Shown here: positions 1-43,049 of the stretch, in pieces
How positions within the stretch are numbered: position 1 is the stretch's first letter
Layout of the letters: each line of letters opens with the position of its first letter
Source of the DNA: a virus
DNA length: 43,049 nucleotides
Direction: 5' to 3' (one strand)
Virus record (IMG/VR): IMGVR_UViG_3300006751_000025
Location: 1 to 43,049 of that record
The notes under the pieces: generated by a model
What the model was told of the DNA's origin: nothing
What the model saw: the letters and a program-made list of their open reading frames with translations, nothing else
Databases searched by the model: none
Translations under genes and position numbers: made by a program

Positions 1-42
1 CTCGTAAGACCGAACGAATCGGTCGACCGCTTGAAGACTCAT
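1..42 (-). CDS. Start of a truncated leftward gene at the window edge
   Basis: An ATG at 42-40 opens a frame (MSLQAVDRFVRSYE) that runs off the left end after 14 codons. I note it because a strong purine-rich Shine-Dalgarno (AAGAGGGGGG) sits six bases upstream. It lies inside, and in a different frame from, the membrane-protein frame that starts at 187. If the window ends are joined directly, this frame stops after ten more codons, but one extra or missing base at the junction would put it in register with the MVEELLTI frame at the right end (42919-43049). No function can be given. Confidence 0.35.
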   Translation of the reverse strand, partial: MSLQAVDRFVRSYE

Positions 43-187
43 GTATTTCCCCCCTCTTAATAAAGATACAGTTGCGCCGGGCTCTCCTTGATAGATACCC
101 ATCAACGAGGTCAGCAATCACGGCAATCACGCTGATCAAAACAGACAGCGCAATGGCAAACCCTAACAGGACAATGAACGTTGGCAC
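1..187 (-). CDS. Small membrane protein, N-terminal part (runs off left edge)
   Basis: A GTG at 187-185 overlaps the TAG stop of the upstream gene (TAGTG), with GAGAGGGA as ribosome-binding site. The product begins with a hydrophobic helix of about 25 residues (FIVLLGFAIALSVLISVIAV), followed by acidic residues and then a basic patch (SRRARR), as expected for a single-pass membrane protein with a basic cytoplasmic side. The frame stays open to base 1. If the ends are joined it continues through base 43049 to the stop at 42919, for about 105 aa in total. The part after residue 50 looks less protein-like, and another well-placed start (ATG at 42) lies inside it in a different frame, so the gene may end differently. 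Function unknown. Confidence 0.4.
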   Translation of the reverse strand, partial: MPTFIVLLGFAIALSVLISVIAVIADLVDGYLSRRARRNCIFIKRGEIHESSSGRPIRSVLR

Positions 188-510
188 TAGTCCCTCTCTT
201 CCAGGCCGGATGCAATGCGCCCAGCCTTCTCAGATACCTGGTCCCAGCTCTGATGCTGGTCCCACCATCCATTATTCTTTGCGAAGTTAGCCCCATCTCT
301 TGCTGCTCGAATGGCCTCGTTAAGCATCAGCTCAATCTGTCTCATCCTGTGTGCAAAGATGTCTAGCTCGCTGTCATACACGTCAACCGTGTGCTCTAGT
401 TCACTAGATGCAATGGCAAGCAGCTCAGCTGCGTCGCAAGCTCTAGCCAACCGGCTTCGCAATCTATTGTAGTTGTCTTTGAATGTGTTTAGCTTGGCAG
501 TTTCAGTCAT
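187..510 (-). CDS. Hypothetical early protein, 107 aa
   Basis: I do not recognise a family. The product is soluble, charged and mostly helical by inspection, with heptad-like stretches around residues 10-75 (YNRLRSRLARA, MRQIELMLNEAI) that suggest a small helical bundle or coiled coil. The C-terminal part carries a WWDQHQSWDQ aromatic cluster. The ATG at 510 is chosen because AAGGAG lies seven bases upstream, inside the ACAACCAAGG element that also precedes neighbouring genes. A GC-rich hairpin (538-561) separates it from the upstream gene. It is translationally coupled to the membrane-protein frame downstream (TAGTG). Confidence 0.7.
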   Translation of the reverse strand: MTETAKLNTFKDNYNRLRSRLARACDAAELLAIASSELEHTVDVYDSELDIFAHRMRQIELMLNEAIRAARDGANFAKNNGWWDQHQSWDQVSEKAGRIASGLEERD

Positions 511-517
511 AGAATCT

Positions 518-527
518 CCTTGGTTGT
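518..527 (-). promoter_or_regulatory. ACAACCAAGG start element (copy 1)
   Basis: The leftward mRNA reads ACAACCAAGG followed by AG, seven bases before the ATG at 510. AAGGAG is the Shine-Dalgarno core; the upstream ACAACC is the part shared with the other early gene starts (999, 1754, 3038, 4332 and, imperfectly, 5282). Confidence 0.6.
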
Positions 528-537
528 AGGCGATTGG

Positions 538-561
538 GCGGGGTTTTTATAGCAGCCCCGC
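538..561 (-). promoter_or_regulatory. Intercistronic hairpin
   Basis: Perfect 6-bp arms GCGGGG (538-543) and CCCCGC (556-561) enclose a 12-nt loop, directly after the stop of the 568-999 gene. In the leftward transcript no U-run follows, so RNA processing or message stability is as likely as termination. Confidence 0.5.
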
Positions 562-567
562 AACTGC

Positions 568-999
568 TTACACTGGCGCACCATCCTCCATCGCCATCGC
601 ACTCTTGTCGTGCTCTCTCAGCTCATCCTCTAATGAGCGAGCTGATTCGGTGAGGAGTTCGAAGATACTCTTTCTGAATTGAACTCGTGTCATTCGAGAT
701 GCATTGGTTGTCATACCCAGGTGCATACGGATGTCTTCAGGTGTGATATATACACGCACCTTCTTGCCATCCTCCCAGAAGTGCAGCCACTCACCATGCA
801 CGCGCTGTAGAATCATGACTCGATTGGTAAACTCATGCAGGTTTACCTTGGTGATTGAGCCCATGCCTATAGCGACGGTGAGAAAGATGAGGCTATGGGT
901 GACGCCCTTCAGCTCACTCTTGTCCTCCTCTCCCTCAACGGGTCGGTAGCACTTCTCTTTGTAGTTGGGTATTTCTGTCAGATTAAACGATAAAGCCAC
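568..999 (-). CDS. Conserved-type phage hypothetical protein, 143 aa
   Basis: The GTG at 999 is preferred over upstream starts because it follows the gene ending at 1002 by two bases and has AAGGAG nine bases upstream within the TCAACCAAGG element. The product starts MALSFNLTEI and contains a hydrophobic stretch (THSLIFLTVAIGMGSITKVN), then FTNRVMILQRVHGEWLHF and VYITPEDIRMHLGMTTNASRMT. This order (short beta start, 'L..LT..IG...IT' helix, R...Q...G, then 'YIT..D...H.G..TNA') matches, from memory, a widespread phage hypothetical family of unknown role. The C-terminus is acidic. It lies in the early block, probably cotranscribed with the gene at 1002-1754. Confidence 0.8.
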   Translation of the reverse strand: MALSFNLTEIPNYKEKCYRPVEGEEDKSELKGVTHSLIFLTVAIGMGSITKVNLHEFTNRVMILQRVHGEWLHFWEDGKKVRVYITPEDIRMHLGMTTNASRMTRVQFRKSIFELLTESARSLEDELREHDKSAMAMEDGAPV

Positions 1000-1001
1000 G
1001 G

Positions 1002-1754
1002 TTACACTCCTTGGTTGATGATATTCAAGCTCATCTGTTTGCGCTTCTGGCCTGTGGCCGGAAACCCTATGAATATATTTCTCCCCTTCTGAGCACAGAG
1101 GGGGGAACCCTTGCCGCAGTCGCAGCACTTTGTGTCTGACCATACAGCCGGACACACTATCCCTCGACGACCACCGGGAGAGACTAATTTCTTCCCGATG
1201 GTGTCATGGGGTACAACAACCACGGCATCTAAGCCACGGTCCATTGCTCTATCCAGCTCAGCCATCGAGTCACATGATACGTTGACCGTAAAGTTCTTGG
1301 TCTCGCTCATCATCTGATCAAAGGCTCGCCGGTTAGCGCGTCTCAATTTGACATCGCCTCGCTTGTGCACACCTGACATTGGCTTATGGGTGTAAGCAAT
1401 TGCTTGCTTACCTGACTCATCAATGGTCTTGGCTAGCTTCCGCAGTCTCTTGCCATCAATGCGGTCACCCTTACCAGGCAGGTCGCCACTCACAAAGCAT
1501 CTGAATATCCGTGAGAAGATTGCGGTAGGCAGCAAGCCAATCAGCTCCGTAAAGCTGTAGCTCTTGTACTTACCTTGGTCGTGCCTGTCTCTGTGGATTC
1601 TCATGTTGCCTTGCTTAGCATGGCACTCACTGCTCTCCAGGTAGGGACAGGTATCAGGACACGTCTTGCTCTCGGACATAAAGTTAGAGATAGGACCTGT
1701 CTTCTTATTGTGAGACAAGGTCGTAACGTGGTAGCGTTCCTCTGTTGTTGTCAT
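1002..1754 (-). CDS. DUF7227-like cysteine-rich phage protein, 250 aa
   Basis: The start is set at the ATG at 1754 (MTTTEERYHV), eight bases after an ACAACCAAGG element; longer frames upstream have no such site. Near the N-terminus is a cysteine cluster of form S-K-T-C-P-x-x-C-P-Y-L...C-H-A. A 'SGDLPGKGDRIDG' segment follows, then AIAYTHKP, NFTVNVSCDSMAELDRAMDRGLDAVVVVPHD, and a C-terminal GIVCPAVWSDTKCCDCGKGSPLC...IFIGFPATGQ. This order of motifs matches phage proteins I know as DUF7227. The two cysteine groups could bind metal or an Fe-S cluster, but the biochemical role is unknown. It lies in the early block immediately upstream of the 568-999 gene. Confidence 0.8.
   Translation of the reverse strand: MTTTEERYHVTTLSHNKKTGPISNFMSESKTCPDTCPYLESSECHAKQGNMRIHRDRHDQGKYKSYSFTELIGLLPTAIFSRIFRCFVSGDLPGKGDRIDGKRLRKLAKTIDESGKQAIAYTHKPMSGVHKRGDVKLRRANRRAFDQMMSETKNFTVNVSCDSMAELDRAMDRGLDAVVVVPHDTIGKKLVSPGGRRGIVCPAVWSDTKCCDCGKGSPLCAQKGRNIFIGFPATGQKRKQMSLNIINQGV
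1009..1018 (-). promoter_or_regulatory. ACAACCAAGG-type start element (copy 2)
   Basis: The variant TCAACCAAGG precedes the GTG at 999 by nine bases. It lies inside the 3' end of the upstream coding region (1002-1754), so here the element is kept even though it overlaps codons. Confidence 0.5.
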
Positions 1755-1762
1755 GGTTAACC

Positions 1763-1772
1763 CCTTGGTTGT
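1763..1772 (-). promoter_or_regulatory. ACAACCAAGG start element (copy 3)
   Basis: A perfect ACAACCAAGG followed by GG lies eight bases before the ATG at 1754. This element decides the start of the DUF7227-like gene. Confidence 0.55.
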
Positions 1773-1794
1773 GGGGCTGGAGTGCCCCCGAGAA

Positions 1795-1814
1795 CCGGCC
1801 TGTTGCCAAGCCGG
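1795..1814 (-). promoter_or_regulatory. Intercistronic hairpin with GCAA loop
   Basis: In the leftward RNA 8-bp arms (1807-1814 with 1795-1802, including one G-U pair) close a GCAA tetraloop of GNRA type (1803-1806). On the other strand the G-U pair becomes an A-C mismatch, so the fold favours the leftward transcript. It sits between the stop at 1823 and the start element at 1763-1772. Confidence 0.5.
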
Positions 1815-1822
1815 AACCGGCG

Positions 1823-2065
1823 TCACTTCATACTGAATGGTTGCTTTGCAGCTCCCTCCACTGAGTCAAACGCTTCAGCTATTACCTGGTTCAACACATG
1901 GTGAATCAGGATGGTAGCCTCAGCTCTGGTTGGGCGAGTCGCAAAGGTAAGTCTCATTACCTCCGCCATCATCACCTCCACTGTTTCCATTGGTGTCAGA
2001 CCGTTCCCCACTGATATGTGGTACAGATCTTCCACCACCTGATGAATATTCTCCTCGCTCATCAT
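1823..2065 (-). CDS. Hypothetical early protein, 80 aa, overlapping the upstream gene
   Basis: The product (MMSEENIHQVVEDLYHIS...) is a compact, mainly helical sequence of normal composition with no recognisable family. It starts at tandem ATGs (2065 and 2062), preceded by GGGGGAA. The first 48 codons (146 bases) lie, in a different frame, inside the 3' end of the gene at 1920-3038, which there encodes only low-complexity Gly/Ser/Asp sequence. That contrast suggests this frame constrains the sequence and the other one tolerates it. The stop precedes a GCAA-capped hairpin. Confidence 0.6.
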   Translation of the reverse strand: MMSEENIHQVVEDLYHISVGNGLTPMETVEVMMAEVMRLTFATRPTRAEATILIHHVLNQVIAEAFDSVEGAAKQPFSMK

Positions 2066-3038
2066 CTTCCCCCGTTTCAAAGCGCATCCCACCAAGCACC
2101 CGCTTAAGCGAGCGCTCAATTTGTCTCATCGCCTCATCGCCCAGCATGTACCGGTCGGGAGAGATCTCCCTATTGGCAGCAATTGCTACCTCCGGAACAC
2201 GACTGATGAGAATGTCAGCTGCCTTGTCGAATCCCAGCTCACCGCAAGCGGTCTCCAGGATGCGCTCATAGTAGCCAGTCCCCTCCTCAGCCTTGACTTT
2301 AGTGTACGTCATGATGGTGGGTAGGTCAGTGCCTTGCCACCAACGCTCAACGCAGTCCGCTTCAGCCTGTGGTAGGCTGGGCAGGATTCGCCTGCACACC
2401 TCAGCAGCTAACCCGCTACGCATATGGATTAGATACTCAGCCAGCTCATCCAGCCGAGTGCAGGTTGAGCCAGCTAGCTGGTCAACACAGCTCAGCATTA
2501 TTGACCTAAGGTCATCATCGGAGTCGCTCAGCTTGCTTAGTTCAACACGCTCAGCAGCCCCGAGATTAGGCAGGATGTTACTAGCTATGTAGCTAGCAAA
2601 CTCACTGTCTCCAACCTCTTGCCAACACAGGTACAGCACCTCATTGCACTCATCATTATCAGCGTTGCTGATGTACTGCCTGACCTCGTCAAGGCCCCAG
2701 TCCTCATGAGTCTTGAGTTCACTCATCACCCTGCGCACGTTGCAGCTGTCCCTGATCATGTCAGCTACTTCCCAGTCTGACATTGAATCAAGGGCCTCCT
2801 TAACGTACTCAGACTTCATATCATCGCACACCTGGGTCTCTAGGATTGTGTCAACATGTCCGTGATCCCGTAGGTGCTCGAAGACATCGTCATAGGTCAG
2901 GTTCTCAAGCGCTGACTTGAGTTGCTCCTCGTGATTAGGATCCCTAATCTCTTGACGCAGCTCTTCAGCGAGCGAGCCAATGGTGTGGCCTTTGGTTTCA
3001 ATCTTCTCTAGGAGTTCATCAATTCTTTCATTGCTCAT
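1920..3038 (-). CDS. Acidic helical hypothetical protein, 372 aa
   Basis: The start is the ATG at 3038 (MSNERIDELLEKIETKG), eight bases after an ACAACCAAGG element; a TTG two codons upstream is less likely. The product is acidic and rich in Glu, Asp and Leu. It is made of short helices throughout (LTYDDVFEHLRDHGHVDTIL, SDWEVADMIRDSC, DEVRQYISNADNDE), resembling an alpha-solenoid without an identified repeat. Scattered cysteines show no metal motif. The last 60 residues are low-complexity (GEDDERGEYSSGGGRS..., GGDDGGGNE) and coincide with the overlapping 80-aa gene. Function unknown; it sits between the DUF932 gene and the DUF7227 gene. Confidence 0.75.
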   Translation of the reverse strand: MSNERIDELLEKIETKGHTIGSLAEELRQEIRDPNHEEQLKSALENLTYDDVFEHLRDHGHVDTILETQVCDDMKSEYVKEALDSMSDWEVADMIRDSCNVRRVMSELKTHEDWGLDEVRQYISNADNDECNEVLYLCWQEVGDSEFASYIASNILPNLGAAERVELSKLSDSDDDLRSIMLSCVDQLAGSTCTRLDELAEYLIHMRSGLAAEVCRRILPSLPQAEADCVERWWQGTDLPTIMTYTKVKAEEGTGYYERILETACGELGFDKAADILISRVPEVAIAANREISPDRYMLGDEAMRQIERSLKRVLGGMRFETGEDDERGEYSSGGGRSVPHISGERSDTNGNSGGDDGGGNETYLCDSPNQS

Positions 3039-3046
3039 GGTCAATC

Positions 3047-3056
3047 CCTTGGTTGT
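3047..3056 (-). promoter_or_regulatory. ACAACCAAGG start element (copy 4)
   Basis: A perfect ACAACCAAGG lies eight bases before the ATG at 3038. The Shine-Dalgarno core here is only AAGGG, weaker than usual, while the ACAACC half is fully kept. Confidence 0.55.
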
Positions 3057-3087
3057 TCAACCGTGTAACTCACACAGTCGCATGGAA

Positions 3088-3111
3088 CCGGGCTCGATTG
3101 CTCAAGCCCGG
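3088..3111 (-). promoter_or_regulatory. Strong intercistronic hairpin with GCAA tetraloop
   Basis: In the leftward RNA a 10-bp stem (3102-3111 with 3088-3097, one G-U pair) closes a GCAA tetraloop. On the opposite strand the wobble becomes a C-A mismatch, pointing to the leftward transcript as the functional one. It lies 15 bases after the stop of the DUF932 gene and has no U-run after it. Confidence 0.6.
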
Positions 3112-3126
3112 CTGCCACTGTTGTAG

Positions 3127-4332
3127 TTAGGCTGCCAGTGATACTAGTTCATGCGCTGCCTTGGCCGCTACTTCTCGGCCAGTACCCATTGCTAGGTTGA
3201 TCATGCGGTTACCCGCACGCTCTTGCTTGTTCGCTGCACCCTTGACTCCGAGGCTGGCCTCGTGTGTCAGCCAGTCAGTGAAGGCGTTGAACCCACCCCA
3301 GCCTGTGCCCTTGACATGCTTCATGTCAGAACCACGACCACGACCACTCCAGTTACTCAGGACGATGTCCTGCTTATTCTTGGCAATCGTGAGGCTGCGT
3401 GATGACTCATCATCCTTCACCTCAGGCAGTGGAATCACCTTGTTCACCACCTCCTTGAACTGAAGGTCGTTGATAGGTGTTGCAGCGAGGGTTCTATAGA
3501 GCTCAAGCTGCTGGTCAGCTTGCAGCATGATTAACCCCATCTGCCTAGTGGCCTGTGCAATGCGCACATCCATGTTGGCAGTGTGGCGAATCTTGTGGCC
3601 TGTCTTGGCGTTCTTCTCGTTTCGGAGAATCATGCCTACGGTATTCGCACATACAGGGCGAATATCCGTGTAACAGACCTGAAAGCTGACCGAGCCGGTA
3701 TGGTCGGTGATGCAGAAGAAGTACCGGTGAATCACATCACCGGGTGCTACCTCTACTTCATCCATACGAAGAGATACGTAGAACTTGGTCCCACGTCTCA
3801 CCGTGCCAGCCGTCTCAACGAATAGCTTGTTGCCTGTTACCGGGTGACGTAGCTGGTCTAGAGTATCCAACACCTTAGTGTTGGGTAGCTCCTTGTAGCT
3901 TGGCTTCACTGCACTCAGTGCAGCTAGCTCCTTGTCACTCCTGTACATAGCGTCAAGCTGACCTCCCATGACGTCTTCAAACGCCGCGCCACCTTCAGTC
4001 ACCGTTGTCTTCAGACCGGCCTCGATTTGGGCTACTGCCCGCTCAATCTCGGTCATCTGTACAGGGCGGTTAAGGTCTTGCAGTGTCTGAACTGCGTCGC
4101 CGATAAGACTCTTCAACCCGCGTGGGTCGATGAGTGGTTCACGTTCAAGCTTGAAGTCAACCGCGTTGCCGCGCTCGTCAATCATGCCCTTTAGTTCACC
4201 TGGGGTGGTTTCCTTCGGAATACCTTGCCCCATCTTATGCCACGGTAGCGTCCCGCCCGCATTCCACATACGGTCGGTTGGTTCATACTCAGCATAGAAC
4301 ATAGCGTCACTGTCATAGATTTCATGTGCCAT
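3127..4332 (-). CDS. DUF932 family phage/plasmid-like protein, 401 aa
   Basis: The overall plan matches DUF932 (the phage/plasmid-like TIGR03299 group). There is an N-terminal segment with a W-H motif (GTLPWHKMGQGIP, about residues 27-39), a central beta-rich core (FYVSLRMDEVEV...YFFCITDHTGSVSFQVCYTDIRPVCANTVGMIL) in which the family's 'R-x-V-C-x-N-T' signature is seen as RPVCANTVG, then KIRHTANMDVRIAQATRQM, and a C-terminal FNAFTDWLTHEAS segment. Family members are common on phages and plasmids; their role is not established. The ATG at 4332 has a perfect AAGGAGGT nine bases upstream, the best ribosome-binding site of the early block, so high expression is likely. Confidence 0.88.
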   Translation of the reverse strand: MAHEIYDSDAMFYAEYEPTDRMWNAGGTLPWHKMGQGIPKETTPGELKGMIDERGNAVDFKLEREPLIDPRGLKSLIGDAVQTLQDLNRPVQMTEIERAVAQIEAGLKTTVTEGGAAFEDVMGGQLDAMYRSDKELAALSAVKPSYKELPNTKVLDTLDQLRHPVTGNKLFVETAGTVRRGTKFYVSLRMDEVEVAPGDVIHRYFFCITDHTGSVSFQVCYTDIRPVCANTVGMILRNEKNAKTGHKIRHTANMDVRIAQATRQMGLIMLQADQQLELYRTLAATPINDLQFKEVVNKVIPLPEVKDDESSRSLTIAKNKQDIVLSNWSGRGRGSDMKHVKGTGWGGFNAFTDWLTHEASLGVKGAANKQERAGNRMINLAMGTGREVAAKAAHELVSLAA

Positions 4333-4341
4333 CTGGCACCT

Positions 4342-4351
4342 CCTTGGTTGT
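4342..4351 (-). promoter_or_regulatory. ACAACCAAGG start element (copy 5)
   Basis: Perfect ACAACCAAGG followed by AGGT before the DUF932 gene. It is the copy with the strongest Shine-Dalgarno core. Confidence 0.55.
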
Positions 4352-4363
4352 GTTACCCAATAG

Positions 4364-4386
4364 CCCGCCCAGCTTGCGCGTGGGGG
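4364..4386 (-). promoter_or_regulatory. Bulged intercistronic hairpin with GCAA loop
   Basis: The leftward RNA from 4386 to 4364 can pair its two ends in 8 bp with two single-C bulges around a GCAA loop (4374-4377). It is weaker than the hairpins at 1795 and 3088 but in the same relative place: after a stop codon and before an ACAACCAAGG element. Confidence 0.35.
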
Positions 4387-4422
4387 AACTGAGCTAGCCT
4401 CATGGCAAGCGGTGGTGTTAGA

Positions 4423-4845
4423 TTAGTATGTGAGACTGACTTGAATGGTGGATTGTCCCATAAGGCCGTGAAACACAGCCGGGACACCGTCGATTGACTC
4501 TTGCAGAATAACCTCAACGCATCGCTGTCGGCCATTCTTCAAGAGCGTGAAGTCTATGAGTTGCCGTAGCTGAAAAGCTGCGGCCTTAGCCTCTACAGGT
4601 ATCGCATCAGACAAGGCTGATGACATTTCGAACAGCTCACACAAGGTGAATACCTGTTGAAGGCTGTAGGGACCTGTAAAGGTTAGGGGCATATACTCAG
4701 ATAGGAATGTAAGCATTAAGCCTGCCCCGATATGACCATCGCTGGCCAAATCACGGCATAGGTCGGCTAACAGCTGAGCACATTCCATATCATCCCTGGT
4801 GATTAACTCACCTAGGTCTAAGCCGGTTATGATTTTCTTAGGCAT
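4423..4845 (-). CDS. Hypothetical early protein, 140 aa
   Basis: The start is the ATG at 4845 (MPKKIITGLDLGELITRDD), with TAGGAG upstream; a longer frame reaching 4974 lacks a site and overlaps the upstream gene. The product is mostly helical (MECAQLLADLCRDLASDG, SYLQ-type turns, LCELFEMSSALSDAIPVEAKAAAFQLRQLIDF) and ends with a beta-like segment (STIQVSLTY). No domain is recognised. Unlike its neighbours it lacks the ACAACCAAGG element. A 12-bp hairpin lies in the gap before it (4913-4940). Confidence 0.7.
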   Translation of the reverse strand: MPKKIITGLDLGELITRDDMECAQLLADLCRDLASDGHIGAGLMLTFLSEYMPLTFTGPYSLQQVFTLCELFEMSSALSDAIPVEAKAAAFQLRQLIDFTLLKNGRQRCVEVILQESIDGVPAVFHGLMGQSTIQVSLTY

Positions 4846-4912
4846 GTAGTGTTCTCCTAACTCCGCTTGCCATGGGGCTAGCCCAGTCGAAACTGAACAG
4901 GCTACCAGGTGG

Positions 4913-4940
4913 CCCCAGGCATCCCTGAGGATACCTGAGG
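4913..4940 (-). promoter_or_regulatory. 12-bp intercistronic hairpin
   Basis: In the leftward RNA 4929-4940 pairs with 4913-4924 over 12 bp (two G-U pairs) around a TCAG loop. On the other strand the wobble pairs become mismatches. It lies 12 bases after the stop of the 4953-5282 gene and has no U-run, so processing or stability is as likely as attenuation. Confidence 0.5.
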
Positions 4941-4952
4941 CCCAACAAAGGT

Positions 4953-5282
4953 CTATCGTCGTTGACGTGTCCAATCACTATGTTCTTCGGTTCTGTGAAC
5001 CCATGCACCCCTGCCGTTGCTAGCTTTGGGCTCCCACACAAACTTGCGGTTCGTGCGGTCATAACCCCAGAGATAACCGTCGGCATTTAAGGTACATTGA
5101 GCATTCACATTCACTCGGATAAGCGCTTGTGCATCGTCTGGACGTATGGTCGCAACCACATGCCCACGTCGGACGATAGAGGAACATTCAGCCGGCTTAG
5201 GTCTCGTAACCTTCGGTTGCACAGAGTACACCGATTGGTTAATGATAGTAGGCCAACTAGAACGGTATCCTTGATTTCCCAT
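4953..5282 (-). CDS. Hypothetical protein, first gene of the leftward early block, 109 aa
   Basis: The ATG at 5282 (MGNQGYRSSWPTIINQ) is preceded by ACTACCAAGGGAG, a variant of the early start element. The N-terminal 45 residues are polar and rich in Pro, Ser and Lys. The rest is beta-like and ends in a basic tail (VHRTEEHSDWTRQRR). A segment GYLWGYDRTNRKFVWEP has the aromatic, repeated look of a small beta-domain, but no family is recognised. As the gene nearest the divergent control region it should be the first expressed from a leftward promoter there. Confidence 0.65.
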   Translation of the reverse strand: MGNQGYRSSWPTIINQSVYSVQPKVTRPKPAECSSIVRRGHVVATIRPDDAQALIRVNVNAQCTLNADGYLWGYDRTNRKFVWEPKASNGRGAWVHRTEEHSDWTRQRR

Positions 5283-5293
5283 GACAAAAACTC

Positions 5294-5303
5294 CCTTGGT
5301 AGT
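5294..5303 (-). promoter_or_regulatory. Imperfect start element (copy 6)
   Basis: ACTACCAAGG, one base off the consensus, lies 11 bases before the ATG at 5282. Confidence 0.4.
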
Positions 5304-5381
5304 TTTCCGGTTAATTCCGGGGCAGGCCGCCGCATATGTTTGGTGCCTACTGACTAGCTGGGGTGCATCCCGCAACCCATT

Positions 5382-5398
5382 AACCGCTAGCGGTTTTT
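5382..5398 (+). terminator. Possible rightward intrinsic terminator
   Basis: AACCGCTAGCGGTT is a complete 14-bp palindrome followed by TTT, giving a short stem and a run of five T on the + strand. It could stop rightward transcription entering the leader of the leftward operon. The stem is short and no rightward gene lies just upstream, so an operator role is an alternative. Confidence 0.35.
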
Positions 5399-5432
5399 AG
5401 AGGCCATCGTAGCCTTTCCAGATGCATCACCC

Positions 5433-5507
5433 ATGGCCCTGCCTACTTACTGGTAGGTCTTAACCGAGGGGTCAAATGCGTCTAGCGCTTTCAACCTGCA
5501 GGGCCAT
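5433..5507 (-). ncRNA. Foldable 75-nt segment, tRNA-like cloverleaf
   Basis: Perfect 10-bp arms (5433-5442 and 5498-5507) enclose three smaller hairpins. On the leftward RNA these are a weak GCG/CGC stem, a 6-bp stem (5475-5470 with 5465-5460, one G-U pair, loop CCTC), and a CTAC/GTAG stem just before the closing arm. The G-U pair is an A-C mismatch on the other strand, so the leftward transcript (leader of the early operon) folds better. Length and arm order resemble a tRNA, but there is no TTC-R-A loop, no 7-nt anticodon loop and no CCA, so it is not a normal tRNA gene. Confidence 0.35.
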
Positions 5508-5568
5508 CAACAACGTCTCCCTACCCTCTAAGCATAACGAATAGTGCAGGGTATGTAACCCCTAAAAG

Positions 5569-5581
5569 GCACATAATGTGC
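5569..5581. promoter_or_regulatory. Perfect palindrome, operator-like
   Basis: GCACAT-A-ATGTGC is a perfect inverted repeat with one central base, between the leftward operon start and the TGAGA array. A regulator binding site is the simplest reading. Confidence 0.4.
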
Positions 5582-5706
5582 GGTTTCTTGGGTTTATGTA
5601 CTTTTGCAGAAACATTGGGTTTTTAGGTGGTATTCGTGGGGTAGACCTTGACAATACGTGCGTTGTGTGTGGGGTGGTAAGGCCTCTATGTAGTAAAATC
5701 CCCAAA

Positions 5707-5769
5707 TGATACACATGTATCACTTTGAGACTCTACTATCTCACAATGAGACACTGTCTCACTTTGAGA
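5707..5769. promoter_or_regulatory. Operator-like array of inverted repeats
   Basis: Five overlapping symmetric sites occur in 63 bp: TGATACA-CA-TGTATCA (5707-5722), TATCACTTTGAGA (5718-5730), TCTCA-CAA-TGAGA (5739-5751), TGAGACA-C-TGTCTCA (5747-5761, perfect) and TCTCA-CTT-TGAGA (5757-5769). Most share TGAGA/TCTCA half-sites with 3-base gaps. This is the pattern expected of a cooperative repressor operator between divergent operons. Candidate binders in the window are the HTH protein at 40815 and the HTH/RHH protein at 42300. Confidence 0.6.
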
Positions 5770-5804
5770 ATGTGACCCTCTGAGCTGGGGAACTGGTAGG
5801 ACCA

Positions 5805-5855
5805 GGGGGGCCGGGGGTACCTGGAGGGACGGGGGCGGCTTGGGTCCCATGGGGG
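5805..5855 (+). other. G-rich tract with a G-quadruplex-type motif
   Basis: Six runs of three or more G occur in 51 bases. The last four (from 5826) have gaps of 2, 6 and 6 bases and so meet the usual G3-N1-7 rule for quadruplex formation. The tract lies on the + strand, downstream of the operator array. Confidence 0.5.
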
Positions 5856-5896
5856 AAATAACACCCCTTTGAACACGATTTCATTTGAAACACTAT

Positions 5897-5916
5897 GAGA
5901 GGAGAGGAGAGGAGAA
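5897..5916 (+). repeat. GAGAG pentamer tandem repeat
   Basis: Three perfect GAGAG units followed by GAGAA. The purine run resembles repeated Shine-Dalgarno cores, but only a 19-codon frame (ATG at 5895) starts there, so I do not call a gene. Confidence 0.6.
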
Positions 5917-6113
5917 CTGTTGTTGTTTCTCTTTGTTGTCCACCAATGATGTAAAGGATTCACCCGTACCACAGGGCTAACAAGAGACTAGAGCCTTGAA
6001 AGCACGTCTGTCAAATCTAATTTATAAGTCCCTGTTATTGCTAGACCCGCAGCAGTCGAATATGCTTGACAGGAATCCTAGATCTACCCCTTTTCTGACC
6101 CATAACCCAGGGG

Positions 6114-6132
6114 TAACGTGAGGCTAACGTTA
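6114..6132 (+). promoter_or_regulatory. RBS hairpin / TAACGT element at first late gene
   Basis: TAACGT (6114-6119) and ACGTTA (6127-6132) form a 6-bp stem around a 7-base loop that contains GAGG, the Shine-Dalgarno of the gene starting at 6132; the A of its ATG is the last base of the stem. As DNA the element is TAACGT-N5-TAACGTTA, and the same 19-bp pattern recurs inside the initiator gene (37901-37919). It could be a translational control hairpin, a protein binding site, or both. Confidence 0.55.
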
Positions 6133-6518
6133 TGAGTGATGGACTGGATAAGTGGCGTAAGTGGCCCTCTGCACCTGAGGAAGAGCGGCCTAAGGCTCTC
6201 TACGTGAATGAGGGTTTGCCTGAGGTGGTGACTGACTGGTTGCGCGAGGAGCGTGGGTGGAAGGTGGTGGATGTCCGGGTGATGCCCAACCGTTCCGATG
6301 GTGACCGGGCTGAGAGTGTGAAGGCTTTTCTGGAGGGGGTACGGTGTGGTTCCATCGAGGCCAGTAAGGATCTCCTGAGATATATAGAGCTTGAAGCGCG
6401 CATCTGTGGTTTGTTGTCGAACAAGCAGCGAGCAGATGATATGGTGCCAAAAGTGGAGGGAGACACTCTTGAGCAGATTCTCGACTTCGGAAAAGGAAAA
6501 CGACAGAAAGCAAGTTGA
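6132..6518 (+). CDS. Putative terminase small subunit, 128 aa
   Basis: This is the first gene of the rightward late block, three genes upstream of the large terminase. The N-terminal half is charged and variable. The C-terminal half contains SKDLLRYIELEARICGLLS (about residues 78-96), of the kind seen near the end of many small terminases ('..RYLELEGRLLGL..'), followed by a linker and a basic tail (FGKGKRQKAS). A DNA-binding helix-turn-helix is not obvious to me, so the call rests on position and this helix. The start is the ATG at 6132, whose RBS is inside a hairpin. The 3' end overlaps the next small gene. Confidence 0.5.
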   Translation: MSDGLDKWRKWPSAPEEERPKALYVNEGLPEVVTDWLREERGWKVVDVRVMPNRSDGDRAESVKAFLEGVRCGSIEASKDLLRYIELEARICGLLSNKQRADDMVPKVEGDTLEQILDFGKGKRQKAS

Positions 6519-6594
6519 GCTTGCTAAGAAGATTTATGACCCTGTGCTTGCCCTGCTCAAGGAGCTGCAAGAACAGAACGAGGAGCAGGACTGA
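6469..6594 (+). CDS. Small coupled protein, 41 aa
   Basis: A TTG at 6469 follows GGAGGG by eight bases and opens a 41-codon frame whose last 30 residues (SEKENDRKQVELAKKIYDPVLALLKELQEQNEEQD region) form a charged amphipathic helix. The stop TGA overlaps the ATG of the next gene (TGATG), which supports real translation. It overlaps the 3' end of the putative small terminase in the +1 frame. A frameshift product joining the two is the alternative, since an A-rich stretch (GGAAAAGGAAAAC) lies at the overlap. Confidence 0.45.
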   Translation: MSRFSTSEKENDRKQVELAKKIYDPVLALLKELQEQNEEQD

Positions 6595-6974
6595 TGGCGG
6601 ATTATGCAAAGCTACACATCAAGGGTTTGGTTTCAAAGAACTCTGACTACTCTGACCCAAGGGTTTCCTTGGCCCCGTCTGCCTACACCCTGACGCCAGA
6701 CGAGTACCTGCACATGGAGCTGAACTGCGACACGGATGGGGAGATCATCAAGACTGATCGCTTCGATGGTGGCGTAACGCTCTGTGTCATTAAGAACAAT
6801 GACTCAGCGATTGTTGTGACCGCCCAGTTTAACACAGCGGCAGACACTGATGTTGACGTGGCTATTCCCGCTGGTGGGATTTTCGTGACTCCTGACTTTG
6901 CCTACGCTGGTGACCTAACACTTACATCAGCAAGCGGTGAGCCTGAGTGTGAAATTCTGATTATCGGCACTTGA
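6594..6974 (+). CDS. Beta-rich hypothetical protein, 126 aa
   Basis: The product (MADYAKLHIKGLVSKNS...) consists mainly of short beta strands (GGVTLCVIKNNDSAIVVTAQFN, TDVDVAIPAGGIFVTPDFAYAGDLTLTS, CEILIIG) with no signal peptide and an acidic composition. Its style resembles small capsid decoration or virion accessory proteins, and similar small beta proteins follow the capsid gene (17193, 17675) and the large internal protein (30618). No family is recognised. It is translationally coupled to both neighbours: its ATG overlaps the upstream stop, and the terminase gene starts one base after its own stop. Confidence 0.6.
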   Translation: MADYAKLHIKGLVSKNSDYSDPRVSLAPSAYTLTPDEYLHMELNCDTDGEIIKTDRFDGGVTLCVIKNNDSAIVVTAQFNTAADTDVDVAIPAGGIFVTPDFAYAGDLTLTSASGEPECEILIIGT

Positions 6975-6975
6975 G

Positions 6976-8856
6976 ATGGATGACCGCGAAGTACTGGCGC
7001 GAGCTGACCAGATACTGCGGATGGCTGACATCAAGCCGGAGCAGCTGACTGTTGATAACTTCTTTGGCTATGCCGAGAAGGTGTCCGACTGCATCCGAGA
7101 TTGGCCTCAGAGGAAGAAAGACGAGACTCCCTGGCTCATGGACTGGGCACAGCGGTTTCGTGGCTTATACGACAATTTCGAGCGAATCGTGGCTGCTGAC
7201 CCGATGATCCTCTACCGGCCAGCTAACCGAGCATCCCAGGAGTTCCACTCATCGAATGCTTTCATCCGCTACTTTCGAGCCGGGAACCGAACATCCAAGA
7301 CTCAGTCCGGTTATGCGGAGCACTACTTCGTCACCACTGAGCAGCACAAGTGGCGATACTTCCCTACAGGGCCACACAGTACATTTATCGTAGGAGTTAA
7401 CTTCTCAAAGTACTGCCCCAGTGTGTTCGAGAAGAAGTTCCTAACGGGGGAGCAAGGGAACCCATTGAGCCCCATGTTTCCTCAAGGGGGGAAATGGCTC
7501 CATCGATACGACGAGCGCAGGCACGAAATTCAGATTGCTTGCCCTAGGTGTGCGAATGCAGGTAAGGCTGCCACCTGTCCCCACACCAAAAGCACTATCA
7601 GACTTTTCTCTGACACAGAGGGCTGGGAAGTGTTGCAGGGCGGGGCGTATATCCTGGGGCACTTTGATGAGCACATCGGTGAGGACTTCTTTAACGAGAG
7701 TATCCAGCGCTTGCAGACTGCGGGGCGCTCTTCGTGCCTTGTCGTAACGGGCACACCCCTTCATGGTCATGATGCTTGGGAGCACCGACGTCTGACAAAG
7801 GTTTTTCTAGAAGGCCCGCCCGCGAACCGAATCAGCCCTGAAGACGCAAACAGTGCGCCGTTTGTTAGCTTGCATGAGATTGACCAGTTCGAAGCTGGTT
7901 TGGTCCCGCACGAGCGGATTCGAATGTCCATGAAGATTATGGATGAGTTCGAGGTGGAGTCCCGTGTCTATGGTCGACCTGCTCCCCTTGCTAAGAATCC
8001 TGTGTTCAACCGGCGGGTGTTGGCTGAGATGCGTAAGGACTCGAAGGACCCTCGGCGTGGAAACCTTCGGGTTGAGAGCGACACCTTGATCACAGAAGTG
8101 GTAGACGCCACCAGGTTCGGGTATCATGAATGTGGCGATGGACCGCTTCGGGTCTGGCAACCTCCCGAACCAGGCCAGCAGTACATCGTTTCCGTTGACA
8201 CCGCTAAGGGATTAGCTGGTGGAGACGCCAGCTGTGCCTCTGTGCTTAAGGTTGCTGGTAGCCAGCTTTCCCCAAGGCTGTCGCTAGTTGCTCAGTGGCA
8301 CGGCTGGATTAACCCCCTCATGTATGCCGAGGAAGTGTTTAAGCTCGCCGTTTGGTACAACAGCGCTCTTGCTGTCATAGAATTGACAGGTGGCTATGGC
8401 GAGGCAGTAATGCTTCGAATGCGGCAGGACTTCTGTTACTGGAACATGTTTCGCGACGAGACGAACCACGCGCAGGCAGAGCACAGCATGGATAGCCGGT
8501 ATGGTGTTGAGACGAACATTAGAACCAAGCCATTCATGGTTGCGGCGCTTCAGCAGTTCGTAAATGACCGTGCGGTTGACATATGGTGCGAGGCAACGAT
8601 TAGCGAGATGGTGGCGTTTGAGCAGGAGCGAACCCAGTCAGGTCTCACCACTCGTTTTCGAGGGGTGGGTGGCTCACATGATGACCGGGTAATGAGCCTT
8701 GTCATCGGAGCTTCCGTGGCGTTATCATCACAGACATTGGACTTCTCTCAGAGAATTGAGCAGCCCGACATCGAAGGGCAGTATGATCAGGAGTGGTTAA
8801 AGATCCACAAGGAGATTCGCAGCGATGCGGAAGTGGACCCCTTTGACTTCAACTAG
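6976..8856 (+). CDS. terL: Terminase large subunit, 626 aa
   Basis: This is the DNA-packaging motor: an ATPase that drives DNA into the procapsid and a nuclease that cuts the concatemer. The N-terminal ATPase shows a Walker A loop AGNRTSKT (about 102-109; Ser replaces the usual Gly of GNRTGKT) and a Walker B YILGHFDE (about 225-232). A CPRC...CPH group (189-203) between them may bind zinc. The C-terminal nuclease begins at SVDTA (D408) with KGLAGGD after it, followed by an AVIELTGGYGEA strand and a terminal SHDDRVMSLVIGASVAL segment carrying the last acidic residues. 626 aa is within the normal range. It starts at the ATG one base after the preceding stop; no clear Shine-Dalgarno, so coupling is likely. 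Confidence 0.93.
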   Translation: MDDREVLARADQILRMADIKPEQLTVDNFFGYAEKVSDCIRDWPQRKKDETPWLMDWAQRFRGLYDNFERIVAADPMILYRPANRASQEFHSSNAFIRYFRAGNRTSKTQSGYAEHYFVTTEQHKWRYFPTGPHSTFIVGVNFSKYCPSVFEKKFLTGEQGNPLSPMFPQGGKWLHRYDERRHEIQIACPRCANAGKAATCPHTKSTIRLFSDTEGWEVLQGGAYILGHFDEHIGEDFFNESIQRLQTAGRSSCLVVTGTPLHGHDAWEHRRLTKVFLEGPPANRISPEDANSAPFVSLHEIDQFEAGLVPHERIRMSMKIMDEFEVESRVYGRPAPLAKNPVFNRRVLAEMRKDSKDPRRGNLRVESDTLITEVVDATRFGYHECGDGPLRVWQPPEPGQQYIVSVDTAKGLAGGDASCASVLKVAGSQLSPRLSLVAQWHGWINPLMYAEEVFKLAVWYNSALAVIELTGGYGEAVMLRMRQDFCYWNMFRDETNHAQAEHSMDSRYGVETNIRTKPFMVAALQQFVNDRAVDIWCEATISEMVAFEQERTQSGLTTRFRGVGGSHDDRVMSLVIGASVALSSQTLDFSQRIEQPDIEGQYDQEWLKIHKEIRSDAEVDPFDFN

Positions 8857-8864
8857 GAGGCGAG

Positions 8865-9194
8865 ATGGAACCGGGACTGATAATTCTGTCGGGCGGAATG
8901 ATGGTGATGACAGCTCTCGCCATGGTCTCCCTATTCAAGACTCAAGGCATTCTGAGGGAGCTACACCGCGATCATGTGGGAATCATAAACAATGCAATGA
9001 TTCACCTCAAGGCTCAGAATGCCCACGAAGCTGCCGAAGCAAAGGCACTCGAAAAAGAAACCGACGTCAGGATTGAGATGCTCAAAGACGCAATGCGTCA
9101 AGAGCAAGAGGCTGTTGAGAAGCTCGACGAGCCCCGGTTTGTTAAGACCGAGGGCGGTAACACGATTGATATGCGAGATTACGAACTGGTCTAG
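8865..9194 (+). CDS. Single-pass membrane protein with coiled coil, 109 aa
   Basis: GGAGG precedes the ATG at 8865. Residues 4-25 (GLIILSGGMMVMTALAMVSLF) form a membrane helix; residues 35-90 are a charged, heptad-rich helix (HEAAEAKALEKETDVRIEMLKDAMRQEQEAVEKL). The layout (N-terminal anchor plus coiled coil) is that of i-spanins, but the gene lies between terminase and the structural genes, far from the endolysin, so a virion or assembly role is equally possible. No family recognised. Confidence 0.6.
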   Translation: MEPGLIILSGGMMVMTALAMVSLFKTQGILRELHRDHVGIINNAMIHLKAQNAHEAAEAKALEKETDVRIEMLKDAMRQEQEAVEKLDEPRFVKTEGGNTIDMRDYELV

Positions 9195-9203
9195 GAGAAG
9201 AAG

Positions 9204-11897
9204 ATGGCGAGCAATTTTGACGAATGGCTATACTCTCATTACGGAACCACCCCACCACCCTCAATGCACCTGAGTCCGCAAGGCGCCCCCTCAATGTATC
9301 AGTTCGAGGGGCTTGGGCCTGAGTCCATTCCAACTCCGCAGCAATACGCCCAAGCGCAGGCCGCTGGGCAGGCTCTCAGGAATCCCCCCGTTGGACCCGA
9401 TGGGATGTTTCCAATGAGTCCCGGCTCAGAGGAGATGAAGCGGCTTGAGCACATGCAGAACTACCCGTGGCACTACGGCATGGGTGAGCGACCACAGGCA
9501 CCAGCACAACAGGTGCCGCAGATGCCACAGGGTCAAGAGGATGCGCTGCGTCAACAGCTGGGAGCTATGCAGTTCAACCAGTACCCAGAGATGCAGGCTC
9601 GTGGGCCAGACGAGTCGTTTCCGTCAGACATTGCCCCTCAGGATTATGCTCAGATTCGAGACATGACTGCGCAGGCCTACATGGAAGGAGGGACCGCGAT
9701 GCCGGCGACTTACCGCATGTGGTACGGGCCCGATGCTCCAGCACCACAGCCCCCGGCCAACCTGGACCAAGAGGCAAGCCAAGGAGCGGCCCGGCATCAG
9801 GCAGAGATGGCTGCCATGCAGCCCGCTATTCCGGGCGGAGCCCAGTTGGGCGGTCAGCAAGGAGCACCTGAGGAAATTTGGTGGCAGAACTACAACGCGC
9901 TGCCCGATCCCGCCCAGGGGTATCTGCCAAATGTTAATTGGGAACACCCTCTGTCCAAACACAACATGGTTGATCTTCCGAGACAGAAACAGCAAGAGGA
10001 ATTCATTGCGGCCTTTGGTCAACCACCATCGCCTGGCAATCAAAACCTTGCGCAGATTCGAAACGAGATGACTGGTCGTGATTACGGTCTGTATGGGGAT
10101 TATGACCAGGCGACACAGGACATGCTTACAGCTCTTTCTGGACCTGGGGCGGAGGCATACAAAGCTGCCTTACCTGGGGCGGAGGACCAGTTTCTTTATG
10201 GAACAATAGATTCACCGGATGCACCTGCGGGTGCATTGCCACCCCCGGCGGATCCTGGGATCCCACCTGCACCCACGCCAGCACCCCCACCACTGACCCC
10301 GCCAGGGGTGGCGGCTGCGCCGCCAAGCACCACTCCTCCGGAGTGGGCTTATTTGGATACGGCTGTACCCGGACAGCAGGCCAAGTTTACGCCAGACATG
10401 GCGGAAGCCATTGAGCGAATGCAGATTCAAGCCCGGATGGCTGGTGTTCCAATTGAGATTACCGGCCCCTTGTCTGGCGCCAGGACTCCTGAGGAAATTG
10501 CAGAGCTTCAGAGAAGACACGCACTACCGCCAACAGACCCTGAGTACTCCAAGTTCGCAGCTGACCCAACGGGGCGACACACTGAGTCTGGTGGTTATAC
10601 TGGCGTTGATTTTATCGTTAGGGACAGCCCCGATAGCCCGCAATCCCAGTTCCTTGAAGAGCATGGTGGGCAGTTTGGGCTCTTTCCTGCGTATAAAAAA
10701 GGGGGCGAGCACCCGCACTACCACCACTATGGCTGGGATAGTGCGAAATGGACCGATAATCCCTATGCTGACTCGATGGGAGAGCCGGCTGGCTCCGCAA
10801 GCGCGCCGATGGACGGCGGGTCTTCGACCATGGCCCCGGAAATGCCGCCCGAAGTTGCGGCAACACCACTCAGTGCCCAGTCGGGGGGCGCTTCGGAAGA
10901 TATGGGCCTAGATTTGGTCCCAATTCCGGGGAGAATGAGCGAAACGAGCGGCAAGGACCGGCTCTATGCGCAGCTTATGGGTGACCCAAACGTTCCAATG
11001 GACCAGGTTCAGCAACTTATAAGCGCTTCAGAGGCACCTCTGCCTAGTCGTCTGGGTGTTGTTGAGTCGGGAATGGCCCAGGAAAGGGCCCTTGGATTAG
11101 ACACTGGTGATATCATCTCGTCCCCGGAGGAAGCTCCGGGTGGTACCTGGGAGAGTGGTGTTATGGGCGACGTGGGTCGAACCCTTGCACATCAAAGGTT
11201 CCTCGATGAGCAGATGCAACCCTATGAGTTTGCCGGCATTCAGCCACCAGCAGAACTTTCTCGCCAGGTAGAGCAGGCAGACCGCAGGGCGGAGCGGGTA
11301 AGAAAGGGTGCCCAGGAGTGGGACAGTGATATCCGTGAACGTGTTCGCCGACTCCGCGTTATAGCCAATCAACTGTCTACTGACCGGGGGATTGCTCGTC
11401 GATCGGAGTTCACCGACCGGCGAACCCAGGACGCAGAGTCCCTGTTCGGCTCGCTTCCCAGTGTTGAGTCCGTAAGGCCAGCTCAGCAGGAGCCCTTGAG
11501 CAAGAAGGGTGGCCTGGCCCCCCGGCAGTTCCGGGAAGCCGTCGCCGCCATGGACAAGGAGATTACCGAACTCACCAGGAACCTGCCGCTGGAGAGTGCT
11601 CTTCGTGGACAGCTTGAGACCCTTAATCGAAGAGTTCAGAGAACCCCAAGCCCAGACGAGCGGGCCCCAAGAGAGGTTCCGGGAATCACGGAGGCGGATG
11701 CATACTCGGGTCAGGCTCGAAGTGCTCGCTCGAAGCTCAGCAGATTCACGGAGGTCTATGAGCTTAATCAGGTCCTTGACCGGTACGAGGCGTGGATGGA
11801 TAGGGTTCAGGCCGTTAGCCGCAAGGTAAAGCCTCGCCGGTCCCGGTCCAAGAGGATTGGCCGCCAGACAAGAATTAACATCTCGAAAAGGAAGTGA
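9204..11897 (+). CDS. Large Pro/Gln-rich virion protein with M15-like peptidase region, 897 aa
   Basis: Residues 1-380 are Pro-, Gln-, Gly- and Met-rich and probably flexible. About residues 395-515 look like a zinc peptidase of M15 (VanY-like) type: PIEITGPLSGARTPEE, then GRHT...GVDF (H459 and D469) and a final EHPHYHHYGWD cluster (H503-H508) supplying the third ligand. The spacing between H459 and D469 is three residues longer than the usual SxHxxGxAxD, so activity is uncertain. Residues 690-897 are charged and helical and end in a strongly basic tail (KVKPRRSRSKRIGRQ). I infer an internal virion or ejection protein that could open peptidoglycan at entry. GGAGAAG precedes the ATG. Confidence 0.6.
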   Translation: MASNFDEWLYSHYGTTPPPSMHLSPQGAPSMYQFEGLGPESIPTPQQYAQAQAAGQALRNPPVGPDGMFPMSPGSEEMKRLEHMQNYPWHYGMGERPQAPAQQVPQMPQGQEDALRQQLGAMQFNQYPEMQARGPDESFPSDIAPQDYAQIRDMTAQAYMEGGTAMPATYRMWYGPDAPAPQPPANLDQEASQGAARHQAEMAAMQPAIPGGAQLGGQQGAPEEIWWQNYNALPDPAQGYLPNVNWEHPLSKHNMVDLPRQKQQEEFIAAFGQPPSPGNQNLAQIRNEMTGRDYGLYGDYDQATQDMLTALSGPGAEAYKAALPGAEDQFLYGTIDSPDAPAGALPPPADPGIPPAPTPAPPPLTPPGVAAAPPSTTPPEWAYLDTAVPGQQAKFTPDMAEAIERMQIQARMAGVPIEITGPLSGARTPEEIAELQRRHALPPTDPEYSKFAADPTGRHTESGGYTGVDFIVRDSPDSPQSQFLEEHGGQFGLFPAYKKGGEHPHYHHYGWDSAKWTDNPYADSMGEPAGSASAPMDGGSSTMAPEMPPEVAATPLSAQSGGASEDMGLDLVPIPGRMSETSGKDRLYAQLMGDPNVPMDQVQQLISASEAPLPSRLGVVESGMAQERALGLDTGDIISSPEEAPGGTWESGVMGDVGRTLAHQRFLDEQMQPYEFAGIQPPAELSRQVEQADRRAERVRKGAQEWDSDIRERVRRLRVIANQLSTDRGIARRSEFTDRRTQDAESLFGSLPSVESVRPAQQEPLSKKGGLAPRQFREAVAAMDKEITELTRNLPLESALRGQLETLNRRVQRTPSPDERAPREVPGITEADAYSGQARSARSKLSRFTEVYELNQVLDRYEAWMDRVQAVSRKVKPRRSRSKRIGRQTRINISKRK

Positions 11898-11900
11898 GAT

Positions 11901-12224
11901 ATGCCTTACTTGGACTCAATTGGTCAGCCTGCCGGTTATGGCAATAACCCATATGGCAACCTTCAGGTTGAAGACACGTTTGGGGATGTGGTTAACCCTG
12001 TTACTGAGGGGGACTTTATGCCCATGCCGGGCATGGTTGAGCCGACAATGCAGCCGCCACCTGGCCCCCTTGGCGGGGGAGTGGTTCCTGGTATGGTTGA
12101 CCCAGTGCAGGAACGCGAGGAGAAGAAGCAAGTGTCTCGCGTTGAGGCTATGAACCGCATGATAAATTCGATGGTTTTTGCCAACAGAAATGCCGAAGGC
12201 GGCAGGGGTAAGGGAGGCATGTAA
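11901..12224 (+). CDS. Small Pro/Gly-rich protein before the portal, 107 aa
   Basis: The gene starts four bases after the large upstream gene and its stop overlaps the portal start (TAATG). The N-terminal 70 residues are Gly-, Pro-, Asn- and Met-rich (PPPGPLGGGVVPGMVDP); a helical segment EREEKKQVSRVEAMNRMINSMVFANRN and a Gly/Lys tail follow. There is no recognised domain. The composition matches the other low-complexity virion proteins here, and the coupling suggests expression in step with the portal. Confidence 0.65.
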   Translation: MPYLDSIGQPAGYGNNPYGNLQVEDTFGDVVNPVTEGDFMPMPGMVEPTMQPPPGPLGGGVVPGMVDPVQEREEKKQVSRVEAMNRMINSMVFANRNAEGGRGKGGM

Positions 12225-14530
12225 TGCCGCAGGACGCTGAGAGTACGGACTTTGCAGGGATTCTGGAAGGATATACTGAGCCGGAATTCTACGACCAGCC
12301 GGAAGATCTTGAGAAGCTTTCCAAGAAGCTGAGGGACTGGTTCGTTAAGGCGCATGAGTCTCGGCAAACATATGAGCGGGACTGGGAGCTTTATCGCCTA
12401 TACCTCAAGGGTGACCAGTTGGTTGTTCGGCACAAGGACACGGGAGAGGTTGTTAGGCTTACCTCCGAGGACTCGAAAAGATTACGTAGTGTAAACAACG
12501 TGTTGCGACCGACCGCACGTTCGCTTGTTGGTAAGTTAACGCGAAGTATTCCAACCTGTGTGGTTCTTCCTGCAACAGATGACCTGGAGGAGCAGCACGG
12601 TTCTCGTGCGGCTTCAGCGTTTTTGCAGTACCTTCGTCGCAAAGAAGATCTCGACATCAAATACCTGGACCTGAATAACAAGCTTCCATGGGCGGGTAAC
12701 TCGTTTCTCCAGGTATCGTGGGATAACACAGCCGGCAAGGATATCGCCTATTGCGATGTTTGTGACTATTACGACTACGAAGAAGACTCCGTTGGTAGCA
12801 TGTGTCCTCAGTGTGAGATGCAGCGACAGCAGGAAATCATGCTTCTTGAGCAGCAGAGAATGGCCCAGGTTGCAGCAGTCGAGGGTGCTTACGCAGCGGG
12901 GGCCCCACCGCAACCCATGGCTCCACCACAGCCCCAGCAGCTAGGACCACTCCCTCCAGACATGGACCCGCCTGAGCTAATGCCGGCCAATGAGGGGGAT
13001 GTTCGTGTCCATGTCCGAGATCCTCGCGATGTGTTTATTGACCCAGGCGCGGAAAGCATCAAGCAGGCACAGGTCATTTGCTTGCGGGAGGTTGTTCCTG
13101 TTTCGGTTGCACGTCAGAGGTTTCCGGAGTTCGGGGACGTCATTCACAGCGAGGACAGCATCACGACGGATAGAACCGCCGAGGTTCGGTATAACTCTGT
13201 TGACAGCTATGGCGAGATAGATAGCCTGGATGACCATTGCTATGTCTTCGAGTTTCACGAGGGGCCGACGCACGACTATCCCAAGGGTCGCTGCGTCTGG
13301 ATGATTAACGATACCATCGTCCGTATGGTTGACTCTCCTTACTTTGAGTTCAATCGCCTACCGTTTTTTCATTTTGGCTTCGACATGAATGACGGGGAGT
13401 TCTGGAGAGAGCCATTCTGCGCCCAGGCGTGGCACCGTCAGCGCGAGATCAACCAGATTGAAACGCAGATAAGGGAGCACGTAGAGCTTCTTCTTCGCCC
13501 GAAGTTCTTCAAGGCCATCGGCTCCAGGATTACGTCGGATGAGCTATCGGCAACATCAGCCCAGGTGGTTAGCTATAACCCGGCTGCTGGGCGAAACTAT
13601 TTCGAAACGCCACCACCCGTTCCTCAGGATGTGTTTCGACGCAATGCGCAATTGTCTGCTGACATCAGGCAGCAGGCAGCGGTCACTGACCAGGAGGCTG
13701 GCATTAGCATGTCAGACCCGAACGGCAGGGCTATGGCCATCATCGAGGCGGAGGCGGACCAGCAGGTTGGGCCTATCCTTATGAGGAACAACAGCGAGTG
13801 GCGAGAGATGCACAGGTGTGCGCTCATGCTTGTTCAGCAGTTTTACCACCCTCAGCGAAAGTTTTTGACTGCGGGTCCCGATGGGATGCAGACGTACAGC
13901 TTTGACGAGATTCGATTAACCCCTGGGTTTGACGTTCAGATTGAGCAGGAAGACGGCCTAAGTCGTAACCCTGCCGTTCGCCTGACTCAGGCAATGGACC
14001 TGCTCAACGCTGGTGTGTTTATGGACCCTGCGACAGGGGTTCCCGACATGAAGGCGTTCATGCGTCACGCAAAGGTTCGGCTGCCTCAAACAGGATACAA
14101 TGTTGAGGCAACCGAAAGGTCAGTGGCTTCTAGTCTTCCGTACATTATGGAGCGGGGCGGAGAGCATATCCCCGCTGTTGAGGATGACCCCCAGATTTTC
14201 GCCGAGGAGCTTCTCGGGTGGCTGCGCGGACCAGGACGCCGCGCTTCTCCTGAGCTTAAGCAAAGAGTGCGCGATCTTTGGATGTTCTACGTCTCGTGGG
14301 CCATGGATGGCTCGCCTCCCGGCGCAATTGATGGGATAGGGCAGCAGATGGGGGGCCCAGGTGTTGGAGGGCCCGATCAATCTGCGCCAGGGGGCTCCGC
14401 CAATAACCCAGGCCGCATGGGCACAAGCATGACTAGTGGCTCTATTTCAGACCAAGCCGGAGCCCAGGTCGGTCAGGCTGACAGGGTGGCAGAAACCACT
14501 GCCAGGGTTCAGCAGAACCGAGAAGGCTAG
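12224..14530 (+). CDS. Portal protein, 768 aa
   Basis: The portal forms the dodecameric ring at the capsid vertex through which DNA enters and leaves. The N-terminal part (LEKLSKKLRDWFVKAHESRQTYERDWELYRLYLKGDQ, then SVNNVLRPTARSLVGKLTRSIPTCVV) and the later RDPRDVFIDPGA, CYVFEFHEGPT, FFHFGFDMNDGEFWREPFCAQAWHRQREINQIETQIREHVELLLRPK fit large podovirus-type portals. Two CxxC groups (YCDVC and MCPQC, roughly 176-196) flank an acidic stretch and may form a zinc finger. A Gln/Pro-rich insert follows, and the C-terminal 60 residues are Gly/Gln-rich. At 768 aa it is on the long side, in part because of these additions. It lies between the terminase and scaffold as usual. Confidence 0.9.
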   Translation: MPQDAESTDFAGILEGYTEPEFYDQPEDLEKLSKKLRDWFVKAHESRQTYERDWELYRLYLKGDQLVVRHKDTGEVVRLTSEDSKRLRSVNNVLRPTARSLVGKLTRSIPTCVVLPATDDLEEQHGSRAASAFLQYLRRKEDLDIKYLDLNNKLPWAGNSFLQVSWDNTAGKDIAYCDVCDYYDYEEDSVGSMCPQCEMQRQQEIMLLEQQRMAQVAAVEGAYAAGAPPQPMAPPQPQQLGPLPPDMDPPELMPANEGDVRVHVRDPRDVFIDPGAESIKQAQVICLREVVPVSVARQRFPEFGDVIHSEDSITTDRTAEVRYNSVDSYGEIDSLDDHCYVFEFHEGPTHDYPKGRCVWMINDTIVRMVDSPYFEFNRLPFFHFGFDMNDGEFWREPFCAQAWHRQREINQIETQIREHVELLLRPKFFKAIGSRITSDELSATSAQVVSYNPAAGRNYFETPPPVPQDVFRRNAQLSADIRQQAAVTDQEAGISMSDPNGRAMAIIEAEADQQVGPILMRNNSEWREMHRCALMLVQQFYHPQRKFLTAGPDGMQTYSFDEIRLTPGFDVQIEQEDGLSRNPAVRLTQAMDLLNAGVFMDPATGVPDMKAFMRHAKVRLPQTGYNVEATERSVASSLPYIMERGGEHIPAVEDDPQIFAEELLGWLRGPGRRASPELKQRVRDLWMFYVSWAMDGSPPGAIDGIGQQMGGPGVGGPDQSAPGGSANNPGRMGTSMTSGSISDQAGAQVGQADRVAETTARVQQNREG

Positions 14531-14550
14531 GTGCGTTATAAAAACAACTT

Positions 14551-14571
14551 TGGTCCTACTTCCTAGGACCA
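14551..14571 (+). terminator. Hairpin after the portal gene
   Basis: TGGTCCTA (14551-14558) and TAGGACCA (14564-14571) pair perfectly around a 5-base loop, 20 bases after the portal stop. No T-run follows, so it is a terminator only if factors help; mRNA 3'-end protection is an alternative. Confidence 0.45.
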
Positions 14572-14574
14572 GAG

Positions 14575-14610
14575 TCGCAGAAATCGCAGAAACCGCAGGA
14601 TTCGCAGCTC
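14575..14610 (+). repeat. Four-copy 9-bp tandem repeat
   Basis: Units TCGCAGAAA, TCGCAGAAA, CCGCAGGAT and TCGCAGCTC follow each other without gaps, with CGCAG invariant. The 9-bp period is near one helical turn, so iterated protein binding is possible. Confidence 0.6.
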
Positions 14611-14612
14611 TC

Positions 14613-14648
14613 TAGTGAGACAAATACTCTGGAGTATTTGTCTCACTA
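14613..14648. promoter_or_regulatory. Perfect 17-bp inverted repeat
   Basis: Arms 14613-14629 and 14632-14648 are perfectly complementary with a 2-base centre. Each arm contains TGAGACA or TGTCTCA, the same heptamer as the perfect palindrome at 5747-5761 in the divergent control region. There is no T-run after it. It could be a strong RNA hairpin or an operator for the same regulator. Confidence 0.6.
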
Positions 14649-14701
14649 ATCCGTATCCGGCTGTTTACATGGAAACAAAAGTGTTCCACGCGAAACGCTT
14701 G

Positions 14702-14730
14702 TTGACATGAGCTGTCTCCAGTTGTTTAAT
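14702..14730 (+). promoter_or_regulatory. Sigma70-type promoter for the scaffold/capsid genes
   Basis: A perfect -35 TTGACA (14702-14707) is followed after exactly 17 bases by TTTAAT (14725-14730), one base from TATAAT. Transcription should start near 14737, about 85 bases before the scaffold ATG. Confidence 0.65.
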
Positions 14731-14741
14731 TGCATTGCAAT
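14729..14741. promoter_or_regulatory. Palindrome over the promoter start site
   Basis: ATTGCA-T-TGCAAT is a perfect inverted repeat that begins within the -10 box and spans the likely start site, where a bound repressor would block initiation. Confidence 0.4.
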
Positions 14742-14823
14742 CTGTTGACCATCGAGTCGCGACGTAATCGCGTAGGTCATCGGGCGCACTTCGCTTTGCA
14801 GGCGTTACTTGCTGGAGGGATTG

Positions 14824-15843
14824 ATGGCAGAAGTTTCTATGGGAGACGTGGAAAGCATCTCGGATGACAACGAGGGCTTACCTTTAGAGGGCGCGGTAGA
14901 TGATTCAAGCATGCCGGACTTCTCAGCCTTTGAGGGGCTGAGTGCAGAGCTGGCGAAAGAATCAGGCTACGCTGACGAAGTAGAAGAAGAAGCCGACGTT
15001 GATCGGGGGATAGATAGTTCTTCTTTTGAGGATGGTGATCCTGAGCCAGAGCAAGCTCCGGCAGAGGAAACACCCAGAGCACAAAAGAGGATCCAGAAAC
15101 TCTCAGGAGATGTCAAAGGGCTGAAAGACGAGCTTGCGCAACAGCAGGCCTACTACCAGCAGCAAATGGCTCAGCTGATGCAAACGCAACAGCAAAGTCA
15201 GCAGGCTAGTAGGGATGCACAAAAGCAACAGCTTGATTATCAGCATCGACAGTTAGAGCTTCTTCAGAGGCAAAGACAGAAAGAGGACTACGCCAAACTG
15301 AGTCCGATGGACCAGCTAAAGGCGGACATTCTAAGAGAGGCGGGTCAAAGCTCGAACCAGCAGGTGAATGGCCAACTGGCCCAACTGCGACAAGAGTTAG
15401 ACCAGGAACGACAAGCTCGCTCCAAGCAGCTCGAAGAGTCTCAAAGGCAAGCAAGGTATGATTACTATACCAAGCAAACCCAAGAGGCAGTCGACACAGT
15501 TCTCTATGATGGATTTGAGTCTGATGACAAAAAAGCCCTAGCTGACGAAGGTGAAGAAATGACCCTCGCATACGCAGGTGCGTACGAGATTCAGCCAGAA
15601 GAGGCGGCGCATAAGCTACGTAAGTACATTGAGCGCGCAGCTCTAGCGATGATGAAGAAGAAGACATCGAAGAGCGGCGGGAGCAAGGTGCGGAAAAGCA
15701 GAGCGGTGCCGAAGACGGCTCCAGGTGGAAGAAGAAATACTCAGGCTAGCAAGATGGCAATGCCGTCCCTGGCCCAACTTCGGAAAGCTGGTTACGATAG
15801 TCACATCGACTGGATTGCGGCCAATGAGCCTCCAGTCTCTTAG
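14824..15843 (+). CDS. Probable scaffolding protein, 339 aa
   Basis: The ATG at 14824 follows GGAGGGATTG; the TTG frame start upstream is not needed. The N-terminal 90 residues are strongly acidic (DVESISDDNEGLP, DEVEEEADVDRG). Residues 95-230 form a long Gln-rich coiled coil (DELAQQQAYYQQQMAQLMQTQQQSQQ region, LRQELDQERQARSKQLEESQ), and the C-terminal part is basic (MMKKKTSKSGGSKVRKSRAVPK), as scaffolds have for binding the capsid lining. It sits directly before the capsid gene behind its own promoter. The role in procapsid assembly is inferred from layout and composition. Confidence 0.72.
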   Translation: MAEVSMGDVESISDDNEGLPLEGAVDDSSMPDFSAFEGLSAELAKESGYADEVEEEADVDRGIDSSSFEDGDPEPEQAPAEETPRAQKRIQKLSGDVKGLKDELAQQQAYYQQQMAQLMQTQQQSQQASRDAQKQQLDYQHRQLELLQRQRQKEDYAKLSPMDQLKADILREAGQSSNQQVNGQLAQLRQELDQERQARSKQLEESQRQARYDYYTKQTQEAVDTVLYDGFESDDKKALADEGEEMTLAYAGAYEIQPEEAAHKLRKYIERAALAMMKKKTSKSGGSKVRKSRAVPKTAPGGRRNTQASKMAMPSLAQLRKAGYDSHIDWIAANEPPVS

Positions 15844-15854
15844 AGGAGCTGACG

Positions 15855-17132
15855 ATGGCAGGTGTTAACATCGACAACGTAGGCTTAACCTTTACCCGTT
15901 TTTTAGACGGGGTGGTTGAGACTTTAAATCACACAAGCAAAGCACGTTCACTCGTGCGACAAGACGACAAGTGGACCGGCTCTCATATTGAAGGCCGACT
16001 CCATACTGCGCGTTCTACCGCAATCGGCTATGTCGAAGACGGTGGCGCGTTTCCCGTACCAGACAAGCAAGACTACGCAACGTACAAGGCTTACCGAAAG
16101 TTCACCGTTGGCTCCGTTCAGATTACTGACGGTGCGATGGCGACTGCGGCAAAGTCTCCGAACGTTGCTCGCGACGTTGTAACCTCTGAAGTCAAAGGGC
16201 TGATGAACAACATCCTCAAGTTTGAGAATGGGTTCTTCTTCCGCGACGGCTCCGGCGTAGTTTCCCAGTTCGTTGAGGGTGACCCATCGGGCGAGACAAC
16301 TACAGAGGTTGATGACTCTCGCATGCTCTGGGATGGCGGTACTTACGAGGTTCGAGATAACTCAAACATCGGCGTATCAACAAATACCAAGCACGGAACC
16401 ACCAGCATTACATCAGTAGCTAACGCGCTGACAGCGGCTGGAAACGCATCTATCACATGCAGCGCTCTTCCTGCCGGACTAGCTCACGGCTCAAGCGGTG
16501 ACTATCTTGTTTGGAATGGCTCTCACGGAAAGGCCATCACCGGCTTAGACAAGCTGATTGATGACACCACCACTGGGGCTCCGCTAGATCCTGATGCCCA
16601 AACAAAGTTTCAGGGCGTCACTATGTCAAGCCACCCTCGATACACATCGATGGTTCTCGACAACAGCGGCACCAACCGTGACCTTACCCCTAGCCTTTTC
16701 CGCCAAATGCTTGCAGGCATTATGCAGAAGTCTGGCTCTGAGCGCCCATCGGATGGCTTGACCGTCCTTTGTGACTCTTGGCAAGCGGTAAACGTCGAAG
16801 AGCTTTACGAGGGCGAGCTTCGCTTGACTCCCGAAAGCAAGGTTGGCGGCATGGCTGTCGCAGCGTTTCAATCTTCCCTTGGTCGAATTGACATCGTTGT
16901 TGACACCGACTGCCTCCTGAACACCATGTTCTTCTGTGACTTCAGCAAGATTTATCGGGCTGTTCAGAAGCAGCTTGGGTGGCGCCGTGAGGGTGGTAGC
17001 ATCTTCAAGCGCTCGGATGTTTCCGGCGTGTACACTGCAACTGCAATTGAAATTGCAGAGATGTACATCAAGGAACGTCATACTTCGGGTAAGATTCAGG
17101 ACCTGAGTCACAACCGTTCAACGCCTTATTGA
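15855..17132 (+). CDS. Major capsid protein, 425 aa
   Basis: The product builds the icosahedral head. It follows the scaffold by 11 bases, with GAGGAG before the ATG. The sequence has the mix of long helix and extended loop expected for a HK97-type capsid protein: FTRFLDGVVETLNHTSKARSLV at the start, an extended loop region (GRLHTARSTAIGYVEDGGAFPVPDKQDYATYKAYRKFTVGSVQITDGAM), a spine-helix-like NVARDVVTSEVKGLMNNILKFENGFFFRDGSG, and late strands including ESKVGGMAVAAFQSSLGRIDIVVDTDCLLNTMFFCDFSKIY. 425 aa is normal. The codons are well optimised and a hairpin follows the gene, fitting high expression. Confidence 0.85.
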   Translation: MAGVNIDNVGLTFTRFLDGVVETLNHTSKARSLVRQDDKWTGSHIEGRLHTARSTAIGYVEDGGAFPVPDKQDYATYKAYRKFTVGSVQITDGAMATAAKSPNVARDVVTSEVKGLMNNILKFENGFFFRDGSGVVSQFVEGDPSGETTTEVDDSRMLWDGGTYEVRDNSNIGVSTNTKHGTTSITSVANALTAAGNASITCSALPAGLAHGSSGDYLVWNGSHGKAITGLDKLIDDTTTGAPLDPDAQTKFQGVTMSSHPRYTSMVLDNSGTNRDLTPSLFRQMLAGIMQKSGSERPSDGLTVLCDSWQAVNVEELYEGELRLTPESKVGGMAVAAFQSSLGRIDIVVDTDCLLNTMFFCDFSKIYRAVQKQLGWRREGGSIFKRSDVSGVYTATAIEIAEMYIKERHTSGKIQDLSHNRSTPY

Positions 17133-17142
17133 TATTCAGACT

Positions 17143-17169
17143 GAGGCGGGGGTCTTTGGCCCCCGTCTT
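17143..17169 (+). terminator. GC-rich hairpin after the capsid gene
   Basis: A 10-bp stem (17143-17152 with 17160-17169, two G-U pairs, five G-C in a row) encloses a 7-base loop, 10 bases after the capsid stop. TTA rather than a T-run follows, so partial termination or 3'-end protection of the capsid message is likely. Confidence 0.5.
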
Positions 17170-17192
17170 AGTTGGTTGGTTGGAGGATTATT

Positions 17193-17663
17193 ATGGCAAG
17201 AGGAATTTCAGGACGACCGCTGGCGCGGCTTGGCACAACGCTTGGCGCCCCAACGTTTATCCTTACGCAAGACATCACGATGACAGCCGCGACGACTGGG
17301 ACCAGTGAGACGAGTGGTGATTTGTCGGTGGCTTCAAACCTCGGGTTTAAGTACCGGGTTTTGGAGATCGACGCATGCGCCACGGCGGTTACTAACCCAG
17401 CAGGAACAGCCACAGCCCCAACTGTTCAAGTTTATGCTGGAACATCCAGTGGAACGTCTTTGACTACTTCCGCCCTCAGCTTGTCTACGGCTGCCGTTGG
17501 TGGTGTTGTAAACTCAAAGTTCGGCGCCATGAAGGCTGGTGTGTTTGTGGATGTTACGGCATCCCAGCCACTTGTTGCCAAGATAGTTATTGCCGAGAGC
17601 GGTAATCTGGAAGTTGGTGACTCGTGGACTCTACGGCTTCACTTGGTTTGTGTTAAGGTTTAA
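17193..17663 (+). CDS. Beta-rich virion protein, 156 aa
   Basis: The ATG at 17193 follows GGAGGATTATT. The product (MARGISGRPLARLGTTLG...) is rich in Thr, Ser, Ala and Gly with alternating strands throughout (TFILTQDITMTAATTG, YRVLEIDACATAV, TVQVYAGTSSG, SWTLRLHLVCVKV), the style of a capsid decoration or head accessory protein. Its place straight after the capsid gene supports this, but no family is recognised. Confidence 0.6.
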   Translation: MARGISGRPLARLGTTLGAPTFILTQDITMTAATTGTSETSGDLSVASNLGFKYRVLEIDACATAVTNPAGTATAPTVQVYAGTSSGTSLTTSALSLSTAAVGGVVNSKFGAMKAGVFVDVTASQPLVAKIVIAESGNLEVGDSWTLRLHLVCVKV

Positions 17664-17674
17664 GGAGATAGATT

Positions 17675-17953
17675 ATGGCTACAACAGTTAGTTCAAACGA
17701 GGCAATCTCATCAACGCCCTTCCTTATTCGGAAGATTGAATGCGTAGATGCAAACGGGGATGCAGCGGCTATCACGCATAGTGGTCCGGCGCTTATTCCT
17801 GACATGGTCCTGGCAACAGTGACAAGCACTGGTGACCAGCTTGCCGTTACGGCAAAGACTACGACGACAGTGACTGTGGACGCAGAGGGGGCCTGTACTT
17901 ATGACCTCTACTGTATCTGGTTCTCCCAGGCTACTGGCGGCATTAGCGAATAA
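17675..17953 (+). CDS. Small beta-rich virion protein, 92 aa
   Basis: AAGGAGATAG precedes the ATG. The product (MATTVSSNEAISSTPFLIRKIECVD...) is short, Thr/Ala-rich and beta-like, similar in style to its neighbour at 17193 and the 126-aa proteins at 6594 and 30618. Its stop overlaps the next start (TAATG). A structural accessory role is inferred from position only. Confidence 0.55.
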   Translation: MATTVSSNEAISSTPFLIRKIECVDANGDAAAITHSGPALIPDMVLATVTSTGDQLAVTAKTTTTVTVDAEGACTYDLYCIWFSQATGGISE

Positions 17954-18588
17954 TGCATGCTCCAGGCTGGGTATGTCGCAAGCTTCATAAGCTTCACCCA
18001 CAACTGCGCTTAGCGTGGGCGGGTAGAGAGAAGAAGCGCGATGATGAGCTGAACGCAGGGGCGTTTGCCCTTGTTCAGCTCTATCACGTTAGCGACACCG
18101 GAAACGCAGACGACCCAACCATGTACCGCATGCTTTGGGACGTGGACGCCGTGGAGGATAAAGATGGAAAGGTCCGCACCAAGCGTGTGGAGCGTGGTCC
18201 CATCTTTAACAAAAGCGGTGGTTGTTCCAGGGATTGGGATCCTGCTTTTCGGGTCCCTGTCTTTGTTGCAACCCTTGATGAGGACTATGGCGTTACGACC
18301 GAGGAGGTTCTTAATGGACAATTTCTCTCATCGATCGAGCGTTGGATGGTTCCTATTGAGCGTCGCATGCGTGAGTCGGCGCGTGAGAATGGTCGTAACT
18401 TTGCCCGTGCTGTTGACGATGTGGCTCATGATGTATCGGGAGACCTCTTGAGGCACTCTCAAAAGGCGGATGCTGCATCTGTGATCATGGCCAACAAGCA
18501 CGCGAAGAAGGACATTGTAGCTATGGAGGCGAAGGTGGAGGCTCGTGGGAAGCTAGAAGATTCCTTTGAGCTGCCGCCGGTTGCGTGA
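17953..18588 (+). CDS. Hypothetical head/neck-region protein, 211 aa
   Basis: The product starts MHAPGWVCRKLHKLHPQLRLAWAGREKK and continues with ALVQLYHVSDTG, a beta segment around residues 55-100 and a helical, charged C-terminal half (ERRMRESARENGRNFARAVDDVAHDVSGDLLRHSQ). Similar small proteins occur between capsid and neck genes in other podovirus-like genomes, but I cannot name a function. It is coupled on both sides: start overlaps the upstream stop, and its TGA overlaps the next ATG. Confidence 0.65.
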   Translation: MHAPGWVCRKLHKLHPQLRLAWAGREKKRDDELNAGAFALVQLYHVSDTGNADDPTMYRMLWDVDAVEDKDGKVRTKRVERGPIFNKSGGCSRDWDPAFRVPVFVATLDEDYGVTTEEVLNGQFLSSIERWMVPIERRMRESARENGRNFARAVDDVAHDVSGDLLRHSQKADAASVIMANKHAKKDIVAMEAKVEARGKLEDSFELPPVA

Positions 18589-19256
18589 TGAATTTCAAAG
18601 ATCTGCAAGATGAGGTGAGCGAGCTGTTGAACTTTAACAGTTCACAGGCTGACCAAGACTTTACGTCAAGCCAGATCAAGAATGCAGTCAACCGCGCCTA
18701 TGCAAGGGAGTACGGAAAGGCCCGACAAGAGGGTTCTCGCCGCCACTTCCAAGCAACGACAGAGCTGACATGGTCCGGTGGAGAACTGACACTGACCCTG
18801 CCTGACCGGTTAAGGGGTGTTCAGATTTCCAAGATTGCAGATGTTACCGAGGACCGGACGGGCTCGGGTTATCATCTGGTTGTCTATGATGGGGGGGATC
18901 CTCCCACGGGCACACCGGCATGGGATAGCCAGAGCATAAATGGTTCCGTGTTCTGGAAAGACCGGAACACTATGCAGTGGGGCAATAACGGTCCAGGCGA
19001 AGACAAGACTCTGCGTTTTGACTTCTCCCCCAAGGCAGACAAGATGATTAATGATGACGATGAGCCGGACCTTGTCCCCTCGGAGCATCATGAACTAATC
19101 TTCTATTCAGCAGCGATAGACCTTCGGACACGGGCTGATGAGATGGCACCACCATCTTGGCTAGCTGAGCGAGAAGAGCTGCGGATGGACTTTTACAAAG
19201 ACGTCTCCAGGGGGAGACCCCACACAAGCGTGACGTCAATTGATTATGTGTACTAG
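18588..19256 (+). CDS. Probable head-tail adaptor (neck) protein, 222 aa
   Basis: The product starts MNFKDLQDEVSELLNFNSSQADQDFTSSQIKNAVNRAYAREYGKA, the helical opening typical of phage adaptor proteins that dock under the portal. A beta domain follows (FQATTELTWSGGELTLTLPDRLRGVQISKIADV), and it closes with PSEHHELIFYSAAIDLRTRADEMAPPSWLAEREELRMDFYKDVSRG, a helix that in this family packs against the portal. The start is the ATG at 18588 inside TGATG; a GTG one codon earlier is less likely. Its place between capsid and tail genes agrees. Confidence 0.6.
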   Translation: MNFKDLQDEVSELLNFNSSQADQDFTSSQIKNAVNRAYAREYGKARQEGSRRHFQATTELTWSGGELTLTLPDRLRGVQISKIADVTEDRTGSGYHLVVYDGGDPPTGTPAWDSQSINGSVFWKDRNTMQWGNNGPGEDKTLRFDFSPKADKMINDDDEPDLVPSEHHELIFYSAAIDLRTRADEMAPPSWLAEREELRMDFYKDVSRGRPHTSVTSIDYVY

Positions 19257-19265
19257 GGGATTGAG

Positions 19266-20174
19266 ATGAAACTAGTTAGACTTCGCAACAACACAGGTGT
19301 GGCCCAGAACATTGTCTTCCAGGGTCGCCAGATTATCATGGAGCCAAACGAAGAGGCTGATTACCACGAGGACGTGGCAAACAAGTTTCTTGAGATGCGC
19401 GCCCCGCTTATCTCCGTGGCGGAAGAAGATATCAACGAGTCGTTCGATGGAGACCAGCGGGAGTATGTATGGGTTGCGAACATGACCGGCAATCCGGATG
19501 CCCCGGACAGGGTTCATGCAAAGATATTCCTGAACAAGCAGTGGCAGTATGCGGATATTCCAAACCCGAACAAAGGGGCACGGACCCTTCGCCGGAAATC
19601 AGATGGCGGGCAGATTGAATACGTCGCAAAGGATGGGGCCCTTGAGGCCATGAACTCCGGAAAAGTGACAACCGAGATACCTCCATTTAAGAGACGCAAG
19701 TTCTCCAAGACCTATGCTACATGGTGGCTTAACCGTGATGGCTTAGGGGATAGCCAGTCTAGAGGTTCGTCTATCAAATCGAGAGCGCCCTCTAACTTCG
19801 AGCCCGACAAAAACTGGGACCTCGACGAGATGCGTTCGTTCCTGAAGCTTATGGATCCGAATGCCGATCTTGGTCGGAGCAAAGACCAGGTAACCAAAGA
19901 GGCCAAGAAGAGAAACCACCGCAAGCAAGAAGAGATTGAGGCGCATATCCGACAGGAGAAAACCCTGTGCATGAAGCGGCTGTATTTCCGGCTTGCAGAT
20001 CCTCGTTACCCTATCCCAACACGGGCGGAGTTTAACGAGTACCTGCTCGGCGCACCGGCACCATCGAACGAAACAACGAACGAAGACATCATTGGCGACG
20101 CAGAGAAGCAGCTAAAGAAAGCTCGGACTCGTCGCCGAAAGAAAGCAGAACCAGGGGTTCAGCCGGAAGCATGA
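19266..20174 (+). CDS. Hypothetical structural-region protein, 302 aa
   Basis: The N-terminal 60 residues are beta-like (MKLVRLRNNTGVAQNIVFQGRQIIMEPNEEADYH), as in small neck or decoration domains. The middle is basic and helical (PPFKRRKFSKTYATWWLN, EAKKRNHRKQEEIEAHIRQEKTLCMKRLYFRLAD) and the end is a charged Lys/Arg-rich tail (KKARTRRRKKAEPG). I do not recognise it. The basic regions could contact DNA or the capsid interior. GGGGATTGAG precedes the ATG. Confidence 0.6.
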   Translation: MKLVRLRNNTGVAQNIVFQGRQIIMEPNEEADYHEDVANKFLEMRAPLISVAEEDINESFDGDQREYVWVANMTGNPDAPDRVHAKIFLNKQWQYADIPNPNKGARTLRRKSDGGQIEYVAKDGALEAMNSGKVTTEIPPFKRRKFSKTYATWWLNRDGLGDSQSRGSSIKSRAPSNFEPDKNWDLDEMRSFLKLMDPNADLGRSKDQVTKEAKKRNHRKQEEIEAHIRQEKTLCMKRLYFRLADPRYPIPTRAEFNEYLLGAPAPSNETTNEDIIGDAEKQLKKARTRRRKKAEPGVQPEA

Positions 20175-20186
20175 TATGGGGGCAAG

Positions 20187-22316
20187 ATGGGTCGGCGCGA
20201 ATATCAGCACTTGGTTCTCAAGTGCAACAAGGGAGTCAATCAGCAAACAGACATTGCTGACCTAGACGAGTGCGCCGATGCCCTTAACGTCTGGGCCCCC
20301 AATGGCGTTGTTGAAAGACGACCCGGTTATCGCGGGGTGACAGCCCTCTACCAATCGGGCACCGGTATTACGACCGAAGCCCAAACCTACCTGAAGTACG
20401 AGGCAAGTGCCGGTAGCCCATCCTATACGACCGGGGCTGAGGGTGGCACTCTTGTTCTCAGTAACTGGAAAGCCCAGGGCGACACCAACGCAACGGGAGA
20501 TCAGTGGTTCATTGGCTTTGGCAAGGTTCAGGACCTTGGGACGTCAAACCAATTTGGTCGTCTTGTTGGGATTACTGTTTCTCTGTCCGCTTCCAACTCA
20601 AACAACGTTCACTTCAAGTCGGAGTACTGGAACGGTACGGATTGGAAGTGGCTTCAGGTAACAGAACACCAAGAAAAGCACCTGGTCGGAGGATCCTTTA
20701 GCAAGGCGCACTTTTCTTTTGCTAACCCGGCTGACTGGGCATCCACAACACTGAACAGTGTCACTGCCTACTTCATTAGGTTCACCCTGCTTGATGCGTC
20801 GGGGGACTCAACAAGCAGCCTGGACTCATCGGTGACCCTTAACAACTTATCATCAACAACTCAGAAGGTGAGCACAGCAGGCAGCGCGACCACGTCGGGA
20901 ACAGACCCCAACAGGGGTTTCTTTTCTCTCCAGTTTCCAACGATCAAGCGGTACGTGAATGTTTGCAACCGCTATGGCAACACATATTTTCGCATTGCGA
21001 ACACTATCGACTTCAATGACTCTACTGAATCAAGCCCGCTAAACGAGGTGACAGAGGAAACTCTCGCCACCATCGCAGTCGTCCCTCAGTTTAATGAGGC
21101 GTTTATTGCCTACGGAGGGACCGTGAGCATTCACCATGCACACAAGAGCTATCCCTCTCAGACCGGCGGAGGGGAATGGCGAGCCCTTGTGGAAGACCGG
21201 GACTTTGCGGTTGGAGAGGATGCTCCATACAGCACGGAGTTTGTCGGTCAGCTTGAGGAATTTCCACCAGCAAGGTTTATCACCTTCTTCAAGAACCGCC
21301 TTTGGTGTGCTGGTTTGGAGGGTGAGCCTTTTACTGTTCGATGGTCGGCAGCCGCGCCATACCACAAGGTTTGGCCGACTCTGTCCGCTGAGCCCCTCAT
21401 GGAAGATGACAACAGCCCTATCACGGGGATGATTGGCTTTGGTGAGCAGGTTGCCGTCTTCAAGTCTGACTCCATTTGGCTCATGGTGAGTACCGGACCA
21501 AACCCAGCGACACAGGTTGAGAGTTACTCCCCAATCAGGATGGTTGCCGGTGTTGGCTGCGTGAGTAACTCAAGCATTCAGCAGATTCGAGGGAACCTTG
21601 TCTTTCTGGCAGAGGACGGGGTTTACGTGTTTGATGGAACCCCTGCTGTTAGGAAGATATCGGACAGGGTCTCTGAAACGATAAGAAGCATTAGCCCTGG
21701 ACGGAGACACCTTGCTGTATCGGCGCACTGGAAATCCAGGAACTGTTACCTCCTCTCCTTCGCTTCTGACGGTGAGTTTGACAACAACAAGACCCTGGTG
21801 TGGGACTATAAGAACGACATCTGGTGGATTTGGGATATCCCTGCAAAGATTTGGCTAGCGGATGAGGACCCCAGTGATGACGAGTCTCTGTACTTCATCG
21901 ACAAATACCAGCAGATCTTCCTCATGGAGGACGGCAACACTGACCACGGTGGAGCGATAAGCAGCCACATATTAACCCAGAGACTGGGTGCGGACACCAA
22001 CATCCGGCGAACGGTGAGACAGGTTGAGGTCGCCAGTAACAATAAGCCCAGCGCATTCACTGTCTCGGTTAGAGCTAATGATGACAGCAACAACGAGGCA
22101 TCCGGCACTCTCTCGATGACAGACTCGTCAGAGGCTAGTTACGGTTCAGCCACTGACGGGACGGACAAGTATGTCCTTGATCGTCGTCGAGGCAGAAGGC
22201 TAGGCTTTAGAGAGCAGGGTGACTTCGTTCAGGTAAAGGTTTCCCATTCTGCAAAAAACGAAACGTATCTGATTTCCTCCGTAGACGTAGCCCTTGCTGG
22301 CGCAGTGAGGCGATAG
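20187..22316 (+). CDS. Tail hub/nozzle-like beta-propeller protein, 709 aa
   Basis: The sequence opens with CNKGVNQQTDIADLDECADALNVWAPNGVVERRPGYRGV, the 'gene for own coordinates then RPG' motif of short-tail nozzle and stabilisation proteins. Propeller-like repeats follow: FITFFKNRLWCAGLEGEPFTVRWSAAAPYHKVWP, GMIGFGEQVAVFKSDSIWLMVSTGPNP, GNLVFLAEDGVYVFDGTPAVRKIS, CYLLSFASDGEFDNNKTLVWDYKNDIWWIWDIP. This resembles P22 gp10 or T7 gp12-type tail nozzles. Residues 65-225 hold an extra beta domain. The protein would form the short tail tube below the neck. Confidence 0.68.
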   Translation: MGRREYQHLVLKCNKGVNQQTDIADLDECADALNVWAPNGVVERRPGYRGVTALYQSGTGITTEAQTYLKYEASAGSPSYTTGAEGGTLVLSNWKAQGDTNATGDQWFIGFGKVQDLGTSNQFGRLVGITVSLSASNSNNVHFKSEYWNGTDWKWLQVTEHQEKHLVGGSFSKAHFSFANPADWASTTLNSVTAYFIRFTLLDASGDSTSSLDSSVTLNNLSSTTQKVSTAGSATTSGTDPNRGFFSLQFPTIKRYVNVCNRYGNTYFRIANTIDFNDSTESSPLNEVTEETLATIAVVPQFNEAFIAYGGTVSIHHAHKSYPSQTGGGEWRALVEDRDFAVGEDAPYSTEFVGQLEEFPPARFITFFKNRLWCAGLEGEPFTVRWSAAAPYHKVWPTLSAEPLMEDDNSPITGMIGFGEQVAVFKSDSIWLMVSTGPNPATQVESYSPIRMVAGVGCVSNSSIQQIRGNLVFLAEDGVYVFDGTPAVRKISDRVSETIRSISPGRRHLAVSAHWKSRNCYLLSFASDGEFDNNKTLVWDYKNDIWWIWDIPAKIWLADEDPSDDESLYFIDKYQQIFLMEDGNTDHGGAISSHILTQRLGADTNIRRTVRQVEVASNNKPSAFTVSVRANDDSNNEASGTLSMTDSSEASYGSATDGTDKYVLDRRRGRRLGFREQGDFVQVKVSHSAKNETYLISSVDVALAGAVRR

Positions 22317-22318
22317 TT

Positions 22319-22954
22319 ATGCCTGAGCTGCCATTCGGAAGAGGATACCGGCTAGGTCAGGATGCGGGGGTCAACCAGGCTGAGAGCTGGGATGCTCGCG
22401 CCCGCTCAATGGATCGGCGGGACGAATGGATGATCTCCCCGTTCCGGGCATATGGGTCAGACGCAACATCAAACACAGGATATGCTCAATATCTGAGGAT
22501 GTCGCTCATCCCCCGACTCGACGGCATTCTTGAGGCAACGCACGCCCGACTGAGGGTTACCACATCAAACGCAGGATCGTTCGTCAAAGCATGCATATAT
22601 CGCCTTGATACGAAGAACGGGCAGAAGAAGTTCGTGAAGGTTGGCCTGTCGGAAGTGTCTATCCCTGGAGACAGTGCGGGGGTCCAGACGGAGAAGCTCG
22701 CCGGTAAAGCCGTTTTGTATCCGGAGTCCCGATATTTCATGTGTGCCTATGTTTCGAGCAACTCCCTTGGTGTGGCCTCAGGAGTGAACACCTCCCAGAG
22801 GGTTGTTCCTGTCTTAACGTTTACCTCTACGTTGGCCTCGTCAACGGACAGGTTGCCCTCTAGTATCGACGTGGGGCAAACATCGCGGGTATTTGGCGCA
22901 TATGTGCCGTGGATCGTCTTCATGTCAGACATGGCAAAAGAAATCTTAACGTAG
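22319..22954 (+). CDS. Beta-rich virion protein, 211 aa
   Basis: The gene starts two bases after the nozzle gene and probably relies on coupling. After an Arg-rich N-terminus (MPELPFGRGYRLGQDAG) the product is mainly beta (SLIPRLDGILEATHARLRVTTS, FVKACIYRLDTK, KKFVKVGLSEVSIP, RYFMCAYVSSNSLGVAS, RVVPVLTFTSTLASS), like a jelly-roll or carbohydrate-binding fold. A tail-tip or fibre-attachment role is likely but inferred from place and fold style. Confidence 0.55.
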   Translation: MPELPFGRGYRLGQDAGVNQAESWDARARSMDRRDEWMISPFRAYGSDATSNTGYAQYLRMSLIPRLDGILEATHARLRVTTSNAGSFVKACIYRLDTKNGQKKFVKVGLSEVSIPGDSAGVQTEKLAGKAVLYPESRYFMCAYVSSNSLGVASGVNTSQRVVPVLTFTSTLASSTDRLPSSIDVGQTSRVFGAYVPWIVFMSDMAKEILT

Positions 22955-22963
22955 GAGAATAGT

Positions 22964-23557
22964 GTGACACTGAAGCTAACCACGTCCCTTTCGAGCACCA
23001 TTACGAAGTCTGAGCTGGAGTCTAACTTCACCAGCATTCAGAGCAAGTTTGCCGGAGCCATCGACAACAGCGACATCAAGACAGGCGCGGGGATCGATGT
23101 AACCAAGCTCTCGGCCTACAAGGAGTACGTGACGGTAAACCTTGCGAACATGGCGTTTGACTGGGGCTCTGCTAGCGACGGGACTGTTATTGCGATGGCT
23201 GCCCTGCCTGGCCTCAGCGGGGGGCAGGCCAACTGGACTCTTGTTGAGGCTAACTGGTTCTTTAGCGACGGCGGTTCTAGCGGCAATCCGACAGTTGATG
23301 TTGATTTGATGTACTATGATGGTAGCGGCGATCTTCAATCAAGGACATCGCTTATCGCAGAGGCAGCCATGACGAGGATTGCCGACAACAAGGGGAACTC
23401 TGGAGAGGTTTCATCCTTTGCCTCAACAGCCGTGAGCTATGATGGCTCCGAACCAAGGCTCCTCGTTCTTCGTCGTGCAGGTGTTGCGGGCGCCGACATG
23501 GGGTCGGCCATCCAGGTCGGTGTGACCCTTCTTCTCGAACGAAACATCCAGGCATAG
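22964..23557 (+). CDS. Small fibre- or tip-like virion protein, 197 aa
   Basis: The start is a GTG at 22964 after AGGAGAATA. The N-terminal segment (LTTSLSSTITKSELESNFTSIQSKFAGAIDNSDIKTGAGIDVTKL) has the look of the shaft-like opening in many fibre and tip proteins, where a helix leads to 'NSDI..GAGID..KL'. A beta domain follows (NWTLVEANWFFSDGG, VDVDLMYYDGSGDLQSRTSLI, PRLLVLRRAG, IQVGVTLLLERNI). It probably forms a trimeric tip or fibre base. Confidence 0.55.
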   Translation: MTLKLTTSLSSTITKSELESNFTSIQSKFAGAIDNSDIKTGAGIDVTKLSAYKEYVTVNLANMAFDWGSASDGTVIAMAALPGLSGGQANWTLVEANWFFSDGGSSGNPTVDVDLMYYDGSGDLQSRTSLIAEAAMTRIADNKGNSGEVSSFASTAVSYDGSEPRLLVLRRAGVAGADMGSAIQVGVTLLLERNIQA

Positions 23558-23563
23558 GAGTAG

Positions 23564-25144
23564 ATGATGCAACCTTATCGACCACCAAAGCCGAATAGAC
23601 AAAGATCTATCGACCGAATCCCTAGCCCAACCAAGCAGCCCAGGACGAGCGGCAACAGCCAGGTTTTGAACCAGTCTCGCCCAGGTGTGCCGGATATGCA
23701 GATTGAGGGACTGAGTTCTTCTGGGTCACAAGCCCAGCAACCAGCCCGGCAACCAGCAAGGCAGCAGCAGCAGCCAGCACAGGAGTCCGCCCAGCGGCAA
23801 CAACAGGGCCAGATGCAGCTCCCGTCTCATGTGGGCGGGGCGATGGGTCAAATGATCCCTCGCGGGGGAGGTGGCTTTCCTCAGGGGGGTCAAATCCCAC
23901 AAGGCCCACAGGGCCCGATGCTTCCTCAGCCGCAAGGTGTTCCGGCTGGCGAAATGGTTCCGCCACCAGCTCCTCAGTCTGGTGTGCCTAGCGAAACCCT
24001 TCCGGGGTTTGGGAATGTTCAGGGGCAGCCAGGGGGCGGGGAAACGCCAGCCGGTGGTTTGCCCGCTGTCGATAGACCGCTTATGCCGCAGACGCCAGGG
24101 GCTCTGCCGGGATCCCGGCCAGGGGGAGGGCAACGACCCGGTGCGCCCAAGCTTCCGGGGGATCGTCCGGACCTGATGGGGGGAACTGGTACTGGCGCTT
24201 CTACGGGCTCAACGCCTGCCGAAACAAATGCCTACGCAGCTGAAGATGCTGAATTTGCAGAGCAGCTTGCGGGGATGGACGATGACCTTAAGGGTCTTAG
24301 GGACCAAACATTCGCCGACTCAGCAGCACAGCAGCGACGCCAGGCAGAGATTAACGCAGCTCTTGGCCGGTCTGTTGGTGGTGGATTTGGCGGGGCAATG
24401 GCCGCAACATCGGCGCAAACCGTTCAGGATCTGGCAGCTCTTGAGTCTCAGGTTAAGAGCCAGAAGCGCTCTGTTCAGCTGGCCTGGCTAGACAAGAAGT
24501 TAGCCCGCAAGGAGCGCGAGATTTCCCAGGACTTCCAGAGAGAGATGACTGACGAGGAAAGGTCTCATCAGGCCCAGATGTTGGCTCTTGAGCTTGGTTT
24601 AGAGGCCGGTCTTACGGCTGAGGAAATTGGATCCCTAATGGAGGAAGGGACGTCTGCAACTGAGGCTGGCTCAAACCAGGGCACGGGGCAGGCAAACACC
24701 ACCGAGGCGGCTCGCGAGTATGCCGAGGGTAATATGAGAAGTGCTGGTGACGGTGGAAGCCTTGATGAGTGGGCTTACGAGGATGGCACTTATGGTCGCG
24801 GTGGCTACGGCTACCATGATGCCAAGATAGAGGACGGAAAGATTTCCTTTACGGGATCCAACTACGCCGTTTCGACAGAAAGAGTGTACAATAAGCTGGA
24901 TGACATATTCGATGACATGAACCTCGACTCAGAGGCTTTCATCGGCAAGCTTATGCGGGGTCAGAGACCGGTGGACCCGGAAACAGGTCAGCCTATTCCC
25001 GACTTCATGGGCCAAAACTTTAGCACGAGCGATAGCAACATGGAGTTCTTCGCCTGGTATACTGATTTTATGACAGAGAATAGCGGACAAGAGCCAACTG
25101 ACGAAGACATCAGAGACAAGCTATCTGGGATGGGAGTTCTATAA
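23564..25144 (+). CDS. Low-complexity internal virion protein, 526 aa
   Basis: Two ATGs (23564, 23567) follow GGAG; the second has better spacing. Residues 1-210 are almost wholly Pro, Gln, Gly and Arg (QQPARQPARQQQQPAQ, PRGGGGFPQGGQIPQGPQGP). Residues 225-350 are helical and charged (EDAEFAEQLAGMDDDLKGLRDQTFADSAAQQRRQAEINAALGRS; DLAALESQVKSQKRSVQLAWLDKKLARKEREISQDFQREMTDEE). The end is acidic and aromatic. Such proteins in this position are usually internal (ejection) proteins of podoviruses, released ahead of the DNA. No family recognised. Confidence 0.55.
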   Translation: MMQPYRPPKPNRQRSIDRIPSPTKQPRTSGNSQVLNQSRPGVPDMQIEGLSSSGSQAQQPARQPARQQQQPAQESAQRQQQGQMQLPSHVGGAMGQMIPRGGGGFPQGGQIPQGPQGPMLPQPQGVPAGEMVPPPAPQSGVPSETLPGFGNVQGQPGGGETPAGGLPAVDRPLMPQTPGALPGSRPGGGQRPGAPKLPGDRPDLMGGTGTGASTGSTPAETNAYAAEDAEFAEQLAGMDDDLKGLRDQTFADSAAQQRRQAEINAALGRSVGGGFGGAMAATSAQTVQDLAALESQVKSQKRSVQLAWLDKKLARKEREISQDFQREMTDEERSHQAQMLALELGLEAGLTAEEIGSLMEEGTSATEAGSNQGTGQANTTEAAREYAEGNMRSAGDGGSLDEWAYEDGTYGRGGYGYHDAKIEDGKISFTGSNYAVSTERVYNKLDDIFDDMNLDSEAFIGKLMRGQRPVDPETGQPIPDFMGQNFSTSDSNMEFFAWYTDFMTENSGQEPTDEDIRDKLSGMGVL

Positions 25145-25737
25145 TGGCGTACCAAAGCGAAGAAGCAAGGAAGGCAAGGCAGGGTCGCCAGGGGGCCATG
25201 AGTCACCTGGTTAGCACGGTGGGCTCGGTCTCTAAAAAACGCAACGCCCAGATTGAAAAAGACGAGAGAGAGGCAAACTTCCTCAGGCAAAAGATGCTCG
25301 ACGATGCGGATGTCCCGTGGTGGAAAAGAGCCGCAACGGGGGTGCTAACCGGTGCGTCAGTGGGGTCAGCTGCTGGCCCATGGGGTGCTCTTGCTGGCGG
25401 GCTTGCCGGTGGGGTCCTTGGCGGCACTGGTGCGGTGGACTTTGGTGCCCCTACGGGAATGGACTTGGCCGGTGCAATGGGTACAGGCATGGCTACCTAC
25501 CGAGACTATCAGCGGGGACAGGACAACACAGCGGCTCGCGATAGATTGCTTGCTGCCTATGAGAGGTCGATGCGTCCTGGCGGAGGTGTCCCAAGCGTGG
25601 CTGACACGAGCCTGTCTGGAGCCATGAACCCTGGTCTTCCCGGCGCTCTGGACCGGGCTCGCCGAGAGGCCAACCGTGGCGAACTGACGGGCGGCAGCGG
25701 TGTGTTGATGATTCCAACTCCTCGCGTTCATATATAG
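25144..25737 (+). CDS. Internal virion protein with Gly/Ala membrane segment, 197 aa
   Basis: Residues 60-120 are a long Gly/Ala-rich hydrophobic stretch (TGVLTGASVGSAAGPWGALAGGLAGGVLGGTG) of the kind that inserts into membranes in ejection proteins. It is preceded by a highly charged helix (KKRNAQIEKDEREANFLRQKMLDDADVPWWKR) and followed by a polar Arg-rich tail. It starts inside the upstream stop (TAATG) and is one of four consecutive proteins of this style (23564-30606). A role in forming the transient channel across the host envelope is inferred. Confidence 0.55.
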   Translation: MAYQSEEARKARQGRQGAMSHLVSTVGSVSKKRNAQIEKDEREANFLRQKMLDDADVPWWKRAATGVLTGASVGSAAGPWGALAGGLAGGVLGGTGAVDFGAPTGMDLAGAMGTGMATYRDYQRGQDNTAARDRLLAAYERSMRPGGGVPSVADTSLSGAMNPGLPGALDRARREANRGELTGGSGVLMIPTPRVHI

Positions 25738-25750
25738 GGGGGTAATTACT

Positions 25751-26449
25751 ATGGCACTCAACTACAAAAACACGGTCGGATACAAGGCCCAGATGGAGCT
25801 TCAGAATCTCAGGGCCCAGCAGATGGCTGATGTTCAGAACAAGAAGCAGGAGCAAGCAGCAGATAGTGCAAACTTCTGGAACATGCAGATGAAGCAGCGG
25901 CAGATGGATCAAGCTGCTCGTGCTAGCGATCAAGACTTCCAAATGAGAATGGCTGAGATGCAGGGCAAATTTGCAGCAGCAACAGGCCAACCTATGGACC
26001 CTGAATCCCTGAAAAGAATGCAGCCAACGGCAGCCATGGGCTACATTACCGGAGCAATGCAGGGGCAGCAGGATAGGCTTTCAAGAGAGCAGCGGTTTGA
26101 GGACGCTCGCCTAGACCGGTTGAGTAAGCAGCTGGGTGTTGCCGGTAAGATGCAGACCTTTCAAGAAAGCGAGGAGCTGCACCCCTACCGGAAGGAAGTA
26201 TTAAAAGGCCGGGCGGAGATGTACCCTGTCTGGCAGCAGGTGCAGCAGCTTAACAAGCAGATTTCGGAGCGCATGCGAAGCAGGGATAAGATACAGAAAC
26301 TTTTGAATGAGGATGCCTGGAACCAAGAGCAGCGCGAAATTGACGCACTTATGCAGAAGCGGAACATGTTAACGAGTCAGCTAGGGGCTGCGGGCCAGGC
26401 ATTCGGTGCGCCTGGTGGCGGGCATGACCCTGACAACCCGTATCAATAA
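25751..26449 (+). CDS. Gln-rich coiled-coil internal virion protein, 232 aa
   Basis: Almost the entire product is a Gln/Met/Arg-rich helix (MELQNLRAQQMADVQNKKQEQ, NFWNMQMKQRQMDQAARASDQDFQMRMAEMQGK, VWQQVQQLNKQISERMRSRDKIQKLLNEDAWNQEQ) with coiled-coil periodicity; only the last 15 residues are Gly/Pro-rich. GGGGGG precedes the ATG at some distance. It sits between the membrane-segment protein and the giant internal protein, and probably shares their ejection complex. No homolog is recognised. Confidence 0.55.
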   Translation: MALNYKNTVGYKAQMELQNLRAQQMADVQNKKQEQAADSANFWNMQMKQRQMDQAARASDQDFQMRMAEMQGKFAAATGQPMDPESLKRMQPTAAMGYITGAMQGQQDRLSREQRFEDARLDRLSKQLGVAGKMQTFQESEELHPYRKEVLKGRAEMYPVWQQVQQLNKQISERMRSRDKIQKLLNEDAWNQEQREIDALMQKRNMLTSQLGAAGQAFGAPGGGHDPDNPYQ

Positions 26450-26451
26450 GC

Positions 26452-29400
26452 ATGGCAAAGCTAGGGACATATGAGAAGGAGCTTCTTCCTTACCACTTGC
26501 AGCGACAGGTCCGAAAAGAAGACGACCTGGGTATCCTTGAAAGCCAGCGCTTCGAAGAGCGGGCTGCCTTGGTTGATGCCTTCAAGAGGCAGGATGAGGA
26601 CTTCTTTAAAAGGCATGCGTGGCAGAAGGTCCGTCGAATTTACCCCGACAGGGCCAAGACCCCGAAGGAAAGAAAAGAGCTTCATGACCTAGCAGACACC
26701 TTCCTCAAGGAGCTTAAGCTGGTCGCATCTCAGGGCGTGAGCGGTGGCGAGAAAGCCCTGACTTCCGCAGCAAGAAGAGGTGCGCTTTACAAGCCAGGCC
26801 AAGCCCAGCTACCCAAGGAGCAGCGCAAAGCAATCGAGGGCAATCGCTTCTACCAGTACAGTGACAACCAGGTTAAGAACATAGCGGTTGAGCGAGGGTT
26901 GGTTGACGAGTCGAACATCCTGGCATTTGCCAAGACCAGCCCATCCAAGATGTACACAGACCCCAACCTCTCACCACAGCTGAGGGACCGGCTCATCCAC
27001 GAAAAGCAGCGAATGCGCTACGGCATTCCCAAGGACATGCACACCGCGTCAGAGGCAAAGGGCCCGGACATTCCGCTCATTGGGATGTCCTTTGCGGAAC
27101 TGCTTAAGACCGGGTTTGTCTCCGGATTAATTGATGTGCTGGACATGGGGGTCAGAGCGCAGGGCGCAGCTCACAGCACCTGGGCCAAGGAATTAAGAGA
27201 AGACCCAAGACTCTATGACCTTCGAGAAAAATACGCGGAAGGCCCGAAGTACATGGGTCTCCCCACTGAGATTGCTAAGCCTGTTGGTGGGGATATCATC
27301 TCATCACTCATACCTGGCCCTGGGACCAGTAGGTTCGAAACCGTTGAGATGCTGATGAAGGCCCCTGAGGATGTCTCAAGAATCATGGGTGCTCAGTTCA
27401 GGGCGGCGGTAGCTGCGGCGGCAGAAGCATACGAAGCTGCGGCAGACCCGTGGTCTACCGGGCAAAGCCCCACCGATCTTGTGCAACTCTACGGAGACAC
27501 CAAGGCAGCCTATAAGATGGAAGCCCTCGGCATGGCTGAGAAGCAGTTCCCTGGGGACTCCCTGGAGCAAAGGCAGAAGCGTGTCGACGTCATATACGAC
27601 GAACTGATTAAGCACGACATGGGTCGTCATGAGTTTGAAAACCCTATTGCAGGGCAGCTCGCCCACGCCATTCTCCTGGACCCCGTCTTTGGCCCACTAG
27701 GCCAAGGAACCAAGGCGATACAGGGCTTGTGGAATATGGGCAAGTGGGGCGCCAAGACCATAGGATTGGACAAGCTCTATACCTCGACAATGAATCCCAT
27801 CACAGAGAAGGCCCGCTACCTCTTTGCTCAGTCCCCATTCGACGAGCTTGAGACCTGGAAGCTGGGCGAGGCTGCCCTTGATAAGATGGGTGAGTTTGGT
27901 GGCGCCATGAAGAGGGCCCTGTTCGGCGCAAAGGATGCCGGGGAAGGGGCTAAGCGGCAGATCGTTCAGGCAGGAAAGAAGGTTGACCTCCTCCTCTCTG
28001 CCGTATGGGGTAAAGACAAGGAAGTTGTCTACGACGCTATCGAACTTTTTCACAGAACAGACAGCGGGGCAGCTGCCCACAAGTTCCTTCAAGAAGCGTT
28101 TCCGGGTGACCCTCATAAGGTTAAGAACTTTATGACAATCATCCGAAAGGTTCGAGCACAGTCGGACAAGGTTTACGAGATTAGCGCGGCAAGGGGCCAG
28201 TTGAACGACGTGATAACCATGGCGTCGGGTCAGAAGGTTGCCAGAACAGCAAGCTACATTGATGGCTATGTTCCACACATGCACTACGAGGGTGTCGGCA
28301 ACCTTGACGAAGCCGTTCGTCGGGTCGGGTACAGCGACATCGCCGAAGCAGCATCAGCAGGAAGGCTTCGAGGATACCAGAGAGCGTTACGAGAGACAGA
28401 CGACCCAGCCGAAATTGCGCAGCTTGAAAGAACCATAGCGGGCCTGAGCGGTAGGCTTGGGGCCAAGGCCGACCTCATCAATAAGATGGACAAGGCTGAA
28501 AGAAAGCTTCTCTATATGTTAGGGGAGCAGGATGGATTGATCGATGCCCTGGGCGCCGGCAGAGGACACCGCGTAGGCATAACGACAGACGCAGCCAAGG
28601 CGCGACTCGGCACAGTGCTTAAGCCCATGAAGGATGCCAGGTTGCAGTTCGAGGACTACTTCAAGCAGCAAGCGGCAGCCGCTGGCAGGGCTGAGGAGAT
28701 TGCCGAACTCATCAAGTATTCCGATGAATCGGAAGTGGTCCGCAATCTCACGAACGGAAGCATGGTTAAGGTCCTCCCTCTTTCAGCGAAGGCAGGAGAG
28801 GACTGGTCAACGAAGTCATCAAAGATGGCTATGCCAATTAGTGATGAGCTAGGCATGGAGTTCGTGCCTCTTGATAAGGAAATGAGCGAGACCTTTCTTA
28901 CTGCGATGGCAGGGAGGACGGCGGCATCAGGCGGGGCGGCATCAGGGTCCATGGTTGGTGCGAAGGTCATCAGCAATAAGGTTGTTATGGTTCCGAAGGC
29001 CATGGCTCACCGACTTCAGGAGACCCTTCCTGCTGTGACAGGTTCCTTTGATAAGGCAGCCGATGGAGCAGCCGGCTTTTATGATTGGTTCGTCAGGCCA
29101 ACGAACCATGTTTGGAGAAACACGAAGACCGTAACAAGAAGCCTCGCCTTCCACGCCACCAACATTGCAGGTGGTCAGGGTCTAGGGATCCTTGCCCACG
29201 GACTAAGGGCAATGAACCCCATTGCCTTCAGAGATGGAGCCGTTAAGGCAGGCCTTGGTGGAGGGGCCTTCCGACTGGCCCTGTCCTCCGCTTTCGCTGA
29301 CGTAATGCCAAGCGTTCCCCACAGCCTGAGGGGCACCCGCGCTGGTGGTGCTGTGCAGCATGGTCTTGAGGCTACGGGTGACTGGTTCAAGAACACAAAA

Positions 29401-30606
29401 CTAGCCAAGCACTTCTCCCCTGAGAACATGGACTGGCGGCTCCCATCAGGGGAGGTTGTCAAGCTCGCGTACATGCAAGAGCTGATGAGCAAGTTCGGCA
29501 TTATGGGGCAGGCAGGGCTTCGATATGGTAGTGACCTGAGCCTGGGGGCGTTTCCTCCTGGTGCCCTTAAGTTCACCCCTCTCTCGGCCCCAGCCCTTCT
29601 GGCTAGGTTCAGTCAGAAGACAGCAGAGGTCACAAGGATGCAGCAGGTGGCTGCGTTCGGTGATGATCTTCAGCACGCGATTGCCTTTATGGGGCAACTG
29701 AAAAGCACCAAGATCGACGACATCCACAGGGCTGTTGACTTCACAGCAGAGTATGCGGGGAACTACAGCCGCCTGACCAAGTTCGAAAAGAAGAACATGC
29801 GCGACACCTTCGCGTTCTATTCGTGGATGCGCTACATCTACCCGCACATAGCGCGACAGATGGGCAAGAATCCGAAGACCCTCGCAGCTATCTACAAGGG
29901 CTCCCAGAGTATTGCGGCCTACCATGAAGCCCAGGGTGCTCCGGCGATTCCTCAGCAAGGGATGCCCGACTACGCTCAGATGGGTCTATCCTTCCCCCTT
30001 GGCCCTGAGTATCAGCCTCCCGGTGCCTACGACGAGTACCCTCACGAGGTTGCTGTCGGCATGATGGAGCTACCGTTCAGCTCCTTCGGCGGGTTGGCTC
30101 CGGGCTTCCACGGTGAGAGCCCCCTTGTTACGCAGCTTGGGCCCCTTGGTCTTATGGCATCATCCCTCCTCAATGGGTTCGACGCATCCACGAGCCGGCC
30201 TTATTCGTCAGGGGAAACTTTTGGTTTGCCAAGTTTTGACGAAATTGAGGGCAATTTTGAGACCGTTGATGATATGATTTTAGCAGCAGGGCGGGTGCGT
30301 GACTCAAGGCTGGGTACCCATCTTGTGGATGTGATTCCGTTTGGTGAGGCCTTCCTTAACCTTGCGCAGCTTTACAGTCGAAACGGCATGCATGATCATG
30401 CCACAGAGATGTGGTTGCGCTATCGGGTGGGTCGTGATTGGCTGGGCATAGATAACCTAATGGCCAGGCAGGCAGGCTACGAGCCAATGTCTCGCGGGTT
30501 AACATGGCCTGGATTTAGAACGTACCTGGTGAACCCCACGCAGGTTGCGGCACGAAGAAAAGCGAGGGCCTTGGAGTTAATGCCGAGGCCGATGGTTACC
30601 GAGTAG
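26452..30606 (+). CDS. Very large internal virion (ejection) protein, 1384 aa
   Basis: The largest protein of the window starts two bases after its neighbour. It is mostly helical, with charged N-terminal 500 residues, Gly/Ala-rich segments (RAAVAAAAEAYEAAADPWS; AMAGRTAASGGAASGSMVGAK) and several amphipathic or membrane-like stretches. About residues 1080-1150 (RFSQKTAEVTRMQQVAAFGDDL...AEYAGNYSRLTKFEKKNMRDTFAFYSWMRYIYPHIARQM) recall the region shared by giant 'polyvalent' phage proteins and inner-core proteins. A Pro-rich part and a compact C-terminus follow. The size matches inner-core proteins such as T7 gp16 (about 1300 aa), but I see no lysozyme-like catalytic site. It would be packed in the head and injected. 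Codon third positions shift to T/A after about 30200. Confidence 0.62.
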   Translation: MAKLGTYEKELLPYHLQRQVRKEDDLGILESQRFEERAALVDAFKRQDEDFFKRHAWQKVRRIYPDRAKTPKERKELHDLADTFLKELKLVASQGVSGGEKALTSAARRGALYKPGQAQLPKEQRKAIEGNRFYQYSDNQVKNIAVERGLVDESNILAFAKTSPSKMYTDPNLSPQLRDRLIHEKQRMRYGIPKDMHTASEAKGPDIPLIGMSFAELLKTGFVSGLIDVLDMGVRAQGAAHSTWAKELREDPRLYDLREKYAEGPKYMGLPTEIAKPVGGDIISSLIPGPGTSRFETVEMLMKAPEDVSRIMGAQFRAAVAAAAEAYEAAADPWSTGQSPTDLVQLYGDTKAAYKMEALGMAEKQFPGDSLEQRQKRVDVIYDELIKHDMGRHEFENPIAGQLAHAILLDPVFGPLGQGTKAIQGLWNMGKWGAKTIGLDKLYTSTMNPITEKARYLFAQSPFDELETWKLGEAALDKMGEFGGAMKRALFGAKDAGEGAKRQIVQAGKKVDLLLSAVWGKDKEVVYDAIELFHRTDSGAAAHKFLQEAFPGDPHKVKNFMTIIRKVRAQSDKVYEISAARGQLNDVITMASGQKVARTASYIDGYVPHMHYEGVGNLDEAVRRVGYSDIAEAASAGRLRGYQRALRETDDPAEIAQLERTIAGLSGRLGAKADLINKMDKAERKLLYMLGEQDGLIDALGAGRGHRVGITTDAAKARLGTVLKPMKDARLQFEDYFKQQAAAAGRAEEIAELIKYSDESEVVRNLTNGSMVKVLPLSAKAGEDWSTKSSKMAMPISDELGMEFVPLDKEMSETFLTAMAGRTAASGGAASGSMVGAKVISNKVVMVPKAMAHRLQETLPAVTGSFDKAADGAAGFYDWFVRPTNHVWRNTKTVTRSLAFHATNIAGGQGLGILAHGLRAMNPIAFRDGAVKAGLGGGAFRLALSSAFADVMPSVPHSLRGTRAGGAVQHGLEATGDWFKNTKLAKHFSPENMDWRLPSGEVVKLAYMQELMSKFGIMGQAGLRYGSDLSLGAFPPGALKFTPLSAPALLARFSQKTAEVTRMQQVAAFGDDLQHAIAFMGQLKSTKIDDIHRAVDFTAEYAGNYSRLTKFEKKNMRDTFAFYSWMRYIYPHIARQMGKNPKTLAAIYKGSQSIAAYHEAQGAPAIPQQGMPDYAQMGLSFPLGPEYQPPGAYDEYPHEVAVGMMELPFSSFGGLAPGFHGESPLVTQLGPLGLMASSLLNGFDASTSRPYSSGETFGLPSFDEIEGNFETVDDMILAAGRVRDSRLGTHLVDVIPFGEAFLNLAQLYSRNGMHDHATEMWLRYRVGRDWLGIDNLMARQAGYEPMSRGLTWPGFRTYLVNPTQVAARRKARALELMPRPMVTE

Positions 30607-30617
30607 GAGAAAATGCA

Positions 30618-30998
30618 ATGGCTACTGACGCAAAAAAGATAACGCACTCGGCCACCACCGAGATCCTGTGCTTCACCCTTGACCCGAAAAGCTATGACGA
30701 GGTGACCATTCGCTGTGTATCCACTGCCGGCGGAACCCTTAAGACGCTCTACCAGATGGGTGACGGCGGGGCGTGGGCCGATGACACGTCGGACACTGTT
30801 ACGGCAACCGGCTCGCCGGCGGCAAGGTCAATGAATGACAGCAACGGAACAGCGCTCTCTCTCGGTACGGTTTACCAAAACATGAAGACGGTTGTCTTTG
30901 GTTACCGACTGGGCAAGACGCTCGTCACATTCACCCCAGGCTCCAGTAGCGGGACGCTTTATATCGAGGCGATCACGAGCAAGGAAGGGGAGAAGTAA
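30618..30998 (+). CDS. Small beta-rich virion protein, 126 aa
   Basis: GGAGAAAATGC precedes the ATG. The product (MATDAKKITHSATTEILCFTLDPKSYDEVTIRCVST...) is a run of beta strands rich in Thr, Ser and Gly, ending TLYIEAITSKEGEK. Its stop overlaps the next start (TAATG). Placed at the head of the fibre genes, it may be a fibre-attachment or decoration protein; no family is recognised. It resembles in style the proteins at 6594 and 17193. Confidence 0.55.
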   Translation: MATDAKKITHSATTEILCFTLDPKSYDEVTIRCVSTAGGTLKTLYQMGDGGAWADDTSDTVTATGSPAARSMNDSNGTALSLGTVYQNMKTVVFGYRLGKTLVTFTPGSSSGTLYIEAITSKEGEK

Positions 30999-32173
30999 TG
31001 GGCGGCACTACTAAAACATACGGCCTAGGCGGCGGCGTAGCTGGCACCTCAGAAATCGAAGACGACCTTGACCCGTCCGTCCTTATTGAATCAGCCGACG
31101 GGGCTGATTACGTGACAATCTCGACTGTGAATGGCAGCGAAAAAATCCAGTTCGGTCAAAACGTGATTCTACCAGACGGCGACACGAACGACCCCAGTTT
31201 GTTTTTCACGACAAACACTCACACGCCGACAGGTATGCACTACCACGGGGGCGGGATTGCCGTTGTTTGCGCTGGTGGACGCGTGTGGCACATAGCCACC
31301 AATCACATCCAACGCTACGACGTAACCGGCGGGGTGCACATGAGCGGCACGGCGTCTTCGGCTACATCCCCGATCTACGCGTTCAATCAGGACGATGATA
31401 CCGGCGTCGGTCGAGCGGCAGCGGATGCGCTATCTTTGACTGCTGGCGGTGTTGAGGGGGTCCGAATCACTGAAGCGGGCGGCGCGGCAGTTGTGAAAAT
31501 CAATGATGCGGTCCAATATAATTTGGGGACCGGGACAGACACGGCAACCACCGAGCCGGTTTACCTCGCAGACACAAACGCAACGCTAATTATTGATTTT
31601 GCAAATGGGAACTTTGGGGATGTGACCCTGGCGGCAGGTGTCACCGCTGTGAAGTTTTTTAACGTGCCTGCTGATGGCACGGTTGCAACAGTCACGGCAA
31701 GAATCACGCAGGACTCATCAACTCGAACAGTTGACTACTCCGATTCTGCGGTGACCTGTTACCAGGACGGTGGCAGCCTAGCAATCACGGGCGAAATCAA
31801 GTTCAGCGGCGGCGTACATCACACGCAATCAACCGGGTCTGGGGCTGTAGATCTTGTCAGCTTCAGCGCGTTTGGGACAGATGGCACAGCCACGGCTATC
31901 ACAGGCGCAACCCAAGATGACAACGACCCCACCCCCTGTACGATTACTTCCAATGGGCACGGACTAGCGAACGGTGAAAGGGTAACGATTGCAGGCGTGG
32001 TTGGCATGACGGAGTTGAACGGGAACACGTACACGGTGGTCGGGGTGACAACAAACACCTTCGGGCTTACAGGTGTCGATGCGTCTGAGTTTACTGCTTA
32101 CGGTAGCGGTGGAACTTTTACGCTCCATATTGGGAACATCTACGCGGCAGTGGTCGGGCAGGCATTCGCATGA
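30998..32173 (+). CDS. Tail fibre-like protein with E1 FCCH-like domain, 391 aa
   Basis: Beta-rich throughout. Residues 110-160 contain the fibre-type motif SPIYAFNQDDDTGVGRAAADALSLTAGGVEGVRITEA, common in tail fibre shafts ahead of the receptor-binding part. Residues about 310-375 (CTITSNGHGLANGERVTIAGVVGMTELNGNTYTVVG...NTFGLTGVDASEFTAYGSGGT) match the small beta-barrel that databases label 'ubiquitin-activating enzyme E1 FCCH-like', frequent in phage tail proteins. It has no link with ubiquitin here. Its stop overlaps the start of the next gene (ATGA), suggesting one fibre complex. Confidence 0.7.
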   Translation: MGGTTKTYGLGGGVAGTSEIEDDLDPSVLIESADGADYVTISTVNGSEKIQFGQNVILPDGDTNDPSLFFTTNTHTPTGMHYHGGGIAVVCAGGRVWHIATNHIQRYDVTGGVHMSGTASSATSPIYAFNQDDDTGVGRAAADALSLTAGGVEGVRITEAGGAAVVKINDAVQYNLGTGTDTATTEPVYLADTNATLIIDFANGNFGDVTLAAGVTAVKFFNVPADGTVATVTARITQDSSTRTVDYSDSAVTCYQDGGSLAITGEIKFSGGVHHTQSTGSGAVDLVSFSAFGTDGTATAITGATQDDNDPTPCTITSNGHGLANGERVTIAGVVGMTELNGNTYTVVGVTTNTFGLTGVDASEFTAYGSGGTFTLHIGNIYAAVVGQAFA

Positions 32174-34956
32174 TCTCGGTTCCCGACATCGGACATATAT
32201 ACCCGAAAACGGGTCTCGACGTGGACCTTCGCGTTGACCTTAAGCCAAGGTTTGTCAGCGAGGGGTCAGCCTGGTTTGACGACACAGACGATTATGTGAA
32301 TTGTCAGGATCCCGCAAACTCTCAAATGGCCTTTGAGGATTTTAGCGTCGTTTACTGGGCTAAGACCGTAGCAACGGCGGAGCACTTCTGCGTCTCAAAG
32401 CAGGACGGCGGAATTTACGACGGGTATCGGTTCGGCCTTGAAGGCGGAAGCTATCGCTGCTCTATTCAGGTTGATGGCAGCAATAAGACGGGAGACGTTA
32501 ACGGCAACGCAATAGTCAACGACGGGGCCTGGCACCACTTCGCCTTTACTGTTGACCGTGGCTCTAACCTGCTCTGCTATGTCGATGGCCAGTTAGACAA
32601 GACGGTTGATATTTCTTCGATCAGCGGGACGATTGATCCAGCGGAAGATCTCATTTTGGGAGCGAGCTATTCAGGGGGATCTCAAAACTTTGGCGGCAAC
32701 CTCTGCAACGTCGGGATCTATAAAGGTACCGTCCTCGATCATGCTGAGATTCGCTCTATCATGGGTGCTACCACTTACGCACAAACTGCTGCGGTTGTTA
32801 CGCCATCGCTCTTCTACCTACTCGCTGCTGATTACACTGATAGCACGGGCAATCAGGATGCAACAAACGTAGGAAGCATTCTCGTAGGCGACCGAGCCCG
32901 GCTCCCGAATGGCTTCGACCTGACCGGCAATCGGATAAGCGGGCGCTGTTTCAGTGGCCGCGCAGTCACCCTGGACGGTACGGGTGACTACATCAAGCTC
33001 GATGGTTTCAGCTTTGACTCAACTGGTGCGTGGACAATTGAAAGCTGGATGAAGCTTGACACCCCAAGCGCGGCGAGATTTTGGTTTGCAATCGGTGACG
33101 CAAACGAACTCACTTGCTATTACTCGACAGGAGTCGCAGGAAATATTGGGTTCTATCCTGACGGTGTGGAAGACGCTTACGGCAGCGCTCTCCCATTTTG
33201 CGACGGGGGCACTTGGCACCACTGGTGCTTAAGCGTTGGGGCTGGGGCTAGCGCTACAGCCGTGCTCTACATCGACGGCAAACAGTACGCGACTAGTACT
33301 GTGACCTGCACTGACATTAGCTCTGAGCCCAAGTTTCGATTTGCGGCTGATGCGAATGGCAACAGCTCACTTGACGGTTCGATCGCTGGAATAAAAGTTG
33401 TGGTTGGTACGGCATACTCGGCGGCCCAAGCCCTCGAAGCTTATCAGATTCCAGAGCAGCTTGTCCCCAGCGGCGTCACATCAAGCCATCTGAAATGTTG
33501 GCTAGGCAGCGACTACACTATCCCTGCCAGTTCAGGTATCGATGGGCTTTATCTTCAAGACGCTTCGGGCAACGGCAATCATGCGGTGATGGTCAACGGC
33601 GCGACCGAGTGGAACCAGCATACAATTCCCCAATTGGGATTGCAGTCAAGCTCTACCAGAGTTCTCCTCAACAATACAAGCGGCAAACAGGCAAGCGCAA
33701 CTCTTGAAAGCGCACCAGGCACGACCTTCAGCGTGGCGTGTTGGTTTCAGGAATTCGCAAACGACGACACCAATATTATCTGGAGAATGGGCGGGACCAC
33801 TGCAACCGATGACGACTTTCTTGAGCTGTATTTGAACTCGTCCGGCCAGCTTCAGGTTTACGGTGACGGCTCTGTTACGGCTGGTTCTCCGACGATCGGC
33901 GAATGGCACCACGTTGTGGTGGTGTCGGATGGGTCGAGCCCGTATTGCAAGGTTTACGTAGACAACAGCGAGATAACAACCTCGGGGGCTCTAGGGCAAG
34001 CGGTCGATATTTCAACAGCAACCTTGATTATTGGGGACCAAGCGCCAACGCTTGCGGCTTTCCCGTTCGACGGCATCATAGGTGAAGTCGCAGTTTGGGA
34101 TTCTGTTTTGACTTCAGGCAATGTCTCGACGCTCTTCAACTCGGGAGTTCAGGGAGTGGACGCCAACACTGTAGATGGTGGTAATCTGCTGAACTGGTAC
34201 AGGTGCGACAACCCTGCATGGCTGATAAATCTGTCGAACAACAGCACCAACGAAGCAACCTACGCAGGTTACAGTTATCTGGCGACAATCCCAGAAGGGC
34301 CAACGGCGGGGCTATCTAGCTTTGGAGCTATCACGAGCAAACGGCCACGGTGGGGTATGTCTGGTTCGCCAGGAATTATTAATAACCCCGGCAGGAACAG
34401 TATGGAGCTGTCTTCACCGCTCGACTGGGGGACCGGGAACTGGACGTTCTCATTTTGGGTTCAACATACGGGCTGGTTTGGCGCACAGTCATGGATTCTG
34501 GGGGATATTTTGAACTCGGGAATCAGGATACAGGCGTATAAGTATAGTAATTCTTGGAGGTTTGCATTTATTGCCACTGACGGCACGACTTCAACCCCAA
34601 CGATGGTGTCTAGTCTAGCCTCTGCCGATGAGTTAAATAACTGGACCTTCATCTGCTTTCGAAGAGCCGGCACAGCGCTCTGGAAAATAACAGTCAAAGA
34701 CGTTGACGGTAACGACTATTCGCCCGTTGACAACACAACGTCGATAACAAACACAATAACGAGCGATTCAATTTATAATTTGCGCTTAAACGGCGGGCAC
34801 ACCTCGGACTCTGCGCGCTCTGATTACTACAACCCGTACTGCCGGGGCTCAGACGCTAACATAACAAACTTCAGGGCCTGGGTCGGCGAAGCTATTACAG
34901 ACGAAGAGGTTGACGCGCTCTGGGTTTCGGGCGCTAGAACTGTAAGAGGTACATGA
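32170..34956 (+). CDS. Receptor-binding tail fibre with four LamG/lectin-like domains, 928 aa
   Basis: Four copies of a concanavalin A/laminin-G-like sandwich (LamG-3 type) can be traced by their 'W-H-H' strand: GAWHHFAFTVDRGS (about 121), GTWHHWCLSVGAG (about 349), GEWHHVVVVSDGSS (about 578) and the diverged NNWTFICFRRAG (about 823). Each of the first three is followed by a 'YVDG/YIDG/YVDN' turn and then a strand like LILGASYSG or LIIGDQAP. Such domains bind sugars, so this is probably the protein that recognises the host surface. The short N-terminal 25 residues (MISVPDIGHIYPKTGLDVDL) would join it to the virion. It is coupled to the upstream fibre gene (ATGA). Confidence 0.78.
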   Translation: MISVPDIGHIYPKTGLDVDLRVDLKPRFVSEGSAWFDDTDDYVNCQDPANSQMAFEDFSVVYWAKTVATAEHFCVSKQDGGIYDGYRFGLEGGSYRCSIQVDGSNKTGDVNGNAIVNDGAWHHFAFTVDRGSNLLCYVDGQLDKTVDISSISGTIDPAEDLILGASYSGGSQNFGGNLCNVGIYKGTVLDHAEIRSIMGATTYAQTAAVVTPSLFYLLAADYTDSTGNQDATNVGSILVGDRARLPNGFDLTGNRISGRCFSGRAVTLDGTGDYIKLDGFSFDSTGAWTIESWMKLDTPSAARFWFAIGDANELTCYYSTGVAGNIGFYPDGVEDAYGSALPFCDGGTWHHWCLSVGAGASATAVLYIDGKQYATSTVTCTDISSEPKFRFAADANGNSSLDGSIAGIKVVVGTAYSAAQALEAYQIPEQLVPSGVTSSHLKCWLGSDYTIPASSGIDGLYLQDASGNGNHAVMVNGATEWNQHTIPQLGLQSSSTRVLLNNTSGKQASATLESAPGTTFSVACWFQEFANDDTNIIWRMGGTTATDDDFLELYLNSSGQLQVYGDGSVTAGSPTIGEWHHVVVVSDGSSPYCKVYVDNSEITTSGALGQAVDISTATLIIGDQAPTLAAFPFDGIIGEVAVWDSVLTSGNVSTLFNSGVQGVDANTVDGGNLLNWYRCDNPAWLINLSNNSTNEATYAGYSYLATIPEGPTAGLSSFGAITSKRPRWGMSGSPGIINNPGRNSMELSSPLDWGTGNWTFSFWVQHTGWFGAQSWILGDILNSGIRIQAYKYSNSWRFAFIATDGTTSTPTMVSSLASADELNNWTFICFRRAGTALWKITVKDVDGNDYSPVDNTTSITNTITSDSIYNLRLNGGHTSDSARSDYYNPYCRGSDANITNFRAWVGEAITDEEVDALWVSGARTVRGT

Positions 34957-35264
34957 TGGGCCAATGGTCTTGGACATATATGCTTGTCCCAATTGGGGAC
35001 CTGGACAACGAACTGCCAACCCGTCGATACGACTGGGTAGAGTCTGACGAGGACGGCAACGTCACCACTGTCAAAGCCCAGTTCTCAACGGCAAGCAGGA
35101 CTCGTAAGTGCGGGCTCGGCGCAAAAAGCGACACCTACCAAATATTCAAGTGCTCCGGGTTGAGCTTTATCGATGGCGACATCGCTGCGTTTCAGGGCCT
35201 CGGTTACACTTTGATGAGTCAACAAGAAGCGTCAGCCTGGGCTGGTGCATTGGATGATGGGTGA
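34956..35264 (+). CDS. Hypothetical protein between fibre and lysis genes, 102 aa
   Basis: Two ATGs (34953 and 34956) overlap the fibre stop; the second is five bases after AGAGGT and is preferred. The product (MGQWSWTYMLVPIGDLDNELPTRRYDWVESDEDGNVTTVKAQF...) is a small mixed alpha/beta protein with several Trp and Tyr. It lies in the usual place for fibre chaperones or tip accessory proteins, but nothing in the sequence identifies it. Confidence 0.6.
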   Translation: MGQWSWTYMLVPIGDLDNELPTRRYDWVESDEDGNVTTVKAQFSTASRTRKCGLGAKSDTYQIFKCSGLSFIDGDIAAFQGLGYTLMSQQEASAWAGALDDG

Positions 35265-35602
35265 TGGACACGCAACTCATCGAAGCTGGGGCGTTGTTTG
35301 CCGCGCTGATGGGCTGCCTAAAGGTCATTGAAAAGCTTGTCGATCAGAAGATGGCCAAGCCAGCACCGGCTGTTCAGGTTGACCTGAAGCAAGAGGGGCT
35401 GGGTGAGATCATCGAGACTCAAAATGCGATAGCTCAAACGCTTGAGCGCTCGAACGATAAGCTGGATGAAATAGACAGGCGAACACGAGAAACCGGCAAG
35501 GTAACGTTTGAAATAAGAGAGCGGCAGCGTGTTGAAGTAGCAAAGGCAGAAGCTCGGCGGGAAGCCAGGGCTGAGGTAAGGGAAAGAGTGGGAGACCAAT
35601 GA
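35264..35602 (+). CDS. Membrane-anchored coiled-coil protein of the lysis cassette, 112 aa
   Basis: The start is the ATG at 35264, overlapping the upstream TGA. Residues 5-27 (LIEAGALFAALMGCLKVIEKLVD) form a hydrophobic or amphipathic helix; residues 45-112 are a charged coiled coil (AQTLERSNDKLDEIDRRTRETGKVTFEIRERQRVEVAKAEARREARAEVRERVG). This is the layout of i-spanins or of small membrane-associated lysis proteins. The next gene, overlapping by four bases (ATGA), is a holin candidate. No lipoprotein partner (o-spanin) is visible. Confidence 0.55.
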   Translation: MDTQLIEAGALFAALMGCLKVIEKLVDQKMAKPAPAVQVDLKQEGLGEIIETQNAIAQTLERSNDKLDEIDRRTRETGKVTFEIRERQRVEVAKAEARREARAEVRERVGDQ

Positions 35603-35832
35603 TTAAAGGCAAGACAAATGGATTGAAGTCCAGCGAGTTCTTAGTGACGCTGCTAGGCCTGGTCGGTGGTTGCCTCTGTGCAATCTTCTCCGACAGCCAG
35701 TGGGCGCAAGTCGGTGGGCCTATACTTGCTGCTATCTGTGGAGCTAGCTATAGCCAGTCGAGGGCGACGGTGAAGCGAGCCCTTGCTTCGGCGGAGGCTG
35801 TGTCTTCCGTGGGAAAGCCGGCAGAGGATTGA
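35599..35832 (+). CDS. Holin-like protein, 77 aa
   Basis: The product is small with two hydrophobic helices (about 13-30, EFLVTLLGLVGGCLCAIF, and about 38-52, VGGPILAAICGASYS), a short polar loop between them and a charged tail. This is the size and shape of a class II-type holin that permeabilises the inner membrane and times lysis. It lies three genes before the end of the late block, two genes upstream of the endolysin. The assignment rests on membrane layout and context, not on a recognised family signature. Confidence 0.65.
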   Translation: MIKGKTNGLKSSEFLVTLLGLVGGCLCAIFSDSQWAQVGGPILAAICGASYSQSRATVKRALASAEAVSSVGKPAED

Positions 35833-36044
35833 TGGATGCCGTCACGGGGCACCACTCGTCTGACAGTGCTCTTGACGTCGGCCTACGTGTTCTCGGCGCT
35901 TCTAATTCTGAAGTGGGGGCCGAGGCCTTTGCGAGAGTTAGTGGCGAGATTGCTGAAGGACTGAGCGCTTTCGCTGATGTCGGTATAGAGATGAATGAGG
36001 CACTGGATTGGCAGGCTACAGCGGGATTGAAGTGGAGGTGGTGA
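35832..36044 (+). CDS. Small protein with outer-membrane-like C-terminus, 70 aa
   Basis: The ATG at 35832 overlaps the holin stop (TGATG). The product has alternating polar and non-polar residues over its second half and ends LDWQATAGLKWRW, a pattern like the C-terminal beta-signal of outer-membrane proteins (terminal aromatic residue). It is too short for a barrel and has no signal peptide. It lies between holin and endolysin, so a role in the last step of lysis or in envelope contact is conceivable; this is inference. Function unknown. Confidence 0.5.
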   Translation: MDAVTGHHSSDSALDVGLRVLGASNSEVGAEAFARVSGEIAEGLSAFADVGIEMNEALDWQATAGLKWRW

Positions 36045-36467
36045 GTGAGTGAGATAGGGAAATACTTCAAGGCAGCTGAGTTTGAATGCCCGTGCTGTCG
36101 GAAGACCGCGCCAAGCCAGACGCTTGTCTCAATCCTGGATGCAGCCAGGGCTCAGCTGGGACCACTCAGGGTGAACAGCTCCTACCGCTGCTTGTCTCAT
36201 AATGCTGAGGTTGGTGGTGTGTCCGACTCGATGCACCTCGCTCAAGAGGATGGCCGATGCTTGGCGGCAGACATCACGTACTCTGACGCATCGAAAAGGC
36301 ACGGCGAGCACATCCTCAAGCTATACGTCACGCTTGAGAGTGTGGCTCGGCGCTTTGAGAATTTAAAATACGGGCTCGGCCTCTACGGAACCTTTGTTCA
36401 TATCGATACGCGGGGTGAGGTGGACAAGCCCATGGCCCGCTGGGACAAATACCCATGGCCGCGCTAG
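36045..36467 (+). CDS. Endolysin, M15-type peptidoglycan peptidase, 140 aa
   Basis: This is a peptidoglycan peptidase of the M15 (M15_3, 'peptidase M15A') type. The fold markers are EFECPCC, LRVNSSYRCLSHNAEVGGVSDS, then zinc ligands H64 (SMH), D76 (AADITY) and H119 (GTFVHIDTRG) with RW near the end. The gap between H64 and D76 is five residues longer than in the usual SxHxxGxAxD. The start is a GTG at 36045, five bases after GGAGGT. No signal peptide, so the holin must release it. It closes the late operon; a terminator-like hairpin lies 85 bases on. Confidence 0.83.
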   Translation: MSEIGKYFKAAEFECPCCRKTAPSQTLVSILDAARAQLGPLRVNSSYRCLSHNAEVGGVSDSMHLAQEDGRCLAADITYSDASKRHGEHILKLYVTLESVARRFENLKYGLGLYGTFVHIDTRGEVDKPMARWDKYPWPR

Positions 36468-36552
36468 GTTTGTATTTCATGTGCGGTCAGTACCTGTGCG
36501 CAATTGTTTAGAAGCGGCCCCGACACGGACGATCAACGTGCCGGGACCACTA

Positions 36553-36573
36553 CCGGGACCAATACGGACCCGG
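36553..36573. terminator. Hairpin between convergent genes
   Basis: CCGGG (36553-36557) and CCCGG (36569-36573) pair, continue with CC/GG after one A-A mismatch and close a 5-base loop. Just before it is a 12-bp imperfect tandem copy (CCGGGACCACTA at 36541, CCGGGACCAATA at 36553). It lies where the late rightward and the leftward operons meet and may stop transcription from both sides, although T-runs are lacking. Confidence 0.4.
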
Positions 36574-36577
36574 CGTC

Positions 36578-36976
36578 TCAGTGATATGTCTTCTCATCGA
36601 ACACTGTTATCGTCAGCTCAATCCTGGGATTGTCCACGTCCCGATGCCTCTCGCTTATGACGCGCCGCACCCAGTAGTCATTGGCAATCACCCCGCTTTT
36701 CTCTAAGATGTCTAGCGGGGCGGCTGCTAGATTGTCCGCGTCTATCTTTTGCCTTGGGCCGAGGAAAGATCGGACATGGACGGTTAACTCAATCCCACCG
36801 TCTATCGTCTTGCGGTCACCCCACTGCTCCCTCACCTGAATCTCAGCTGCCTTCTTCCATACTGAAACTTTCTTTGATGAGGCGATGAATGGCTTCCCGT
36901 CCCTCGTTCGACATATTCTCTTCTGGTTCTTCTGGCTCACGGGCAGCCCCAAGATAACCAGCTCTATCGCTTCCAC
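36578..36976 (-). CDS. RusA-like Holliday junction resolvase, 132 aa
   Basis: The product matches the RusA family, which cuts Holliday junctions as a dimer: N-terminal LVILGLPVSQKNQKRI, then PRQKIDADNLAAAPLDILEKSGVIANDYWV. The acidic residues expected for metal binding are D79, D81 and, in the later 'ND' turn, D100. The conserved lysine of the DxDNxxK motif is replaced by Ala (position 85), which is unusual. A final beta strand (PRIELTITVFDEK) follows. The start is the GTG at 36976 after GGGGGTAAGA. Its first 134 bases overlap, in another frame, the end of the upstream gene. It is the last gene of the leftward block. Confidence 0.78.
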   Translation of the reverse strand: MEAIELVILGLPVSQKNQKRICRTRDGKPFIASSKKVSVWKKAAEIQVREQWGDRKTIDGGIELTVHVRSFLGPRQKIDADNLAAAPLDILEKSGVIANDYWVRRVISERHRDVDNPRIELTITVFDEKTYH

Positions 36977-37535
36977 TCTTACCCCCCAGTAATTTGTGAG
37001 CGGGCGGCATGCCCGACTCGATTTGAGCTACCGATGAGGGAGAGAAGTTAATGTTGTCTCTCTCGTGAATCCCCGCCAGGTAGCGACCCGACTCTTCCCT
37101 TATCCCCGACTCTAAGAGGGCCCTGTAGATCCTCTCAAAGTCTCGCCTAATTAAACCATTGAACTTGTCCGCTGGCGAGTTGCATATCTCCAGCCATCCA
37201 CCCATGTTTCTGATGGTGGCGTTGATGAGTGGGTCATCGAAACAGACAGATGCGTACGCACCCTGCTCTGATACCGTGCGACTCATCACCTCAAAGGCCA
37301 ACACACACCTGCTCTCCGGCGTTAGGGCGCCCCCTGAGCGGCGTATGTGCCCCGGCTTTGGCAAGTACTCCATCTCCCGCATGCATCTCGTAGCGCCTAT
37401 CCTGAACTCAGACAGAGGCATGTCCTCACACGCCATCCAGTAGGCCTGAAGGGTGGGCTCGTCCAGCTCCTTGTTAAACGCTGCGCATAGGGCAGCCATG
37501 ATGGTGGCGAACTCTTGTCTCTCTGCGTCAATCAT
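36843..37535 (-). CDS. Helicase-loader-like replication protein (DUF6475-like), 230 aa
   Basis: The start is the ATG at 37535, overlapping the upstream stop by four bases (ATGA). Residues 1-70 (EFATIMAALCAAFNKELDEPTLQAYWMACEDMPLSEFRIGATRCMREMEYLPKPGHIRR) have the form of phage helicase loaders and inhibitors of G39P/gp12-loader type. Residues about 100-150 (FDDPLINATIRNMGGWLEICNSPADKFNGLIRRDFERIYRALLESG) match DUF6475. The C-terminal 45 residues are acidic and overlap the RusA gene. It probably brings the host helicase to the origin together with the initiator encoded just upstream. Confidence 0.68.
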   Translation of the reverse strand: MIDAERQEFATIMAALCAAFNKELDEPTLQAYWMACEDMPLSEFRIGATRCMREMEYLPKPGHIRRSGGALTPESRCVLAFEVMSRTVSEQGAYASVCFDDPLINATIRNMGGWLEICNSPADKFNGLIRRDFERIYRALLESGIREESGRYLAGIHERDNINFSPSSVAQIESGMPPAHKLLGGKSGSDRAGYLGAAREPEEPEENMSNEGREAIHRLIKESFSMEEGS

Positions 37536-38293
37536 GATGTACCTTTCTCCACCCAACTCTGGGCAGCTCGTATAGTCTTGCTTGTCTTCTGGGCCAGGAC
37601 AGGCTTGTCCTCCTGAGCCAGCTCAATAAAGCTCTGGACCTTAGACCCATCCCTCACGATCAGCTCAAGTGAGTCGTACTTGCGGTTGTTGTCGTTCTCG
37701 CCCATGTGAAAGGGGCTACGGTGGCACCCGTCGATGGCTAGCTTCAAGTCATCTACGGTGCAGCCCTCTGCTAGGCGGGCTCGTATCTTCGACCACTCAC
37801 GCATCTTGCTGTGTGGTTTCTTATGGGCGCGTGGGTGGTAGCTACGATAGTGCTCGAAGACAGCCAGAACATCAGGGCTAACGTCTTGCGTAACGGCGGG
37901 TAACGTTACGGTAACGTTATCCTCTGTGCTGGTGGCGTTGGATTTGCGCTCTCGGAACCGGCGCTGTCTCTCTCTGTTCTGTTCCCTGATGCGGGAGAGG
38001 TCAGATGAGTTGTGCTCATTCCAGTCATTAACAGTGAGACAAGCACCCCTACGAAGCCAACCGAACTCAATGAGTGCCGACGTGAACACGTCCGCATCCC
38101 CCGCCCAGCTGGCGTAGTATGCGACATCATCGGAGTCCCAGTCAATAAGCTCGCCCGTTGGGGCGTGACGCATCGTGTTAATCCAGAGCGTGACAAGGTG
38201 CCCAATGACCTGAGGCTCACAGACCCCAAGCGCACGGGATGTGCGGCGCACCTTGCGGTTATCCGTTAACGCCTCATGGCATTTAATCCACAT
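37532..38293 (-). CDS. O-like replication initiator, 253 aa
   Basis: The ATG at 38293 (MWIKCHEALTDNRKVRRTSRALGV) follows GAGG; longer frames are not supported. Residues 1-105 resemble the winged-helix N-terminus of phage replication initiators (VIGHLVTLWINTMRHAPTGELIDWDSDDVAYYASWAGDADVFTSALIEFGWLRRG). A charged linker (REQNRERQRRFRERKSNATSTEDN) and a second domain follow, HPRAHKKPHSKMREWSKIRARLAEGCTVDDLKLAIDGCHRSPFHMGENDNNRKYDSLELIVRDGSKV, often seen in initiators. The part encoding the linker and start of the second domain carries TAACG iterons (37879-37920), as lambda O carries its origin. It overlaps the loader gene by four bases. Confidence 0.75.
   Translation of the reverse strand: MWIKCHEALTDNRKVRRTSRALGVCEPQVIGHLVTLWINTMRHAPTGELIDWDSDDVAYYASWAGDADVFTSALIEFGWLRRGACLTVNDWNEHNSSDLSRIREQNRERQRRFRERKSNATSTEDNVTVTLPAVTQDVSPDVLAVFEHYRSYHPRAHKKPHSKMREWSKIRARLAEGCTVDDLKLAIDGCHRSPFHMGENDNNRKYDSLELIVRDGSKVQSFIELAQEDKPVLAQKTSKTIRAAQSWVEKGTS
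37879..37920. promoter_or_regulatory. TAACG iterons: candidate replication origin
   Basis: Four TAACG units begin at 37879, 37891, 37901 and 37912, i.e. 12, 10 and 11 bp apart, near one helical turn. The last two form TAACGT-N5-TAACGTTA, a symmetric 19-bp element also found at 6114-6132. Being inside the initiator gene, at its linker, this is the position of the origin in lambdoid phages. An AT-rich unwinding segment is not obvious next to it. Confidence 0.45.
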
Positions 38294-38331
38294 TGCTATT
38301 GCCTCGGGGAGGAGAGGCGGACACCCCAAAA

Positions 38332-38363
38332 CCGGGCGGAGAAACACTACCAACTACGCCCGG
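38332..38363 (-). terminator. Hairpin with T-run between SSB and initiator genes
   Basis: In the leftward transcript CCGGGCG (38363-38357) pairs with CGCCCGG (38338-38332) around an 18-base loop and is followed by TTTT. It may attenuate transcription from the SSB gene into the initiator gene. A CCTTGGTTGT (the early start element, inverted) directly precedes it. Confidence 0.45.
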
Positions 38364-38397
38364 ACAACCAAGGGATGGGATGCCCGCCAGATTAATA

Positions 38398-38817
38398 TTA
38401 GAACGGCACTTCTTCTTCGGCAACGGGGGCCGCTACCTTGGACCCTGCGCTGGATGGCTTGAACACCGCAGCCGGGTTCTCAATAAACGCCTCAACCTCA
38501 AGCCACTTTCCTTGCCTGTCCTTGCGCAAGGTGACCACACCCTTGTTGTCGGGCAGGGTCTTAGCGTCAGGCGGGTTGTCGAAGTCAAACCCCAGGCACT
38601 TGGCCAGCTGCTTCATCTTGAACAGGGCCTTAGGCACGTAGACAATTCTCTCGGTGATATCGATCGCCTTGCTGGGTGTGAACACCTCCAGCACCAAGGT
38701 CAGACCCCTGTTCCCTGTCCCATACTTTTCCTCAATAGCGCTCGATACGCGGAAAGGATAATCCCCTGGCGAAATACCGCCACCACTCACATCTTTTGGG
38801 TTGTACTGCATTCCCAT
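38398..38817 (-). CDS. SSB-like single-stranded DNA-binding protein, 139 aa
   Basis: The product has an OB-like core (GDYPFRVSSAIEEKYGTGNRGLTLVLEVFTPSKAIDITERIVYVP, then VTLRKDRQGKWLEVEAFIEN) and ends with a flexible Ala/Ser stretch and an acidic tip EEEVPF. That tip is the partner-binding tail of SSB proteins (DDDIPF in E. coli) and of gp2.5-like proteins. The core has the style of the DUF669-type phage SSBs. The ATG at 38817 follows GAGGAG. It stands between the ATPase and initiator genes, where a recombination and replication SSB is expected. Confidence 0.72.
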   Translation of the reverse strand: MGMQYNPKDVSGGGISPGDYPFRVSSAIEEKYGTGNRGLTLVLEVFTPSKAIDITERIVYVPKALFKMKQLAKCLGFDFDNPPDAKTLPDNKGVVTLRKDRQGKWLEVEAFIENPAAVFKPSSAGSKVAAPVAEEEVPF

Positions 38818-38820
38818 AGC

Positions 38821-39789
38821 TCAACTCTCCTCTTTCGTAAGCAGCCAATTAAGGCACTGCCGTAGTTTCTGTGGCCCAAGGGGGCGCAATGAATCAGGTG
38901 TTGCATCCGCACCAAGGCGAGAGAGAACCGCAACACGGTGCTCGTCCTTGGCACGAGACAACGCCTCGATGATCTGCTCAATGACTCGACCAATCGGATC
39001 ACTGTGCAGGTAGCCCTGGTACTCGTTAAAGCTCAGGCCAATGCGAGCAGGCATGTCGTAGCCAGCCCGTGACTTGGTCTCTCTGCCTGGGCCATCGTCG
39101 AAGACAAGCCAGCGCTCTGACGAAATAGCCACAGCCTTGTACTTGGTCTCCCCTTGTCGCTGAATGACACGCTCATCACGACAGGCGTGACCAACCTGGT
39201 CGCACCACGAGATGACAGCGTCCCAGCTCTGCTTCTCCATCCGCCCAACAAACGACATGAAGTCGTTACCGAGAGCGTTAGCCTGGCGGGCAAGGCCCGT
39301 GTGGCAAAGAAGCATGATGCCTATGCCTAGATCCCGAAGCTCATCAAGACGGGCAAGCAACCCCTGCACCTCCTTCTTCGTGGTCTCAGCACCCTGGCGG
39401 AAAGAGAGGTAGCACTCGGTACCCTTCTTCGGTGACCAGTTGCCGTTGTAGTCACGCTCGCAGACATGAGTAGCAGCTAGCTCACATGCCTGGCTCAGTG
39501 TGTCCAGGGCAAGCCAGTCAACACCGTCAGGGTTTGCAATAACGTGATCGACAGCAGCTAAAACCTCAGCCCAAGTCTCACACTTGCCACGCACTGGCAG
39601 TCTTCGAACGGGTACACCGTCAGCACCCTGCTCTGTCATAATCATGACAACGTTCGGCGCATCCGCAGCGAACGTGGTCTTGCCAACACCTGGGTCTCCG
39701 ATGATACCCAGTGCTGGACGACGGGGCCGAACCTCGGCCTGTTGGTCCAGCGTGAATAGATGCTCACGCACCATTGTGTAGTCACTCAT
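38821..39789 (-). CDS. RecA/Sak4-like ATPase (AAA_24 type), 322 aa
   Basis: The core is a RecA-like ATPase: Walker A GDPGVGKTT (31-39), a DGVDWLALDTL strand as Walker B (D96), and a GIGIMLLCHTGLARQ strand ending in the polar sensor. The pattern matches phage-encoded ATPases annotated AAA_24 or Sak4-like, which help single-strand annealing or strand exchange with an SSB partner. Here the SSB gene is three bases downstream, and a PD-(D/E)XK nuclease gene is directly upstream with a four-base ATGA overlap, so the three probably form a recombination unit. The ATG at 39789 follows GAGGAGGT. The Sak4 assignment is from architecture and context. Confidence 0.78.
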   Translation of the reverse strand: MSDYTMVREHLFTLDQQAEVRPRRPALGIIGDPGVGKTTFAADAPNVVMIMTEQGADGVPVRRLPVRGKCETWAEVLAAVDHVIANPDGVDWLALDTLSQACELAATHVCERDYNGNWSPKKGTECYLSFRQGAETTKKEVQGLLARLDELRDLGIGIMLLCHTGLARQANALGNDFMSFVGRMEKQSWDAVISWCDQVGHACRDERVIQRQGETKYKAVAISSERWLVFDDGPGRETKSRAGYDMPARIGLSFNEYQGYLHSDPIGRVIEQIIEALSRAKDEHRVAVLSRLGADATPDSLRPLGPQKLRQCLNWLLTKEES

Positions 39790-40748
39790 GACTTCACCTC
39801 CTCAGTCAGCTCTGAATGAGCTTGTTTCTTTACGAACCTGTCACTACCTTCAAACCCCTCTTTGCCTGAGCAGATAGGAAAGAAGTCACACAGCCCGTAC
39901 TTGGTGATGCATCCGTTTTGATTACGGGGCATCTGTTCAAATTCAATAGGGAACTCATCGATAGATTTCATGAGCCCCTTCAACTCAGACACACGGGTAA
40001 GCAGGGTGTCTGATGTCATAGGGATAGCTCGCCACATAAACCGAGACTCATCCCCCTCGTACTCTCTTGCGATCCTGTCTTGGTACTCGCGAGCTGTCTC
40101 CGTGTTACCAGCCTTGCGTACCTGATACTGGAATTCAGTCTCCGATTTCCTTCTTGAGATACGCTTCTTCATCGCAGGCTTGCTCGATGTCTTACGAACC
40201 ACGTCGTAGATGAAGCTCGGAAAATAATCCAGGTCATACAGGTAGCGGGCCGCCACCGTATAGGTAGCTATCTGGGTGTCAAAGGTTAGCTTGGTCCAGA
40301 AGGGGGAAGCAGGGTTCTCCACCTCCTTGGCCCCACTCGTCTTATGGTCAACGACATAGATGCGACCATCATCCTTGCCCCGTAGAACAAGATCCATCTT
40401 CCCTGCCATTGGTCCGCTCGACCACTCGCGTTCAACATCAATCACGTCGTACTTGTCTCGGTAGCTGCGCCTGTGTGTGTAGTACCCTCGGAGGTATGCA
40501 TCTAGCTTAGCCTTCTCCAAGTCTTGGTCGCGCCACCAATCACTGTGTTCCTGCATCGCAGACCGGGCGGCATCCCGCATGCCTGAGAGATCAGCACCAT
40601 TCCAAAACGCCTCGCTGCCCGCATGGAATACGGTGCCAACAAGCAACGGCTTGGCCGGCTGGGCAGATGTCCATTCATCTAGGTATCTGTGTTGATAGAA
40701 GCGAGGACAGCGCTGGTATGCACTGAGACTCGAAGCTGTATGAAGCAT
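39786..40748 (-). CDS. PD-(D/E)XK nuclease, Cas4/RecB-like with Fe-S cysteines, 320 aa
   Basis: The start is the ATG at 40748 (MLHTASSLSAYQRCPRFY) after AGGGGAAAAAC. The motifs follow the RecB/Cas4 nuclease order: SxxxxYxxCPxxYxxxY at the N-terminus (C14), GTVFHAG with H42, GKMDLV (D119), VVDHKTSG (D134, K136) and DTQIATY with Q159 and Y163. Three late cysteines, C280, C287 and C293, with C14 would hold a 4Fe-4S cluster as in AddB and Cas4. The likely role is 5' or 3' end resection for annealing-type recombination by the neighbouring ATPase and SSB. It is the first gene of its leftward operon and shares its promoter gap with the HTH gene at 40815. Confidence 0.83.
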   Translation of the reverse strand: MLHTASSLSAYQRCPRFYQHRYLDEWTSAQPAKPLLVGTVFHAGSEAFWNGADLSGMRDAARSAMQEHSDWWRDQDLEKAKLDAYLRGYYTHRRSYRDKYDVIDVEREWSSGPMAGKMDLVLRGKDDGRIYVVDHKTSGAKEVENPASPFWTKLTFDTQIATYTVAARYLYDLDYFPSFIYDVVRKTSSKPAMKKRISRRKSETEFQYQVRKAGNTETAREYQDRIAREYEGDESRFMWRAIPMTSDTLLTRVSELKGLMKSIDEFPIEFEQMPRNQNGCITKYGLCDFFPICSGKEGFEGSDRFVKKQAHSELTEEVKS

Positions 40749-40778
40749 GTTTTTCCCCTGGTTGAGAACACTTATCAC

Positions 40779-40797
40779 GTTGCACCTATTGTGCAAC
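40779..40797. promoter_or_regulatory. Operator palindrome of the HTH gene
   Basis: GTTGCAC-N5-GTGCAAC is a perfect inverted repeat, 17 bases upstream of the HTH gene and in the divergent gap with the nuclease gene. It overlaps a possible -10 (TATTGT, 40787-40792; -35 TTGAGA at 40762 with a long 19-bp spacer), so binding could repress its own gene and the leftward operon. Self-regulation by the HTH protein is the simplest model. Confidence 0.55.
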
Positions 40798-40814
40798 AGT
40801 GGTACGACAGAACT

Positions 40815-41039
40815 ATGAAGACTGCCGCAAGAAAACTGAAACAAAAAGTACAAGCACACATGGACAAGACAGGTTGCACCAAGAAGAAGGTAGCCGCCTC
40901 GCTAGAGATATCCCCTGAGCAACTGGCTCACCTCTTGGCTGGTCGCAGGTGCGCAACAATCCGCCAAGCCATCCGCATCAAGAGAGAGTTTGATATCCCT
41001 ATTGAAGACTGGGATGACGAGTCGGCCCGCTACTCCTGA
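40815..41039 (+). CDS. Cro/CI-type HTH regulator, 74 aa
   Basis: This is the only rightward gene of the right arm. The product (MKTAARKLKQKVQAHMDKTGC...) has a lambda repressor-like HTH around residues 19-50 (CTKKKVAASLEISPEQLAHLLAGRRCATIRQAIRIKREFDIP), in which KKVAASLEISPEQLAHLLAG is the helix-turn-helix. Its size suits Cro-like proteins. It is transcribed divergently from the nuclease gene with a perfect palindrome between them, and its 3' end overlaps the convergent AcrVA2-like gene by 10 bp. The start is the ATG at 40815, where no strong Shine-Dalgarno is seen; a leaderless or weakly translated message is possible. Confidence 0.75.
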   Translation: MKTAARKLKQKVQAHMDKTGCTKKKVAASLEISPEQLAHLLAGRRCATIRQAIRIKREFDIPIEDWDDESARYS

Positions 41040-42220
41040 ACCTCGTAATGCCGTGTCTCCTCGGGCTCATCGCCCTCGCCACGCAGCCTGGGCATGAGCC
41101 ACCGGGGCTCACGTCGCCAACGACCCTTGCCACACCAGTAGAAGTTCCAGAAACCACGGACCCAGTGCCGCTGTCTCTTGCTACCTTCGCCTGGCTCAGA
41201 CATGTCGGCCTCAAGGGTGGGTGCTATGTAGTGCAGATGGGTAGCTCGCTTCTTGCTGATCTTAGTGGCCAGCCTCTCCATCTTTGACTGCTTGCCACGG
41301 TCTTCGATGAACCTCCCGGTGAGGGTTTCGATGGCGGCCATGTGCGAGAAGGACTGCTCGTCTCTTGTGATCTCTCGCTTGGGCGAGTTCAGATAGAGCA
41401 TGGTGTTGAGAGCAATGCGCATCATCTTCACCGTGTTCTTTGCGTTCTCCATCTTCATGGACTCAACCGAACGAGGGGGCAGGCCCTCTGGCATATAGCT
41501 CGGGGTGTTGGTCAGCTCCGCCAGTTCACGGAACTTATTCCTATTGTCCTGCTCGCGCATGCGATGCCTGGCTTCCCGCAGAGCGATGCCTCGCTCCTCC
41601 GAAAGGTCAGACCCGTCCTCGTACATATATGGTGCAGTTGTCGCCAAGCTCTCTCTAAGCATGGCATCAAGGGCGCGCTCCGCACTACCCTCACAGCTTA
41701 TCTCATCAAAGCTCATGGCGACGTAAGAGCAAGCGTCATCATCAGGTGCAACCGAATGCTTGTTGGCCTCACCGCAGGCAAAGACAGTAAAGCCGGGGCC
41801 CCTGCCATGGGTTATGATTCGAAAGACATACAGACCCATAACGTCATGGTAGCCCGTGCGCCTCCCGCCCCATATCCGCATCGTGCCTCTCGGCAGGGCG
41901 ATATAGAAACCGTCGTACGGTAGCTTGATATCGTCAGACTGCACGTTCTTCAGGCTGGTGTTGGTGAACATGTCGATCAAGTTCTCACCAAGACTGAATG
42001 ACTGACAGCCAGACTTAATGTAGCTGTGCATCCCCTTGTGAAAGATTGAGCCAATCTCCTCAACCCTCTCACCGGCAAGCGTCATCGACACGTAGCTGTC
42101 AGACCTGTCGATGGCTAGACGAATGTATTCCGCAGCTATGCTGGGGGATGGCCTAAATCCAAAGACCGCATCAGATACATTGTCACGCCAGACTTCAAAA
42201 TGAATACGTGGTTTTTCCAT
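41030..42220 (-). CDS. AcrVA2-like protein, 396 aa
   Basis: The start is the ATG at 42220 (MEKPRIHFEVWRDN), with GAGGAG upstream. The order of features fits the AcrVA2 family as I remember it: a middle DIKLPYDGFYIALP and DVMGLYVFRIITHG, a helical IALNTMLYLNSPKREITRD, and an end segment KRQRHWVRGFWNFYWCGKGRWRREPRWLMP. The end segment matches the 'RRGHW.GYW.G.G....RW.P' of the Cas12a inhibitor. The family is wide, and most members are not tested, so inhibition of CRISPR is not shown. An unrelated role in limiting translation of a host protein is possible. It lies next to the regulator at 40815 and overlaps it by 10 bp. Confidence 0.55.
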   Translation of the reverse strand: MEKPRIHFEVWRDNVSDAVFGFRPSPSIAAEYIRLAIDRSDSYVSMTLAGERVEEIGSIFHKGMHSYIKSGCQSFSLGENLIDMFTNTSLKNVQSDDIKLPYDGFYIALPRGTMRIWGGRRTGYHDVMGLYVFRIITHGRGPGFTVFACGEANKHSVAPDDDACSYVAMSFDEISCEGSAERALDAMLRESLATTAPYMYEDGSDLSEERGIALREARHRMREQDNRNKFRELAELTNTPSYMPEGLPPRSVESMKMENAKNTVKMMRIALNTMLYLNSPKREITRDEQSFSHMAAIETLTGRFIEDRGKQSKMERLATKISKKRATHLHYIAPTLEADMSEPGEGSKRQRHWVRGFWNFYWCGKGRWRREPRWLMPRLRGEGDEPEETRHYEVQE

Positions 42221-42299
42221 AGTGTTTCTCCTCATCAGCTGTGTCGCTGTATATATACAAGAGGGGCAGCCCGACCAGAATCTGGCAAACTTTCTTTCC
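42221..42299. promoter_or_regulatory. Intergenic gap with palindrome, possible leftward promoter
   Basis: CCAGA-A-TCTGG (42275-42285) is a perfect palindrome, followed leftwards by a TATATATA run (42250-42257) that could be a -10 for the AcrVA2-like gene. A -35 at the right distance is not clear. Confidence 0.35.
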
Positions 42300-42926
42300 C
42301 TATTCTAAAATTTCCCACTCATCCTCACTCACAGTCACACCCAAGACGGGGTGTGTTTGCATAGGCTTGGGCTCCTCCTTAGCTGGTACTAAGTAGGCAC
42401 CCATGGCCACAGCAAGCTCGATGTCTCCATCGAGTATCAATTTGATACTCGGCGCAGCATCTAGGTAGTCACTCATCCTTGACTGCTGAAGCCTATCAGC
42501 AGCGAGCCGGAACGTATGAATGACTGGCTCATTATCTAACAATCTACCAAGGGAGAGATGTATAAGGCCTGACATAGACAGGCCCAGTCGTTTTGCTGTT
42601 CGCTGCGCACGCTCCTCCATCTTTCTAGGCAGCTGCGCACTCACCGTCTTGAACCCCTTGCCCTTGCGCACCTTGGCTGGTGTGTCGGGCATAGGATCTT
42701 TCGTGTAGTCCTTGCCCTCGTATAGCCACCCCGCTATACGTTGGGCCTCCCTCTCATCAGGTACCTGAGCCCCCTGTACCAGGTACTCGAAGCGCACGGG
42801 ACTCAGCCCACATTGCCTGGCTGCGCTATCGGGCAACACACCCCGCTCTTCCATGACAAAGAGCAGGCGTTGCCCGATAGCTTTAGCCAAGGGATTGGCG
42901 TCATTGGGTAGGTCGTGCTTACTCAT
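42300..42926 (-). CDS. Two-domain regulator, HTH plus ribbon-helix-helix, 208 aa
   Basis: Residues about 12-60 (LAKAIGQRLLFVMEERGVLPDSAARQCGLSPVRFEYLVQGAQVPDEREAQRIAGWL) read as a lambda repressor-like HTH. Residues about 88-132 (GKGFKTVSAQLPRKMEERAQRTAKRLGLSMSGLIHLSLGRLL) read as a ribbon-helix-helix: a strand (FKTVSAQLP) and two helices. The C-terminal 70 residues are acidic. Both halves are DNA-binding folds and their fusion is uncommon. The ATG at 42926 overlaps the upstream stop by eight bases (ATGAGTAA). It may control the operator array of the divergent region, but there is no direct evidence. Confidence 0.65.
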   Translation of the reverse strand: MSKHDLPNDANPLAKAIGQRLLFVMEERGVLPDSAARQCGLSPVRFEYLVQGAQVPDEREAQRIAGWLYEGKDYTKDPMPDTPAKVRKGKGFKTVSAQLPRKMEERAQRTAKRLGLSMSGLIHLSLGRLLDNEPVIHTFRLAADRLQQSRMSDYLDAAPSIKLILDGDIELAVAMGAYLVPAKEEPKPMQTHPVLGVTVSEDEWEILE

Positions 42927-43049
42927 CTCGTATGACTTTCTCTGCCCTCTTAATCACATCCTCTATGGTGCTGGTCTGAGCTGCGCCAGGCACGGTAAGG
43001 AAGAAGTGCATCTCAGCTATGATAGTGAGAAGCTCTTCAACCATACCGC
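42919..43049 (-). CDS. C-terminal part of a small leftward gene at the right edge
   Basis: The frame enters from the right edge and ends at TAA 42919, overlapping the next gene (ATGAGTAA). Visible residues are MVEELLTIIAEMHFFLTVPGAAQTSTIEDVIKRAEKVIRDE, a helical small protein. An ATG at 43044 would make a 41-aa protein; if ends are joined, GAGG lies four bases before it. Alternatively the frame is continuous with the membrane-protein frame at 1-187, giving a 105-aa product. No function recognised. Confidence 0.45.
   Translation of the reverse strand, partial: GMVEELLTIIAEMHFFLTVPGAAQTSTIEDVIKRAEKVIRDE

Follow-up and report, generated by a model that had tools for sequence, protein, structure and literature searches.

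A candidate structured RNA with loops complementary to two start motifs in the leftward gene block of a phage

Start motifs and hairpins in the leftward block

The window analysed here is a virus record of 43,049 bases. Contig L001, which is 99.9% identical to the window, bridges both window ends with about 22 bases between them, which makes the genome circular or circularly permuted. Rightward structural genes occupy the middle of the window, among them a P22-like portal (12224-14530) and a major head protein (15855-17132), and a leftward block runs from 5282 down across the junction to 36843. The leftward block encodes DUF932 and DUF7227 proteins, an exonuclease (exo), a Sak4-like annealing protein (sak4), an ssb-like small protein (ssb), a name that rests on position between sak4 and rep with no family hit behind it, and a replication initiator (rep). 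Gene starts are computed throughout. Window positions 1-20000 gave no DNA match among known phages, and the portal gave none in the INPHARED phages (50,697 records); the relatives compared below were taken from IMG/VR.

Two classes of motif, type 1 and type 2, mark starts in the leftward block. They are listed here with predicted duplex energies (kcal/mol) for pairing with loop 1 or loop 2 of the candidate RNA described in the next section.

518-527, minus strand: type 1 motif ACAACCAAGG before the 510 start; duplex with loop 1, -17.8
1009-1018, minus strand: type 1 motif TCAACCAAGG upstream of the GTG start at 999; duplex with loop 1, -16.4
1763-1772, minus strand: type 1 motif upstream of the DUF7227 start at 1754; duplex -21.1
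3047-3056, minus strand: type 1 motif before the 3038 start; duplex -21.7
4342-4351, minus strand: type 1 motif upstream of the DUF932 start at 4332; duplex -19.7
5294-5303, minus strand: type 1 motif ACTACCAAGG before the 5282 ATG start; duplex -16.6
40756-40765, minus strand: type 1 motif TCAACCAGGG before exo; duplex -19.2
4846-4857, minus strand: type 2 motif GGAGAACACTAC before the 4845 start; duplex with loop 2, -16.9
42220-42231, minus strand: type 2 motif GGAGAAACACTA, which overlaps the start codon at 42220; duplex with loop 2, -19.7

The initial annotation described a repeated motif in four intergenic gaps and at two further starts, and both observations hold: ACAACCAAGG is present as an exact copy in the gaps before 510, 1754, 3038 and 4332, and one-mismatch copies precede the 999 and 5282 starts. 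Chance would give about 0.08 exact copies of a 10-mer on the two strands of 43 kb, and with up to two mismatches ACAACCAAGG has 73 matches compared to 38 ± 6 in shuffles. Two copies were absent from that annotation, namely a seventh, related one before exo and an exact one on the opposite strand at 38364-38373. The rightward starts lack an exact ACAACCAAGG copy, and no motif was found at sak4, ssb or rep in the window.

It had further been claimed that the ACAACC half is better kept than the Shine-Dalgarno core, which is slightly off: in the six copies, CCAAGG is invariant, ACAACC is intact in four, and the variable part is the sequence 3' of AAGG. In the exact copies, AAGG lies 7-9 nt before the start codon. 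Because all copies occupy the normal Shine-Dalgarno position, we assign AAGG as the Shine-Dalgarno sequence and ACAACC as the unusual part. Pairing of ACAACC with the 3' end of 16S rRNA was rejected, since the 16S stretch complementary to CAACC is on the wrong side of the anti-Shine-Dalgarno and no collinear pairing is possible.

Hairpins stand in the long early gaps, upstream of the motifs.

538-561, minus strand: hairpin before the 510 start; gap 511-567, z = -1.5, within chance
1795-1814, minus strand: hairpin CCGGCTTG-GCAA-CAGGCCGG before the 1754 start; gap 1755-1822, z = -2.9
3082-3118, minus strand: GCAA-loop hairpin upstream of the 3038 start; gap 3039-3126, z = -4.65
4362-4390, minus strand: weak GCAA-loop hairpin upstream of the 4332 start; gap 4333-4422, z = -1.1, within chance
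4911-4942, minus strand: 14-pair hairpin with UCAG loop before the 4845 start; z = -2.3

The four hairpins first reported are all present, three of them with the GCAA loop ascribed to them, although only two of the four beat dinucleotide shuffles. Their sequences differ between gaps. The longest stem is in a gap that was not part of the original description (4846-4952), where it is followed by the type 2 motif GGAGAACACTAC; this motif recurs as GGAGAAACACTA at the 42220 start. Seven type 1 and two type 2 sites are thus found among the 17 leftward starts of the window. The early hairpins are not obvious terminators, because no U-run follows them. Intrinsic terminators were rejected at these positions, as the five terminator-like sites in 1-6200 match the shuffle level and none falls at a hairpin, and a promoter search gave nothing above chance.

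These hairpins bear on the original reading of the gaps as RNase III-type processing cassettes between early genes. The long early gaps do have hairpins between stop and start, of which two in four are clearly non-random, and the long gaps of G8 (contigs L023-L025, a 46-kb relative syntenic with the window) fold well too, with z from -2.3 to -3.0. However, the other two hairpins are at shuffle level, and the 999 start has its motif without any gap, so that we regard processing cassettes as a very improbable account.

A candidate RNA in the ssb-rep gap

The opposite-strand copy, the fifth exact ACAACCAAGG of the window, lies on the plus strand between the ssb-like gene and rep, both of which are leftward. 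It adjoins GGAGAAACACTACCAACTA (38338-38356), which is also inverted; therefore, the leftward strand of this gap holds the complements of both start motifs.

38309-38388, minus strand: candidate anti-motif RNA in the ssb-rep gap, with outer stem, junction strand and inner hairpin; folds in seven phages, with covariance model matches
38364-38377, minus strand: anti-type-1 strand CATCCCTTGGTTGT, complementary to ACAACCAAGGG; exact inverted match
38338-38356, minus strand: apical loop TAGTTGGTAGTGTTTCTCC (anti-type-2), complementary to GGAGAAACACTA; exact over 12 nt against the ribosome-binding site of the gene starting at 42220

The predicted leftward fold consists of a long outer stem, an unpaired junction strand CAUCCCUUGGUUGU that is complementary to ACAACCAAGGG, and an inner hairpin with UAGUGUUUCUCC in its apical loop, which is complementary to the second start motif GGAGAAACACTA. 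Folding of 38294-38398 gives z = -3.1 leftward and -1.75 rightward. No Rfam family matches the ssb-rep RNA at the gathering score, nor up to an E value of 5 on the element.

The RNA is found in all seven distinct phages for which this gap was available (the window and six diverged relatives). In each of the seven folds, the 11 outer pairs nearest the stem base are all standard, and several pair types occur among them. In a model-based alignment of the seven, 13 of 21 pairs have two-sided changes, and the covariation score of 0.454 exceeds both the 0.211 of shuffled controls and the 0.238 or less obtained with partners slid, with the caveat that the shuffle controls leave relatedness in. A wider rep search for more distant members of this phage group found none.

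We considered whether a phage or host protein might instead read the motif, as RNA or DNA, with the ssb-rep element as an operator or decoy. Phage motifs that recur at many genes and are read by proteins are known, such as the cluster A stoperators (PMC3203893), and the plus strand of the gap bears the motifs themselves. On the other hand, the leftward fold is as good as or better than the rightward one in all seven phages (within 0.2 kcal/mol) and clearly better in four, the gap is flanked by two leftward genes, and two unrelated motifs would need two separate recognitions. We therefore find recognition by a protein improbable.

Genome-wide duplex scans place the best sites of several loops on early-strand starts. 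Of the 12 top sites for loop 1 of the window, 7 fall there, against a background of 9.5% and 0-3 with shuffled loops. Loop 2 gives 8 of 12 in G8, 7 of 12 in L090 and 6 of 12 in L088, where the background is about 10%; loop 2 of the window and loop 1 of G8 each give 2 of 12, which is the shuffle level. Counting the longest match at computed starts gives weaker contrasts than the duplex scan. Nine of the 17 leftward starts in the window are predicted targets, with duplexes of -16.4 to -21.7 kcal/mol with one loop, and the remaining eight have -6 to -14. When type 2 loops are swapped between the window and the other phages, most matches are lost.

Joint variation of loops and motifs

The principle of a phage-wide start motif with a matching RNA is shared by the relatives, whereas the ACAACCAAGG cassette is lineage-specific: the early genes of G8, L088 and L029 have GGARACGCG, another motif, immediately ahead of ATG. 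L090 retains ACGCGA while the spacing to ATG shifts by one or two bases; therefore, this motif exceeds start-codon context.

At exo, a type 1 motif is common to the window, G8, L088, L092 and L095. The exo and sak4 motif is AACCAGGG in G8, L092 and L095, as it is at sak4 of L094, and AACCAAGGG in L088. The junction strand tracks these motifs down to a one-base difference. It carries CCCUUGG (CCCTTGG in DNA) opposite ACCAAGGG in the window and L088, and CCCUGG (CCCTGG) opposite ACCAGGG in G8, L092, L094 and L095. L090 is without both: its RNA has no anti-type-1 strand, and type 1 motifs are absent from its exo and sak4. The apical loop varies correspondingly, being UCGCGUUUMCUCC (TCGCGTTTMCTCC) where genes use GGARACGCGA, in most phages (the type 2 genes themselves lie outside the short contigs L092 and L094), and TAGTGTTTCTCC in the window, where it goes with GGAGAAACACTA. 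The loop pattern occurs in only six IMG/VR contigs, each carrying the ssb-rep RNA. Two bacterial contigs with the pattern were dismissed as chance, because only the searched 18 nt match.

This joint variation is the strongest evidence, drawn from sequence comparison, that the RNA would pair with the start regions, although the loops of G8, L092, L094 and L095 are nearly identical and the independent lineages number roughly four. The motifs, the conserved covarying fold, the complementarity and the lineage co-change are all computed.

One alternative is that the motifs are extended ribosome-binding sites preferred by the phage and copied between genes, and that the ssb-rep element is a terminator-like hairpin with no trans effect. 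Every motif does have a Shine-Dalgarno core in the normal position, and the six relatives have a T-rich run just past the outer stem, which suggests an intrinsic terminator there; the window copy lacks this run. This account leaves unexplained why the inverted copies sit in the unpaired parts of the fold, as well as the lineage co-change, including the joint absence of type 1 features in L090. We judge it unlikely. The same T-run would also suit an action in cis, in which loop pairing with upstream motifs opens the terminator-like stem or couples exo and sak4 translation to read-through into rep, and exo and sak4, just upstream of the RNA, are precisely the genes at which type 1 is shared. Most motif copies of the window, however, sit at the distant end of the leftward block (510-5282) and precede the RNA by many kilobases, and we give a cis mechanism little credence.

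We consider it probable that early and replication genes carry the motifs as target sites within their ribosome-binding sites, and that the ssb-rep RNA is a trans-acting antisense RNA that lowers their translation. The initial annotation had raised translational control, and this idea is well supported in a form more specific than proposed, in that the motif is matched by complementary loops of a conserved candidate RNA from the same leftward block. We infer a stable RNA transcript that pairs in cells with a repressive effect. The RNA would be read from the leftward strand, as the neighbouring genes are, with its two anti-motif sequences held open, the junction strand for type 1 and the apical loop for type 2. 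Leftward transcription through exo, sak4 and ssb would allow it to accumulate and to compete with the ribosome by pairing at the Shine-Dalgarno regions of about nine genes of the block; type 2 pairing would also cover the first base of the start codon. Translation of the marked genes would then fall after transcription passes ssb and that of unmarked genes would go on, which could provide feedback and timing. The hairpins that precede several motifs may shield the upstream mRNA or present the motif, although this is conjecture.

Comparison with known systems

The early hairpins are reminiscent of the RNase III sites between T7 early genes. The window differs in adding an extended ribosome-binding-site motif and in that two of its four hairpins are within chance.

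The start motifs resemble the Start-Associated Sequences (SAS and ESAS) described in cluster K mycobacteriophages (PMC3203893) and in cluster EF phages of Microbacterium (PMC7302621). As in the window, SAS is a short asymmetric motif that holds a Shine-Dalgarno sequence, is repeated at many non-structural genes, and often lies in gaps of more than 50 nt with inverted repeats before it. The 2011 description left the binding partner open (host or phage, RNA or protein), found little support for RNA hairpins at ESAS, and recorded one opposite-orientation SAS, away from gene starts, in four K1 phages (PMC3203893), a lone inverted copy such as the window also has. A 2025 survey still calls for experimental proof of the SAS role (PMC12699233). 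The systems differ in sequence, the SAS consensus being GGGATAGGAGCCC (constant in five K phages) compared to ACAACCAAGG and GGAGAAACACTA in the window, and ESAS has a conserved 17-bp inverted-repeat sequence upstream of SAS, whereas the window hairpins vary between gaps.

In the K1 mycobacteriophage Anaya, the inverted SAS occupies the loop of a hairpin (CGCGCG-GCCUCCUAUCCC-CGCGC, near 59840-59900) within a noncoding gap, and this loop is complementary to SAS with one mismatch. The gap matches 177 mycobacteriophage records. The loop is identical in Ganymede and Niklas, near-identical in Amelie, and imperfect in Hammy, DarthP and Shandong1; it was not seen in Keshu, MacnCheese or Yuna, though SAS copies are equally many in Keshu and Yuna, and the stretch of AnnaSerena that was read has no inverted SAS copy. 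A general anti-SAS RNA in cluster K was therefore rejected beyond K1-type phages, the other K phages being without the loop, and the parallel is suggestive for K1 only. In the phages studied here, by comparison, the inverted copy lies within a structured RNA that is kept in all seven and changes with the motif, and the anti-SAS loop of cluster K is good only in K1-type phages. It is conceivable, though on balance doubtful, that a whole class of phage genes is barcoded by two motifs at its ribosome-binding sites and one structured RNA of the phage reads both, as a self-contained, lineage-specific switch of early translation, and that the same logic arose separately in K1 mycobacteriophages, where it would explain part of SAS.

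By analogy, the nearest phage RNA in mechanism is C4 of P1 and P7, and the nearest in logic is Staphylococcus aureus RNAIII. Like C4, a phage antisense RNA with complementarity to ribosome-binding sites, the window RNA has loops complementary to ribosome-binding sites of phage genes. The ssb-rep RNA has no match to the covariance model of C4 (RF01695 in Rfam; PMC2864571), and C4 acts on one operon, whereas the ssb-rep RNA would address about nine dispersed starts via two motif classes. RNAIII shares the principle of one RNA with several Shine-Dalgarno targets, and we know of no dedicated repeated motif among these targets. Its C-rich loops pair with the Shine-Dalgarno regions of several mRNAs (PMC2837412); it is bacterial, about 500 nt long and unrelated in sequence to the ssb-rep RNA. 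For the kind of partner that SAS may bind, this phage family offers a concrete candidate, an RNA whose loops change along with the start motifs, a co-change that makes the SAS question testable. If our model is correct, many of the phage's own genes are addressed by a single RNA that it encodes, and matched pairs of ribosome-binding site and antisense RNA with different specificities are available in nature.

Record ends and the control region

The two ends of the window (1 and 43049) are joined in contig L001, which is 99.9% identical to it, by about 22 bases that the window lacks, and reading frames therefore run across the record boundary. Between the leftward and rightward genes, the divergent control region contains conserved stretches that are 79-86% alike in the window and its syntenic relative G8, and the adjoining DNA is not well kept:

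window 5799-5891 and 6008-6043; G8 contig L024 4294-4386: conserved control-region stretches

Early gaps of the relative

Two long early gaps of G8 carry a similar second hairpin (ACATCA...TGGTGT) ahead of the ACGCG/ATGCG start motif, with folding scores of z -2.6 and -3.0:

L024 2527-2616, - strand: long early gap
L024 2056-2177, - strand: long early gap

Start-Associated Sequences (SAS) in other phages

In the cluster K mycobacteriophage Anaya lies a noncoding gap that is matched in 177 mycobacteriophage records:

Anaya JF704106 59682-60066 (L142:34683-35067): noncoding gap, 385 nt

With a folding energy of about -200 kcal/mol across ten phages, this gap has a very strong fold and is a possible structured RNA; one of its hairpin loops is complementary to the SAS in K1-type phages.

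In the Anaya stretch 36729-36789 (L142:11730-11790), one SAS follows a GCCCCGC-ACTAG-GCGGGGC hairpin and the letters ACACAACCAAGGGATAGGAG; that these include the window's ACAACCAAGGGAT is probably chance.

In the cluster EF Microbacterium phage AnnaSerena (L152), hairpin-like inverted repeats lie directly 5' of several SAS copies (15700, 16667, 29172). Their sequence varies from copy to copy, and the arrangement is like that of the window's cassettes.
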